64,000 nucleotides of DNA. Origin: Ziziphus jujuba. Taxonomy: Eukaryota; Streptophyta; Magnoliopsida; Rosales; Rhamnaceae. The position numbers were made by a program, and so were the translations under genes. Positions within the stretch are counted from its first letter, which is position 1. The number at the start of each line of letters is the position of its first letter. This document shows positions 1 to 64,000 of this stretch, piece by piece. The stretch covers positions 33,204,501 to 33,268,500 of the forward strand of contig NC_083380.1 of NCBI RefSeq assembly GCF_031755915.1. Reading direction: 5' to 3'. Under the pieces are notes generated by a model. The model did not search any database. It had not been told where the DNA came from and worked only from the letters and a program-made list of their open reading frames with translations.

Positions 1-437
1 TTTGATAAATTTGTTAGATAAACTCAACTAGCAAGAAAAAATAAATAAATAAAAATTGTCTTACATAACAGTCCCAGACCTAGATCCCTATCAACAAGAA
101 TAGTAGAAATAAAAATAAAAATAAAAATGACACAAAGAGTACAAAGATCCAACTAAAACATTAAATGACTACAACAAATCTCTGTATTTATCCCACCATA
201 TCATTGTCAATAGACTACAAAATTGGTTTAAGTATATATGTACATATATATATATATATATCTCTTACATCATACATGTACCATTGTTAATTACCTATAG
301 CAGTCTTTTATTAGCTATATTTGTTTTCACCATTCTCAACACCAAGTCCCCTTCAAATTCAATGTCCTCATTAAGGGGTGAAAACTAATTTTCTTAGTAT
401 ATGACCCAGAGATAAGTCTACATGTTTTCGTAATACT
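1..437 (+). promoter_or_regulatory. Decayed upstream region of RLP pseudogene 1
   Basis: This is AT-rich DNA with a TA-repeat run near 243-262. Positions about 130-345 match about 58610-58790, upstream of the second RLP, including a shared stretch around 'ctatagcagtcttt'. Positions about 335-420 resemble the distal RLP promoter module seen at 7890-7970 and 8220-8300. Coding sequence begins right after this distal module. The TATA region, start codon and signal peptide seen in the second RLP are therefore missing, probably by deletion. No gene is seen here. Confidence 0.6.
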
Positions 438-3272
438 TTGTTAACGGTTTATCCAAAGATGAAATCTTGGAAGGCTGGCAGTGGCTGCTGTTCTTCTTGG
501 GATGGTGTCTCATGTGATTTGGCAACTAGTTATGTAATAAGCCTTGACCTCAGCCGAGTTGGCTTCATGGGTCTCTGCTTTCTAACAGCAGCCTTTTCAG
601 CTTGCTTCATCTTCGAAAGCTCAACCTTGCCTTCAACAACTTCACTTCTTGCCCGATTCCTTCGGAGTTTGGCCAACTTTCAAGGTTAACCCAACTAAAC
701 CTCTCTAATTCTATGTTTTATGCGCATATTCCAATATCTGAAATTTCAAGGCTTACAAATTTGATTTCACTTGATCTTTCTGACAATTTCTATGAATTGC
801 ACGATAATGTTGTTATGCTTGCTTTGCATATGAAAGAAGGAGTGGCGGGAAGGCTTCCACAAAACATGACCAATTTAAGACAACTTTACCTTGATTTCGT
901 GCAAATTGATTCACCTGTACCTATTCACTTTGCAAATTTATCTTGCTTGACACATCTCTCTCTTCAAGATTGCAATTTGCATGGTGAGTTTCCAAATGAT
1001 ATCTTCAATTTGCCTAACTTACAGTTTATCCAGCTGTCTTAAAACGGCAATCTTTCTGGTGCTTTTACTTAATTTCATTCTGGCAGTATGCTCAATTTAT
1101 TGGATCTTTCTGCTACAAAATTTTCAGGAAAAGTACCAAATTCTATTGGCAACCTTAAATCCTTGAATATTTTGTATCTCTACCCTTGTAGATTTTTCGG
1201 AGTTATTCCTTCTTCAATTGGAAATCTTACTGAACTTATAGATCTTCGCCTTTGGAAAAATGGATTTAGCGGTCAAATTCCATATTCACTTGGAAACCTC
1301 ACATGGTTGGAAGTTTTGATTTTTGCAAGTAACTCTTTCAGTGGCAAACTCCCAATATCAGTCCCACCTCGTGTCGAAAATCAATCGAATGTACGGAGAA
1401 CGATCTGACAGGTTCAATTCCATCCGTTATTTCTAACTTGACATTCCTTGAGTGGCTTCATCTGTCAGAAAATTTAGTCACTGAAGTCATTCCTGGTTCT
1501 TTATTTAAAGTGCCTTCTTTGACATACTTATCTTTGGAAAACAATCAGTTTACAGGCTATCTCAACATCCAAAACGTCTCTAATTTATCCCAATTGGAAT
1601 CTTTGATATTAAGTGGAAACAACTTAATTGGACATATTCCAAGTTCGGTGTCCAAATTCACAATGCTTTCCTATCTTAACCTCGATTCAAATGATTTAAG
1701 TGGCAGACTCGATTTTAGCATCTTCTTAGAGAAGAGTTCGCTTTCTTCTATGGTTCTTTCAAATAACAGAGGCTCATTTATAACAAATTTAAGTACAACA
1801 TCCACTTTCTCCAATCAATTTCAGGGAATGTATTTATCCTCTTGCAACATTAGAGAGTTCCCAATATTCCTAAAAACGTAAGGTGAATTGGAGGAATTAG
1901 ATCTTTCCAACAATAATATCAGCGATCCAATGCCGAAATGGTTGTTAAGCGTTGGGATAGAGACCTTGTATAACTTGAATCTTTCTCAGAACTTCATTCG
2001 CAGTTGGGAAAAAACTCCGTTAATTCCTCCGTGGAAGGCAATCAATACACTTGACCTACATTCAAACATGTTGCATGGATCACTTGTTGTTCCACCAATG
2101 TCCACAACATACTTTTCCATCTCAGAAAATAGTTTGGTTGGAAGAATTGATCCACTGTTCTGTAAATTGACGGATCTTAGATATCTTGATTTGTCAAGCA
2201 ACAATTTGAGTGGTACTTCAGTAGCTTTCTCTTGGTTCTAAATCTAAGAGGAAACAACTTGAATGGCAACATGCCTAGGACATGTGGGGATGGGAACCAA
2301 TTACAAACATTGGACTTGAGCTACAACAATTTACATGGAAAGATTCCAAAGTCTTTAATTAAATGCAAAGAGCTGTATATTCTAAATCTCGGCCACAATC
2401 AAATGACTGACAAGTTTCCTTTTATGGTACAGAGTTTTTCGAAGCTTCAAGTTCTCATTTTATCTTCCAATAAATTTTATGGTCCAATATGGCATCCACA
2501 TAGGTTTTTCGGCTTTGTGAACTTAAATATCATTGATCTATCCTTCAATGACTTTACTGGAAGTTTACAGTCACACTATTTTTGAAATTGGACTTCAATG
2601 GAAGAAACTTCATATAATAAGTCACAATTGAATTACATTGGTGAGGGATACTATAGCTACTCTGTCACCATGGTAAATAAGGGACAAGAAATTCCTTACA
2701 TTAGAATTTTTGCTTTCTTCATGAGCATTGATTTCTCAAATAACAAATTTCATGGAGAAATTCCAAGGACAATACGGGGTCTTCGAACTTTAGTTGTGCT
2801 CAACTTGTCAAGTAATAATTTTACAGGACCCGTTCCACTATCTTTAGGGAATCTGATTAAGCTTGAATCCTTATATCTCGCTAAAAATAAGCTTTCCGGT
2901 CAAATCCGTCAGCAGTTTACTAGACTCATGTTTCTTGAATATTTGAACCTCTCTGATAATGAACTTGTGGGGCCAATACCTCAAGCAGGACAAATTGGTA
3001 TATTTGAAAATTCGTCTGAGGGAAATTGGGGATTATGTGGTCCTCCATTGTCAAAAAAGTGTGGAACCTCTCTTTTACCACCTCATGACAATGAGAAATC
3101 AGGTGATTCAATATTATCTGGTTTTGGTTGGGAAGCTGTTGCGATAAGATATGGATGCGGACTCATAATCGGATTGATGCTCGGATATATCATCACCTCA
3201 AGGAGCCCATACTTGGTGTTCAAGATTTTTCATGTGATCCCACCAATGAGACTAAAAGGAATAAACAGTTGA
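438..3272 (+). pseudogene. Receptor-like protein (Cf-9 type LRR-RLP) pseudogene 1
   Basis: RLPs are plasma-membrane LRR receptors without a kinase, often acting in immunity with SOBIR1-type partners. Visible parts in order are an LRR N-terminal cap with WDGVSCD (about 495-520), a long run of plant LRRs with LxxLxLSxNxxxGxIP spacing (about 600-2990), the island that interrupts the LRRs (about 2600-2700), last LRRs followed by a GLCGPPL cap (about 3030-3050), one transmembrane helix (about 3133-3205) and a short tail ending at 3272. The reading frame is broken. There are frame changes near 555, between 1350 and 1440, and near 2220-2240, and stops at 1040-1042, 1879-1881 and 2583-2585. The 5' end has no ATG and no signal peptide. 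The RLP identity is clear; whether any transcript is made is not visible. Confidence 0.93.
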
Positions 3273-3880
3273 AAGTGCTTCAAGTTAAAGTAGAAGAACT
3301 TGGATTCTTGTGGCTGAAGTAAGTGATAAAAATTTTGAATATGAATATATTTATTCTTACTTGAAGAAAATTTGACATGTCTACCTTTTTTTGTGCTTTA
3401 TATTATTGATGCAGTGAAGCAACAAGGAAGCCTAGAGCTTGAAGATGATGCTAGCTGTTGACAAGTTACCATTACTCAGTAATTTGTGTTCTACTGATGG
3501 TGTCTCATTTAAACTGTGCTTTGTCTGGTTTATTAAGTAATATTTAGTTTTATTTTTGTACGAAACAGTTGTTCAAAATGATGCATTTTGTTTTCTCTAA
3601 GCTTTGCATGATAAAAATCTTCTTGTCAAAGAAGCTTACATTTCTTGCTGCCATTTCTGGTTTTCTAAAAGCTTATAAGCTTTGTTGTATTAATAACATT
3701 CAGTCTCAGAAGTTTTAGAGGTCTTCCTCTTCTCTTCTGTTGAGTTTGATGTTTTTCCATATAGACCTCCTAATCAATTAAGATTTTGAAGAGTCTAAAC
3801 TATCATCTTAGCAAGCGATCCTATAAGCAATACCTTAATCTTTTAGCATATTATAATTTGAATTTCTTTTGCTATGCTTT
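3273..3880 (+). other. 3' flank of RLP pseudogene 1, no gene
   Basis: This is transcribed-looking 3' flank. A segment after a 'gatgcag' acceptor-like site (about 3410-3465) could be a 3' UTR exon of the RLP. I see no independent gene. Confidence 0.4.
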
Positions 3881-6300
3881 TTAAACTGTTTCAATATTGG
3901 CAATTATGCTTCTCATATGCATTATTAAGGACATCTATATGGTCTTCAAAGGTTCGAGTTCTGAATATGAGCTGAGAGTAACAGTTACTTTGAAGATGAA
4001 TCAGTTGCAAAGTTCATTAGTCATACTACTAGAATGCATGGATTTCTTGCCCTCATGCATCTGATCAAACTTGCATCTTTTGCTTCCCTTTTTGTTAAGA
4101 ATTTGGAAAATCAGTATGAATTGAATTGGAGAAGCTCTTTATGACCTTCAACTTAAAAAATTTGAAGAAAATAGAGATTCATGCTGGTTGGACATCTTTG
4201 AAGGTCATACCATTAGGACTATCAAGGTATATTAGAATTCATACAGCATTCATTTTGTTTCTGTTTGTAAATTAATACACTATATATGCACTTTGATATA
4301 CCAATAACAGAGCATATGATAAACCTCATTTTGTTAGCTCATGGAGTAGAGGCTGGTCAAGCATTTGATTTTAGTTTGGTTTAGTTTTGGGAATTGGGAA
4401 AGAACATTCAGTCCTTCCATATTTATAGAACATAACTAACATAATGAATTCTTAGGATTTACAAATTCTAGTACCCGGATAAATACTTCCTTTAAATCCT
4501 AAAAAAGTGCACTATTTTGATACGAATATCCTTTTCGTTCACTATTTCTTTACACTAATACAATTGAATATTAATTTTTTTGCTTGACAGACACTAGAAG
4601 AGGAAACTATTTTGAAAACAAGCAGCAAACAGGCTCTAGAGATCAAGGGGACTGCATATTGAATAATTGCAAAGATACCATAGGAAAATTAACCATCCAT
4701 GAAGGTTGGCTTGCTAAGATGTTGCACTTGGAACTCTACTTGTACAGTCCATGTGCACAAAGATTATCTTAGTATGCAATCTTATAAGCAGTACCTAATC
4801 TTGAATAGATCTTATAATTTGCATTTCCTTCTTTTTTTCTTTTTTTTTTAATGATAGTCGAACTGTTTCAATTTTGGAAAGCATGCTTCTTACATGCATT
4901 ATTATAAGGACATTTTATGATCTTCAAAAGTTTGAGTTCCAAATTTGAGCTGAGAGTAACATATATTTTGAAGATGAATCGGTAACATATGGTTCTCCAG
5001 TTGTATTACTAACAATGTATGGATTTCTTCCCCTTTTGTTGAGAATTTTGATAATCAGTATGGATTGAATTGGAGAAGCTCTTTATGGCCTTCATCTTAA
5101 TAAATTTGAAGAAGACCATAGAGCTTCATTTTGGTTGGACATCTTTGAAAGTCAGATCGTTTGGACTAATAGGTATGTCAGTACTGGTACAGCTTTCTAT
5201 TCTTTTTTTTTTTTTTTTTTTTTTTTTTGGTAACTTAATATACTGTGTATACCAATAATAGAGCATACGATAAACCTCATTTATTTAGCTCATTCAGTAG
5301 AAGCTAGTCAAGCATTTTGATTTTACTTTGGTTTATTTTTGGGAAAGACATTCGGTCCTTGCATAATTAAAGAAATGCTGCTATTTTGATACAAGTATTC
5401 TGTTCATTCAGTATTTCTTTACACTAATAGAATCGAATATTTTTATTATTATTATAATTATTATTATTGAATAAAATTATCATTATTATTATTATTTGCT
5501 TCACAGACGCTAGCATGGAAAATTGTTCTGAAAACAAGGGGCCAAACAGACCCTACAGATGAAGTGGACTGTATATTGAGTCATTGCGACGATTCCAAAG
5601 GAAAATTAACCATCCATGAGGATTGGCTTGCTTAGATATTGCACTTGAAACCCTACTGGTACAGGTACGTAGAATTCAATCATCAATCTTTTTGTTGCTT
5701 CTTAAAACAGAGCCATTCTGTTTTGGTTTTGGGACTATATGGACATTTTCAAGCTTATTCAATTACCAATATTTTTGCTGCTTCTTAAAACAGAGCCACT
5801 CTTTTGATTTTGGGACTATATAGACATTTTAAAGCTTAGAATGCAATATTTTCATATAAAAAAGAAGCTAATGGCTGATAATAAATCACAGTTTGAACTA
5901 TATTATTCCTTCTCATATAAAATGAAAGCTTTCCATATATATATATATATATATATTGCTGCAGTAAATTAACTATCCATGAAGGTTGGCTAGCCAACAT
6001 GCTGCACTTCGAACTCTTATAAGTCAATAGACAATCTTTTAATACTTCTTGAAACAGAGCCACTCTGTTTTGGTTTTATGACTATATAACACATTTTCAA
6101 GCTTTGAGTACTGCAATATTATTTTATCTTGAAGGAAAATAATGGCTGATACATTTAAAGTTGAACTTTTATTTTTCTTCTCATATAAAATGAAGTTTTG
6201 CGTATATTTATTTCGGCAGGGTATTAGCTGTCATGATTAGAAAAAAGAAAATGAACCAAAGGCAGTTCATTATGTGAACTTTAGTCTGAAGGCAGCCATT
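3880..6300 (+). repeat. Tandemly repeated RLP 3'-flank modules
   Basis: Two tandem copies of an 0.8-0.9 kb unit run about 3880-4770 and 4850-5680. A shorter third set of pieces extends to about 6300. Each unit holds a 'gcatgcttct.atatgcattat' stretch, a GAGCTGAGAGTAACA stretch and a 'ctt(g/c)acagac(a/g)ctag' acceptor-like site. An exon-like segment with the potential peptide KLTIHEGWLA then follows at 4683-4748, 5598-5662 and 5965-6020. A further exon-like piece with HDW/RKK-type coding lies at about 6215-6300. The same modules recur at 26190-26940, 41200-41360 and 52430-53090, so they are duplicated relics of RLP 3' regions. No open coding sequence of useful length is present. Confidence 0.6.
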
Positions 6301-7290
6301 ACAGGACGAAAATTGCTAGTACTGGGTTTTCACAATGCTTTGAATGCTTGGGAAGCTCAAATTAAGTCATAAACTTTTGTACATAATGTTCAAAAATACG
6401 TAATTTTTAATCTTTCACTCATAGCCAGCATCTTCATTTAGAAGAAATTATGTATTGGCTCAATTTTCCATTGTTGGATCCACTTCCTATTAGTTATCAT
6501 TTTTGGAATTAAGGGGGGTTTAACATGCTATTGAAGCACTCAAGACCAAAAGGTCTTGTGTTGCATCTTGGCAGTCCATTTGAATTTGTATTTGCGTTAA
6601 ATATCCCGGTTTTTTTTTTTTTTTCCTTCTCCATACGTGGTTGCTTCTCTTTTCTCAAAGTCTAGGAAGAAAACAAATTTCTAGACAAAAACATTATTGA
6701 TATAAGGACTTAAAAAAAGAAAACGAAAAAAAAGACCCTATGTCATACATCAGTCTTATTATTTAATTATGGTGGTGGACCACGACAAGACCTTCCAAGG
6801 AACTAATAACATCAAAAGTAAATAAATAAATAATTAAATGAGCACTGTTTGGTGACTAGATTGATTTTTAGTTTTATATTTTTATTTTTTAATACTTAAA
6901 TAAGTAATTTGTTTTTCTTAAATGTTAGGCATCTTACATAACAATAAAGGTTAAAGGGAAACAAAAAAAAAAACAAAAACAAAAAAAAAGAAAAGGAAGA
7001 AAAAAAGGCAAATGGAATACAACTTCAAATTGCTTTTTCTTTTTTTCCCTTCAAATTTATTGTTATTTCAGATATATAACAAACCATAACTAACATTAAC
7101 TAAAACTTTATATATGCAAATTATACACAATTAATAGATAAAAATATAATAAAAAAAATAGAAACTACTAAAACTAACCATGTTCCGGAAAAGTATTGTT
7201 TTCAACCAATAAACAGCACTACAAAAATACAAAAATGTACTTACAAAGACCGGGCTGGAATAAATATATATTTTCTCACTCGTAACGTCT
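6300..7290. repeat. Duplicated intergenic module upstream of an RLP remnant
   Basis: Positions about 6340-6800 match about 27000-28210, 53130-54420 and 56400-56800. Examples are the shared 'ttggatccacttcctatt' and 'ggtcttgtgttgcatc' stretches. It leads into the RLP promoter-like stretch at 7200-7297. No gene is seen. Confidence 0.5.
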
Positions 7291-7297
7291 GTTAAAT

Positions 7298-7455
7298 ATG
7301 GAGAGGCATAATATCATTCAGCTGCTCTTAGTTTTGCTGGTGATTCTCTGATGTCCATATCCGCTTGATTCATATTCTCTGCTCAATTCTTCTACAATTA
7401 CTTTCTCCAGATTGACCGCCTCGCCAAAGCTCTATTTTATCGCAACTAAACCTTC
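7298..7455 (+). pseudogene. RLP 5' remnant (signal peptide region)
   Basis: An ATG at 7298 is followed by a short hydrophobic stretch (residues like QLLLVLLVIL), then an in-frame stop, then DSYSLL-like residues. These match the N-terminus of the second RLP at 59549 (FLLFFLVILLYPY then FDSYSLHLNS). A degenerate match to the next segment ('caaagctctatttta') runs to about 7430. The LRR body is absent, and the sequence switches to the 3'-flank module at about 7500. This is a remnant with no coding capacity. Confidence 0.6.
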
Positions 7456-7489
7456 AACACATAAATAATTTGCATTGCTTTTTCATTTT

Positions 7490-7860
7490 TTATTTTTTGG
7501 AGAATATGGTCAAGCATGCTTCTCATCATATTGCATTATAGGGACATGTATGATCTTCCAAAGTGAAATTCCAAATTCGAAGTGTGAGTAACATATACCA
7601 TACATACTCTAAGTACATACGAATCGAGCGCGGGGTCCATCGGTCATATTACTAACAATGCATGGATTTATTGGCCCTGATACATCTGATGAAATTTACA
7701 TTTTTTTCTTCCCTTTCTACTGATAATTTGGAAAAATCAGTATGCATGGAATTGAAGAAGCTCTTTATGTCTTTGAAATCACCAAAAATAGAGCACATGC
7801 TGTTTAGACATCTTTTAAGATCAGATTTTTAACTTCCAGTTTCTTAATATATTTCTATTT
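7490..7860 (+). repeat. RLP 3'-flank module copy
   Basis: This stretch repeats the module at 3880-4200 and 4850-5150, including 'caagcatgcttctcat', GTGAGTAACATATA and 'atgcatggatttattg'. It sits directly after the RLP 5' remnant, as if the whole LRR body between them had been deleted. Confidence 0.5.
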
Positions 7861-7869
7861 GTCTTTATT

Positions 7870-8420
7870 AATTGTTTCCAACGCTCAATAGCAAGTCCCC
7901 TTCAAATTCAATATCCTTATTAAGGATGAAAACTAATTTTAGTGTGTGACCAAGAGATAAGGGCTATATAAATCTTCGTAGACCATCCGTATTGCAAATA
8001 CTAAAATAAAAAATAAATCACCAGACAAACATATTAATACTGCATTAGTATTAATATGTTTGTCTGGTGATTTATTTTTTATTTTAGTATTTGCAATAAT
8101 TTTCAAGAAACTCTCTATTTTAAAAAGTCAAATTCTTAAAAAACATCATCCAATCCACTTTTTAAACCAAATACACTATGTATATTGAATATTTCTATTT
8201 CTCTTTATTAATTGTTTCCAACGCTCAACGACAAGTCCCCTTCAAATTCAATATCCTTATTAAAGGATGAAAACTAATTTTAGTGTGTGACCCAGAGATA
8301 AGGGCTTTATAAGTCTTTGTAGACCATCCGTATTGCAAAGACTAAAAAGAAAAACAAATCACTAGACAAACATATTAATACTGCAAAGACTTTAAAGCAT
8401 TTCCAATAAACTTTTTTTAT
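7870..8420 (+). repeat. Duplicated distal RLP promoter module
   Basis: Two copies (about 7870-8000 and 8190-8400) share 'tttccaacgctcaa', 'caagtccccttcaaattc', 'gtgtgtgacc' and 'gtagaccatccgtattgcaaa'. The same module stands upstream of the RLP start remnants at 12060, 15390, 29570, 43230 and 58430. Between the two copies lies the perfect hairpin described separately. Confidence 0.6.
7991..8097. repeat. Perfect inverted repeat (50-bp arms, 7-nt loop)
   Basis: The left arm (7991-8040) is the exact reverse complement of the right arm (8048-8097), with loop TGCATTA at 8041-8047. The arm is RLP promoter sequence ('atcaccagacaaacatatta'), also present in direct form at about 8331-8395. The hairpin therefore arose by inverted duplication of promoter DNA. 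If transcribed, the RNA would form a fully paired 50-bp stem. Confidence 0.9.
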
Positions 8421-9300
8421 TTTAAAAGGTTAAATTCTTATAAAGTATGTTTCAACCTACATTTTATTTTGACTTTTTAGAATAAAAAGTGGGATTGACT
8501 CTTCAAACATAAATAACCAAATACACTTTGTATATTGAATATTGTATACTTTAATTTAATGTTGAACAAAATTCCAAAACTACTACCATATTTTAATTAT
8601 TAATTTTATTGCTTCTACCTATTGGCACTTCTTTTAATTATGGAATTCATGTCAAAAAAAAGGGAAACAAACATGTCAATAAATGTTTATTGAAAAAAAT
8701 AAAAATAAAATGCATAATTGAGAGAGTATTATTGGAAAACCTTTTAAAGCTCCACTCTTTATATTTAATAATGTTCTTTAACAAGAGGCCCTTCGGAGAT
8801 ATGCTCTTACATCCTGATTTTTACAGTGCTTTGAAAGCTCTGAAAGCTCAAAGTAGGTCATTTGCTTTTGTACATAATGTTAAAAAATACATAATTTGTA
8901 ATTTTTCTCTCATAGCCAGTAACTTTATTTAGAAGAAAGCATTTTGGTTGAGTACTTCATGTCGAAGAAATCTTAATAACCCTCTTTACAAATTACCGTA
9001 ACAGATCACTATAGATATGCATAGTCTCATATTAGATTCTAATGTATGCCAATGCATTCCTTTGCCTTAGCTTCAATACTCTGTTTTTATGCCTCTGTTT
9101 CTTCAATTTCATTATATCCGACTGCCTCCAAATATATTAAGCCACTTCTTATCACAGTTATTTCAAATATAACCTAACATATATTATTATTAAAGTACAA
9201 GTTCTTCGCCTAGTAATAATTGCCAAAAAAAAAAAAAAAGAGACTAATGTAAGATTTGTCAAAAGTTCCCAGTATAGGTTTTACAAAATCTAATAGAAAT
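8421..9300 (+). repeat. Duplicated RLP-flank module, no gene
   Basis: Positions about 8810-9300 match about 27000-27500, 53130-53660 and in part 55360-55690. This includes the 'ataatttgtaatttttc' stretch and a segment around 9040-9190. In sister copies (29200-29370) that segment could encode a short peptide with a hydrophobic signal-like start. An open frame at 8609-8932 lies across repeat DNA and has no recognisable domain. Confidence 0.5.
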
Positions 9301-11610
9301 TAAGACTGTAATCTCTAAAAAATAATGGTCATTCTAAGCATTTATCAAAAAAGTAATAGCAAAACAAATAAGGAATTATTTTGAATAGTCGTTTCGATGA
9401 AATTTCATAAGTAAAAGATATATATATATATATGCAAAAGTAATGTAACCGTAAGGAATGTAATTTATCTCGACCAATTTGTTACTTAATATGGAAAATA
9501 ATTGGAAATTTCTTTTTTCTATGTGGTTGTTAATAACTGAAAGCTGATATCTTTCATGAATATATGAAAAATGTTATTTATCACAATTGGTAAATAATTA
9601 CCAATTGGATCTATATGCCATATAACAATTTAAATAATTATTATTAAAAGATTCATTTTTAATATTTTAAAATAAAAATTAATAGAATTAAATATTCCAA
9701 TTCAAATATGCACATAAGCTAGTAATTTTTATCAATGGTAATAAATAGCAAGATTCTAAATATATTTTGCCAATTTGTAAAATAGCCAATCCACCTTCAA
9801 AATCAATATGAGAAAAATATTGTAGTTTTGTTGAAATATGTATTGACTCCATATATTATGTACTAGCATCAATCCCCTGCAATGCACGACATGTATAACT
9901 ATAATAAATGATTTCAAAAATAATCTATAATAATTAATTATATTAAAATCTAATAATTACATGTGGAAAAAATTTTACTAACTATCTTACTTTAAATATA
10001 TATAATATCATGAATAATAATAAAATAATAATATTTAAGCCTTTGATGTTATTATATATTACATGCACATTTACATACAAAACTTGAAATTATATTATCT
10101 GTATTATTTGTTATAAAAAATAATTTAAAATAATCTAAAATAGTAAAAAATAAAATAAATGAAAATTAGATATACAGAAACAAATAACAATAATAATAAT
10201 AATAAAATTATTATTATTATTTTAATATTGGTATGATGGGCAATGTTGGCTGGTTTAATTATGGTGGGTGACAACCATTCCACATGTAATTTATGGAATA
10301 TATTATTAGAATGATATGTATTAGATGATAATTGTTTATTGTATAAACCAGACAATACGTCTATAATTGTAAAATAAATAAACAAAATTATATATTTATA
10401 TATACATTTAAAACTTTAAAAAAATAGAAAATATATTTATTTTCTTATCTGTGTGTATGTAATATTTAATTTCTAATAATGAAAGTGATATAAATGAAAA
10501 CTAAGACTTTAATTATATTTTATCTTTCTGTCTTACATAATTCCATATTCTAAATTTTGAACTTTAAAATAGATATTGCCATGCATCTAATATTTTAAAA
10601 GACTTTTGTAGAATACGTTTGCCTAACTGATTTTTGCAGAATTTATTAGACTTCTATGAAGCTTACAAAATAATAAAAACTCTTCTAGAATTATATAGAC
10701 CTTTATAGTATTTTATAGACCTTCATTTTAAAAGATTTTAATGAATATTAATGGACATTCATAGACATTGTTAGATCTTTATTTTCTAAAATATAAATAT
10801 AGATTTTATGGGAATAAAATTATATTTCTCATGTCAATAAAATATTTATTGAAAGAATCAAATACAAAATCACCACTACAAGGAAAATTTGCTTATAAAA
10901 AATAGAATTGAAAATTTATAACTTTCAAATAGTGTATATATATATATATATATATATTCCTTTTTCTTTTTGATTTTTTGCCTACATATTTTGGATATGG
11001 TTCATAAATGTTTTGACCAAAATTATATTTTTTCATATGGGCTCAACTGAAACTCAAAAACTATTCACAAAATGATTGGCGAGTTTTTATGGACTTACAA
11101 TTTTTTATCTTCTCTTTTTCATATATCTTTGTAATTGCAAATATAAATGTTTCAATCTGGTTTTTAACTCTGATAACCAGAAAATGACTAGAAATTGAAT
11201 TATATATATATATATATATTTTAACTGTTTTCAAATTTGTTTTGTATGTTGGGACGTTAAACTATATTGGATTAGAATGAGCTATTTTTTTCCTCAAATT
11301 ATTTACATTATTAAGTCAATCTTATTTTCAGCTCTTCTAAAAATTGTTATTTTAGGTGTTATTTCTAACTCCCTCAACATAACATAACACGAAAGATATT
11401 AATATATTAATAAAACTATACACTATTTACAAAAACGAAAAAAAAAAAAAGTGAAACTTAAATGAAATAGTAAAATGATAGTTGTATGTAGGATGTGAAT
11501 CAATCATTTTCTTTTGTATTATTCCACTTTATAAATAAATTAATAATCTAATAATAACATTTTTAAAGGTATTTTTAATTACAAACGGATAGGGAATGAA
11601 CACTGGGTTC
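9301..11610. other. AT-rich intergenic stretch, no gene seen
   Basis: Very AT-rich sequence with TA and AAT microsatellites (for example about 9420-9432, 10190-10230, 10940-10958, 11200-11218). The first part (9300-9420) continues the flank module found at 27480 and 53650. I see no gene, RNA gene or recognisable transposon in the rest. Confidence 0.6.
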
Positions 11611-12393
11611 TATGATAGTATTAGAGTTTTTCCGATTAGAAGTGGGAGAAGCACAAAAAATGGTTTGCGGGATTAACTTAGTTAGAATTATTTCAAAAGT
11701 TTTGAAATAAATGGATCACTCATTTTTTAAATAAATATTTTCATTTTGGTTTAAAAATAAAAAAAAGTTTGATTTAAAAATTCATAAAATATTATTATCA
11801 TTGATATTTGAAATACTATATTATTTTTATAAATTTTTTAAAAAAATTAATTAAATATTTTTAAACTTTTATAAATTTAAAAAAAAATTAAAATTTATAT
11901 TGAATATCTTTGTCTTTTTTATAAAAGTCTTTCACAATGTATTAAATACATCTAATCTTTTAAAATTTAAAAAAAAAAATCTAAAAAGTGTTTGAAAATT
12001 CATACTGAATACACAGTAACAATTGTATTTGCCTTTTGCGTTTCCAACGTTCTCAACAGCAAATTACTTTCAAATTTTTACTGTTTCCAACGTTCTCAAT
12101 AGCAAGTCCCTTTCAAATTTAATATTATCATTTGAGGACAGTGGAAACTAATTTTATGTGAGACCCAGCAGAAATAGGGCTTTAAGTCTTCGTAGACCAT
12201 TGCTATAGCAAAGACTTTAACATAGTTTACCCAAAAAAAAAAAATAAATAAATAAATAAAGAAAATAAAAAAAAGCCTAAGTCCTTGTTATTTAATAATG
12301 GCGGTGGACCACATTGCAGATCCTCCAATAAAAGTAGTACTTTTGTCCCATTATGAGTGGCACTGGAAATACACAAAGAATGTACACTCATAA

Positions 12394-12514
12394 GGGTCGC
12401 AGTGGTAGCTCAAGGGGCAGAGCAAGCCACAACCCATTACTGTGGTGTGGGGTTCGACTCTTGGAGGGAAGGATGCTGGGGCCAGCCACACTAGAAAAAA
12501 AAAGAAAAAAAAAA
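12394..12514 (+). mobile_element. tRNA-derived SINE
   Basis: This short element has a pol III A box (TGGTAGCTCAAGG, 12403-12415) and a B box (GGTTCGACTC, 12451-12460). A short body and an A-rich tail (12494-12514) follow. It interrupts promoter sequence that is continuous in copies B and C. It is flanked by imperfect copies of that sequence: 'agaatgtacactcataa' on the left and 'agaacgtacccttaca' on the right, as expected for a target-site duplication from LINE-type insertion. It is an insertion and not a tRNA gene, because no cloverleaf 3' half is present. Confidence 0.75.
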
Positions 12515-12835
12515 AGAACGTACCCTTACAAAACCCACTCGGAATTCATACAAATTTTCTCACTAGTAATATCTGGTACAAAAAAATGAATGAGGTATTA
12601 ATGATATGAACCAGTAGCAATAATTTTACAGATGATCCTTTCATATTCATATCTGTTTGATATACACGTTAACATATATGGTCCACAAATTATAATATAT
12701 ATTTGGATAATTAATTAAATAGTATCAATTAACTACTCATGTTTTATTATGTCTTTCATAGTAAAATTTTATTTTCTATTTTTTTTTATGGAAGAAAATA
12801 ATAAAAATTGACATATGATAAAGATCCTATCTTAA

Positions 12836-12878
<43 letters not shown>

Positions 12879-13019
12879 TCTGCGGTTCCATCAAAATCAC
12901 ATGTTATTTTCAAAACAGGAATATGTTAGAAATTTGGTCAAAACACTTGGTGTTAACTTTTATTAGAGCAGTTATCAGTAGAGGAGCTTAATTGATTTTA
13001 AAGTACGTTTTCTAACCTC

Positions 13020-13180
13020 CCTCACCAAAGCTCTATTTTACTCTAACCTAAATCTGAATTTACATTTCAGAGGTATAAATTCTACCATGGTGGTTATCCA
13101 AAGATGAAAAATTGAAAGGCTGGCTCCGACTGCTGTTATTCATGGGATAGTATCGCATGCGTAGCTAATGACTGATCACA
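13020..13180 (+). pseudogene. RLP N-terminal cap remnant in block A
   Basis: Sequence matching 'ccctcaccaaagctct' and 'tatccaaagatgaaaaa' of the second RLP (59670-59790) shows the LRR N-terminal cap, with a degraded C-C-x-S-W-D motif. Frame stops occur after the KMKN-like residues. All LRRs are missing. Equivalent remnants are in blocks B (16290-16400) and C (30355-30520). Confidence 0.65.
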
Positions 13181-13384
13181 AATCACAGTTTGAACTCTGT
13201 TACTCTTCTCATATCAAATGAGAGTTTTTCATACATTTATTGCTGCAGAGCATCAGCATGTCATGATTGGAAGAAATTAAATGGGCAGTGCAATGTGGAG
13301 AAATTTTACTCTACTAAATGTGCAATTTTGTCATGTGTTATAGAAAAGTTAAAAAAGAGGGGGAAAAAAAAAATCCTTAATATC

Positions 13385-14995
13385 CATAATATCCATTGAA
13401 ATTTTTTAAATTTCGGCAAAATTTCTATAGAGATTTTCATAAAATATCTACATCAAATCCTTAACGATTTTGTTAAAAAATTTATAATTTTAGAAATTTC
13501 CCCTAAAATTTCGAAAATATCTAATATTTTTTTTTAATTTTTTTAAAAAAATTTATAAATATTATTGATATTTAGTAAAACTTGTTATCAAATTAACTTC
13601 ATTGATAATTTTTTTACCCTTTAATTGATTTTTAAACATTTAGTGATATAAGTAAAATAGAATAAATTGAATTGAATAATATTAATAAGTTCTACTTATT
13701 TATTGAGTATTGATAAAGCAAAAATACAAATATTGTGGATTATATTTTTGAACCTTGGAAATCTTAATATTTGAAACAATAATGGCAGATGATGATGAAG
13801 AGGGCAATCAAATGTACCAATGGATTAGAGATGTTTATTTAGATGATCATAAAGCGAATTCTGATCAAAAGATTGCTCAACAAGCTGAAAAAGAGGGAAT
13901 AAATATTCAAAAGTAATTGCTGAATAAGTAAATTCTAGTAGTGGTGATTCATTTCAAATGCTTATAAAAGAGCCAACTAGAACTACTAGTGCTTCAGCTC
14001 CATCAGGTGGTACACATTCACAATTTGAGACTTTTAGTAGTCACTCTAGCTCCAGTAAGGATGAAGATAACTTCAATAAATTATCTGAATTAGAAGTTAG
14101 AAGAGGCAGTGGCCAAAAGGAATCACCAAGTCAAGAAGTTGGATTAAGCCTATTTTTTTGTGAACAATATACACACATGCAACACAAGATGAAGATCATG
14201 GGAGTAGAGATGCAGGTCAAGGATTCGATGCTGTTGGAAAAGACTATATACATAAAGAAAAATCTATAATGGAGATGTAACAACAAGAAAAAGATTTAAT
14301 TTCTATGAATTTTGGATCTATGAGGGTTGAAAATTATTTTCATAATCCTTATTCAATGGATATGTATGGAAAATCATCAAGTAACAACTCATGGGTACCA
14401 TCTCAAACTCAACCATCAGCGAATAGTAGTTATGCACATAGTCAATCAATAATGCAAGATCCATATGGTTGGCATATTAATAATTATATGCAAAATTATT
14501 AGGAAGATACATCTTTTCATAATTACTTCTCAAATTTCACATCTCAAAATCAAAATGAGGAAGAAACCGATGATTTTCAACCACTAAGAAATTCTATGTG
14601 GTATTAAAATGACATTTATGAACTACAATGTAATTGAAATAATCATTTTATATATTTTAGTTAATAAAAAATTTTATCATATATGTATTTTTTGATATAT
14701 TTTTATTAATAATAATTCATTTATGGTCATTAATGCTTATAATAAATCAATTTACTAATAAAAATATAACATCCTATTCAATATTTTAGCAAGTTATGTA
14801 ATCAATTTGATAATCAATGGATTAAATAAGCTAATTCTAAAGTTTCAATGAAAATTTTCACTTTTCAAAATAAATTTCTATCATTTTTTATAACTTTTAT
14901 CGATATTCGATATTTTTCAATATTTCTATGAAAATTTTTTTATTTTAAACTTTTGATATTTTCATTAATATCGATTTTTTGAACCTTGATCCTAT
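13385..14995 (+). mobile_element. hAT-like transposon remnant (tentative)
   Basis: This stretch separates blocks A and B and is absent from block C. Its ends are rich in AAATTTC/ATCGATATT-type sequence ('aaatttcggcaaaattt' near 13410; 'ttaatatcgattttttgaac' near 14980). Such ends resemble those of some plant hAT elements. It carries the decayed coding remnant described separately. Boundaries are approximate, and no clean target duplication was found. Confidence 0.45.
13782..14607 (+). pseudogene. Decayed C-terminal tail of a hAT-type transposase (tentative)
   Basis: The reading starts MADDDEEGNQMYQWIRDV (13782) and breaks near 13915. It continues in another frame with Ser/Thr-rich residues (TSASAPSGGTHSQ) and an acidic patch. 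It breaks again near 14165-14175 and at a stop near 14278, then ends in an Asn/Ser/Tyr-rich tail (NYFHNPYSMDMYGKSSSNNS, near 14330) reaching 14607. I associate this low-complexity tail with hAT proteins that carry DUF659, from memory only. No catalytic residue or BED finger is visible here. It could instead be a fragment of another repetitive plant protein. Confidence 0.4.
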
Positions 14996-16640
14996 GATAG
15001 TACTGGAGTTTTTCCAATTAAAAGTGGGAGGAGCACAAAAATGGCTTGCGGGATTAACTTAGTTAGAATTATTTCAAAAGTTTTGAAATAAATGGATCAA
15101 GCATTTTTTAAATAAATATTTTCATTTTGGTTTAGAAATCAATAATAGTTTGATTTAAAAAGTCATAAATTTTAAATACTATATTATTTTTATAAATTTT
15201 TAACAAAATTTAATTGAATATCCTTAAACTTTTATAGATTTAAAAAAAAATTAAATTTATATTGAATATCTTCATTTTTGTTTATAAAATCTTTAACAAT
15301 GTATTAAATATATCTAATCTTTTAAAATCTAAAAAAATCTAAAAATATTTGAAAATTCATACTGAATATACAGTAATAATTGTATTTCCCTTTACTGTTT
15401 TCAACGTTCTCAATGGCAAGTTCCTTTCAAATCTTTACCGTTTCCAACCGTTCTCAATGGCAAGCTCCTTTCAAATCTTTATTGTTTCCAACGTTCTCAA
15501 TTGCAGGTTCTTTTCAAATTTAATATCATCATTTAAGGGCAATGAAAACTAACTAATTTTATGTTGGATCCAACAGAGATTGGGCTTTAAGTCTTCGTAG
15601 ACCATTGCTATGGCAAAGACTTTAATATAGTTTACCCAAAAATAATAATAATAATAATAATAATAATAAAGAAAATAAAAAAAAAGCCTATGTCCTTTTT
15701 TTTGGTAAATACAAAAAGCCTACGTCCTTGTTATTTAATAATGGCGGTGGACCACATAATAAAAGTAGTACTTTTGCCCCATTATAAGTAGCACTGTAAA
15801 TACACAAGAACGTACACTTACAAAAACCCAATCGCAATTCATAAAAACTTTCTCACTAGTAATCTCTCGTACCAAAAAATGAAGGAAATTAATGATATAA
15901 ACCAGTTGCAATAATTTTGCAGGTGATCCTTTCCTATTCTTGTCTGTTTGATACACACGTTAACATACATGGTCCTCATATTATACTAGACATTTGGATA
16001 ATTAATTAAATAGTATCAATTAACTACTCATGTTTTATTATGTCTTTCATAGTAAAATTTTATTATCTATATTTTTTTTTATGGTAGAAAATAATAAAAA
16101 TTGATATTTGATAAAGATCCCATCTTAACCTATATATATATATATATATATATTGTCCGTGATTCTCATCAAAATCACACGTTATTTCTTAAATAGGAAT
16201 ATGTTAGAAATTTGGTCAAAATATTTAGTGTTAATTTTTATCAGAGCAATTATCAGTAGAGGAGCTTAATTGATTGTAAAGTATGTTTTCTAACCTTCCT
16301 CACCAAAAGCTCTATGGTGGTTATCCAAAGATGAAAAATTGAAAGGCTGGCTGCGACTGCTTTTCTTCATGGGTTAGTATCTCTTGCGAAGCTAATTACT
16401 GATCATAAATCACATTTTGAACTCTGTTACTCTTCTCATATCAAATGAAAGTTTTTCATACTTTTATTGCTGCAGAGTACCAGCATGTTATGATTGGAAG
16501 AAACAAAATGGGCTTAAGGCAGTGCAATGTACAGAAATCTTACTCTACCTAATGTGCAATTTTATTATGTGTTAGGAAAAAACAGAAAAACAAAACAAAA
16601 CAACAGTAAACAAAACAAAACAAAAAAAAAAAAATTAAAA
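14996..16640 (+). repeat. Segmental block B (RLP promoter plus 5' remnant)
   Basis: This is a copy of block A, starting at 'cctatgatagtactgg'. It has promoter modules (three short repeats around 'ttccaacgttctcaa' at 15395-15510), a decayed RLP start near 15878, a cap remnant (16290-16400) and the exon-like piece (16475-16540). It keeps the uninterrupted MULE target ('acagaaatcttactctacc', 16531-16549). Extra AAT microsatellite lies at 15643-15668 and a TA run near 16133-16152. Confidence 0.7.
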
Positions 16641-16745
16641 AAAAAATGCAACTTCGCAATTAGTCTTTAGGCACTTTTACCCAAAAAAAATAAAAAATAA
16701 AAAATTAGTCTTTAGGCGCAGAAGTAAAGAGGTCTCTATCCATCC

Positions 16746-17500
16746 CAGGGGCGGACCGCGGACCCAGGTGGGGCCCGAGGGGTGCCCCCTTCAATATTTT
16801 TACCTTTTTTTTTTTCAAAAATTTTTAATTTATTTTACTATCTATCCCTATTGAGCCAAACTGTGCCCATCCTCCATCCTACACATGGGTTTGTTTTTTA
16901 AGTAATTTCACCACAACCAAGTGGCTTTGGTTTCAAATTTTTGTATATTTCTCTTTATTTTTCTTATTTATCCACCTTTTATTTTTCCTCTCTCACTTAT
17001 ATAAAAATTTTATTATACTTTGAGTTTATACTAGCTACTACTTGTTAGCAATTCTATATGTACTATTTAATTCATAGTTAATATAAAAATAAATTTATAA
17101 TTAAAACTAGAATATATTTTTTTACCATTATAATATTTATTTAATTACTCTTTGTTTATATAGAATTAATATGAATTTTTGGCTCTAATGAAAATTTTAT
17201 TTTATTAGTTTTTCATTTTTATAATTTCTTTTTGTAAGAAATTTTATATATTTTAAAATATATGTTAAAAAGTTATGGAGAGGTATTTATAAATAAAACA
17301 TTCATTTTATAACCATTAGGAATCGATCATGTTCAAACATATATTTTTAAAAGGGTTCTGTTAGCATTTAAATCATATATATATATATATGTATTCTAAA
17401 AAAAAAGATTTTAGCGAATATCCTAATTAGTTGACTTTAAAATAATTAATTGCATCTTAACCTATGTAATTATTTTTTCAACTTAGGGTAGTAAACCCTA
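16746..17500. mobile_element. Non-autonomous DNA transposon, CAG-type end, truncated copy 1
   Basis: The left end CAGGGGCGGACC at 16746 matches the left end at 39337 (CAGAGGCGGACCC). The interior is shared over about 700 bp: pyrimidine-rich start, 'tatccctattgagcc', 'ttttaagtaatttcac', then AT-rich sequence to 'ttaacctatgtaattatttt'. Copy 1 lacks the right terminal repeat that copy 2 has at about 40129-40142. It carries no coding sequence. The short terminal sequence suggests hAT. It sits at the same place in blocks B and C, so it was there before they duplicated. Confidence 0.5.
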
Positions 17501-17590
17501 CTTACAAGTTACATTAAACCAACTCATACAAGACCTAATAACAATAAGAGCAGGTTATTATAAATACAAAACAACAAAAATACTCTATAT
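17501..17590. other. Short spacer, nothing recognised
   Basis: AT-rich spacer between the truncated DNA transposon and the next RLP promoter remnant. No feature is seen. Confidence 0.4.
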
Positions 17591-20340
17591 ACACTATTAA
17601 CAAAGACCCAGTTGGAATTCGTGTATATTTTCTCACTAATAATCTCTGGCAAAAAATTGAAGAGGAATAATATCAACCAGTTATACTGTAATTAATATCA
17701 TATGTAGTAAAATAAATCATCATGGATTCTTTCAAGAGCCAGAGGATTAAGAAGTGCCAAAAAGTATTAAAGCTTTATTCCCTGGTACTCAACATTTTGT
17801 CTCACCTCAGCATTTGTATATTCAAGATTGTAATTAGGTGGTTGACATGTCTAAGAATATATGGTTCTTCTTCCACAATCAACAACTCTCCAAAGTTGGA
17901 GTCACGTGTGCTGTGATTTAGGGGGAATTTCATTTGATGGGTTTGCGAACTGAAGTTTTGGTTAGCTAAACTTAATTTTGAGTAGGAATCTTGGAATAAA
18001 TGTGACTGCCACACCAACTATTGCTGAGCTGTGCATTAATACCTTGTGTAAAGTTAGCTTCTGCGTGCAAAAGCTATTAAAAGAGCATGTGATTAAGTCA
18101 GGCCAGGTAGTACAGAGCTTTTGGCACATGCCCACTACTGTATCGTGTTGGCACAAAAAATTTGGCTCAAGAGCTGCAGCTTTCTTTTCCGAATCCTATC
18201 ATTTTGGAGTGATAATATAGGAGCTGCATAATTGGCTGCAAATCCTGTACAGCATGCAAAGGATAAAACATATATAGAAATTTGAGTTTCATTTTGTAAG
18301 AGACAAGGTTCTTGAAAAAGAACTTGAAGTGAGACGTACATGTGCCTTCTGAAGAGCAGATAGCGGAGGAGGCTCTTATAGACTATAGACAATTGGACAC
18401 TTCCAAATCAGCTTCCAGATTAGCGTTCAATTCAGTTATTAGTTGAATAGCTGACCAATGATTTTAATATTAATTATGTAAGTCTGTTAAGTTTGTTAAG
18501 TGTGCTGATCACTAAAGCATTCTAATTCAGTTTCTTGTTATCTTGCCATATTGATACAAATTAAGCAATATTTGATTCACCAACAATAGAGAGAGTGATG
18601 ATCTGTTCTTATTCATGACATTGAACTGGAAACAGAACTTGACCTAAATGCACTGTCAGATAATGAACAAAAATATTTTGTTAATTTTGTTACTCATGCA
18701 AATATATAAATATGTGTATATATAGTGGAAAATCTAATGGTAAGATCTATATTCAGATCAAAATAGGTGTGCAAGTTACTTGTTAATTTAATATGGAAAA
18801 ATAACTTAGGAACCACTTCAATTTTCACTCACCAATATGTGAATTATATATATAATAATACATCATAATTCTATCTTCAAAAAAAGAAAAAAAAAATGAT
18901 AATAATATATTATAATGCTCAGACCAGTCTTGGCAGTGTGTTCAACTAACAACCGAACACCTAGACATTGGATAATTAACTTTCTGACAAATCATCTTGG
19001 CCTTTGAATGGATGGCATCCAAGGGCATAAACATTGAGAAGTTGTGAGTAGTTATGACCATAATTTATATACCTTTTGGATCTATTTATTCAATGGTTAA
19101 AATGGTATTTTTCAAAAACCTTTGTCTAGTACTTTGGTGTATAAAACTGACCCTTATCTCGTAATAAGATTCTTTATAAGGAGATCTTAACATTTTGCTT
19201 TTGAATAGGATTTTTATTTAGCACTAAATAAACCAAGTTAAAATCGAAAGTAGGAGATTTCTCTTTAGTGATATATAAAGTAAGTTAAAATTAAAAGTAG
19301 GACATGAGAGGGAGAAAAAAAAAGAAAGTAAAAAATGAATAACACAAAGACTAATTATTAGATAGCTATACTCTAATAATAAAGACGATGATTTTTTAAT
19401 AACGTTAGTGTGAAAATTTGGTGGAAAGTTGGCAGTGGAGCACTATGATCATCTATGATATGCAATTTCCCTTTTCAATTTATCAGTATTTCTCTTCCCA
19501 GTAACGACCCAGTAATAAGGCTTTTAAGTCTTCGTTTACCATTCTTATTCCAAAAGCTAAAAAGACAACGAATGAACAGACAAACAAACTATGCAAAGAC
19601 CCAAAAAAAAAAAAAAACAAAAAAAAACAAAAAACAAAAAACAAAAAAAGCAATAAAAAGACACATGACAGCGCTTAATCAACAACCACAAAAGAGAGAG
19701 AGAGAGAGAGAAAAAAAAAAAAAAGCAATAAAATAACAAACAAAACAAAACAAAAATGCTTGTCATTGTAATTTAATAATTGCGGTAGACCACATGACAG
19801 AGCTTCCAATAATATCGACTAAAAGCCAAAAAGAAAAAAACAGAGAGAAAAACTATTTGAAATAACCGAGTAGTACATTTTTATTTTTTTTTTACCATTA
19901 AAAAAATGAAAATAAAATTTAAAAAAAAGTAGTACATTTCCGCTTATAAATAGCACTATAAATGCACAAGAACGTACACTTACAAAGACCCAACTGGAAT
20001 TCGTATATGTTCTCTCACCAATAATGTCAGGTAAAAAAATGAAGAGGAAATAATATCATTTATATGAAAAAATAGATCATGAGTTGTCTCAAGAGCCAGA
20101 GGGTTAGGAAGTGCTAGAAATTAAAGCTTTGTTCGCTGGTACCCAAAATCTTGTCTCGCTTCAGCATTTGTATATTCAAGGCTGCAATTAGATGGTAGAC
20201 ATGTCCAAATATATGGTATTCTTCCACAATCAACTACTGATCTCCAAAGTTAAAGGGTCATGTGTGCTTTGGTTTAAGGGGGAATTTCATTTCTGTTTGC
20301 AAACTCAAGTTTTGCTTATACAGTCCTCTTCGCAATGACT
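17591..20340 (+). repeat. Segmental block D1
   Basis: This block recurs at 21848-23310 (D2) and 41790-44330 (D3). It includes a decayed RLP start (17640-17690), a repeated unit beginning 'gagccagagg.ttaagaagtgc' (17738 and 20090) and a stretch 'aacaatagagagagtgat' (18582). It also has a 'taagattctttataaggaga' stretch (19167) and, at 19945-19953, a TATAAATAG box. The box is followed by the RLP-type 5' leader ('aagacccaactggaattcgt') and a decayed start near 20040. The potential 64-residue peptide at 17722 is not conserved in frame in the sister copies, so I do not call it a gene. The transcribed function of this block, if any, is unknown. Confidence 0.55.
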
Positions 20341-20403
20341 CAATATACAGTCCTCTTCATCTGTAGGGTCTGTTTGGCCCCTTGTTTACAAAACAGTTTT
20401 CCA

Positions 20404-20665
20404 TGTTAGTGTCTGTGATGCAAATAATAATAACAATAACGATAATTTTATCCAATAATAATAATTATAATAATAATAAAAATATTCGATTCTATTAGTG
20501 TAAAGAAATACTGATGAACAGAATACTTGTATCAAAATAGCAGCATTTCTTTAATTATGCGAGGACCGAATGCTCTTTCCCAAAAATAAACCAAAGTAAA
20601 ATCAAAACGCTTGGCTAGCTTCTACTGAATGAGCTAAATAAATGAGGTTTATGATATGTTCTACT
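20404..20665 (-). repeat. Inverted copy of an RLP 3'-flank segment
   Basis: This stretch is the near-identical reverse complement of about 5265-5515. For example 'gtatttctttacactaatag' reads forward at 5419 and in complement at about 20493-20512. The AAT-rich run and the 'gcatcacagac' end are also shared. A 3'-flank fragment has therefore been copied in reverse next to a forward LRR fragment, marking a rearrangement breakpoint inside the cluster. Confidence 0.75.
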
Positions 20666-20702
20666 ATTGGTATGTGGAAGGGCATATAAAGTGTATTAAG
20701 TA

Positions 20703-20815
20703 CTAATTTTAAAGGACCCATCCCTTCATCTTTAGGGAACCTTGTTGAACTTGAATCATTAGATCTCTCAAATGACAATGTAAAAGGCAATGTATCTAGA
20801 TTACTAAGACATGGA
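20703..20815 (+). pseudogene. RLP LRR fragment
   Basis: About 110 bp encode residues like NFKGPIPSSLGNLVELES followed by LDLSND. They match the last LRRs of RLP pseudogene 1 (about 2815-2900: NFTGPVPLSLGNLIKLES). The fragment has no start or cap and ends in a stop after a few more residues. It is joined upstream to the inverted 3'-flank piece. Confidence 0.7.
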
Positions 20816-20929
20816 TTTATTTTCATGTTTACTAAGGCAATTTATTTACTAAGGCAATGTATCTAAATGACAATGTAAAAGGCAATGTATTTTAAATGCA
20901 TCTTGCCATAAAAATATTATATAGGTTGG

Positions 20930-21847
20930 TTGAATATTTCAAAATGAATATTATAGTATTTTTCTATCATTTATTTTACATGATTGAATATAATTATTTA
21001 AATTATATATTTGGCGCCGTTTATTTTAGTTTATTAAATTAAATTGTACGAATTATATATTGAATTTTTCTTTTATGTTATATTTCTTTCATGCAAGTAT
21101 TCTAAATTTATTTCATTATATTTTATTATATTTTATTCGTATTTGTATTATTTAAATTTTATTAAATTAATTATTACTTGATTTTTAGGGAATAAAAGAT
21201 TGGATTTTGCGAAAATGTTTTAAAAGGAGAACCTTTCCAACGGAGTGAGTGGTGAGGGTTTTGAGAGAAAATGTTATTTTCAATTAATTATTATTTATTT
21301 ACTTATTTATTCTTAATTAATCAAATGCGCTATAATTATCATTACTATTATAATTGTACAGTAGATAAGGTCACTTACTGAGATGATTAGCATCTCATAT
21401 TCTAAATTTTGTTCCCCTAGGTACAAGGATTGGTAGATGTTGATTGTCCGGGACGAGCCCAACGTCTCAGTTAATTGTCGAAAGTCCAAGAAGCATTTCC
21501 TCCCTTTTTTCTCTTCATCTTGTATTACTTTTTTATCTGATATTGTATTAACTTCATATTTATTTGTATAATGCTTTGTGTACTGTATTGGACACATTTT
21601 ATTAAATACTGTATTAATTCCCTGTTATTATTTTGGAGTGCTATAAGTTTGTGGAATTAAATTGTAGTAATGTGGGAGGAATAAGGTGGTGTATATAGAA
21701 GTGTGTTTTTAGTGCAGGAAAATTGTGGTAAGTCCAACCCTTATGGGAGGTTCTGCCGGATTTTCCATTGGAGGGTCCGGTAGGATTTTCTTGGGATCAG
21801 GGCTTGTCTAGGGTTCCGGTGAGAAATTTTAGATGGATCCTGACATT
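20930..21847 (+). mobile_element. Probable gypsy-type LTR fragment or solo LTR
   Basis: The stretch ends in 'agatggatcctgaca', directly before D-block sequence that starts 'tttgaatagatagcataaaa'. Inside are 'gtcacttactgagatgat' (21371), 'tccgggacgagcccaacg' (21448) and 'gggatcagggcttgtctagg' (21794). I recognise these as typical of the R/U5 part of some plant gypsy LTRs. The left limit is not clear and no coding region follows. The interpretation rests on remembered LTR features. Confidence 0.45.
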
Positions 21848-23313
21848 TGAATAGATAGCATAAAAGACGTGAGCAGTTATGACCATAATTTATACAACAT
21901 TTGGATCGATTTATTCAATGGCCAAAATGGTATTTGTCAAAAATCTTTGTTTAGTACTTTGGTATATAAAACTGGCCCTTATCTCATAATAAGATTCTTT
22001 ATAAGGAGATCTTAACATTTTGTTGCTGAAGAGGATTTTTCTTTAGCACTAAATAAATCAAGTTAAAATCAAAGGTAGGAGATTTTTCTTTAGTGCTAAA
22101 TAAACTATGTTAAAATTAAAAGTAGGACATGAGAGGGAGGGAAAAAAAAAAAAAACAGTAAATAATGACTAATACAAAGACTAATTATGAGATAGCCATG
22201 CTCTAATAATAAAAACTATGTTAAAGTAGGACATGAGAGGGAGGGAAAAAAAAAAACGTAAATAATGACTAATGCAAAGACTAATTATTAGATAGCTATG
22301 CTCTAATAATAATAATAAAGATGATGATTTTTGAATAAATTTGGTATGAGAATTTGGTGGAAAGTTGGCAGTGGAGCACTATGATCGCCTATGATATGCA
22401 ATTTCCTTTTTTAATTTATTAGTATTTCTCTTCACTGTAATGACCCAGTGATAAGGCTTTTAAGTCTTCGTTTACCATTCTTTTTGCAAAAGCTAAAAAG
22501 AAAACGAATGACCAGAGAAACAAACTAATAATGCAAAGACCTTACATTCTTAATTAACAACCACCAAAAAATAATAATAATAATAATAAAAATACAATAA
22601 AATAACATGCAAAACAAACCAAAAAAGCCTGTCATAGTAATTTAATAATGGCGGTAGACCACATGATAGAGCTTCCAATAATATCCCAAAAAAAAAAAAA
22701 AAAAAACAAAACGATTTGAAATAACCAAGTAGTACTTTTTTTTTTTTTTTCTTTCACCATTAAAAAAATAAAAATAAAATAAAATAAGTAGTAGATTTCC
22801 GCTTATAAATAGCACTATCAATAGCACTATATACCAACTTACAAAGACCCAACTGGAATTCGTATATGTTTTCTCACCAATAATGTCAGGTAAAAAAATG
22901 AAGAGGAATTAATATCATTTATATTAAAAAATAGATCATGAGCTGTCTCAAGAGGCAGAGGGTTAATGAGTGCAAGGAATTAAAGTTTTGTTCCCTGGTA
23001 CCCAACAGCTTGTCTCAATTCAGCATTTTTATATTCAAGGCTGCATTAGGTTGTAGACATGTCCAAATACATGGTATTCTTCCACGATCAACAACTGATC
23101 TCCAAAGTCAAAGGGTCATGTGCGCTTTGGTTTAAGGGGGATTTCATTTCTGTTTGCAAACTCAAGTTTTGACTATAAGCTAAACTTAAATAAGTTTGAG
23201 GGGGATAAATAAGTGTGAGTGTGATTGTCACACCAGTTACTGCTGATAAGCTGTATATTAGTACTTGTGCAAAGTTAGCTAAAAGTTATTAAAAGAGCAC
23301 GTGATTGAGTTAG
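21848..23313 (+). repeat. Segmental block D2
   Basis: Copy of block D from 'tttgaatagatagcataaaa' onward. It holds two short internal repeats around 'gtaggacatgagagggaggg' (22123 and 22226). It also has the promoter module with 'taagtcttcgtttaccattc' (22461), a TATAAATAG box at 22804-22812 and a decayed RLP start near 22897. The repeated 'gagg.agagggttaa' unit begins at about 22950. The block is cut at 23313 by the probable solo LTR. Confidence 0.6.
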
Positions 23314-23878
23314 CTGTTGTGTGTTTGCTATCGCTACAAGAAGTGGAAAATAAGAAAAAGTATTGAAGCTTCAGTTTGAAAAGATAAAACGTTGCCGTTT
23401 TACATGACATGTCAGTTAATGAACCTGGTTGAAGTGGTGTCGTTTAGCAAAGTTGGTATGGCTTTTGTTACACTTGAAGAAAATGGTGCTTTTAAAAGGA
23501 AGACTACATCAGATTAAAAAGGAATGGTCTTCTTCAAGCATAAAAAACAGAGAGCTGGTCGTCTTCTTCAAATTTTTTTATTTTATTTTATTATTTTTTT
23601 TAGAGTGAGAAAGTTTCAGATCAATTTTAGGGAGAGAAATTCTAAAGTTCTTCATGGATTTCTGCATCTTGTGTCTCTGTGTGAGATAAAAGTTGTTTCT
23701 TTGTGAAACATATGAGTGAGGGTGTATTTGGGGCTTTGGGACTGGTTTTTTGGGTTTCTTGTGTGAAGCTTCACATCGGAACACGAGGACGTAGGTCGAT
23801 TTCGATGGAACCTCGATAAATTTCTGTGTTGATTTGTAGATTTAGGTTCTTGGATTTTGTTCTTAGAATTCATAACAA
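23314..23878. mobile_element. Probable solo LTR upstream of the DUF247 gene
   Basis: A 565-bp stretch is absent from the otherwise matching D3 copy (44110-44150) and is flanked by GTTAG on both sides (23309-23313 and 23879-23883). Its termini read CTGTTGTG...CATAACAA, that is TG...CA LTR ends with one extra base at each side. No coding region, tRNA primer site or second LTR is present, so a solo LTR left by recombination is the simplest reading. It ends about 200 bp upstream of the DUF247 start codon and may contribute promoter sequence; that last point is inference. Confidence 0.6.
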
Positions 23879-24079
23879 GTTAGACGACTAATCTCCTCTT
23901 GTATAATTAAATACAGATTAATGAATGAATGAGGTACGTACTGAGGTATATTCAGAGATACAACACTCTCAAATTTTCTTAATAATTTCATTTTCTTTCT
24001 GCTTTTTCTTCTTAATTACCCATATATATGTAATTCACGTCAAGACATACCAGGAGAGGAACTTCTTTCTGCATCAAAA

Positions 24080-25519
24080 ATGGAGGAGCAATCTGAAGAA
24101 CTAACAATCAACATGGAAAATACTGAAGGACCAGCACCTATCAGCAAGAACAATGAAGGACCTTCTGATCTCCCTCCTGAGCTTAGTTTCATGTCCAATG
24201 TGTATGAATCATCAACTTCAAGAAGCAACCAACACATAATACCAACGGTTCCAGAGATGCTTCGTAATCTTAAAAAAGATGAAGATTGCTTTTATCCTAG
24301 TGTGGTTTCCATCGGCCCTTATTACCATGGGAGGCGTTATCTCAAAAAATTTGAGAAAAGGAAGACTAATTGGGCATGGCAATATTGTAAAACTCGTGAG
24401 GGGGTTGTTAATTTATACAACAGAGTAAAAAATGTGGCCGAAAGAGGAAGGGAATTCTATAATATGAAACGATTGACAAGTATTAAAGAAGAGGAATTCA
24501 CACAAATGATGTTTCTTGACGGTTGCTTCATTCTAGAGTTTATCATTTGGTTGCTGGGGGTAAAAGAGTATTATGATATAGGGATGAATAATAATGAGAT
24601 AGCTGATGTCAAGCGAGACTTGTTCTTGTTAGAGAACCAACTCCCTTACATTGTTCTCGAGGCGTTAATGGAGGGCTATAAATATGAAAGGGAGGAGACA
24701 TTAAAAAAATTCATCACTATCTGTGGAAGTCTTCCTCCTGCAGAAAAAGAAGATGAACGTCCTCTTCATCTTCTCGACATGATGAGGACAAGATTTGTGA
24801 AACAAAGTGCTACCTTCCCCTCTCGACGTCAGGTGCGGGATATGATACTCTCAGCTCTTTTAGATAAGGTGCGCCACTGTATGGGAATCCGGTCCAGCCC
24901 CAAAAAAAGAGCCACCCCAAGTGCTACCATTGATTGTTACTCTTATCCTACAGCCAGGGTGCTCAATTCTATGGGAATCTGGTTCAGACCAAACAAAACA
25001 GGTAGTTTTGGCGATGTCAAGTTTGAATCTCAACTGTTCATCTGGGGAGTGCTCACACTTCCTCGAATACTCATAGATGCCTCCACCAGATCCCTGCTGC
25101 TCAACATGTTGGCTTTCGAATCAAGCTATACAAACTTGAAGGACCAGCAGGGTGTCACCTCTTATATGTGCTTCATGGACTCACTTATTGACAATGCTGA
25201 TGATGTGATGATCCTGAGATCCGAGAACGTCATCGTCAATTGCTTGGGAACGGACCAAGATGTAGCAGATCTATTTAACGACATAGCAAGCAATTTGGTC
25301 CCAAACCATCATACTTATGCTGAAGCTAAGCTTGGAATTCAAAAGTATTGCAATAGCAAGTTCAAGAGATGCAAGAGCAAGTTCAATATATGGATGTCAG
25401 AATGTTACAACAACTATTTCAGAAGCCCTTGGACGTTTCTTGCATTATGTGGTGCCATTTCTGTCGTCTTGCTCACTGCAGCTCAGACCTATCTGGCAGC
25501 ACGGCAGCTCAAAAATTGA
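24080..25519 (+). CDS. DUF247 (UPF0481) protein, intact
   Basis: A single uninterrupted frame encodes 479 residues, the usual size for this plant family. After a variable acidic N-terminus the DUF247 domain starts at about residue 57 (MLRNLKKDEDCFYP, VVSIGPYYHG). It continues through DGCFILEFI (about 147) and DLFLLENQLPYIVLE (about 180). A later region with IWFRPNKTG and an FESQLFIWGVLTLP stretch follows, and it ends with a hydrophobic helix (LALCGAISVVLLTAAQTYLAA). That helix suggests a C-terminal membrane anchor. The start at 24080 is the first ATG in frame. A second DUF247 copy at 44330-51790 is dead. DUF247 proteins have no agreed biochemical role; grass homologues are tied to self-incompatibility, which cannot be transferred to this gene. 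Confidence 0.93.
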   Translation: MEEQSEELTINMENTEGPAPISKNNEGPSDLPPELSFMSNVYESSTSRSNQHIIPTVPEMLRNLKKDEDCFYPSVVSIGPYYHGRRYLKKFEKRKTNWAWQYCKTREGVVNLYNRVKNVAERGREFYNMKRLTSIKEEEFTQMMFLDGCFILEFIIWLLGVKEYYDIGMNNNEIADVKRDLFLLENQLPYIVLEALMEGYKYEREETLKKFITICGSLPPAEKEDERPLHLLDMMRTRFVKQSATFPSRRQVRDMILSALLDKVRHCMGIRSSPKKRATPSATIDCYSYPTARVLNSMGIWFRPNKTGSFGDVKFESQLFIWGVLTLPRILIDASTRSLLLNMLAFESSYTNLKDQQGVTSYMCFMDSLIDNADDVMILRSENVIVNCLGTDQDVADLFNDIASNLVPNHHTYAEAKLGIQKYCNSKFKRCKSKFNIWMSECYNNYFRSPWTFLALCGAISVVLLTAAQTYLAARQLKN

Positions 25520-25959
25520 ATAATTATTATATGTATATGTATATGTATGTGGATTTTAATTATTATTATTCATGAGTTTACTATGTTATTTTGTGCATAT
25601 TGTAAGGCCGTCCTCTTTGTACTCATAGATATATATTTGGTATTTTCTTAAGATGGAAAGTCCAAGGCAAAATGTGAGGATACGTCACTACCTTTCCTCC
25701 CCTTAATTGTATTTGGAGTTGTAGTTGATATAACAATGCTCTGCTTTTTCAGTCACATTACTGAATTACAATTATAATACATCCATCACTACCTTTCCTC
25801 CGTATTTTCACTGATTCTAAGAAGATTCAGAGATATCCCACTGCTCTTCTATTCAGTTTGACATTTATTCAATTATGAAGAGTCTAAACTGGCATCTCAC
25901 TAAAACAATATTCTAAGCAGCTACACATGTTATAATTTGAATATTGGAAAGGAAAATGC

Positions 25960-25991
<32 letters not shown>

Positions 25992-27614
25992 AATGTATGT
26001 AAGATTTTTCTCTCATATTGGAAAATGCCTATGCCAATATGGATAGGTGTGTTTCCCGAACTAATTCTGGATAGAATATCCATACCAGAGAAAAACTGTG
26101 TATTTATGTACACAATATGGAGACATTATAATTTACATATCTTTTTTATTCATCATTTTATTTTATTACTATTTTTGTTATGGTTGTTGAACTGTTACAA
26201 TGTTGGCAAGCATGCTTCTCATATGCATTATTATAAGGACATATATATGATCTTCTAAAGTTCGAATTCCACATTTGAGTTGAGAGTAACATACACTTTG
26301 AAGATGAATCCGGCATATAGTTCTCTCGGTCGTATTACTGACAATGTGTGGATTTCTTACCCCTGATGCATCTGATAAAAGTTACACATTTTTGTTCCCT
26401 TTTTGTTGAGAACATTGAAAATTAATCAGTATGAATTGAATAGGAGAACCTGTTTATGGCCTTCAAGTTAATTAACCATCCTTAAAGATTGGCTTGCTTG
26501 GATAGAGCTGCGCTTGAAGCTCTATTTGTATAGGTACCTAGAACTCAATTATCAATCTTTTTGTTGCTTTTAAAACAGAGCCATTCTGTGTTGGTTTGTG
26601 ACTATAAATCTCGGTAGCTTTCCTAGTATTTTTTGCTGCAGTAAATTAACTATCCGTCAAGGTTGACTTGCTAACATGCTGCACTCCGAACTCTTCTTGT
26701 ACAGCTACGTATAATCATCTTTCTATACTCCTAAAACAGAGCCACTCTGTTTTGGTTTTATGACTATGTAACACATCTTCAAGCTTTGAGTCCTGCAATA
26801 TTATTTTATCCTGAAAGAACCTAATGATTGATACATTTAAATTTGAATTTCCTATCAAATGAAGTTTTGCATATAGTTTTGTGGCAGAGGATTTGCTGTC
26901 ATGATTGGAAGAAAGAAAATGAGCTAAAGCCAGTGCACTCTTAAAGAACTTTAGTCTGAAGGCAATACATTACAGAAGGGAAATTGCTAAGTACTGGTTT
27001 TTCACAATGCTTTGAAAGCTAGGAAATCTCAAAATAAGTCATGTCATATACTTTTGTATATATTGTTAAAAAATACATAATTTGTAATATTTCACTCATA
27101 GCCAGCGACTTCATTTAGAAGAAAGTATTTTGATTGGGTACTTCATGTAAAAGAAATCTTCCCTGCAAATTACAGTCACCAGATGACTATAAAGAGGCAT
27201 AGTCTCTTATTAGATTGTAATGCATCCCGCTGCATAATAAAGCATATATTTCCTTTGCCTAGGCTTTCATTCTCTGCTTTCATGCCTCTGTTTCTTCAAT
27301 TTCATTATATCTATTGCCTCCAAATATATTCAACCATTCCTCAAAATTATTTCAAATATAACCCAACACATATTATTAGACTGCAAGTCCTTAGTCTACT
27401 AATAGTTGCAAAATGAAAGAGGCTAATGCCAGATTTGTTAGGGTTGCCAATGTAGATTTTTCCAAAGTTTAATGGAAAATGATTCTGTCATCTCTAAAAA
27501 TAATGACCATTTTAAGCAAAACAAATATAGAATTATTTAAATATTTGCCAACGGGAGGAAAATAGGATGCAAGTTACCCTTGATTAATTAATTACTTAAA
27601 TATGGGAAGTAATT

Positions 27615-27652
<38 letters not shown>

Positions 27653-28860
27653 TGGTTGTTAATAATTGAAGTTGATATCCCTCATGTATATATTTTGTTC
27701 ATCTGGAACTTCTATATTTCTTGTGTATTTATGCTATTTCCTGGAGTCTAATGGTAAAATCTGTGTTCTGATCAAAATGGCCAATCCACCTTCAAAATCA
27801 ATATCCCATTAAAAGGTTGCAGACTTCGAAATATGTGTTGGCTCAATATGCCATTGTTGGATCCACTTCCTGTTTGCAATCACTTTTGGAATTAATGGGG
27901 GATTAACATGCTATCAAAGTATTGGAAACCAAGAGGCCTTTTGTTGCATCTTGGGCCCATTTGAATTTCTATTTTCTTAAATAATTGTTTTAAAGTTGTA
28001 TGGCACATGTATGATCCGGTATTTTTGCTCCGCAATAAGTGGTGGCTTCTCTTTTCTCCCTCTTCGAAGACCATTCCTATCACAATGATTAAGAAGAAAC
28101 CAAATTTCTAGACACATTAATAATACAAAGACTATACAAAAAGAAGAAGAAAAAAGACCGTATGCCATATATAAGTCTTGTATTTAATTATGTTGGTGAA
28201 CCACGCACAACAAGACCTTTCAAAGTTCCATAAGATGTCATTCGGTAACATAATTAGCTTTTAGTTTTTGTATTTTATTTTATTCTACTTAAATTTGCTT
28301 AATTATTTACTTGGAGTGTGTGTTAGTAATAGTTAAAGTTTGTCAGACATCTAAACTAACTATAAAGTTAATGGAGAGGGAAAAAAAAAAAAAAAAAAAA
28401 AAAGAAGAACCCAACTTTAAATTGTCTTGGTTTTTATTTTTTATTTTTTCCTTTCCTTCAAGCTTGTCGTTGTTTCAGTTTACAACTTGATAGTATATGC
28501 TGGATTTCTAATGACTGCTGCAACATGGAATTATTCGGCTGAGCTCTTTGCTATTTGATGAGGTTTGTTCTTTAGTTTTCAATCTGGACCTTTCCAGATT
28601 GAATTAGAAAGTGATCCACTACAGGCTATTGATCTTGTGCATAATGTTACAGATTTTTTTAGGTGTTGATCTTTTATTGTTGAGAAGATTTAGCAAATTC
28701 TTAGTGGCAGGGATGCTGTTTTTGTGGTTATGTTCCAAGAGTTGTAAACCGATTTGCGCATTCGATCAAAAGGCTCTTTCTTGTTCTGGTTTTAACCCTT
28801 GGATGGAAACGTCTTGCTTCTTTGGTAGAGGATGATTTATGTAAGATTGCTGGTTAATCA
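25520..28860 (+). repeat. Segmental block F1 (3' of DUF247)
   Basis: This downstream block is matched in order by 51791-55010 after the dead DUF247 copy. It carries the RLP 3'-flank modules (26190-26470), two KLTIHE-type exon-like pieces (26468-26535, 26640-26705) and the DWKK-type piece (26883-26940). A signal-like short segment (27215-27390) and the 'ttggatccacttcctgtt' module (27858) follow, then the RNase H-like remnant. A TG microsatellite lies at 25971-25991 and a long T tract at 27619-27650. The shared order of DUF247 plus F shows that one large unit was duplicated. Confidence 0.65.
28490..28860 (+). pseudogene. RNase H-like (RVT_3 type) fragment, decayed
   Basis: Scattered frames read AELFAI (after CTGAGCTC near 28540) and QIELESDPLQAIDLVHN (near 28598-28650). 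Later pieces are VVNRFAHSI (28741) and ALSCSGFN, with stops and frame changes between them. These match the order AEL..A, I.ES/D..., VAD/VN R.A of the RNase H domain found in plant LINEs and in RVT_3 proteins. A copy at 54645-55000 keeps the same order, including LVSLVEDDF near its end. It is probably a LINE or retrocopy 3' end, since an A-rich tract follows. No intact catalytic set is present. Confidence 0.45.
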
Positions 28861-29404
28861 ATAAATTTTTTTTCCAAAAAGAAAAAAAAACTATGATTAA
28901 CAAAAACTATGATTAACTAACATTTGACATAAGCAAAATTATACAAATCAATAAATAAAGAAAAAAAAAGAATAATAACAATAAATAGAAACATTAAAAC
29001 TAATCATGTTTCGGAAGAGTATTGTTTTCCACTAATAAATAGGGTATTGCTTTCCACCAATAAATAGCACTAAAAAAAACATAAAGATGTCTTTACAAAA
29101 CCCAGCTGAAATAAATATATATTTTCTCACTCGTAATGTCTGTTAAAAATGGAGAGATATTATAACGTATCCCTTGGTTATAAATCTTGTATTAGATTGA
29201 AAAGTATACCAATGCATAGTAAAGCATATGTTTCCTTTGCCTTGGCTATAATTCTCTGTTTTTATGCTTCTGTTCCTGCAATTTCCTTATATCCGATTGC
29301 CTCCAAATATATTCAGCCACACCTTATCAAAATTTATTTCAAATATAACCCACACACATATTATTAGACTACAAGTCCTTAGCCTAGTAAAAGAAAAAAT
29401 ATTA
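28861..29404 (+). repeat. RLP promoter/start remnant with signal-like peptide frame
   Basis: This stretch holds a duplicated 'ttgttttccactaataaat' piece (29022 and 29049), an RLP-type leader with a decayed start at 29149 (ATGGAGAGATATTAT) and a 72-residue frame to 29367. The frame includes SKAYVSFALAIILCFYASVP, a hydrophobic signal-like run. The same sequence recurs out of frame or with stops at 9040, 27215, 53385, 55365 and 59045. I treat it as a repeat relic and not a gene. It matches 55080-55560. Confidence 0.45.
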
Positions 29405-30660
29405 TTTTTCTTTTATAGATTTTAAAAGAAAAAATTTAAAATTTATATTGAATATCTTTGTTTTTTTATAAAGTCTTTAACAATGTATTAAATATATCCA
29501 ATCTTTTAAAATCTAAAAAAGTTGGAAAATTCATACTAAATACACATAATAATTGTATTTCCCTTTACTGTTTCCAACGTTCTCATTAGCAAGTTTCTTT
29601 CAAATCTTTACTGTTTCGAACGTTTTCAAGAGCAAGTTCCTTTCAAATTTAGTATCATCATTTGAAGGCAGTGAAAACTAATTTTATGTGGGATCCAGCA
29701 CAGATAGGGCTTTAGGTCTTCGTAGATCATTGCTATGGCAAAGACTTTAATATAGTTTACCCCAAAAAAATAAAATAAAAAAGCCTAAGTCCTTGTTATT
29801 TAATAATGGCAGTGGACCACATTCCAGACCCTCCAATAAAAGTAGTACTTTTGCCCCATTATAGGTAGCACTGTAAATACATAAGAACGTACACTTACAA
29901 AAACCCACTCGGAATTCATAAAAATTTCTCACTAGTAATCTCTGGTACAAAAAAGTGAAGAGAAATTAATGATATAAACCAATTGCAATAATTTTGCCGG
30001 TGATACTTGCATATTCATGTCGATTTGATACACATGTTAACATACATGGTCCACATATTATAATATATATTTGGATAATTAATTATACAGTAACAATTAA
30101 CTACTCATGTTTTATTATGTCTCTCATAGTAAAGTTTTATTATCTATTCTTTTTTTCTGGTAGCAAATAATAAAAATTGATACTTGATAAAGATCCTATC
30201 TTAACCTATATATATTTGTTCTTGGTTCCATTAAAATCTCATGTTATTTTCTAAATATGAATATGTTAGAAGTTTTGTCAAAATATTTAGTGTTAATTAA
30301 TTTTTATTCGAGTAATTATCAGTAGAGGAGCTTAATTGATTCTAAAGTATGTTTTCTAACCTCCCTCAACAAAGCTTTATTTTTCTCTAACCTAAATCTA
30401 AGTTTACATTTCGGAGGTATAAATTCTACTATGGTGGTTAGCCAAACATGAAAAATTGAAAGGCTGGCTATGACTGCTGTTCTTCATGGGATAGTATCTC
30501 ATGCGAAGCTAAAGACTGATCATAAATCACATTTTGAACTCTGTTACTCTTCTCATATCAAATGAGAGTTTTTCGTACTTTTATTGCTCCAGAGTACCAG
30601 CATGTTATGATTGGAAGAAACGAAATGTGCTAAAGGCAGTGCAATGTACAGAAATTTTTA
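29405..30660 (+). repeat. Segmental block C, left part
   Basis: Third copy of the A/B block: promoter modules (29568-29760), 'ggcagtggaccaca' (29807), a decayed RLP start near 29956 and an RLP cap remnant (30355-30520). The exon-like piece follows (30588-30650). Block sequence stops at 30660 at the MULE and resumes at 39186 ('ctctaccaaatgtgcaattt'). Confidence 0.75.
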
Positions 30661-30789
30661 GGGAAATTTGGCCCAATACCCTTAGTTTAAGGGTGTTAAC
30701 GATTTATATCCTAATTCATCAAATTTTTTATTTTACCCTCTCATTTTTTAATATTCCTAAAACACCTTTATGTCAAAATTAAACTTCTT

Positions 30790-31521
30790 TTTTTTTTTTT
30801 TTTTTTTAATTTTGGGTTTTTTCTTTCTTTCATTGTTGAAAACTCCTTCAGTCTTTCAAAAGCTCCAGCAAAGTCTGCTCCTACAAAGTTTACTCCTGCA
30901 ACCCAACTATTCTCTTCTCCTTCATCAACGTTTACTTCTTTTCTTTTTTTTTCTTGTTTTTTCTTCATTTCTTTTGTCTTTTCCTCATTTCCTTTTCTTT
31001 TTTATTTTATTTTTTGTTTCCTTTCTTTTCCACCACCTCTGTGCAGTATCTTTTTTCCTGTTAAAACCCACCAGCTCTTCTCTTCTCCTCCATCAAAGTT
31101 TTATGTCTTTTTTTTTTTTTTCTTGTTTCTTCTTCCTTTCTTTTGTCTTTTCCTCGGTTCCTTTTTTTTTCTTTTTCTTTCTTTTCGACCATCTCTCTGC
31201 AATTTCTTTTCTCCTGTCAAAATCTTGCTCTTCTTTTCTCCTTCATCAACGTTTTACTTTTTTTTTTTTTTTTGGTTTTTTCTTCCTTTCTTTTGTCTTT
31301 GCCTCACTTCCTTTTTTTTTTTCCCTTTCTTTTCCACCACCTCTCTGTAATTTCTTTTCCCCTTTCAAAACCCAGCTCTTCTCTTCTCCTTCATCAATGT
31401 TTTACTTCTTTTTTTCTTTTTTTTTTTTTGTTTTTTCTTCCTTTTCTTTTTTATTTTATTTCTTTTCTTTTTTTTTCCACCACCTCTCTGCAATTTTTTT
31501 CCCCTTGTCAAAACCCTAAAT
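30790..31521 (+). repeat. Pyrimidine-rich tandem array in the MULE
   Basis: About five imperfect units of roughly 138-166 bp occur; starts of 'ccaccacctctctgcaattt' or close variants are at 31030, 31196, 31334 and 31477. Each unit also holds 'gctcttctcttctccttcat' or a variant and long T/C tracts. The last unit runs directly into the AHL fragment at 31522. The array may therefore be amplified 5' UTR or promoter sequence of the captured gene. Long Phe/Leu/Ser frames through it are composition artefacts. Confidence 0.7.
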
Positions 31522-31695
31522 TTCAAGAAGAAATGGGGGAGGCCTAGAAAATATGGTCCTGATGGGCCTATTTCTTTGTGATTGTCACCCATGTCTGCTC
31601 CTCCTTACCTCACATAGGTTTCAACCACATCTTCTCAGAAACGGAGTAGGAGGCAGCCACCTAGGACCGGGAGGAAACAACATTAGCTATGCTTG
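31522..31695 (+). pseudogene. Captured AHL gene fragment, exon 1 (AT-hook protein)
   Basis: The frame reads KKKWGRPRKYGPDGPISL, then a stop, then LSPMSAPPYLT, then a stop, and VSTTSSQKRSRRQPPRTGRK near the end. This is the AHL arrangement: a first AT-hook (RGRPRKYGPDG, with the first Arg changed to Trp), a Pro/Ser-rich linker and a second AT-hook region (RGRPPGSGRKQ-like). AHL proteins are nuclear DNA-binding regulators. The fragment ends at a consensus-like donor (CTTG/GTAAAC at 31695/31696), where AHL exon 1 can end. Stops occur at 31576-31578, 31612-31614 and 31684-31686. The upstream start codon is not seen. Confidence 0.82.
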
Positions 31696-32098
31696 GTAAA
31701 CATTGTAAATTTTGTCAGTTTTTCGACTTCACCATTGCTCTTCTCTCTTTTTCTTCATGATTTTTGGTGATTTATATGTTATTTATAGGTTTAATTTTTT
31801 AGTTGCAACTTTCATTTACTTTATTTCTTTGGATGTTTGTTACCATCTTGTGCTTGTTTAATTAGTGTTTTAAAATTCTTTTTGGTGGAACTTTGTTAGA
31901 TACGAAAAATGCCCCATGAAACATGATTGATTTAGCACAAATATATCCTAACATGTTTAGGGGTTGTGAAACAGAATCGTATGTAGAGGAAGAAAGGTGG
32001 CTTTATGTGCTAATTTTGTGGATATTTGTTTCTGCATATATTTTAAATTCTATGGATATATTTTTCAAATTTTCTCTTGTTAAATTGCTTCTTGGTAG

Positions 32099-32166
32099 AT
32101 GATTGGATGAAGAGCTTGGTTGGAATAGCATTTGCACATCATGTAATTATTGTCAGAGTTGGAAAG
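32099..32166 (+). pseudogene. Captured AHL gene fragment, exon 2 (start of PPC domain)
   Basis: Between an acceptor (CTTGGTAG, ending 32098) and a donor (AAAG/GTATGC, 32166/32167) the frame reads WMKSLVGIAFAHHVIIVRVG. It matches the beginning of the AHL PPC/DUF296 domain (WM.SSAG.AFTPHVI.V..GE). The exon is open and in the right order after exon 1, with the intron (31696-32098) retained. The capture was therefore from genomic DNA and not from mRNA. The rest of the PPC domain is missing. Confidence 0.8.
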
Positions 32167-32322
32167 GTATGCTATGTATTTTTATGGTAAACTTTATTAT
32201 GAAGCACGGACATATTGCTACAAGCAGTGATGCTATGTTATTTTTAGGGTATAGAATGTTCTTTCTTAGAGTTAAAAGTTTGTACGATTAATTGAGTATT
32301 CTCTTATTTCTTGTGCTTATAG

Positions 32323-32540
32323 AGAAGGAGAATTTGTGTCTCTATGAACTTCCAAATGAGACATGGGAAGTTAATCTACCTATTTAGGAGGTGCCTCCTG
32401 AGCTTCCAGAACCAGCCTTAGGTATAAATCACGCTAGGGATGGGATGCAAAAGAAGGATTGGTTGTCACTAGTTGCAGTTCATGGTGATTCATGGTTGCT
32501 TGCTGTTGCTTTCTACCTTGGTTTGCGCTTTGGTTTCTAC
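32323..32540 (+). pseudogene. Captured Alfin-like gene fragment
   Basis: After an acceptor-like 'tgcttatag' the frame reads [18 protein letters not shown], a stop at 32384-32386, [14 protein letters not shown] and [20 protein letters not shown], ending near LRFGFY. This is the distinctive conserved N-terminal (DUF3594) region of Alfin-like PHD-finger proteins, which bind methylated histone H3 in the nucleus. The PHD finger itself is absent. It lies only about 155 bp after the AHL exon 2 donor, so splicing could join the two captured genes. It has one stop and a few substitutions. Confidence 0.88.
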
Positions 32541-33900
32541 TGTGGATTAGTTTACTCATTCTAGGCGAAAAGAAAAAAAAATTGCCAACGCAATTGTTAA
32601 ACAAATATTTATTTTAGAGCAAGTTACCCCTTTCTGATGTTGTTTCACCTGTAATAGTGGAATTGAGTCCCCAGTTCATACTGAAAACTACTTGTATTAT
32701 GAGAGTAATCATATGCTATCTTTTGTATATTTGAGCTTTTTTGGTTGACTGGAAACACACATTATAGATGCTCATTTACATTCACTTTGCAAACCTTTTG
32801 ATTTTGTTTTCAAAGCATTAACTACCTGTTGCACATGACGTACGTTTGAGCAACTTTGACTTTTATACAACCTTTTGTATGTCAAAGTTACCTTCTTAAA
32901 GGAAAGCTCAATGTCTCAAAAGAAAGCTATATATTCTATTGTATTCTTTCTCTTATTAGTTATAATGCTTTCCAAATTTTGCTTCCAACGGATCTCTGTA
33001 AATTTAATAAAGATTATTGACCTAGAGCTCTTCATAGTGTGAAAAAATAAATATTTATTGGCCTTTTGAGACATTAAGTCAAGACTTTGTGGTCTGCAGT
33101 TGTTACCATTTATTTAGTTTCATCTATCTTTAGTTGGAAAGATTGCACTTTTCTGTGTTTGTCTCAATTTTATTTTATTACTTAATATTTCATTTTTAGG
33201 CATTTGAATCTTACCTTTGCTATGAAATATTGGATGCTTAGCTGCTATTGTGTCATGCATGGAGAAGTTTAGTTGGCTTAATAATAAATATTCAAGTTTA
33301 ATTCAGTTTGAGTTCTAGTTTAATTAGCTAGTTTGTGCATTTTCTTAAAATTCTGGTTATCGATTTTAAATCTATTTGAACATTATTTCTAGTAGTGCCT
33401 TATTTTTAATATTTTGTTAAATTCCAAAATATGTATACGATAAAGCATTAAATGAATTAAAGAACAATGCACATTTCACCCATCTACCATTTCTCTCTCT
33501 GACTATTGAAATCTACGCCCATTAACCTCTATCCCTCTCTCTTCCTCTCCCATCTACCACATTCAATTTCATCCTCTGTGTCTCCCTCTCTTTTTCTCTT
33601 TTCTTGATTACATAGCTTTCAGTCAGTGATCATCCCACAAAACCATCATTTTCTCACTTCATCTCTGTTATTGGTCTCCCAACAACTAGATAACAACAAG
33701 ACTTTGAAAAGCTTCATTGTGGAGCCCATAGACTTTAGGTTTCATTGGTAATTAAAATGTACGTTTGTACAGTAGAGCACATAAAGATTGGTATGCATAT
33801 AGACTATGGGTTTCCTCGGTAATTATATGTTCCCCCGATGCTGGCATGTAGGCCCTAGCATTCAAACATCATGTCCCTAAAACTCTCCCATGACTCTCCG
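32541..33900 (+). other. MULE interior, unassigned (intron- or leader-like)
   Basis: This is 1.3 kb of T-rich, intron-like sequence. It is followed by a C/T-rich leader-like stretch ('ccctctctcttcctctccc', 33531) before the transposase. It may contain introns of the captured genes or further fragments, but I recognise no protein in any frame. Confidence 0.4.
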
Positions 33901-33923
33901 GATATCAAAATTGTGAAAATGAT

Positions 33924-36021
33924 GTGCAAACTATGGAACAAGATCATGACAATGAGTGCTTTGACATTAATGATTTGAATGAATATCGTAGCCATGTTAT
34001 GACAATGAGGAACAAAATGAGGTTGAAGGCAACACTGATCTTAGTGAAGATGGGTTACGTGACATATGTTGGACCCAACATTCAAGACTATCACCTGGTG
34101 ATAGTCAACATGGTGCTTCTCCTCATGGTAATAGTCCAATTGGTAATGTGAACGATGATGTGATTGATTCTCCTCATATTGATAACCATATGCACATTCG
34201 TCGAGAATCTATATCATTCGTTGCTGCATATAGGGCTAACCATAGCTTCGCATCTATCAATGACCATGAAATCATTTGTATGAACCAACTCTTTTCAAGT
34301 AAGAATGAGCTACAAAAGAAGCTTCGTCTATATGCACTGGGGAGAAATTTTGAATTCAAGGTCAAAAAATTAGATAGGGTCCGATATGAGGTTGTATGTG
34401 TAAATGATAATTGCAAATGGCAATTACGTGCTACCAAGATACATGGTGAGAAGACAGACGCCTTCGTGATTAGGGTCTTTGAGGATGACTGTATTTGCTC
34501 TTTAAATATCATGAAAAGGGATCATTGTCTAGCAGTAAGTTCAGTTATTGGAGGCATCATCCAGCCAACGTTTGATGGTATTTCAGGGCAATACAAACCC
34601 CGTGATATTGTGCATGACATTCACTCTAATTATGAAGTAAGCTACAATAAAGCGTCGGTCGCTAAGGAAGCTGCACTATCAGGTTTGTGGGGTACGCCCG
34701 AAGAGTCATATGCAAAACTCCTTTTATGGAGTTACATTTTAAAGAGCAAGAATCCGGGCACATTTACTCGAATTGAAACTAATGATCTAAATAGATTTTT
34801 TTATTTTTTTCATGGCACTTGGAGCTAGCATCAGAGGATTTCATCATTAGCAGAGAGTCGTAGCTGTCGATGGAACTATGCTAAATAATCGATACAAAGG
34901 TTTATTATATATTACATCATGTTTGGATGGAAATAATCAAATTCATCCACTTGCTTATGGAATAGGCCCTGGGGAGATAGATGTAGCCTACACGGGGTTT
35001 TTTGAGAGATTCAAAGAAGCATTTGGTAATGATCCCAATATAGCTTTTATATCGGACAAACATAAGAGAATTACGAAAGTGATACGAACAATTTTTCCTA
35101 ATAATCACCACAGCCACTGCACATATCATCTTGGTACAAATTTGTATGCTAAGAAGTTTAAAGGTAATGTCAATGCGATTATATCAACTTTTAATGATGC
35201 AGCTAAAGCATATATTGTTGAGGAATTTGATAAGGCCATGCAGATTTTAGAAGGGGTCAGTATTGATGTTGTACAATATCTCAAGGATGCAAATCCTACT
35301 AAATGGGCTAGATCACATTCTCCGGGCAATCGATACAACATCATGACCACTAACATCGTAGAGAGCATGAATTCCGTGCTCCTTGATGGTAGGGATAACC
35401 CATTTTGCCACTACTAGATCACATTCGTGATGTCTCGCAAAAGTGGTGGTTTGAACGTCGAAATAATGCAGCTGCAATGCAAACTCCTGTTACTAACTGG
35501 TTGGAAAATATCATGCAAGAGCACTCAAATAATGGCAGAGGCTTTTGTATTATTCCATTGAACTTATACGAGTTTTAGGTTGTTGGCCATGGCGTTTTGG
35601 TTGGAGTAATCAACTTAGAAAGTAAGATGTGCTCATGCAAAGAATTCAACATTGATGGATTTCCCTATGTCCATGCAATTGCATCATGTAAGTTTTGACC
35701 TTTTTCTCCATATACCCTTTGCTTGGTGCATTACTCAGTTGAGTCTCTCCGTGATGCATATTCGGAGACCATATATCCACTTGGAGATAAATGTCAATGG
35801 CATGCTCTAAATGATGTCATAAATCAACTTGTACTTCCACATGAGATTGGCAAACAGTCAGGATGACCAAGAAAGAAAAGGATTCAATCTCAAGGAGAGG
35901 AGCATCTTCAATATAGATGCAGGAGATGTAAACAGATTGGTCATAGCAAACAATCTTGCTTAGCTGCTGTACCATTTCATAGCACCACCAACCAACAGCA
36001 CCATTCAACATCTGAACCATA
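33924..36021 (+). pseudogene. mudrA-type MULE transposase, decayed
   Basis: Domains appear in the expected order. An acidic N-terminus (33924-34190) is followed by a MuDR N-terminal DNA-binding region with C-x4-C (VCVNDNCKWQLRATK, about 34395-34440) and MALGASIRGFHH before the DDE domain. The first Asp is in VAVDGTML (34869-34871), the second in FISDKHKRI (35055-35057) and the Glu in TTNIVESMNS (35361-35363). A SWIM-like zinc region (CSCKEFNIDGFPYVHA, about 35629-35680, one Cys changed to Tyr) and a CCHC knuckle (CRRCKQIGHSKQSC, about 35917-35958) follow. Breaks include a frame change near 34015, one in the T run near 34800 and stops near 34850, 35416 and 35577. The gene cuts and pastes the element in family members; this copy cannot. 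Confidence 0.9.
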
Positions 36022-36429
36022 AATCTCTCTACGCTATGTTAAGCCCCCGGGGGTATGTTATTCGGTATATGTTACTATGCATGTGTAGTTTTGTTATCCG
36101 TTTAGTTGCGGTATGCTTGTGTTATGCAATGTTGTAAGAATGTAATTGTAGCCCAACTACTTAATGTGTGATTTGGTAAAACAGTCATCGATTTCCATTG
36201 GTTTGTTTTGTTGAAAAGGTCATTTGTCATAGTGTTTTGGTAAAATAGCATTATGTGTTCAATATTTTATATGTTTTTTACTGTTACAAAGATGCTATTT
36301 GATAACAGTGATAATACGATATTAATGTGCTTATTGAATTTTGCTTGGAATATTATTTATTTTTGGTGCACATACACATTTTGTAAGTAGGTGTATTAAT
36401 TTGTAATGATTGATAACACTTTTAAAGGA
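36022..36429. other. MULE interior after the transposase
   Basis: AT-rich sequence between the transposase end and the palindrome array, probably the transposase 3' UTR. No other feature is seen. Confidence 0.4.
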
Positions 36430-38640
36430 ACTGGCAATTACCGATAGCAAAAAACCTGCAATTACCGATGCGAACCATCAGTAATCCCATGTAGGAGTCC
36501 ATTGCTTGCTCAATAGCTTACCGATGTTTTTCTTCGGTAATTGCTGATATATCGTTGGTAATTGACAGTTGTCCATTGTTTCAAAGGAAATTACCACAAT
36601 TCCATCTAACTGATTCGATCATGTGTGTTTCCATCAATAACATGCAAAAATTAACTTTATTAATGATCCTCAATAAAAGAATGTAATTATAAATCGAAAA
36701 AAAGTGGGAAAATTTCAAGTAATCATGATTACCGACGGTGCATCGATAATTACTGATGTAAATGGTTTCATTAGAAATTACCGATGTTCAACCCTACTGG
36801 CAATTTAAATTTGCATAGATTTTTCAATTCGACAACTTTGATAATGTGTGTTTCCACAAAGAACATGAAAAATCTAATTTTATTAATAATCCTCAACAAT
36901 ACAATCCACAAAAATTTGGAAAGACTTAGAGAATTACAACCAAAGTTGATTACCGACGGGGCATCGGTAATTACCAATAAAACCGTCGATAATCAATTTC
37001 AGGGATTCATATACTTGCTGAAAAAATTACCAATAGATTCATCGGTAATTATCGAAACACCGTCAGTAATTATAATTTCACAATTTTTTAAAAGCAAATA
37101 ACTACAATTCAATCCGACAACTTCGACAACGTGCGTTTCCACCAAGAACATGCTAAATCTAGCTTTATTAATGATCCTTAACAAAATAAGCCAAAAAAAG
37201 ACCTTAAGAAGTGAAAAAATTTCAAATAAAATTGATTACCGATGGTGCATCAGTAATTACCAAAACCCCATCGGTAATTTCAATTAACATATTTTTTGAT
37301 GCCGACAAGTCCGATAATGTGTGCTTCCACCAAGAACATGCAAAACCTAATTTTATTAATGATCCTTAACAACACAATGCACAAAAAGTTTGGAAAAACT
37401 TAGAAAATTACAACCAAAGTTGATTACCGATGGGGCATCGGTAATCAATTTCAGGGGTCCATATGCTTGCTGGAAAAATTACCAACAAATTTATTGGTAA
37501 TTACCGAAACTCCATTGGTAATTAAAATTTCATAATTTTTTAAAAGCAAATAACTACAATTCAATCCGACAACTTTGATAATGTGTGTTTCCACCAAGAT
37601 CATGCTAAATCTAGCTTTATTAATGATCCTCAATAACATAAGCCAAAAAAAGACTTTAAGAAGTGAAAAAATTTCAAATAAAGTTTATTACCGATGGTGC
37701 ATCAGTAATTACCGATGCCGATGGTTTCATCGATAATTATCGAAACCTCATCGGTAATTTCAATTTGCATATTTTTTCAATCTGACAACTTTGATAACGT
37801 GCATTTCCGCCAAGAACATGCAAAATCTAAATTTATTAATGATCATCAACAATACAATCCAGAAAAAATTTCGAAAAAGTTAGAAAATTATAACCAAAGT
37901 TTATTACCGATGGGTCATCAGTAATTACCGATAAAACCGTCGGTAATCCATAACTACCACCTGTTCCATAGATAATTACTGAAACCCCATTGGTAATTAC
38001 AATTTGATAATTTTTTCAAAGCAAGTCACCACAATTAGATCCGAAAACTTCGATAATGTGTGCTTCCACAAAAAATATGCTAAATATAATTCCTGAACAA
38101 AAAAAATCCATAAAAACTTCAAAAAAAGTGAGAAAATTACAAACTTTGTTGATTACCAATGGTCCATTGGTAATTATCGATAAAACCGTTGGTAGTCCAA
38201 AATACTTGCTGGAAAAATTAACGACAGTTTCATCGGTAATTACCGAAACCCCATCGATAATTAAAATTTATCTAGTTTTTCCAAAGCAAATCATCACAAT
38301 TCAATCCAACAACTTCGATAATGTGTGTTTTCACCAAAAACATGCTAAATATAACTCCTGAACAAAAGAATCCACAAAAAGTTTGGAAAATGTGAGAAAA
38401 TTACAAACTTTATTGATTATTGACGGTCCATCGGTAATTACCAACAAAACCATGGGCAATCCAAAAAAAATTACTGACGGTTTCATTGGTAATTACTGAT
38501 ACTCCGTCAGTAATTTCAATTTGTCCATTTTTTCAAAGCAAATGCACCACGATTCAATCTGAAAACTTTGATAATGTGTGTTTCCACCAAGAACATGCTA
38601 AATATAACACCAAACCATCACACCCAAACACAAAATTAAT
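36430..38640. repeat. Palindrome-bearing tandem array in the MULE
   Basis: About nine units with spacing of roughly 190-290 bp are marked by 'gataatgtgtgtttccacca' or variants near 36620, 36840, 37125, 37312, 37577, 37793, 38053, 38318 and 38570. Between these lie clusters of the motif ATTACCGATGG and its complement CCATCGGTAAT. They often form short hairpins such as TTACCGATGG-tg-CATCGGTAA (37235, 37686) and the self-complementary TCGGTAATTACCGA. Each unit carries one or two such clusters. The units have drifted apart, so the array is old. Its role is unknown. Confidence 0.85.
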
Positions 38641-38839
38641 CTACAAATTCTTTGATAACCAAAACTCTAGAGAGAGTTCAAGAAATTCAAATAATTAAGA
38701 CCCATTTCACTAAAAACCCCATAGCAAAACTCATATTCCGTTTTCATAAGAAAATGCAGAATTAACAAGGAAAAAGCACCATTTTCTCCAAAAGGAAAAA
38801 GAAAAAAAAAAAGAAAAAAAAAGAGTAAAAAGGAAGCAC
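38641..38839. other. MULE interior, 3' part, unassigned
   Basis: About 200 bp of A-rich DNA between the palindrome array and the CHLD fragment. On the minus strand it looks like leader or intron sequence, but nothing specific is recognised. Confidence 0.35.
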
Positions 38840-39045
38840 TTGACCAACAATGGCAGCTAAAGGGAAATACTATCTTCCATAAGGAGTAACATCTAGATTC
38901 TTCTCTGGAGCTAGTACGGCTCCATTGCCATTGCCAGAGTCAGCAAAAGTAGTAGCATTTGCAGAAGCATGAACATGAAGGCCATGGAAGTGAATGCGTT
39001 TGAAGTTGAAAGAAGAAGAAGAAGAAGAAGCAAAAGAGGGAGAGA
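38840..39045 (-). pseudogene. Captured CHLD fragment (magnesium chelatase subunit D, N-terminus)
   Basis: Read on the minus strand, a Ser-rich transit-peptide-like stretch (SPSFASSSSSSFNFKRIH) leads to VHASANATTFADSGNGNGAV. VTPYGR, a stop at 38870-38872 and YFPLAAIVGQ follow. CHLD proteins begin with a chloroplast transit peptide, an RASANAT-like junction and then YGRQ(Y/F)FPLAAVVGQ, the start of the AAA+ domain; the match is specific. CHLD acts in chlorophyll synthesis in plastids. The fragment ends right after VGQ, and the ATPase body is missing. It lies in reverse near the right end of the MULE. Confidence 0.82.
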
Positions 39046-39185
39046 AGAGACATACAGGTTTTTAAAATTTTTTTCAAAAGTATAATAGTTATTTAAGGGT
39101 AAAACAAAAAAGATACTGAAAGAAGGGGTATAAATCATTAAGGCTCTGTCCAAAGGGACAATGGGCCAAATTCTTCAAATTTTTA

Positions 39186-39336
39186 CTCTACCAAATGTGC
39201 AATTTTGTTATATTGTTAGGGGAAAAAAAAAAAAAGAAACAAAATAACATTAAACAAAAAAAAAAAAGATATTAAAAATACAACTTTGCAATTAGTCTTT
39301 TAGGCACAGAAGCAGAGAGGCCTTTATCCATTCCAA
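39186..39336 (+). repeat. Segmental block C, right part
   Basis: Continuation of block C after the MULE: 'ctctaccaaatgtgcaattt' matches 16543 and 13310. 'acaactttgcaattagtctt' (39280) matches 16650 in block B. Confidence 0.75.
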
Positions 39337-40142
39337 CAGAGGCGGACCCTCGTGGGGCCCCGGGGGTGTCACCCTCAAATTTCTTACTTTTTATTTTTTT
39401 TACAAAATTTTCATTTTTTTACTGGTTTATCCCTATTGAGCCTAACTGTGCCCCTCCTCCATTCCATACATGGGCTTGTTTTTTAAGTAATTTCACTACA
39501 ACTAAGAGTTTTTGGTTTCAAAATTTTTGTATATTTCTCTTTATTTTTCTTATTCATCCGCTTTTATTCTTCCTATCCACTTATATAAAATTTTATCATA
39601 CTTCTAGAGTTTATACTTGCTAATAGTTATTAGCAATTCTATATCGTAATTAATATGAAAATAAATTTATAATTAAAACTAGAAATATATTTTTTTACCA
39701 TTACAATATTTATTTAATTACTCTTTGTTTATATAGAAATTTATATGAACTTTTGGTTCTAATGAAAATTTTGTTTTATTAGTTTTTCATTTTTATAATT
39801 TCTTTTTTAAGAAATTTTGTATATTTAAAAATATATGTTAAAAATTGGAATAGCTATGGAGAAGTATCTATAAATAAAACATCCATTTTATGACCATTAG
39901 GGATCATGTTCAAACGTATACTTTTAAAAGGGTTCTGTTAGCATTTAAATCATATATATATGTATATATATTCTAAAAAAAAAAAAATTGGTTTTAGTAA
40001 ATATCCTAATTAGTTGACTTTAAAATAATTAATTGCATTTTAACCTATGTAATTATTTTTTCAAACCATATATTAGAAAACAATCAATGTATAATATAAT
40101 GTAATGGTAGCCCTCAAAAAAAAAATTATGGGTCCGCCACTG
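39337..40142. mobile_element. Non-autonomous DNA transposon with CAG..CTG ends, copy 2
   Basis: This about 806-bp element begins CAGAGGCGGACCC (39337) and ends GGGTCCGCCACTG (40142), a near-perfect 13-bp terminal inverted repeat. It shares its interior with the truncated copy at 16746-17500. It has no coding capacity. The end sequence and size suggest a hAT-type element. I could not find a convincing 8-bp target duplication (cattccaa against caccagca), so the class is tentative. Confidence 0.6.
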
Positions 40143-41200
40143 CACCAGCAATACAGACTGAGAATTATTATATTATATTGTGACAATTTGAAGATTATGG
40201 GTACTATTTTCAGAATCCATATTAGTATTTTTATTGTTGAAGCAAATTAATGTACTGATCTATATATATACATTTTTCCAATATGGACTGTAACGATATT
40301 CTTTATTTATGAATTTGATGGAAGCTACTGGAAAATTGCTAGTACCTTTTTTTTTTTTTTTTTGGATAAATGAAAATTGCTAGTACTTTGGTTCTTTTAT
40401 AATGCTCTAACATCTATAAAGAAGTCATAATAAGCCTTCGTACGTACTACTAGTAGTCCTAATTAGTTTCTTAGTAGAAATGAGGAGGTTCCATATGAAG
40501 ATTTATTGAAACTCATGATTAATTAGCATGAGTAATTCCATATGTGGTTTTTCCAATTGAAAGTCATTATAAATTTATCTGGAGCAAAATTCATACATAA
40601 CCAAACTAATCAGAGGATTGGGTTGTGGATGAGAAGGATATGGCAAAATAATTGTGAAATTAATTTGAGTTGTCTGTCTTAATTATATTTTTTGGTGTAA
40701 GGAATGTTATTTGAAAAAGAAAGAAAACAAAAAAAGTGTAAGAAATGTAAAAGGTAATGTGTTTAGATTACAATGATATAGATTATTTTTATATTTATTT
40801 TGATCATCGGATTACTTAGAACCCAGATCTTCACACACTGATTTAATAAATTTGTTTGATAAATTATTTGGGGAAACTACAAAAGAAAGCTATATAACGG
40901 TCCTCATAGATCCCTACCAAATAAGAATAAAAGAAAAGAAAGCTTGTTAGCTTTGTTAAAATGAAACCAAGTCTTAGAAGATTCGGGTCTTAGCAGATTC
41001 AGAGATATTCCTCTGCTCTTCTATTGAGTTTGGCATTTATTCATAGCAATCTTAGCAGGAACTAAATCTTCAACACATACGTATAATTTGCGATGCTTTT
41101 TTATAATTCCTGACTAAGTTGAACTACTTGGTAGGGTGATAAACATTCAATATTTCTCTACATTAATGCAATAAATAATCTTAATTTGCTTGCTTGACAG
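40143..41200. other. Intergenic stretch with decayed RLP-flank pieces
   Basis: Mostly unique AT-rich DNA. Pieces of RLP-flank modules appear near 40736-40800 (compare 20780-20830) and 40985-41100 (compare 25815-25880). No gene is seen. Confidence 0.45.
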
Positions 41201-41560
41201 ACACTAGAGATGACAAATTAAAATTAACCATCCATGAAGATTGGTTTGGTAGCTAGGATTTTGCGCGTGGAACTCTACTTCTGCACGTACATAAAAAGAC
41301 TTTTATCGATCTTTGTTTGCTTCTTAAAACAGAGCCACTCTATTTTGGTATTTTAAATATACAGAAATTTTCAAGCTTAGACACAATATTTGTAAGAGTA
41401 ATTGAATGCAAATAAGCTGTATATTTAATTGATAATGTGAAACGATTTATGTCGTCTTAGTCAGAAATCTTATAATCTGAACCCAGAACCTTAACACATT
41501 ATATAATTGGCTTATGATGATAGAGAATAAGCATTATTAACTACCTACAAATGCTAAGGT
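41201..41560 (+). repeat. RLP 3'-flank module copy
   Basis: Contains the 'cttgacagacactagag' acceptor-like site (41203), a KLTIHEDW-type exon-like piece (41222-41290) and the 'ttcttaaaacagagccactc' stretch (41321). These are shared with 4580-4770 and 5505-5780. Confidence 0.5.
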
Positions 41561-41610
41561 GGTGTTTGGTTGGTGGAATGAAGAGTATTTTTTGTTTTTT
41601 TTTGTTTTTT

Positions 41611-41634
41611 GGGGGGGGGGGGGGGGGGGGGGGG
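41611..41634 (+). repeat. Homopolymer tract of 24 G
   Basis: A run of 24 guanines follows T-rich sequence. Such a tract can form G-quadruplexes, and its length may be unreliable because long G runs are error-prone in sequencing. It lies inside an insertion-like stretch (about 41560-41785) not found in the sister block at 17930. Confidence 0.85.
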
Positions 41635-41785
41635 AGAACTAATATGATAAAGAGGATATTTTTGCCTAAAAATTTTGTTTCCATCATTGATCCATGTGTT
41701 AATTCCAACCTTAATCAAAGGTTGGAATCCGTGCCACTCTCTTTTTCATTCCACCCTCTTTTCCTTCCCATTCCATTCCATAATT

Positions 41786-44329
41786 GATTTAGGAGGGAAT
41801 TTCATTTTGATCTGGTTGCAAACTGAAGTTTATTTTGGTAAGCTAAACTTAAGTTTTGAGTAGGTATCTTAGAATATATGTAACCGTCATATCAGCTATT
41901 GCTGAGCTGTACATTAGTACCTTCTGCAAAGTTAGCTTCTGCGTGTAAAAGCTATTAAAAGAGGCATGTGATTGAGTCAGGCAAGGTAGTATACAGTTTT
42001 TGGCACATGCGACTACTAAATCGTGTTGGCACAAAAAATTTGGCTCAAGAGTTGCAGCTTTCTTTTCCGAATCCTATCATCTTGGAGTGACAATATAGGG
42101 GCTACATAATTGACTGCATATTCAATGACTTTAATATTAATTATGTTTAAGTTTGTTAAGTGTGTTAATCACTAAAGAATTCTAATACAGTTTCTTGTTA
42201 TCTTGCCATGTTGATACAAATTAAGCAATATTTGATTCACCAACAATAGAGAGAGCGATCTGTTCTTATTCATGACATTGAACTTGGAACAGAAACTAAA
42301 GTAGATACACTGTTAGATTAATGTGCAAAAACATTTTGTTAATTCTTTTACTGAGACAAATATGTAAATATATGTATATATAATGGAAAATCTAATGGTA
42401 AGATCTATATTCAGATTAAAATAGGTGTGTAAGTTACTTGTTAATTTAATAAGGAAAAATATGTGTGGCGCAGATCATCTTGAGACAAACTTAGGAGCCA
42501 CTTCAATTTTTCAATATGTGAATTATATATATAATAATACATTATAATTCTATCTTCAAAAAGAAAAAAAAAATTGATAATAATATATTATAATCCTCAG
42601 ACCGGTCTTGGCAGTGTGTTCAACTAACAACTGAACCCCCAGATTTTGTATAATTGACTTTCTGACAAATCATCTTGGCCTTTGAATGGATAACATAAAA
42701 GTTGTGAGCAGTTATGATCATAATTTATGCACCATTTGAATCTATTTATTCAATGGCCAAAATGTTATTTGTCAAAAATCTTTGTTTACTACTTTGATAT
42801 ATAAAACTGGCCCTTATCTCATAATAAGATCATAAAAATAAATTCTTTATAAGGAGATTTTTAACATTTTGTTTCTGAAGGGGATTTTTCTTTAGCGCTA
42901 AATAAATCAAATTAAAATTAAAAGTAGGAGATTTTTCTTTAGTGCTAAATAAACTATGTTACAATCAAAAGTAGGACATGAAAGGGAGGAAAAAATAAAA
43001 AAATAAATAATGACTAATGCAAAGACTAATTATTAGATAGCTATGCTATAATAATATGATGAGTTTTGAATAATGTTAGTGTGAAATTTAGGGGAAAGTT
43101 GGCAGTGGAGCACTATGATCGTCTATGATATTGATATGCAATTTTCTGTTTTAATTTATTAGTATTTATCTTTAGTGTGGAGATTCCACTGTTCTCAGCA
43201 ATCAATCCCTTTCAAAATTCAATATCTCACTGTAATGACCAAGTAATAAGGCTTTTAAGTCTTCATTTACCATTCTTATTGCAAAAGCTAAAAAGAAAAC
43301 AAATCACCAGAGAAACAAACTAATAATGCAAAGACCTTACATCCGTAATTAACAAAATATAATAATAATAATAATAATAATAAAATAGCAAACATAGCAA
43401 AACAAAAAACCCTGTCATTGTAATTTAATAATGTCGGTAGATCACGTGCCAGAGCTTCCAATAATATCAACTAAAAGACAAAAAAGAAAAAAAAAAAAAA
43501 AAAAAAAACAGAGGAAAAAACAACGATTTGAGATAACCAAGTAGTACTTTTTTTTTTTTTTTTCTTTTCACCATTAAAAAAAAAAAAATAAAATAAAAAA
43601 GTATTACATTTCCTCTTATAAATAGCACCATAAATGCACATGAACATACACTTGCAAAGACCCAACTGGAATTCGTATATGTTTTCTCACCGATAATGTC
43701 AGGTAAAAAAAATGAACAGGAAATAATATCTTTTATATTAAAAAAATAGATCATGAGCAGTCCCGAGAGCCAGAGGGTTAGGAATTGCTAGAAATTAAAG
43801 CTTTGTTCCCTGGTACCCAACATCTTGTCTCGCTTCAGCATTTGTATTTTCAAGGCTGCAATTAGATGGTAGACATATCCAAATATATGGTATTCTTCCA
43901 CAATCAACAACTGATCTTCAATGTTAAAGGGTCATATGTGCTTTGGTTTAAGGGGGAATTTCATTTCTGTTTGCAAACTCAGTGTTGCTTATAAGCTAAA
44001 CTTAAAATAAGTTTGAGGGGAATTAATAAGTGTGACTCTCATATCAACTATTGCTGATCAGCTGTATATTAGTAGTTCTGCAAAGTTAGCTAAAAGCTAT
44101 TAAAAAAGCACGTGATTGAGTTAGGCTAGGCAGTTTGACGACTAATCTTCTCTTGTATAATTAAATACAGATTAATGAATTAATAAGGTACGAACTGTGG
44201 TATTTACAGAGATAGCAAACACTCTCAAATTTCTTGATAAGATTATTTTTTTTTCAGCTTTTTCTTCTTAATTACCCATATATATAACATCAAGACATAC
44301 CAGGAGAGGAACTTCTTTCTGCATAAAAA
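41786..44329 (+). repeat. Segmental block D3
   Basis: Third copy of block D, matching 17915-20340 and 21848-23313. It holds the 'tgctgagctgtacattagta' stretch (41900), 'aacaatagagagag' (42242), a TATAAATAG box at 43617-43625 and a decayed RLP start near 43710. The repeated 'gagccagagggttagga' unit (43767) follows. Its right end (44130-44330) matches the sequence between the solo LTR and the DUF247 start at 23880-24079, so it still includes the promoter of the dead DUF247 copy. An AAT microsatellite lies at 43360-43384. Confidence 0.65.
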
Positions 44330-44562
44330 ATGGAGCAATCTGAAGAAGCAGCAACCTACATGGGAAATACTGACGGACCTCATTATGAGGATCTTGTTGA
44401 TGAATTATCAACTCCAACAAGCAACCAAGAAATACAAGACGAGCCGCCCAAGATACTGAAGGTTCATGAGAAAAATGAAGGATCAGCATCTATCAGCAGC
44501 AACAATGAAGGATCTCTTGATCTCCATGGTGTTCTTTGTTACTTGCTCCGTCAGGATGAATT
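44330..44562 (+). pseudogene. DUF247 pseudogene, 5' part
   Basis: The start (MEQSEEAATYMGN) matches the intact copy (MEEQSEEL...MEN). A KNEGSASISSNNEG-like stretch also matches the intact N-terminus, but about 40 extra residues precede it, including ELSTPTSNQ. That piece appears again as ELSTPRSNQ just after the copia element, so the N-terminus holds an internal duplication. The frame is cut at 44562 by the copia insertion and resumes at 50994. Confidence 0.8.
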
Positions 44563-45157
44563 TGCTAGTATCATATACACAGTGGAAGCCTAATCGAGAT
44601 TGAATAAAGTGTGTAATAAATTATGTCATTATCCATAAGTTTACTAACCTTTAGCGTAGAACCTTCCAACCTATTCTCTAAGCGATAGATCTGCGTGTGG
44701 GTGCACCGGATCACAAAAGAAACAAGAAGATTAATCTGAAAAAAACCTCTGAAACTCACAGTTTCTGTTTTTCTCTCAAGATGTTTTATTTTCTACTGAA
44801 ATTCTAAATCTCTAGAAAATAATACGTTAAACTTATTAACTGGAGGCTAGTGAACAGTATGTTTAAAGACTGCTAACCCTAATCCTTCTAGGGTTTAATA
44901 ACACCTTGGGCCCAATTAATAGGCTCCTTCTTGTATTTTAATAATCAATTAAATGGGCTCTGTCAATTAATGAGCAAGTTTGGGGATCCTATGGCTCATT
45001 ATTAATCAAGGCTCTTAATCATGGATTAGCTTGCTCCAAGATTAATAATATTTATATTAAATGTATTTTTCCTTTGTAAAATATTAATAATTAATTGATA
45101 ATAATTTCTGTCAATCAATTAATTATTTATTCTCTTAACTTATCAGTTTTTCTAACA
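44563..45157 (-). repeat. Copia 3' LTR
   Basis: On the plus strand it starts TGCTAGTATC and ends TTTTTCTAACA, so on the element strand it begins TGTTAGAAA, a common copia LTR start. The core at about 44777-45035 matches 50715-50972 with few differences. It is about 240 bp longer than the 5' LTR. Confidence 0.8.
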
Positions 45158-45759
45158 GATCCAATGCACTGGCCAGTGACTTTCAATATCTGAGTACCGA
45201 AACATGTCAAGAGGATATTTCATACAAATTCCTTTTTGTATATTTCATAAATACTTAGCAATCAAAGGACCATAATTCCCAAATCATCAAGATATTGGCC
45301 GTTCAAAAATAGACCTCACCTATTGATAATTCAAAGAACCATAGTCACTTAATTACCTATTTATAATATACTCAGGATTAAGAAAAATAACATATCTAAT
45401 ATCGCCTGAGAATTAATACATTTCACAGAAATTTATCCTTAATTAAATCTCTTCAGATCCTCTCAGAATGACCATAATTCATTCCAATATTTTATAATAA
45501 CCAAGACAGATTATTTCATAAAATATTGCAGTCTAAATAAAATGCCCAACTTTATTTAACAACTATGAGATAATTCATTAATTATGAGAACCTATGACCA
45601 TGTCTTCTATGGACATATCCATATGATCATATACTACATAATTAATTTGGACCTTATACGTAACATAAAACGTGCATAAGAATTGAAAATCCATACATTA
45701 AATCAGAAAATGAAATTACAATTAGTCTTGCTCCTAGAGCACAAATGTAACCAACTCCC

Positions 45760-47290
45760 ACTTACTCTAAAGTAAGTCTGGAATTCTCTTAAGACCCATA
45801 CAATTTACATGCTTATCAAACACACGTTCAGGAAGAGTCTTAGAAAAAGGGTCTGCTAGGTTCTCCTCAGATGCTATCTTTGTAACAACTGTATCTCCTC
45901 TATCAATGAAATCACGGATCAAGTGGTACTTTTTTAATATGTGTTTCTACTTCTTGTGAGACCTGGGTTCTTTGGACTGTGCTATAGCCCCACTGCTATC
46001 ACAATAAAGGGTAATAGGCCAATCTGTACCTGGTATCACATGGAGATCCAAAAGAAATTTCTTAAGCCATACAGCTTCCTTTGCAGCTTCAAATGCAGCT
46101 ACATATTCAGCTTCAGTTGTGGAGTCAGCAACACAAGTCTATTTAACACTCCTCCAACAAATGGCTCCTCCATTTAGGGTAAACACATATCCTGATGTTG
46201 ATTTGCTAGAATCAATATCCCCTTGAAAATCAGAGTCCGTATAACCAAGGGTTTCAAGACTCCCACTGGAATACACCAACATATAATCCCTCGTTCTCTT
46301 TAAATACTTGAGTATATGTTTCACGGCAGTCTAGTGTTCTACTCCGGGTCTTATTGGTACCGGCGTACTACTCCCACCGCATGACAGATATCTAGCCTGG
46401 TACATAGCATGGCATACATGAGACTACCAACAGCCGAAGCATAAGGTTTCTTACTCATGAGTTCTTTCTCTTTAGGAGTTTTTGGTGATTGCTCCTTAGA
46501 AAGATGAATTCCATGTCTGAAAGGTAGAAGTCCCTTTTTGAAATTTTCCATGCAGAACCTGGTCACTATTTTATCAATGTAGGAAGCTTGGGATAGAGCT
46601 AACATCTTCTTCTTCCGGTTTCGTAAAAGTTTGATTCCTAGAATATAGTTAGCTTCACCCAAGTCCTTCATATCAAACTACTCTTTCGAGTAACCCTTTA
46701 CGTCTGACAACACTTTCACACTGTTTCCAATTAACAGAATGTCATCTACATAAAGAACCAGAAAAACAACCACTATTCCTTTAATCTTTTTATACACACA
46801 TGGTTCATCAGGGCTTTTCTCAAAACCATATAATTTGATAACTTGATCAAACCTGATGTTCCATGATTTGGATGCTTGCTTAAGTACATAAATAGACCTA
46901 TGCAGCTTTCAAACCATGTGCTCTTGACCTTTTGTTATAAACCCTTCCGGATGCTACATATAAATGTCCTCTTCCAGCTTCCCATTTAGAAAAGCTGTTT
47001 TGACATCCATTTTCCAGATCTCATAATCGATAACTGCTGCTACAGCTAAGAGAATCCGGACAGATTTAAGCATGGCTACTGGCAAAAAGGTTTCATCATA
47101 ATCGATGCCCTCTTTCTGGGTGTAACCTTTTGCCACCAATCTAGCTTTGAAGGTTTCAACATTCCCATCTGGTCCTCTCTTTCTCTTGTAGTTCCACTTA
47201 CACCCAATTGGTTTTACCCCTTTAGGTGCTTCTACAAGAGACTAGACTGAGTTAGAATTCATAGATTCCATCTCACGGTCCATGGCCTTT
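45760..47290 (-). pseudogene. Copia reverse transcriptase and RNase H, decayed
   Basis: On the minus strand the RT reads [16 protein letters not shown] (about 47140-47090), [18 protein letters not shown] (about 47005-46954) and YVDD, complementary to 46741-46752. MKDLGEANYILGI follows at about 46671. RNase H follows with GYTDSDFQGD, STSGYVFTLNGGAICW (about 46190-46145) and ADSTTEAEYVAA (about 46130-46095), ending in ENLADPFSK near 45850. Stops and frame changes break it at least near 46324, 46350, 46675, 46915, 47240 and 47292. Confidence 0.88.
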
Positions 47291-47292
47291 CT

Positions 47293-49015
47293 TCATTCTT
47301 GCACATCAACATCCTCCAATGCCTCTCTGTATGTGGTAGGATCGTCATCAGGATTATCGAAAACGACTTGATAAGTCTCTTCTAACAAGGCATACCTTGC
47401 AGGTTTACGTATCATTCTCCCACTACGAGTTTGCTGCACTGGTTGTTGTACATGTACAGGAGGATCCAAATTTTGTGGTTCAAGTGGATTATCAATCTCT
47501 TCATTATATCCTTGTTCTTGAGTTTCTTGAATTTGGTCTTGAGCTATTTCTTGTGTTTGTTCACCTTCGGGTGCATTTTGTACATTTTTCCTTCTTTGGA
47601 CATCAACAGGAAACAGGGGTGGAAAAATAGGAGTTTTTGGTGGATCTCTAACTGAGTCAAGCTTTTCAAGAACCGCTTTATTCTTAGATTTAAAATTGTT
47701 CATAGAATCCTCTTCTAAGAAAGTGGCATTAGTACTTACTATCACCTTCTTTTCCTTTGGATTATAAAATATTCCACCTCTCGTTCCCTTAGGGTAGCCA
47801 ATAAATATACACATTTCTGTATGAGATTCCAATTTATGAGATTTCTGGGTTAAGACATGTGTTTGGGCACCTGAAATCCAAATATGGTTTAAGTTGGGCT
47901 TGCTCCCTTTCCATAATTCTGTGGGTGTCTTTGAAACAGATTTAGATGGAACCAAGTTTAGTATGTATACAGCTGTTTCTAAGACATATCCCCAAAACGA
48001 TTCAGGTAATGATGAATAACTAAGCATCGACCTCACCATATCTAAAACTGTTCTATTTCTCCTTTTAGAGACTCCATTTTGCTGGGGCGTTCCAGGAGAT
48101 GATAATTGGGAAATGATCGTCTCTTTAGCCAAGTAAGACTTGAACTCTCCAGACAAGTATTCACCGCCTCAGTCAGACTGAAGCTGTTTGATATGGACAC
48201 CTAATTGCTTTTCTGTCTCAGCCTTATACTTTCGAAATTTATCAAAAGCTTCAGACTTATGGCGCATTAGGTAACATAACCATATCTTGAGTAGTCATCA
48301 GTAAATGTGATGAAATACTCATATCCGCCTCTTGCTTGAACGCTCATTGGTCCACATACATCAGTATGTACCAATTCCAATTGTATGGTGGCATGATTTC
48401 CTTTGGCTTTGAAAGGCCTCTTTGTCATTTTACCTTCTAAACATGATTCACATACTGGTATAGGTTCAAAGATCAAGGAATTTAAAATTCCACTTTTAAT
48501 GAAACCATAAATCCTGCTAGAATTAATATGACCCAATCGCAAATGCCATAGATAGGTTTCATTTGAAACCTTCCTTTTCTTAGATAAGGGAAGTTACTCA
48601 TCATCATTAATTTCAATGGCATTAATACTATAAGACAAAGGAGTTAAAAAATATAGACCATTCATCAATAATCCGGAACAACTAAAAGTATTATTACTCT
48701 TGATTGAAACTGAGGAATTAAACTGTACTGTTAAACCATGTTCAACTACACAACTAACAGAAACCAAATTCCTCTTAAAATCAAGAACAAATAAACAGTC
48801 TAATAAACTTAAAATTTTATTATCAAAATATAACTCCACTAGTCTTACTGCCATTACGGAAACATATTCTTCGTTTCCCAACTTCAAGCTTCTTTGTCCT
48901 TTATTGAGTGGGCTGCTTTGTTTGAACTACTACAAAGAGTAACAAACATGGTTAGTGGCTCCTGAATCAATTATCCATTTGTCATTGTAATTCTCCACTA
49001 AACAAGCCTCAACAA
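47293..49015 (-). pseudogene. Copia protease and integrase, decayed
   Basis: The protease site DSGATNHVC lies at about 48975-48948. The pre-integrase zinc region (MRLGHINSSRI...CESCLEGKM) is at about 48542-48435. The integrase core has VHTDVCGPM and FTDDYSRYG (about 48375-48270) and then [16 protein letters not shown] (about 48095-48045). The C-terminal region reaches 47293 and includes the copia-typical [11 protein letters not shown]. Stops break it near 48265, 48160, 48592 and 48930. Insertion of element DNA into the genome is the family's role. Confidence 0.88.
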
Positions 49016-49067
49016 CATTTAGACTACCCATACCTGATTTAGGACAGTCCTTCTTCCAGTGACCTTT

Positions 49068-49871
49068 CTATCGGCACTTGAAGCACTTGCCTTTCGGCTT
49101 CTTCATTGCAGCCGGTTTGACAGCTGGACCTGTTCCCTTCTGCTTCTTGTTCTTCTTTCCACCCTTAGGCTTCCTTTTAGGCTTTGAAGAACTTTCAGCA
49201 TGATAAGCACTTTCTTGCTTCTTGAGAGACCTTTCAGCACTCTCAATCTCGTGCATCAGTTTAACAAGAGTAAGCTTTAATTTGTTCATATTATAGTTCA
49301 TTTTGAACTGACTAAAGCTATTCGTTAGAGATTCCAAGATCATGTCTATCTTCATATCTTGTTCCAGCTTAGCCCCCATCACTTTCGCAGTACTGATGTG
49401 CACCATCATCTTTAAAAAATGGTCCCGCACACTTCTTCCAGTCATGCGAGTGTTCATTAATGCCCCTATAGCTGCTTGTCTAACAGTACTGCTACTTTTA
49501 GCAAACATCCCATCTAGAGTCTGAATCATTTCTGACACACACTCCAGACTATCAAGTTGCTTCTGCAAATGTTCTACAACGCTGGCAAGAATATAACAAC
49601 GAGCTGTTATATTTGCCCATTGCCAATCTGCAAATTTCTTCTTAGTTTCCTCTGAAGCATTAACAGCGGTCTCCTGGGGTTTCGGAGTTGTTGTAATGAA
49701 TTTAATTCTCTCAAAATCAAGGACAATATAGAGATTGGTTTTCCATAGGTCGTAGTTATTTCCATCCAATGGTTTTTGATTCAAAATTGTAGCTAGAGGA
49801 TTAAAGGATGCTATTTTTCGAAAATTAAAATGCACACATATTAACACGTAATCAACACAACAAACATACAA
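49068..49871 (-). pseudogene. Copia gag, truncated at the zinc knuckle
   Basis: A 267-residue frame with LDGNNYDLWKTNL near the start and the copia gag (UBN2/DUF4219-type) pattern. A basic KPKRKPKGGKKNKKQ stretch and the first half of a CCHC knuckle (KCFKCR) follow. A TAG stop then falls inside the knuckle; the rest (KGHWKKDC) is readable just after it (49066-49040). The protein normally forms the particle and binds element RNA. Confidence 0.88.
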
Positions 49872-49978
49872 ATATGTAGATCCCTTAAACTACTTATTAT
49901 TAATGTTTATTGTAACAATAATTTAATTTCCATTACAAATACTTACGTTGGGTAAAACATTTGTAATAAATTAAATTT

Positions 49979-50282
49979 TGAACCTGGTATATTTTAATAT
50001 CCTACTAAGTTAGCTCCCAGGAAAGGTGAGGTGGGTCTCAGACTCCTTAAAAACCTACCTCCTTAGACAGAGCCTTCTTAGATAACCCCAAAATATACCA
50101 CTCAAAATTGATTAAAAAATTAAAACTTTTTGAACCCAATATGTATAGTGTCCTACCAAGTCAGCTCCCAGGAAAGGTGAGGTGGGTCTTAGACTCCTTA
50201 AAAACCTACCTCCTTAGACAAAGCCTTCTCAGATAACATAAACACACATCATTCAAAATTAACTTTAAAATCAACCATTGTT
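49979..50282 (-). repeat. 152-bp tandem duplication in the copia leader
   Basis: Two units, 49979-50130 and 50131-50282, share 'agctcccaggaaaggtgagg' (50012 and 50164) and 'aacctacctccttagaca'. They lie between gag and the 5' LTR, in the untranslated leader of the element. Confidence 0.8.
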
Positions 50283-50635
50283 TTAATAATCTTTGGGCTT
50301 TTAATAACACTAACAGAGCCTCGTTGGAAGCATTATTAATGTCATTAAAATTGAATGTAATAACTATTAATTTTAATTTCAAAATTATCTTTAATATCTA
50401 AGTATTGTCGACGTTGGGCCGTACAACCTTATTAAAATTTTGAAATTATTTTAGATCCAATCCAATAAAATCTAGTCATGTTTATCCGTTGGGGCATCAC
50501 ATAACCATTCTATTATTAGACCCTTAATGGAGCCCGCAGGTTTCAGATTAATTAAATTAATTCTTTAAAACCTTCACCCATTCAATATTTTACATTATTT
50601 AATTAGGGTTTTCCATAATAATATTATCTAGATAA

Positions 50636-50993
50636 AACAAATATTATTATGTACACAGCAGAAGCCTAAACATAATATCAAATATGATAAACAAATATGA
50701 TATTTTAGATAAAACAAGATGTTTTATTTTCTACTGAGATTCTAAATCTCTAGAAAATAATACGTTAAACTTATTAACTGGAGGCTAGTAAACAGTATGT
50801 TTATAGACTGCTAACCCTAATCCTCCTAGGGTTTAATAACACCTTGGGTCCAATTAATGGGCTCCTTCTTGTATCTTAATAATCAATTAAATGGGCTCTG
50901 TCAATTAATGAGCTAGTTTGGGGATCCTACGGCTTATTATTAATCAAGGTTCGTAATCATGGATTAGCTTGCTCCAAGAACATTAATCCAACA
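50636..50993 (-). repeat. Copia 5' LTR, internally deleted
   Basis: The core (about 50715-50972) matches the 3' LTR. The outer end reads CATTAATCCAACA followed by the GAATT duplication. The inner end is taken from the shared 'tacacag..gaagccta' stretch (50650-50668 against 44576-44594) and is approximate. Compared with the 3' LTR it lacks roughly 140 bp near the inner end and about 100 bp near the outer end. Confidence 0.65.
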
Positions 50994-51790
50994 GAATTAT
51001 CAACTCCAAGAAGCAATCAATAATCAGAAGGACACAAAATACCAAAGGTCCTAGCGATGCTTCGTAATCTTGAAAAAGATGAAGGTTGCTTTTATCCTCA
51101 TGTGGTTTCCATAGGTCCTTATCACCACGGGACGCGTCGCCTTCGAGAATTTGAGAAACTCAAGATTAAATTGACAAAGCAATATTGTAAAAATCTTGAT
51201 GGGATTGTTGATTTATACAAGAGAGTCGAAGCCATTGCCAAAGAAGTCATGAAATTCTATAATATTCACGAACTTTGGTGTCATGTTAAGAGATTCACAA
51301 TAATCATGTTTGTTGACGGTTGCTTCATTCTAGAGTTTATCATGTTGTTGCAGGGGGTAAAAGGGTATTATGATATAACAATGAATAAAAATGACATAGC
51401 TAATGGTATTATGATATATCGATGAATAAAAATGACATAGCTAATGTCAAGCGAGACTTGTTCTTGTTAGAGAACCAACTCCCTTACATTTTTCTCGAGT
51501 TAATGAAGGGCCATAAAGAATATGACTTATGTGTCAAAGAATTCCTCCTGCAGTCAAACCATCTATTTAACGACGTAGCAAGCGATTTGACCTCAAACCC
51601 TCATATGTATGCCGAAGCTAGGCGTAAAATTCAAAAGTATTGCGATAGCAAGTTCCAGCAATGGATGGCAGAATGTTACAACACCCATTTCAGAAGCCCT
51701 TGGACTCTTCTTGCATTATGTGGTGCCAGTTCTATCATCTTGCTCACTGCGGCTCAGACTTTTCTGGCAGCATGGCAGCTCAAAAATTGA
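50994..51790 (+). pseudogene. DUF247 pseudogene, 3' part
   Basis: The frame resumes with ELSTPRSNQ, then a stop, then MLRNLEKDEGCFYP and VVSIGPYHHGTRRL, DGCFILEFIMLL, a break, DLFLLENQLPYIFLEL, and the C-terminal helix (LLALCGASSIILLTAAQTFLAA) to the stop near 51790. Two lesions stand out. A 41-bp tandem duplication (51364-51404 and 51405-51445) shifts the frame. About 520 bp present in the intact copy (about 24741-25262) are deleted at 51551. The copy therefore cannot encode a full DUF247 protein. Confidence 0.88.
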
Positions 51791-51793
51791 ATA

Positions 51794-51825
<32 letters not shown>

Positions 51826-54800
51826 GTGGATTTTAATTATTATTATTATTATTATTCATGAGTTTATTATGTTATTGTCTGCTTGTTGTAATGAATAAAA
51901 TATTTTGTGCATATTGTAAGGCCGTCCTCTTTATACTCATAGATATATATTTGGTATTATCTTTTCTTAATATGGAGATGTCTACGGCTAAAACTTGTTC
52001 CCTTCCTCGCCTTTTCAGTCACATTACTCAATTAAAATTATAATACATCCATCACTACTTTTCCTCCGTATTCCACTGTTCTTCTATTCAGTCTGACATT
52101 TATCCAATTATGAAGGGTCTAAACTGTTCTCTCACTAAAGCAATATTCTTACCAGCTATACATGTTATGATTTGAATATTGGAAAGGAAAATGCATATAT
52201 TTATATATACACATACATATTATATGTATCTATGAAAGATTTTTCTCTCATTTAGGAAAATGCCTTTGCCAATATAAATAGGTGTGTTTCTGAACAAATT
52301 CTGGACAGAATATCCCATATGAGAGAAAAACTATGTATTTATGTATATATAATATGGAGACATTATAATTTACATATCTTTATTATTCTTTATTTTATTT
52401 TTTTATTATTTTTATCATGATTGTTGAATTGTTACAATATTGGAATGCATGCTTCTCATTTGCATTAATATAGTTCTCCAGTCAAATTACTGACAATGTG
52501 TGGATTTCTTACCCCTGATGCATCTGATAAAAGTTAACGCATTTTTGTTCCCTTTTTGTTGAGAGAATTGGAGAACCTCTTTATGGCTTTCAAGTTTAAT
52601 TAACCATTCTTAACGGTTGGCTTGTTAGATAGAGTTGCACCTGAAGCTATATTTGTATAGGTACATAGAAGTCAATTATCAATCTTTTTGTTTCTTTTAA
52701 AACAGAGCCACTCTATTTTGGTTTGTGACTGTAAATCTCGGTTTGAATGTTGTTCATTCTTCTCATGAAAGCTTTCCATGTATTTATTGCTGCAGTAAAT
52801 TAACTATCCGTCCAGGTTAGCTTGCTAACATGCTGCACTCCGTACTCTTCTTGTACAGATACATATAATCAATCTTCTAATACCACTCTGTTTTGGTTTT
52901 ATGACTATGTAACACATTTTCAAGCTTTGAGTCCTGCAATATTATTTTGTCCTGAAAGAACCTAATGACTGAAACACTTCAATTTGAGTCTCATATCAAA
53001 TGAAGTTTTGCATATAATTATTGCGGCAGAGTATTTGCTGCCATGATTGGAAGAAAGAAGATGAGCTAAAAGCAGTGCATTGCTAGAGAACTTTAGTCTA
53101 AAGGCAGTACATTACAGGAGGGACATTGCTAAGTACTGGGCTTTCACAATGCTTTGAAAACTAGGAAAGATCAAAATACGTCATGTCATATACTTTTGTA
53201 CATATTGTTAAAAAATACATAATTTGTAATTTTTCACCGATAGCCAGCAACTTCATTTAGAAGAAAGTATTTTGATTGGGTTCTTCATGTGGAAGAAATT
53301 TTAATAACCCATCCTTACAAATTAGTGTCACCAGATGACTATAAATAGGCATAGTCTCTTATTAGATGGTAATGTATCTCACTGCATAGTAAAGCATATA
53401 ATTCCTTTGTCTAGGCTTCAATTCTCTGCTTTTATGCCTCTGTTTCTTCAATTTCATTATACCCGATTGACTCCAAATATGTTCAACCACTTCTCAAAAT
53501 AGCTTCAAATATTACCCAACACATATTATTAGACTACAAGTCCTTAGTCTACTAATAGTTGCAAAATGAAAGAGGCTAATGCAAGATTTGTTAAGGTTGC
53601 CAATGTAGATATTTCCAAAGTCTAACGGAAATTAATTTTGTCATCTCTAAAAAAAAATGACCATTCTAAGCATTTAGGAAAAGTAACAGCAAAACAAATG
53701 TGGAATTATTTTGAATATTTGTCTCAATGACTTTTCAAAATCAAAAGTAAAAGATATATATGCAAAAGAAATGTAGATAGGAGGAAAATAGGATATAATT
53801 TATCCTCGATCAATTTATTACTTAACAATGAGAAGTAATTGGATTTTTTTTTTTTTTGTGGTTGTTAATAATTGAAAGTTGATATGCTTCATGTATATAT
53901 TTTGTTAATCTATAATGCCTACATTTCTTGTGTATTTACGCTGTTTCCTAGAGTCTAATGGTAAAATCTGTGTTCTGATCAAAATGGCCAATCTACCTTC
54001 AAAGTCAATATCCCATTAAAAGGTTGTAGATATTGAAATATGTATTGGCTCAATATGTCACTGTTGGATCCTCTTTCTATTTGCTATCACTTTTGAGTTA
54101 ATGGGGGATTAACATGCTATCAAAGTATTGGAAACCAAGAGGCCTTGTGCTGCATCTTAGGCCGTTTGAATTTGTATTCTTTTAGAGTTGTATAGCACGT
54201 GCATGACCCGGTATTTTTCCTCCCCAATACGTGGTGGCTTCTCTTTTCTCCCTCTTCCTAGACATTCCAATCACAATGACTAAGAAAAAAAATTTCTTGA
54301 CACATTAATAATACAAAGACTATACAAAAAGAGAAGAAAAAAAGACCGTATGCCATACATAAGTCTTGTTATTATTTAATTATGGTGGCGAACCACAGCA
54401 AGACCTTTCAAAGTTCCAATAACAATAAAAACAAATAAATAAATAAGATGTTATTTGGTAACATAATTGGGCTTTAGTTTTCGTATTTTATTTTATTCTA
54501 CTTAAATTTGTATAATTATTTGCTTAGAGTGTGGTAGTAATAGTTAAAATTTGTTACGCATCTAAACTAATTATAAAGTTAATGGAAAAAAAAAATTGAA
54601 TCCAACTTTAAATTGTCTATAGTTGTTTATGTTTACAACTTGATAGTATATGCTAGATTTCTAATGGCTGCTGCAACATGGAATTATTCCGCTGAGCTCT
54701 TCGCTATTTGATGAGGTTTGTTCTTTAGTTTTCAAGCTGGACCTTTTCAGATTGAATTAGTCTTTTGCATAATTATGTTTTAGGTGTTGATGTTTTCTAT

Positions 54801-55010
54801 TGTTGAGGAGATTAAGCAAAATTCTTAGTGGTAGGGATACTGTTTATGTGGTTATGTTCCAAGAGTTGTAAATCAAGTTACTCATTCAATAGCTCGAAAG
54901 GCTCTTTCTTGTTCTGGTTTTAACTCTTGGATGGAATAAGGTCCAGAGTGTCTTGTTTCTTTGGTAGAGGATGATTTTATGTAATGCTACTTAATCAATA
55001 CTTTTTTTTT
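51791..55010 (+). repeat. Segmental block F2 (3' of DUF247 pseudogene)
   Basis: Matches 25520-28860 in order. It has exon-like pieces at 52595-52660, 52795-52860 and 53025-53090, the signal-like segment at 53385-53550, the 'ttggatcctctttctatt' module at 54065 and the RNase H-like remnant at 54645-55000. A TA microsatellite lies at 51800-51823 and an ATT run at 51835-51856. No gene. Confidence 0.65.
54645..55000 (+). pseudogene. RNase H-like fragment, second copy
   Basis: Decayed copy of the fragment at 28490-28860, reading VVNQVTHSIARKALSCSGFN (about 54850-54925) and LVSLVEDDFM (about 54953-54980), with an A-rich tract after it. The catalytic part is even less complete than in the first copy. 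Confidence 0.4.
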
Positions 55011-55700
55011 CTTTTCAAAAAAAAAAAAAAAAAAAAAGAGAAAAAACCAATAACTATGATTAACTAAATCTTCTGACATGTTTCGAAAGAGTATTGTTTC
55101 CCACTAGAAATAAAAAAAAAAGAATAATAATGATAATAAAAGAATAAATAAAACCTAATCATGTTTCGGAAGGGAATTGTTTTCCTCTAACAAATAGAGT
55201 ATTTCTTTCCACTAATAAATAGCACTAGAAAAACACAAAAACCTCTTTACAAAGACCCAGCTGAAATAAATATATATTTTCTTACTCTTAATATCTATTA
55301 AAAATGGAGAGATATTATAACATATCACTCAGTCGATAAATCTCTTATTAGACTGAAACTTATCCAGGTGCATAGTAAAGCATATGTTTCCTTTGCCTTG
55401 GCCATAATTCTCTGTTTTTATGCTTCTGTTTCTTCAATTTCTTTATATCCGATTACCTCCAAATACATTCAGCCACTCATTATCAAAAATTATTTCAAAT
55501 ATAAACCAAACACATATTATTAGACTACGAGTCCTTAGCCAAGTAATAGTTGCAAAATGGAAGAGGCTAATGCAAGATTTGATAAAGGTTCCAATGTAGA
55601 TTTTTCTAAAGTCTAATGGAAATTAAGCCTGTTATCTCTAAAAAAATAATGATCATTCTAAGCATTAATCAAATGATGTGACAGTAAAACAGTAAAATTT
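55011..55700 (+). repeat. RLP promoter/start remnant and flank module
   Basis: Contains the RLP-type leader ('acaaagacccagctgaaata', 55250), a decayed start near 55304 and the signal-like segment (55365-55530). The 'gaggctaatgcaagattt' stretch (55563) follows. It matches 28980-29400 and then 53560-53690. It is interrupted at 55701 by the TRIM. Confidence 0.5.
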
Positions 55701-56056
55701 TGAAGTCCCACATCGGTTGGAAATGGGAACGAAGGATGCCTTATAAGGTTGTGGATTCCTTTCCCTCGTGAGGCCTTTTAAAATTGTGCAGGCTGGGCCC
55801 AAAGAGGACAATATCACGTGCGGATGGACTAGGCTGTTATAGTTAGTATCAGAGCCTGTACCCGGATCGATGTGCCTGCCCCAGCGAGGATGTTGGGCCC
55901 CAAGGGGGAAGGATTATGAAGTCCCACATCGGTTGGAGAGGCACGAAAGCATGCCTTATAAGGCTGTGGATACATTTTCTTTGCGAGACCTTTTAAAACC
56001 ATGCGGCTTGGGCCCAAAACAGATAATATCACATGCGGGTGGACTGGGCTGTTATA
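55701..56056 (+). mobile_element. TRIM (miniature LTR retrotransposon)
   Basis: Two LTRs of about 140 bp (55701-55841 and 55917-56056) start TGAAGTCCCACATCGGTTGG and end near GGCTGTTATA. The 75-bp interior begins with a primer-site-like TTAGTATCAGAGCC (initiator-methionine tRNA type, one mismatch from TGGTATCAGAGC). It ends in a purine tract (CAAGGGGGAAGGA). No protein is encoded, as in TRIMs, which move using proteins from other elements. The LTRs differ at several sites. The insertion splits a sequence continuous at 53690 ('cagcaaaacaaatg'). Confidence 0.82.
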
Positions 56057-57000
56057 AAAACACATATGAAATTATTTTGAATAATTATCTCGATGACTTT
56101 TCAAAAGTAGAGATATATATGCAAAATATATCTTTTTTTGGTGAATATATGCAAAAGAAATGTAAACATAAGGAAAGTATAATGTAATTAATCTCAATCA
56201 ATTTATTAGTTAATATGGGAAATATTTGGAAATTTCTCTTTTGTTTATGGTTGTTAATAATTGAAAGTTGATATCCAGTTTCAAAAATAGAGATATAATG
56301 TAATTAATCTCAATCAATGTATATATGTTGTTGATTTGTAAAGTAGTCAATTCACCTTGAAAATCAATATCCCATTACAAAGAGAAAATATAGTATTTGT
56401 TGAATTATGTATTGGCTCCATATATTATGCATTATTGGATCCACTTCCTATTAGCTATTATTTTTGGGATTAATGGGGGCTTAACATGCCACTGAAGCAT
56501 TGAAGACCAAGAGGTCTTGTGTTCCACTTGGTGCCCTATTTGAATTTGTATTTATGTCAAATAATTGCTCAGAATTGTATAACTCACGAAAGATCCGGTT
56601 TCTTTCTTTCCTATAATATATGGTGGTTTCTCTTTTCTTCCTCTTCAAAGGCCAACCCTATTACAAAGACTAAGAAGAAAACAATTTTCTAGACAAAATC
56701 ATTAATAGCACAAACACTTTACAAAAAGAAAAAGAAAATAAAAAAAGAAGATCGAATATCATACATAAGTCTTGTATTTAATTATGGTGGGGGACCACCA
56801 CAAGACCTCCAAATTTAAACCGTTAGTAACATATACTTTGAATATGAATCAGGTATGTAGTCCATCAGTCAGTCATATTAGTGGCAATCAAGGATTTCTT
56901 GGCCTTGATGCATCTGAAAAAAATTGAACGAATAGCTCTAATTTAGGTCTTTAATGAAATATAACCTTACTTTTAAAAATAAAGATATTTAACTTTTTTT
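56057..57000 (+). repeat. Duplicated flank module after the TRIM
   Basis: Continues the F-type module: 'gaaattattttgaataatt' (56066), 'ttggatccacttcctatt' (56437), 'gaccaagaggtcttgtgttc' (56505), then the 'gcatctgaaaaaaattg' piece (56910). No gene. Confidence 0.5.
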
Positions 57001-58430
57001 CATTATAAATATACAACTATGCCCTTCTTTGTAGAAAATACTTTAAACACATCTATTCCTTATTTTTCCGAATTTCTCGCATCTTTTCTTCTTCTTCGCG
57101 ATCAATTTCCTATTTTTCGATTAAAATTTTCCATACATTGACCGTTGCTTGTGCAAGGTTTTCATCAGCACAATATATTTTTATTTTTATTTTTCATAGT
57201 TCAAGATATACAAAATATAATTTCATATTGTTTTATTTTTTATCACGTGATGTAGTTTAATTGGTAAGCTATTCACACTTATGGTTGGAAGGTCATGAAT
57301 AGACCTATCAAAATTCTACAAGAATAGACCCATACGATATTATCAATATTCGGTTTTGTCTTAATAGTGTTGGGTATGTAATAGCGTCAACATGATAAGA
57401 CATCATAATTGATAGGTTGATAATGGTGAAATACAATAACAACACGTTAACAAAGGTATTTTGGTAATATACATATATATTTATTAAATATTTTACTATA
57501 TTTGTTGATGATATTCAACATTATTATCTTATATGTAATTTTCTAATTCATTTATTTAATATTAAAATTAAAAAAAATATACTTATTTTCTTATTTTTTT
57601 ATACTATTAACCATTAATTAAGTATAATTTTGTATTTAATTATTATTATTTCAATATTTTTAATATAATATTTTATTACCTTTAAAAAAATAAAATTTTA
57701 TAATTGAGCTTAACAAGTTAATAGGGTGTAAATGAGTTACACAATAATTTAATTAATGAGTTTGGATTTATATATTTTAACATGAAAACTCAACGGTTGA
57801 CATTTGGATAAAGCAATTTGACATAAACATGACACAAAAACAATATGACAAAACACATTGCTCAGTCTAATCATGGATTTGAAACACCGAGTTAAAGGGA
57901 AAAATTATTGTGAATGATCAAAAATATTGTTTCATTTTTCATAGAAATACATATATTTTGTGAGATTTGTTCAACATGAAAAAAACATAACACAGCACGT
58001 TGCTATGCCTAATCATGAATTTAAGACACCGAAGTAAAGGAAAAATTATTGTAAATGATAAAAAATATTGTTTTGTTTCATTCTTCATAGAAATAAACAT
58101 ATTTTGTGAGATTTGTTTGTTACTAAATTATTCTTGGGTAGGACTTGCTTATATGATTGTTGAAATATCAATAATAGTGGTCATTTTGACTCTTAATAAT
58201 TTTTTAATGTAAGCTTTAATTTTAGAGTTTTAAAAGAGTTGCATTCAAAGGAATTGAAGGTGTTATGAATCACTATTTAAATAAATACTTCTTTTTTTTT
58301 TTTAAATAAGGTTTGGATATTGAAAATGGAGTTTTTCTGATCACTCTTTCAAAAAATTTTGTACCAGAGTATGGCTATACTCTACCCTAGTAGAGTAATT
58401 CTATTATATTATGGTATTGGTTTAAATTTC
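57001..58430. other. AT-rich intergenic DNA with a local duplication
   Basis: Unique AT-rich sequence. A direct duplication of about 125 bp is present: 57848-57972 and 57990-58113 share 'cctaatcatg.attt', 'ggaaaaattattgt' and 'ttgtgagatttgtt'. A weak tRNA-like stretch near 57244-57300 is noted separately. No gene. Confidence 0.5.
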
Positions 58431-59548
58431 CTCCATTCCGTATCCTTATTGCAAAGACCAAGAAGTAAATAAATCACCAGACAAGCACGCTAATAATGCA
58501 AAGACTTTACATCATTGAGGAAAAAAGAAAAACAAAAAGCCTAGTAAGCCTTTTTTTTTCTTTTTTTTTAATATAGTAAGCCTAATAAGTCATTGTTATT
58601 TAATAACACAAAGAGTACTACAAAGACCCAACTACAATACCATTGTTAATGGACTAGAAAATTGGTTTATGCACATGTATGTGTAAATATATATATCTTA
58701 CATTGTACATGTATCATCGTTAATTTCCTATAGCAGTCTTTAATTAGCTATATTTGTTTTCACCATTCTCAACACTAAATAATCAAGTAGTACTAAAAAA
58801 TAAAAAAAATAAAAATTATCGTTATGTACACTCAAAAAATATTTATGTATAAGAAAAAAAAAATTGGCAAGCATGCTTTTCTTTTATGCATTATAGGAAC
58901 GTTCCAAATTTGGGCTGAGGGTAACATAATTTGTTCATTCCTTAGTTCTTTACAATAAAACAATAAAATCCTAAGTTGCTTCCAATTCACATACACTTGA
59001 GATCAAGAGGACTGTAATCGAATCAAAATACTCTACTTTACAGTGCATAGAAAGCATTATATTTCCTTTGCAATGAGCTTCAATTTCTTATCAGTCTTTA
59101 TACTAATGTTTCTTCAATTTCATTATGTCCGATTGCCTCAAAATATAATCTGCCTATCCTTGTCTATAATATTCAATTAAAAATATCCAATCCACATCAA
59201 AATTTTTACAATATCCCAACAAAGGAGCCAAAACACTATATTGTAGGGACCGCTTTATAGAAGTCTTCCTAGTCCGTCCCTATATTGCAAAGACTCAAAG
59301 ATTAGACTAAACACATTAAAAAAAATTACAAAGACTTTACATGGTTGAATAACAATATAGGGAAAAGATAAGAACAGCTTAAATATGGTGGTGGACCACA
59401 AAAAGACCTTCCATTAATATCAGCTAAAAAAAATAAAAAAAATGTTTCCCAGCTATAAATAATACTGAAAACCCAGTTAAAAAATACTTACAAAAGCCAA
59501 GTGGAACACTATATCATTTTGCTTTTACACTCATAATCTCTGATAAAA
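58431..59548 (+). promoter_or_regulatory. Promoter region of RLP copy 2
   Basis: This is the most complete RLP upstream region in the window. It has two copies of the 'gcaaagac..' module (58449 and 59285), a 'gtggtggaccaca' stretch (59388) and a TATA box at 59454-59460 (TATAAAT). The leader 'cactcataatctctgataaaa' precedes the ATG at 59549, about 95 bp after the TATA box. Shortened versions of this arrangement precede each RLP start remnant in the window. Confidence 0.65.
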
Positions 59549-60250
59549 ATGAAGAGGGATATGATTAATCAGTTCCTTTTGTTTTTCCTGGTGATCCTCT
59601 TATATCCATATCTGTTCGATTCATATTCTCTGCACCTGAATTCCACAACCGTTATTTTCTCTAGCTGCCTCCCTCACCAAAGCTCTATTTTACTCCAACT
59701 TAAATCTGAGTTTACATTTCAGAGGCGTGAACACTATGATGGTTATCCGAAGATGAAAAAATGGAAGTCTGGTAGTGACTACTGTTCTTCTTGGGATGGT
59801 GTCTCATGCGATATGGCAACTGGTTATGTAATAAGCCTTGACTAAGCCAGAGTTGGCTGCATGGGTCTCTGCATTCTAACAGCAGCCTTTTCAGCTTGCT
59901 TCATCTTCGAAAGCTCAACCTTGCCTTCAACAACTTCACTTCTTGCCCGATTCCTTCGGAGTTTGGCCAACTTTCAAGGTTAACCAATCTCAACCTCTCT
60001 AATTCTATGTTTTATGGGCATATTCCAATATTTGAAATTTCAAGGCTTACAAATTTGATTTCACTTGATCATTCTAACGACGGTTATATGAAAGAAGGAG
60101 AATTCGGAAGGCTTACCCAAAACATGACCAATTTAAGAGAACTTTACCCTGATTGGGTGCAAATTGATTCATCTATACCTATTCACTTTGCAAATTTATC
60201 TTCCTTGACACATCTCTCTTTTTGGGGTTGCAATTTGCAAGGTGAGTTTC
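59549..60250 (+). pseudogene. Receptor-like protein (LRR-RLP) copy 2, truncated
   Basis: An ATG at 59549 opens a signal peptide (NQFLLFFLVILLYPYLF) and the LRR N-terminal cap (SSCLPHQSSILLQLKSEF, then YCSSWDGVSCD). A stop follows at 59843-59845. A frame change of net minus one sits at the same place as in RLP pseudogene 1. LRR sequence then runs from about 59857 (LHLRKLNLAFNNF, LSRLTNLNLSNS) to LQGEF near 60248, where gypsy LTR sequence begins. About 700 bp of a gene that would be near 3 kb remain in the window. The copy closely matches pseudogene 1 over this stretch but has a 36-bp deletion near 60080. It cannot encode a receptor. Confidence 0.9.
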
Positions 60251-60830
60251 TAATACGAACCTAGGACGACCTGCTCCTAAACCCCGTATTATATTATCCC
60301 GAATCTTTAATTAAGTTTAGGTTCTAATGGAATGGACCTCAACCCCTAACCAACCTGTGGTTAGAAACCTTGGTATAATGTAGACACCACAATAGGGGAT
60401 GGAAAACCTATTGATAAGTCAAGCTAAAACAACCAATTCTCTAATGGTGTTTTAGGTGTTCACAAAGAACAAAGAGATAATTAATCTCACAAGTATTTTC
60501 TCAATCAAATCAAAATTGTATTCATATTGAAAAATAAGCCTTTAAATAGGCTTTGAAAGAAACAAAATAAACCCTAAAAACCCTAGGAAAAATCGGCCAC
60601 ACACATAAAGAAACCTAGTTGGCCGCAACTATACTTCCTTTCCTAATCTAAGTTTGATTAATTAATTCCTTTATATTAAATTAGGAATTAATTAATTTAC
60701 AATAAAATAAAAACCTTCCTAAAGTTATTTGTCCAGAAAATAATTAAATAAAAACCCAAAAAGAAATAAAGTCTATTGCAAATTAGGTAACGAGTTGACT
60801 TTGACATTTAGACTGAATTATGTCTTCAAC
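60251..60830 (-). repeat. Gypsy 3' LTR (limits approximate)
   Basis: Foreign sequence starts where RLP homology ends ('ggtgagtttc' at 60241). On the minus strand a CTATTTAAAGG TATA-like box (complement of about 60538-60548) is followed by a leader-like stretch toward 60251. This fits a U3-R-U5 order. The junction does not show a TG/CA end, so the outer end may be trimmed. The inner end is hidden by the minisatellite. The partner LTR is outside the window. Confidence 0.55.
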
Positions 60831-60837
60831 CAAGCTA

Positions 60838-61085
60838 ACTTATGTCTGCCTGATGTCCGAGCTAACTTATGGCCTATCCGAGCTAACTGATGTCTGTCCG
60901 AGCTAAATTATGTCTGGCCGAGCTAACTGATGTCTGTCCAAGCTAAGTTATGTCTGGCCGAGCTAAGTTACATCCGATGTCCGATGTCCGAAGTCTGAGA
61001 TCAGATGTGCGAGGCAAGGCTCCAATGTCCGAGGCAAGGATGTCCGATATAAAATGTCCGATGTATGGGTATCCGATGTATCAGC
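60838..61085. repeat. Minisatellite at the pol/LTR border of the gypsy element
   Basis: Degenerate tandem copies of about 24 bp ('tgtctgtccgagctaa.tta', for example 60892, 60940, 60964) pass into shorter TGTCCGA-based repeats up to about 61080. The repeats extend the last reading frame of the polyprotein, giving repeated TSD residues at its C-terminus. The stop falls in this array at 60963. Confidence 0.8.
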
Positions 61086-61793
61086 TTCCACCACTTGGAT
61101 ACTTAAAACAGGTCTTTTATCTTCAGGTATGGACAAGCCCTTTTGAGAATGAATTACTTTCTGGATAAAGGCAGCAAGATTGTCCTTAAACCTCTTAGCT
61201 TGAGCCCTAGTGATCGGTCCAGTCTTCATCCGTATCATATCAGTACCCCAGTGAGTTGTTGGTGGTGCGAGCTCGGACGGGTTCGCATCATTCCCCTCCT
61301 CTTGAAAAGGTTTTGTCCTCAAATCGAAGTCATCACCTGCAGCAAAAGGAGATAAATCAGTAACATTAAAGGTGGCGCTAACACTATACTCACCCGGTAA
61401 ATCAAGTTTGTAGGCATTGTCGTTTATCCTCTCCAAAACTTGAAAAGGTCCATCGGCCCTCGGCATGAGTTTGGATTTCCTTTGTTCAGGAAACCTTTCT
61501 TTCCTTAAATGCAGCCACACCCAATCTCCAGGTTCAAACACCATTGATTTTCGGCCTTGATTAGCCACCTTTGCATATTGCTCGGTCCTCCTCTCAATAT
61601 TTGCTCGTGTCTTCTCATAAATCTGCTTTACAAATTCAGCTTTTTGTTTTCCATCTAGATTAGCGCACTCACTTAAAGGTAAAGGTGTTAAATCTAATGG
61701 AGTCAAAGGATTAAAACCATAAATAATTTCAAATGGAGTAAATTTAGTTGTTGAATGTAAAGACCTATTATATGCAAATTCAACATGTGGCAA
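60963..61793 (-). pseudogene. Gypsy integrase, C-terminal part
   Basis: The frame reads MPHVEFAYNRSLHSTT, then the conserved WVWLHLRKERFP and GPFQVLERINDNAYKLDLP (the GPY/F module, about 61500-61390). FNVTDLSPF and a tail with GPITRAQAKRFKDNL follow. That tail resembles the CR motif of CRM-type integrases. A TAG stop (61804-61806, at a conserved Trp) separates it from the core domain. The last about 40 residues come from the minisatellite. Confidence 0.85.
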
Positions 61794-62832
61794 ACATTCT
61801 TCCTAAGTTCTTAAATTTCTACTAATTAATGCTCTCAACAATGCAGACAAGGTTCTATTTACTACTTCGGTTTGTCCATCAGTTTCTGGATGACAAGTAG
61901 TTGAAAATAAAAGCTTAGTACCTAATTAGCCCACAAAGTTTTCCAAAAATAGCTTAAGAACTTAGCATCCCTATCCGAAACAATAGTTCTTGGCATTCCA
62001 TGCAATCTCACAATTTCCTTGAAAAATAAATTAGCAATATTGGATGCATCATCAGTTTTGTTACATGCAATAAAATGTGCCGTCTTAAAAAACCTATCTA
62101 CTGCAACAAAAATTGAATCCTTACCTGTCCTTGACCTAGGCAACCCAAGAATAAAATCCATAGACAAATCTACACAAGGATAGGTAGGAATTGGCAAAGG
62201 TTTATACAATCCATACGGCTTCAATGTTGATTTTGTTTTTCGGCACTTTAAACATCTTTCACAAATTCTCTCAACATCTCTCCTCATATTAGACCAATAA
62301 AAATGTTCTTGCAGCAAGGATAAAGTTTTTAAAACTCCAAAATGACCCATTAAACCACCCCCATGTCCTTCCCGAACTAATAATTCCCTAATATTACAAT
62401 TAGGCACACAAAGTTTGTTTTCCTTAAACAAATATCCCTCAAATATGTAAAATTTATTAAATCCATATTTCAAACAGGTTCTAAAAATTTCTCCAAAGTC
62501 ACTATCATGCTCATAAAGTTCTTTTAATTGTTTAAATCCAAGCAATCTAGCATCTAAGGTAGAAAAAAGTACATACCTTTGGGATAATGCATCGGCAACC
62601 ACAATTTCCTTACCCTTTTTGTAGCGGATCACGTATGAAAAGGTTTCAATAAATTCAATCCACTTGGCATGCCTTTGGTTAAGCTTTCCTTGACCCTTGA
62701 TATGCTTCAAAGACTCATGATCCGTATGAATCACAAACTCCTTTGGCATGAGATAATTCTGCCACGTCTCCAAAGCCTTCACCAAAGCATACATCTCCTT
62801 GTCATAAGTCGGGTAGTTTAGGGCAGCTCCAT
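61794..62832 (-). pseudogene. Gypsy RNase H end and integrase core
   Basis: Reading from 62832 down: the RNase H end ([37 protein letters not shown]), then the integrase zinc finger (H...[12 protein letters not shown] near 62280-62235). The core follows with [10 protein letters not shown] (first Asp), [10 protein letters not shown] (second Asp, about 61980) and GQTEVVNR (Glu, about 61870). One base is missing near 62830, which shifts the frame against the reverse transcriptase, and another break lies near 61925. Confidence 0.88.
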
Positions 62833-63996
62833 TTAATTTTCACTAAAGTAGGCTATGGGTCTTCCTCCTTGCATTAAGACAGCTCCAATACCTACACCTG
62901 AAGTATCACATTCAATTTCAAAAGTCTTAGAAAAATTTGGCAAAACTAACAAAGGTGCATTACACAATTTTTCTTTCAACAAATTAAAAGATTTTTCTTG
63001 TACTTCCCCCCATTTGAAGCCAACATTCTTCTTGACAACTTCATTCAATGGTGCTGCTATGGTACTAAAATCCTTGACAAATCTCCTATAAAAGCCTGCC
63101 AAGCCATGAAAACTCCTCACTTTGGTGATAGAAGCAGGAACCAGCCACTCTTGAATTGCTTTCACCTTAGCTTGGTCAACTTTGATTCCTGCAGTACTTA
63201 CTACAAATCCTAGAAACACAAGCTCATCTTTGCAAAATTCACATTTTTTAATGTTAGCGAACAATCTTTCCTTTCTAAGAACTTGTAAAACTTGCCTAAG
63301 TTGATCCACATGGTCATCCAGATTTCGGCTATATATTAGAATGTCATCAAAATAAACAACCATAAATTTACCAATAAATGGACGCATTACATGATTCATA
63401 AGCCTCATGAAAGTACTAGGTGCACTGGATAATCCAAAACGCATAACTAACCATTCATACAGCCCATATTTAGTTTTGAATGAAGTTTTCCATTCATCAC
63501 CTTCTTTCATCCTAATTTGGTGATAACCACTCCTAAGATCAATTTTTATAAACATGTAAGCACCATGCAACTCATCAAGCATATCATCTAATCTAGGAAT
63601 GGGATGCCTATATTTGATGGTAATGTTATTTATAGCCCTACAATCAGCACACATTCTCCAAAAACCATCCTTTTTAGGTACCAACAAAACAGGAATAGCA
63701 CATGGACTTAAACTCTCACGAATGTATCCTTTATCAAGCAAATCACTTACCTGTTTTTGCAGCTCCTTTGTTTCTTCAGGATTGCTCCTATAAGCTGGTC
63801 TATTTGGTGTGGCAACCCCTGGAATGAAGTCAATTTGATGTTCTATCCCTCGAATAGGTGGTAGTCCACTGGGAATTTCATTTGGGAAGACATCTCCAAA
63901 TTCCTTCAAAAGAGAAATCATTGAACTTGGCAATTCAAGTTCTTCTATGTTAGTTTGATCATTAAAATAATTTTCTTTATAAATCATGACCAGCAA
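62833..63996 (-). pseudogene. Gypsy protease end, reverse transcriptase and RNase H start
   Basis: A 387-residue open stretch holds [15 protein letters not shown], then RT motifs [18 protein letters not shown] and [29 protein letters not shown] and the catalytic YFDD (complement of 63342-63353) follow, with LGFVVS, and then the start of RNase H ([21 protein letters not shown]). The upstream part of the polyprotein lies outside the window. This is the best preserved part of the element. Confidence 0.9.
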
Positions 63997-64000
63997 AGGT

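Follow-up and report, generated by a model that had tools for sequence, protein, structure and literature searches.

The locus raises the question of how a single element of the jujube (Ziziphus jujuba) genome came to hold a transposase gene together with pieces of three unrelated host genes. By what route Mutator-like elements (MULEs) take up host genes and bring them together is an unsettled question; a passage of one paper allows that an undiscovered mechanism may exist (PMC13317346), and a passage of another describes the acquisition mechanism as yet to be understood (PMC3310237). One genome offers the parent genes, alternative arms and an element whose captures are longer (L077), which makes the order of capture and exchange directly testable. 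The window is the whole stretch of DNA that was analysed, of 64,000 nucleotides, and all positions without a chromosome name refer to it.

The inserted element and its contents

The following features were located in the window.

About 13160..13460, no strand: paralogous empty site 2
About 16383..16690, no strand: paralogous empty site 1
30652..30660, no strand: left copy of the 9-bp target-site duplication (TSD), AAATTTTTA
30661..39176, no strand: whole MULE, 8516 bp, delimited by TSD, ends and empty site
30661..30760, + strand: left terminal region with imperfect terminal inverted repeat, common to five sister elements
30890..31516, + strand: T-rich tandem array, unit length about 148 bp (31010-31516 according to Tandem Repeats Finder; repeat matches back to about 30890)
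31523..32284, + strand: AHL5 genomic fragment, 93% over 763 bp of DNA to its parent in the same genome, C6:27441387-27442147
32288..33262, + strand: Alfin-like genomic fragment, one exon (about 32322-32537) with intron sequence, PF12165
33263..33801, + strand: linker common to other Alfin-carrying MULEs (DNA search)
33810..36025, + strand: broken mudrA-type transposase gene (PF03108, PF10551; stops, frameshifts)
36440..38607, no strand: subterminal array, unit length about 250 bp, rich in ATTACCGATG...CATCGGTAAT; relatives that carry AHL or CHLD have related arrays
38605..39050, - strand: CHLD genomic fragment, 87% over 446 bp of DNA to its parent in the same genome, C10:6902526-6908680
39051..39176, - strand: right terminus travelling with CHLD, recurring in other CHLD copies
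39177..39185, no strand: right copy of the TSD, AAATTTTTA

The stretch 30661-39176 is an inserted Mutator-like element. Its flanking duplication is exact over 9 bp, within the 8-11 bp of MULEs (chance of an identical 9-mer 1.2e-5, from base composition), and in both paralogous blocks of the window the flanks adjoin without the MULE, i.e. the site is empty. The terminal inverted repeats of a MULE are present, though imperfect, and the 100-bp termini align with a score of 42, above every one of 500 dinucleotide shuffles (highest 34). A terminus-like 18-mer searched with up to 5 mismatches matched the element at its two ends only, and searched with up to 3 mismatches it matched the whole window at the left end alone. 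The limits of the element, the 9-bp duplication and the end repeats, as proposed by the sequence-only reading, are thus real. We give practically no credence to chance similarity, or to a nest of unrelated fragments in place of one element; the AT-rich sequence speaks for it and nothing more, and it is contradicted by the exact TSD, the empty sites in two paralogs, the sister elements and the shared termini.

The AHL piece comprises the last part of exon 1, starting at aa 90, an intron, exon 2 (about 32092-32166) and part of the next intron; it was matched to Ziziphus AHL5 in a full-length protein search (E 7e-17), and no identification was given by Pfam or PDB searches. The T-rich array near the left end matches AHL5 about 630-745 bp ahead of its ATG (a shuffle control was run), and it derives from the AHL5 leader or upstream region. 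We also considered a role of the AHL5 leader as a driver of transposase expression. The Alfin exon was identified by PF12165 (E 4.7e-36) and by PDB ALFIN-LIKE 7 (E 4e-40), with candidate parents over about 970 bp in the same genome at C9:22046482 (83%) and C7:29220882 (82%). The CHLD piece spans exon 1 from about aa 31 to aa 99, together with some 235 bp of intron 1; Ziziphus jujuba ChlD was matched at E 3e-20 in a full-length protein search, and its correct frame gave chance matches only in Pfam and PDB (E 0.17 and 0.22). Since all three pieces include intron, it was genomic DNA that was captured. These protein matches and parents bear out what had been read from the letters alone, namely two AHL exons with their intron, an Alfin-like exon and a reversed CHLD N-terminus. 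The mudrA-type transposase named along with them is present (PF03108, E 2.3e-9; PF10551, E 1.6e-15), with the correction that its frame is interrupted by stops and frameshifts, so that the intact reading frame of an autonomous MULE is absent.

Relatives of the two arms and the switch of ancestry

The left arm with AHL5 and Alfin-like pieces is present in five other fetched elements (88-89% aligned), and a DNA search recovered this arm a second time. From the AHL5 parent the AHL copies are roughly equidistant. Transposase sequence is present in three of these five sisters, the transposase region of the window MULE being 87% to sister AHL_C9. The right arms, as assigned for four of the five (AHL_C9b left out), are ADP/ATP-carrier-like in two and of a shared FPP-like kind in two, and CHLD was not found in any of the five within the stretches fetched. 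Pfam Mito_carr matched the carrier piece at 4.9e-11 in the AHL_C9 frame and at 0.0021, below cut-off, in the AHL_C5 frame; the 'ADP/ATP' label is our assumption, as is the FPP-like name, for which Pfam matched nothing. A piece of the element CHB_C4 is presumably katanin-like, Pfam giving weak beta-propeller matches only. For sister AHL_C6 no exact TSD was returned by automatic search, and by eye 7 of 9 positions agree. The Alfin-like piece without AHL was found at at least 12 further loci (DNA search, 40 of 436 candidates scored), and at no fewer than seven of them transposase 5′ sequence lies nearby and in order, in a list read by eye.

The CHLD end was found at 32 other fetched loci, and the right terminus is kept in 27 of them, where the alignment reaches its first 9 bases. 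Inward of the CHLD piece, as judged by eye, 14 of the 32 copies run on into the CHLD intron as the parent does and in 18 array sequence follows; a script tally of 26 vs 6 for these junctions was discarded as it compared two weak scores. On its inward side the window copy stops where these 18 do, but it is joined to a different phase of the array, and this difference counts against the chimera reading given below. The flanks of the CHLD copies (14 bases, by eye) mostly differ, those of L049 and L062 looking alike. In a tree of 28 of the 32 copies (L062, L065, L067 and L068 left out because their match was split or short; branch supports not shown), the window copy is an early branch next to L053 and L064 and lies outside the large clade. 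This position counts against the chimera reading, as it would also fit an ancestral element with all the parts that later broke up.

The CHLD copies differ from their own consensus by 4.7% at the first codon position, 4.8% at the second, 2.7% at the third and 4.4% in the intron, and the parent differs from the copies by 9.7%, 6.2% and 4.2% at these positions and by 9.6% in the intron. No purifying selection on the CHLD protein was seen in these codon-position differences, as it would slow positions 1 and 2 and not position 3. By hand count with the window included, an in-frame stop is present in 6 of 29 copies and a length change not divisible by three in 5 of 29. We offer no explanation for the slow third position.

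The ancestry of the window MULE was compared in 120-bp windows with three of the five AHL sisters and with nine CHLD loci. The stretch 33801-36080 matches the AHL set, and its one counterpart at the CHLD loci is a transposase C-terminal piece in CHB_C8a; the 250-bp array matches both sets, and from 38601 onwards the CHLD sets give 81-114 identical bases against 11-60 for the AHL set. The ancestry switches near 38600, with the AHL lineage before and the CHLD lineage after, and the crossover cannot be placed because the two lineages have too similar an array. At 34461-35860 the match to the wider transposase family is about as good as that to the AHL sisters, and only the stretches either side of it favour the AHL lineage in these windows, which counts against the chimera reading.

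Proposed origin of the element

We consider it probable that the window MULE is a non-functional chimera of two gene-capturing lineages, joined at the shared array and then transposed here, because AHL5 with Alfin-like sequence recurs in five sisters, the CHLD end recurs at 32 loci and CHLD is absent from the fetched stretches of the AHL sisters. Of the earlier picture of one element with three captured genes, the gene identities stand and the history of capture by a single element probably does not, as the fragments recur in other elements. The left arm, linker and transposase would come from a transposase-bearing MULE lineage carrying an Alfin-like fragment, a sublineage of which would have added AHL5 DNA at the left arm, and the right end would come from another MULE set whose terminus carries CHLD exon 1. 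The mechanism of joining, its direction and its order are what we infer: the two lineages would have been joined within the shared 250-bp array or at its border, and the joined element would then have transposed to its present site, making the 9-bp duplication. The host genes were copied as genomic DNA, probably via gap repair after excision, and the captured pieces would later have decayed without visible protein constraint.

It is unlikely that a single transposase-bearing MULE captured all three genes stepwise and that the other elements are partial derivatives with lost or replaced arms. The early branching of the window CHLD copy and the about equal distance of the AHL copies from their parent agree with such a history, but three transposase-bearing sisters are without CHLD in the stretches fetched, two of these share the carrier-like right arm, the fetched CHLD elements have other bodies (two sharing 6.0 kb at 93%), and one element only was seen with all parts. 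We regard as highly improbable the mobilisation of two neighbouring elements as one compound element with outer ends from each, as in the Pack-TYPE model (PMC8903248). At another place in the same genome (L039) two ends do stand head to head with about 15-20 bp between them; against this, the 18-base search with up to 5 mismatches found no internal terminus and the array passes directly into CHLD, though the model, in the section concerned, also permits internal ends to be lost by deletion or mutation (PMC8903248).

If the chimera reading is followed further, the terminal arms of this group of jujube MULEs might be exchangeable cassettes, in which host-gene DNA is fixed beside a terminus and arms are recombined between lineages through the 250-bp array, a proposal we make tentatively and with more doubt than confidence. 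A single capture could in this way reach many element bodies, and a captured leader, amplified in tandem, could give rise to new subterminal repeats. The arm pieces concerned are CHLD, the ADP/ATP carrier and the FPP-like piece, with AHL5 on the left.

Comparison with known systems

Gene capture itself is known, and the sharing and swapping of gene-carrying ends is the informative part. Pack-MULEs reportedly go back to Jiang 2004. They are described in passages of two papers as non-autonomous and usually 2-3 kb, and like the jujube element they have MULE ends and host gene fragments, sometimes of several genes (PMC9168764, PMC13317346). The window element carries such fragments (AHL5, Alfin-like and CHLD, with parents) but, unlike Pack-MULEs, which lack transposase, it is 8.5 kb long and has a transposase gene, though broken. 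Barley Abermu elements are also large MULEs with transposase and extra ORFs that may be captured; these ORFs are given there as of unknown origin (PMC9168764, in part), whereas the jujube pieces have identified parent genes. In MULEs with multiple TIRs, captured sequence can likewise join the extended terminal region (PMC3310237, in part), but no duplicated terminus was found in the jujube element with the 18-base pattern at up to 5 mismatches.

Part of the apparent rarity of such elements comes from how they are classified, as a rice study, in its available passage, excluded transposase-bearing elements (PMC4858842) and the Pack-TYPE pipeline, as excerpted, files them as autonomous (PMC8903248). 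Surveys which set aside transposase-bearing elements miss cases like this jujube element. An arm exchange of the kind proposed for jujube was not found described in searches of an open-licence library.

The closest account, as far as the excerpt goes, is from grapevine (PMC2528002). Several MULE families there have pieces of ULP downstream of their transposase ORF, another contains both exons and introns of a cellulose-synthase gene, and the TSDs are of 9 nt; transposase is mentioned with the ULP pieces and not with the cellulose-synthase copies. Gene pieces beside the transposase, capture of exons with introns and 9-nt TSDs are common to both plants, so the joint presence of transposase and captured fragments, at first taken as unusual, is already known, and the mixed arms are the new part. 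Beyond what the excerpt of that account describes (PMC2528002), one jujube element combines arms with different host genes, and at some 30 loci a gene piece has become a fixed neighbour of the terminus.

Insertion of the MULE and its surroundings

The transposon lies between two copies of a 9-bp target duplication, and its termini are imperfect inverted repeats (score 42 vs a maximum of 34 in 500 shuffles); an additional terminus was searched for inside the element and was not found. The features of the window are as follows.

30661-39176: MULE, bounded by the 9-bp duplication
30652-30660 and 39177-39185: target duplication AAATTTTTA, on both flanks of the MULE
24080-25519: DUF247 plant gene (PF03140, E 5.2e-89)
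51057-51790: degraded DUF247 relative (DNA similarity)
602-3272 and 59896-60264, at both window ends: leucine-rich-repeat genes or fragments (several frames; 2598-3269 confirmed by Pfam)
46351-49871 and 60963-63996, both on the minus strand: remains of retrotransposons (copia-like frames seen by eye; reverse transcriptase and RNase H with a gypsy-like look, RVT_1 1.4e-38)

Several tandemly duplicated blocks are present in the window, and the MULE is hosted by a non-coding part of one. Two other copies of this block have the flank junction free of the element (about 16383-16690 and 13160-13460), and both align with the joined flanks of the MULE-bearing copy. Because the flanks join without the element in two paralogous blocks, its insertion at this site is directly evidenced; the duplication, the empty sites and the inverted-repeat ends together establish as real the element named by the sequence-only reading.

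Captured gene pieces, transposase and parent genes

The genome searched comprises 393.8 Mb in 14 contigs (C2, C6 and so on), the window being C2:33204501-33268500. Hits to PF03108 and PF10551 mark the transposase region, first proposed as mudrA-type; the gene is interrupted by stops and frameshifts. A large family of related transposases has 1881 candidate places genome-wide, of which the 75 scored show 85-100% identity, and some copies lie in stop-free open frames of 895-896 codons. At C12:17561730-17650318 a MULE transposase with the same score recurs five times at a spacing of exactly 21,710 bp, a fivefold tandem segment.

The three gene identities proposed by the sequence-only reading were borne out by protein matches of the AHL piece to jujube AHL5 (7e-17), the Alfin piece to PF12165 (4.7e-36) and to the solved ALFIN-LIKE 7 (4e-40), and the CHLD piece to jujube ChlD (3e-20). 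For the CHLD and AHL pieces and for the transposase, the closest proteins are all from Ziziphus jujuba, and the genome is taken as that of jujube. The following parent genes were located at the DNA level.

C6:27441387-27442147: AHL5 parent, 93% identity
C10:6902526-6908680: CHLD parent, 87% identity over 446 bp
C9:22046482-22047450: Alfin candidate parent, 83% identity
C7:29220882-29221838: Alfin candidate parent, 82% identity, near-equal to the C9 candidate

Intron sequence was found in all three pieces, so they were copied from genomic DNA and not from mRNA.

Units of about 148 bp are repeated in tandem in the T-rich region at 30890-31516. They resemble (75-82%) the stretch about 630-745 bp upstream of the AHL5 start codon; the best score is 118, and none of 500 dinucleotide shuffles exceeds 63. 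By this resemblance, the array in the MULE derives from the AHL5 leader. In all six elements compared the last unit adjoins the AHL5 exon piece, at a point where about 900 bp of the parent are skipped. The element L077 (C5:11182700-11186900) shows a different jump and retains more AHL5 and Alfin DNA, hence both captures were probably longer originally.

Sister elements of the two halves

With 40 of 436 candidates scored, the contiguous AHL5 and Alfin module was found at six places at least, namely the window, C5:19.34 Mb, C9:8.01 Mb, C9:11.04 Mb, C6:23.38 Mb and C11:24.82 Mb. Among themselves the AHL5-derived parts share 91.4-93.9% identity, and with the parent 92.5-93.8%; their tree is nearly a star, in which only the pair of C5 and C9:11.04 is well supported (0.965). 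Of the five sisters, three have transposase sequence, the C5 element about half of it, and none was found in those on C6 and C11. The C5 and C9:11.04 elements have a common right arm with a reversed carrier-like piece (Mito_carr 4.9e-11 for one frame), which was taken as an ADP/ATP carrier. Another right arm is common to the C6 and C11 elements, and a frame in its C6 sequence is one we presume to be FPP-like. CHLD was detected by tblastn in none of the five within the stretches fetched.

Alfin DNA without AHL occurs at no fewer than 12 further loci among the same 40 scored candidates, and at 7 of these 12 transposase 5′ sequence lies nearby in order (list read by eye); Alfin was therefore probably captured first and AHL5 afterwards. 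In a separate set of MULE-like loci AHL5 is absent and the Alfin piece is internally deleted (e.g. C2:13.02 Mb, C8:7.89 Mb and C4:33.35 Mb).

A search with jujube ChlD found its exon-1 piece at a minimum of 33 loci, counting the window but not the parent gene, and exon 2 alone at three or more others; these hand counts are lower bounds from 59 of 75 candidates scored. The 32 other exon-1 loci were all fetched, and in 27 of them the alignment runs to bases 1-9 of the terminus of the window element. The 14-base flanks are mostly unlike, but those of L049 and L062 look similar; separate insertion thus need not hold for every locus. Locus CHB_C4 has a perfect AATAATAAT duplication at both sides and 6.0 kb in common with CHB_C8b at 93%; no transposase was found in either, and a C-terminal transposase fragment is kept in CHB_C8a. 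In L039 two MULE ends stand head to head at about 4494-4514, with some 15-20 bp between them. No sign of protein-level constraint was seen on the CHLD piece; in the captured exon (copies L013-L068) third codon positions differ less than first positions, second positions and intron.

Switch between lineages and comparison with known systems

Matches to the window element were scored in 120-bp steps for three sets: AHL (three of the five sisters), CHLD (nine loci that differ in length) and the wider transposase family (nine members). The AHL set matches all the way from 33801 to about 36080, where the CHLD loci match only through the C-terminal transposase piece of CHB_C8a; the wider family does as well as the AHL set at about 34461-35860 and less well on the two sides of it. 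Between about 36080 and 38600, which is mostly the array of about 250-bp units, the AHL elements and class-A CHLD loci match about equally, and from 38601 the CHLD loci have 81-114 identical bases of 120 vs 11-60 for the AHL set. The simplest account is that two lineages would have been joined within, or at the edge of, this common array. All the pieces of the single element first proposed, a transposase with three captures, are present, but they are better read as such a join, with the switch at about 38601. The inward CHLD end coincides with that of 18 of the 32 other copies, but it abuts another array phase. The window copy falls early in the CHLD tree, beside L053 and L064, so either combination may have come first.

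No description of gene-carrying arm exchange via a common subterminal array was found in the available text of the open-licence literature searched. The sequence-only reading was right on the element, its transposase and its gene pieces, and its interpretation is partly supported. Gene pieces in MULEs are known from the accessible part of a grapevine study, in which the transposase ORF is followed by ULP pieces in several families and another family has cellulose-synthase exons and introns (PMC2528002). Large MULEs bearing extra ORFs are described for barley in the part available of PMC9168764. As far as the accessible text of the two surveys goes, transposase-bearing elements were removed before non-autonomous MULEs were defined in rice (PMC4858842) and were classed as autonomous by a Pack-TYPE pipeline (PMC8903248). 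Having a transposase gene, the window element is by definition not a Pack-MULE, and since that gene is broken it is not an autonomous MULE either; it is a chimeric, gene-carrying MULE.
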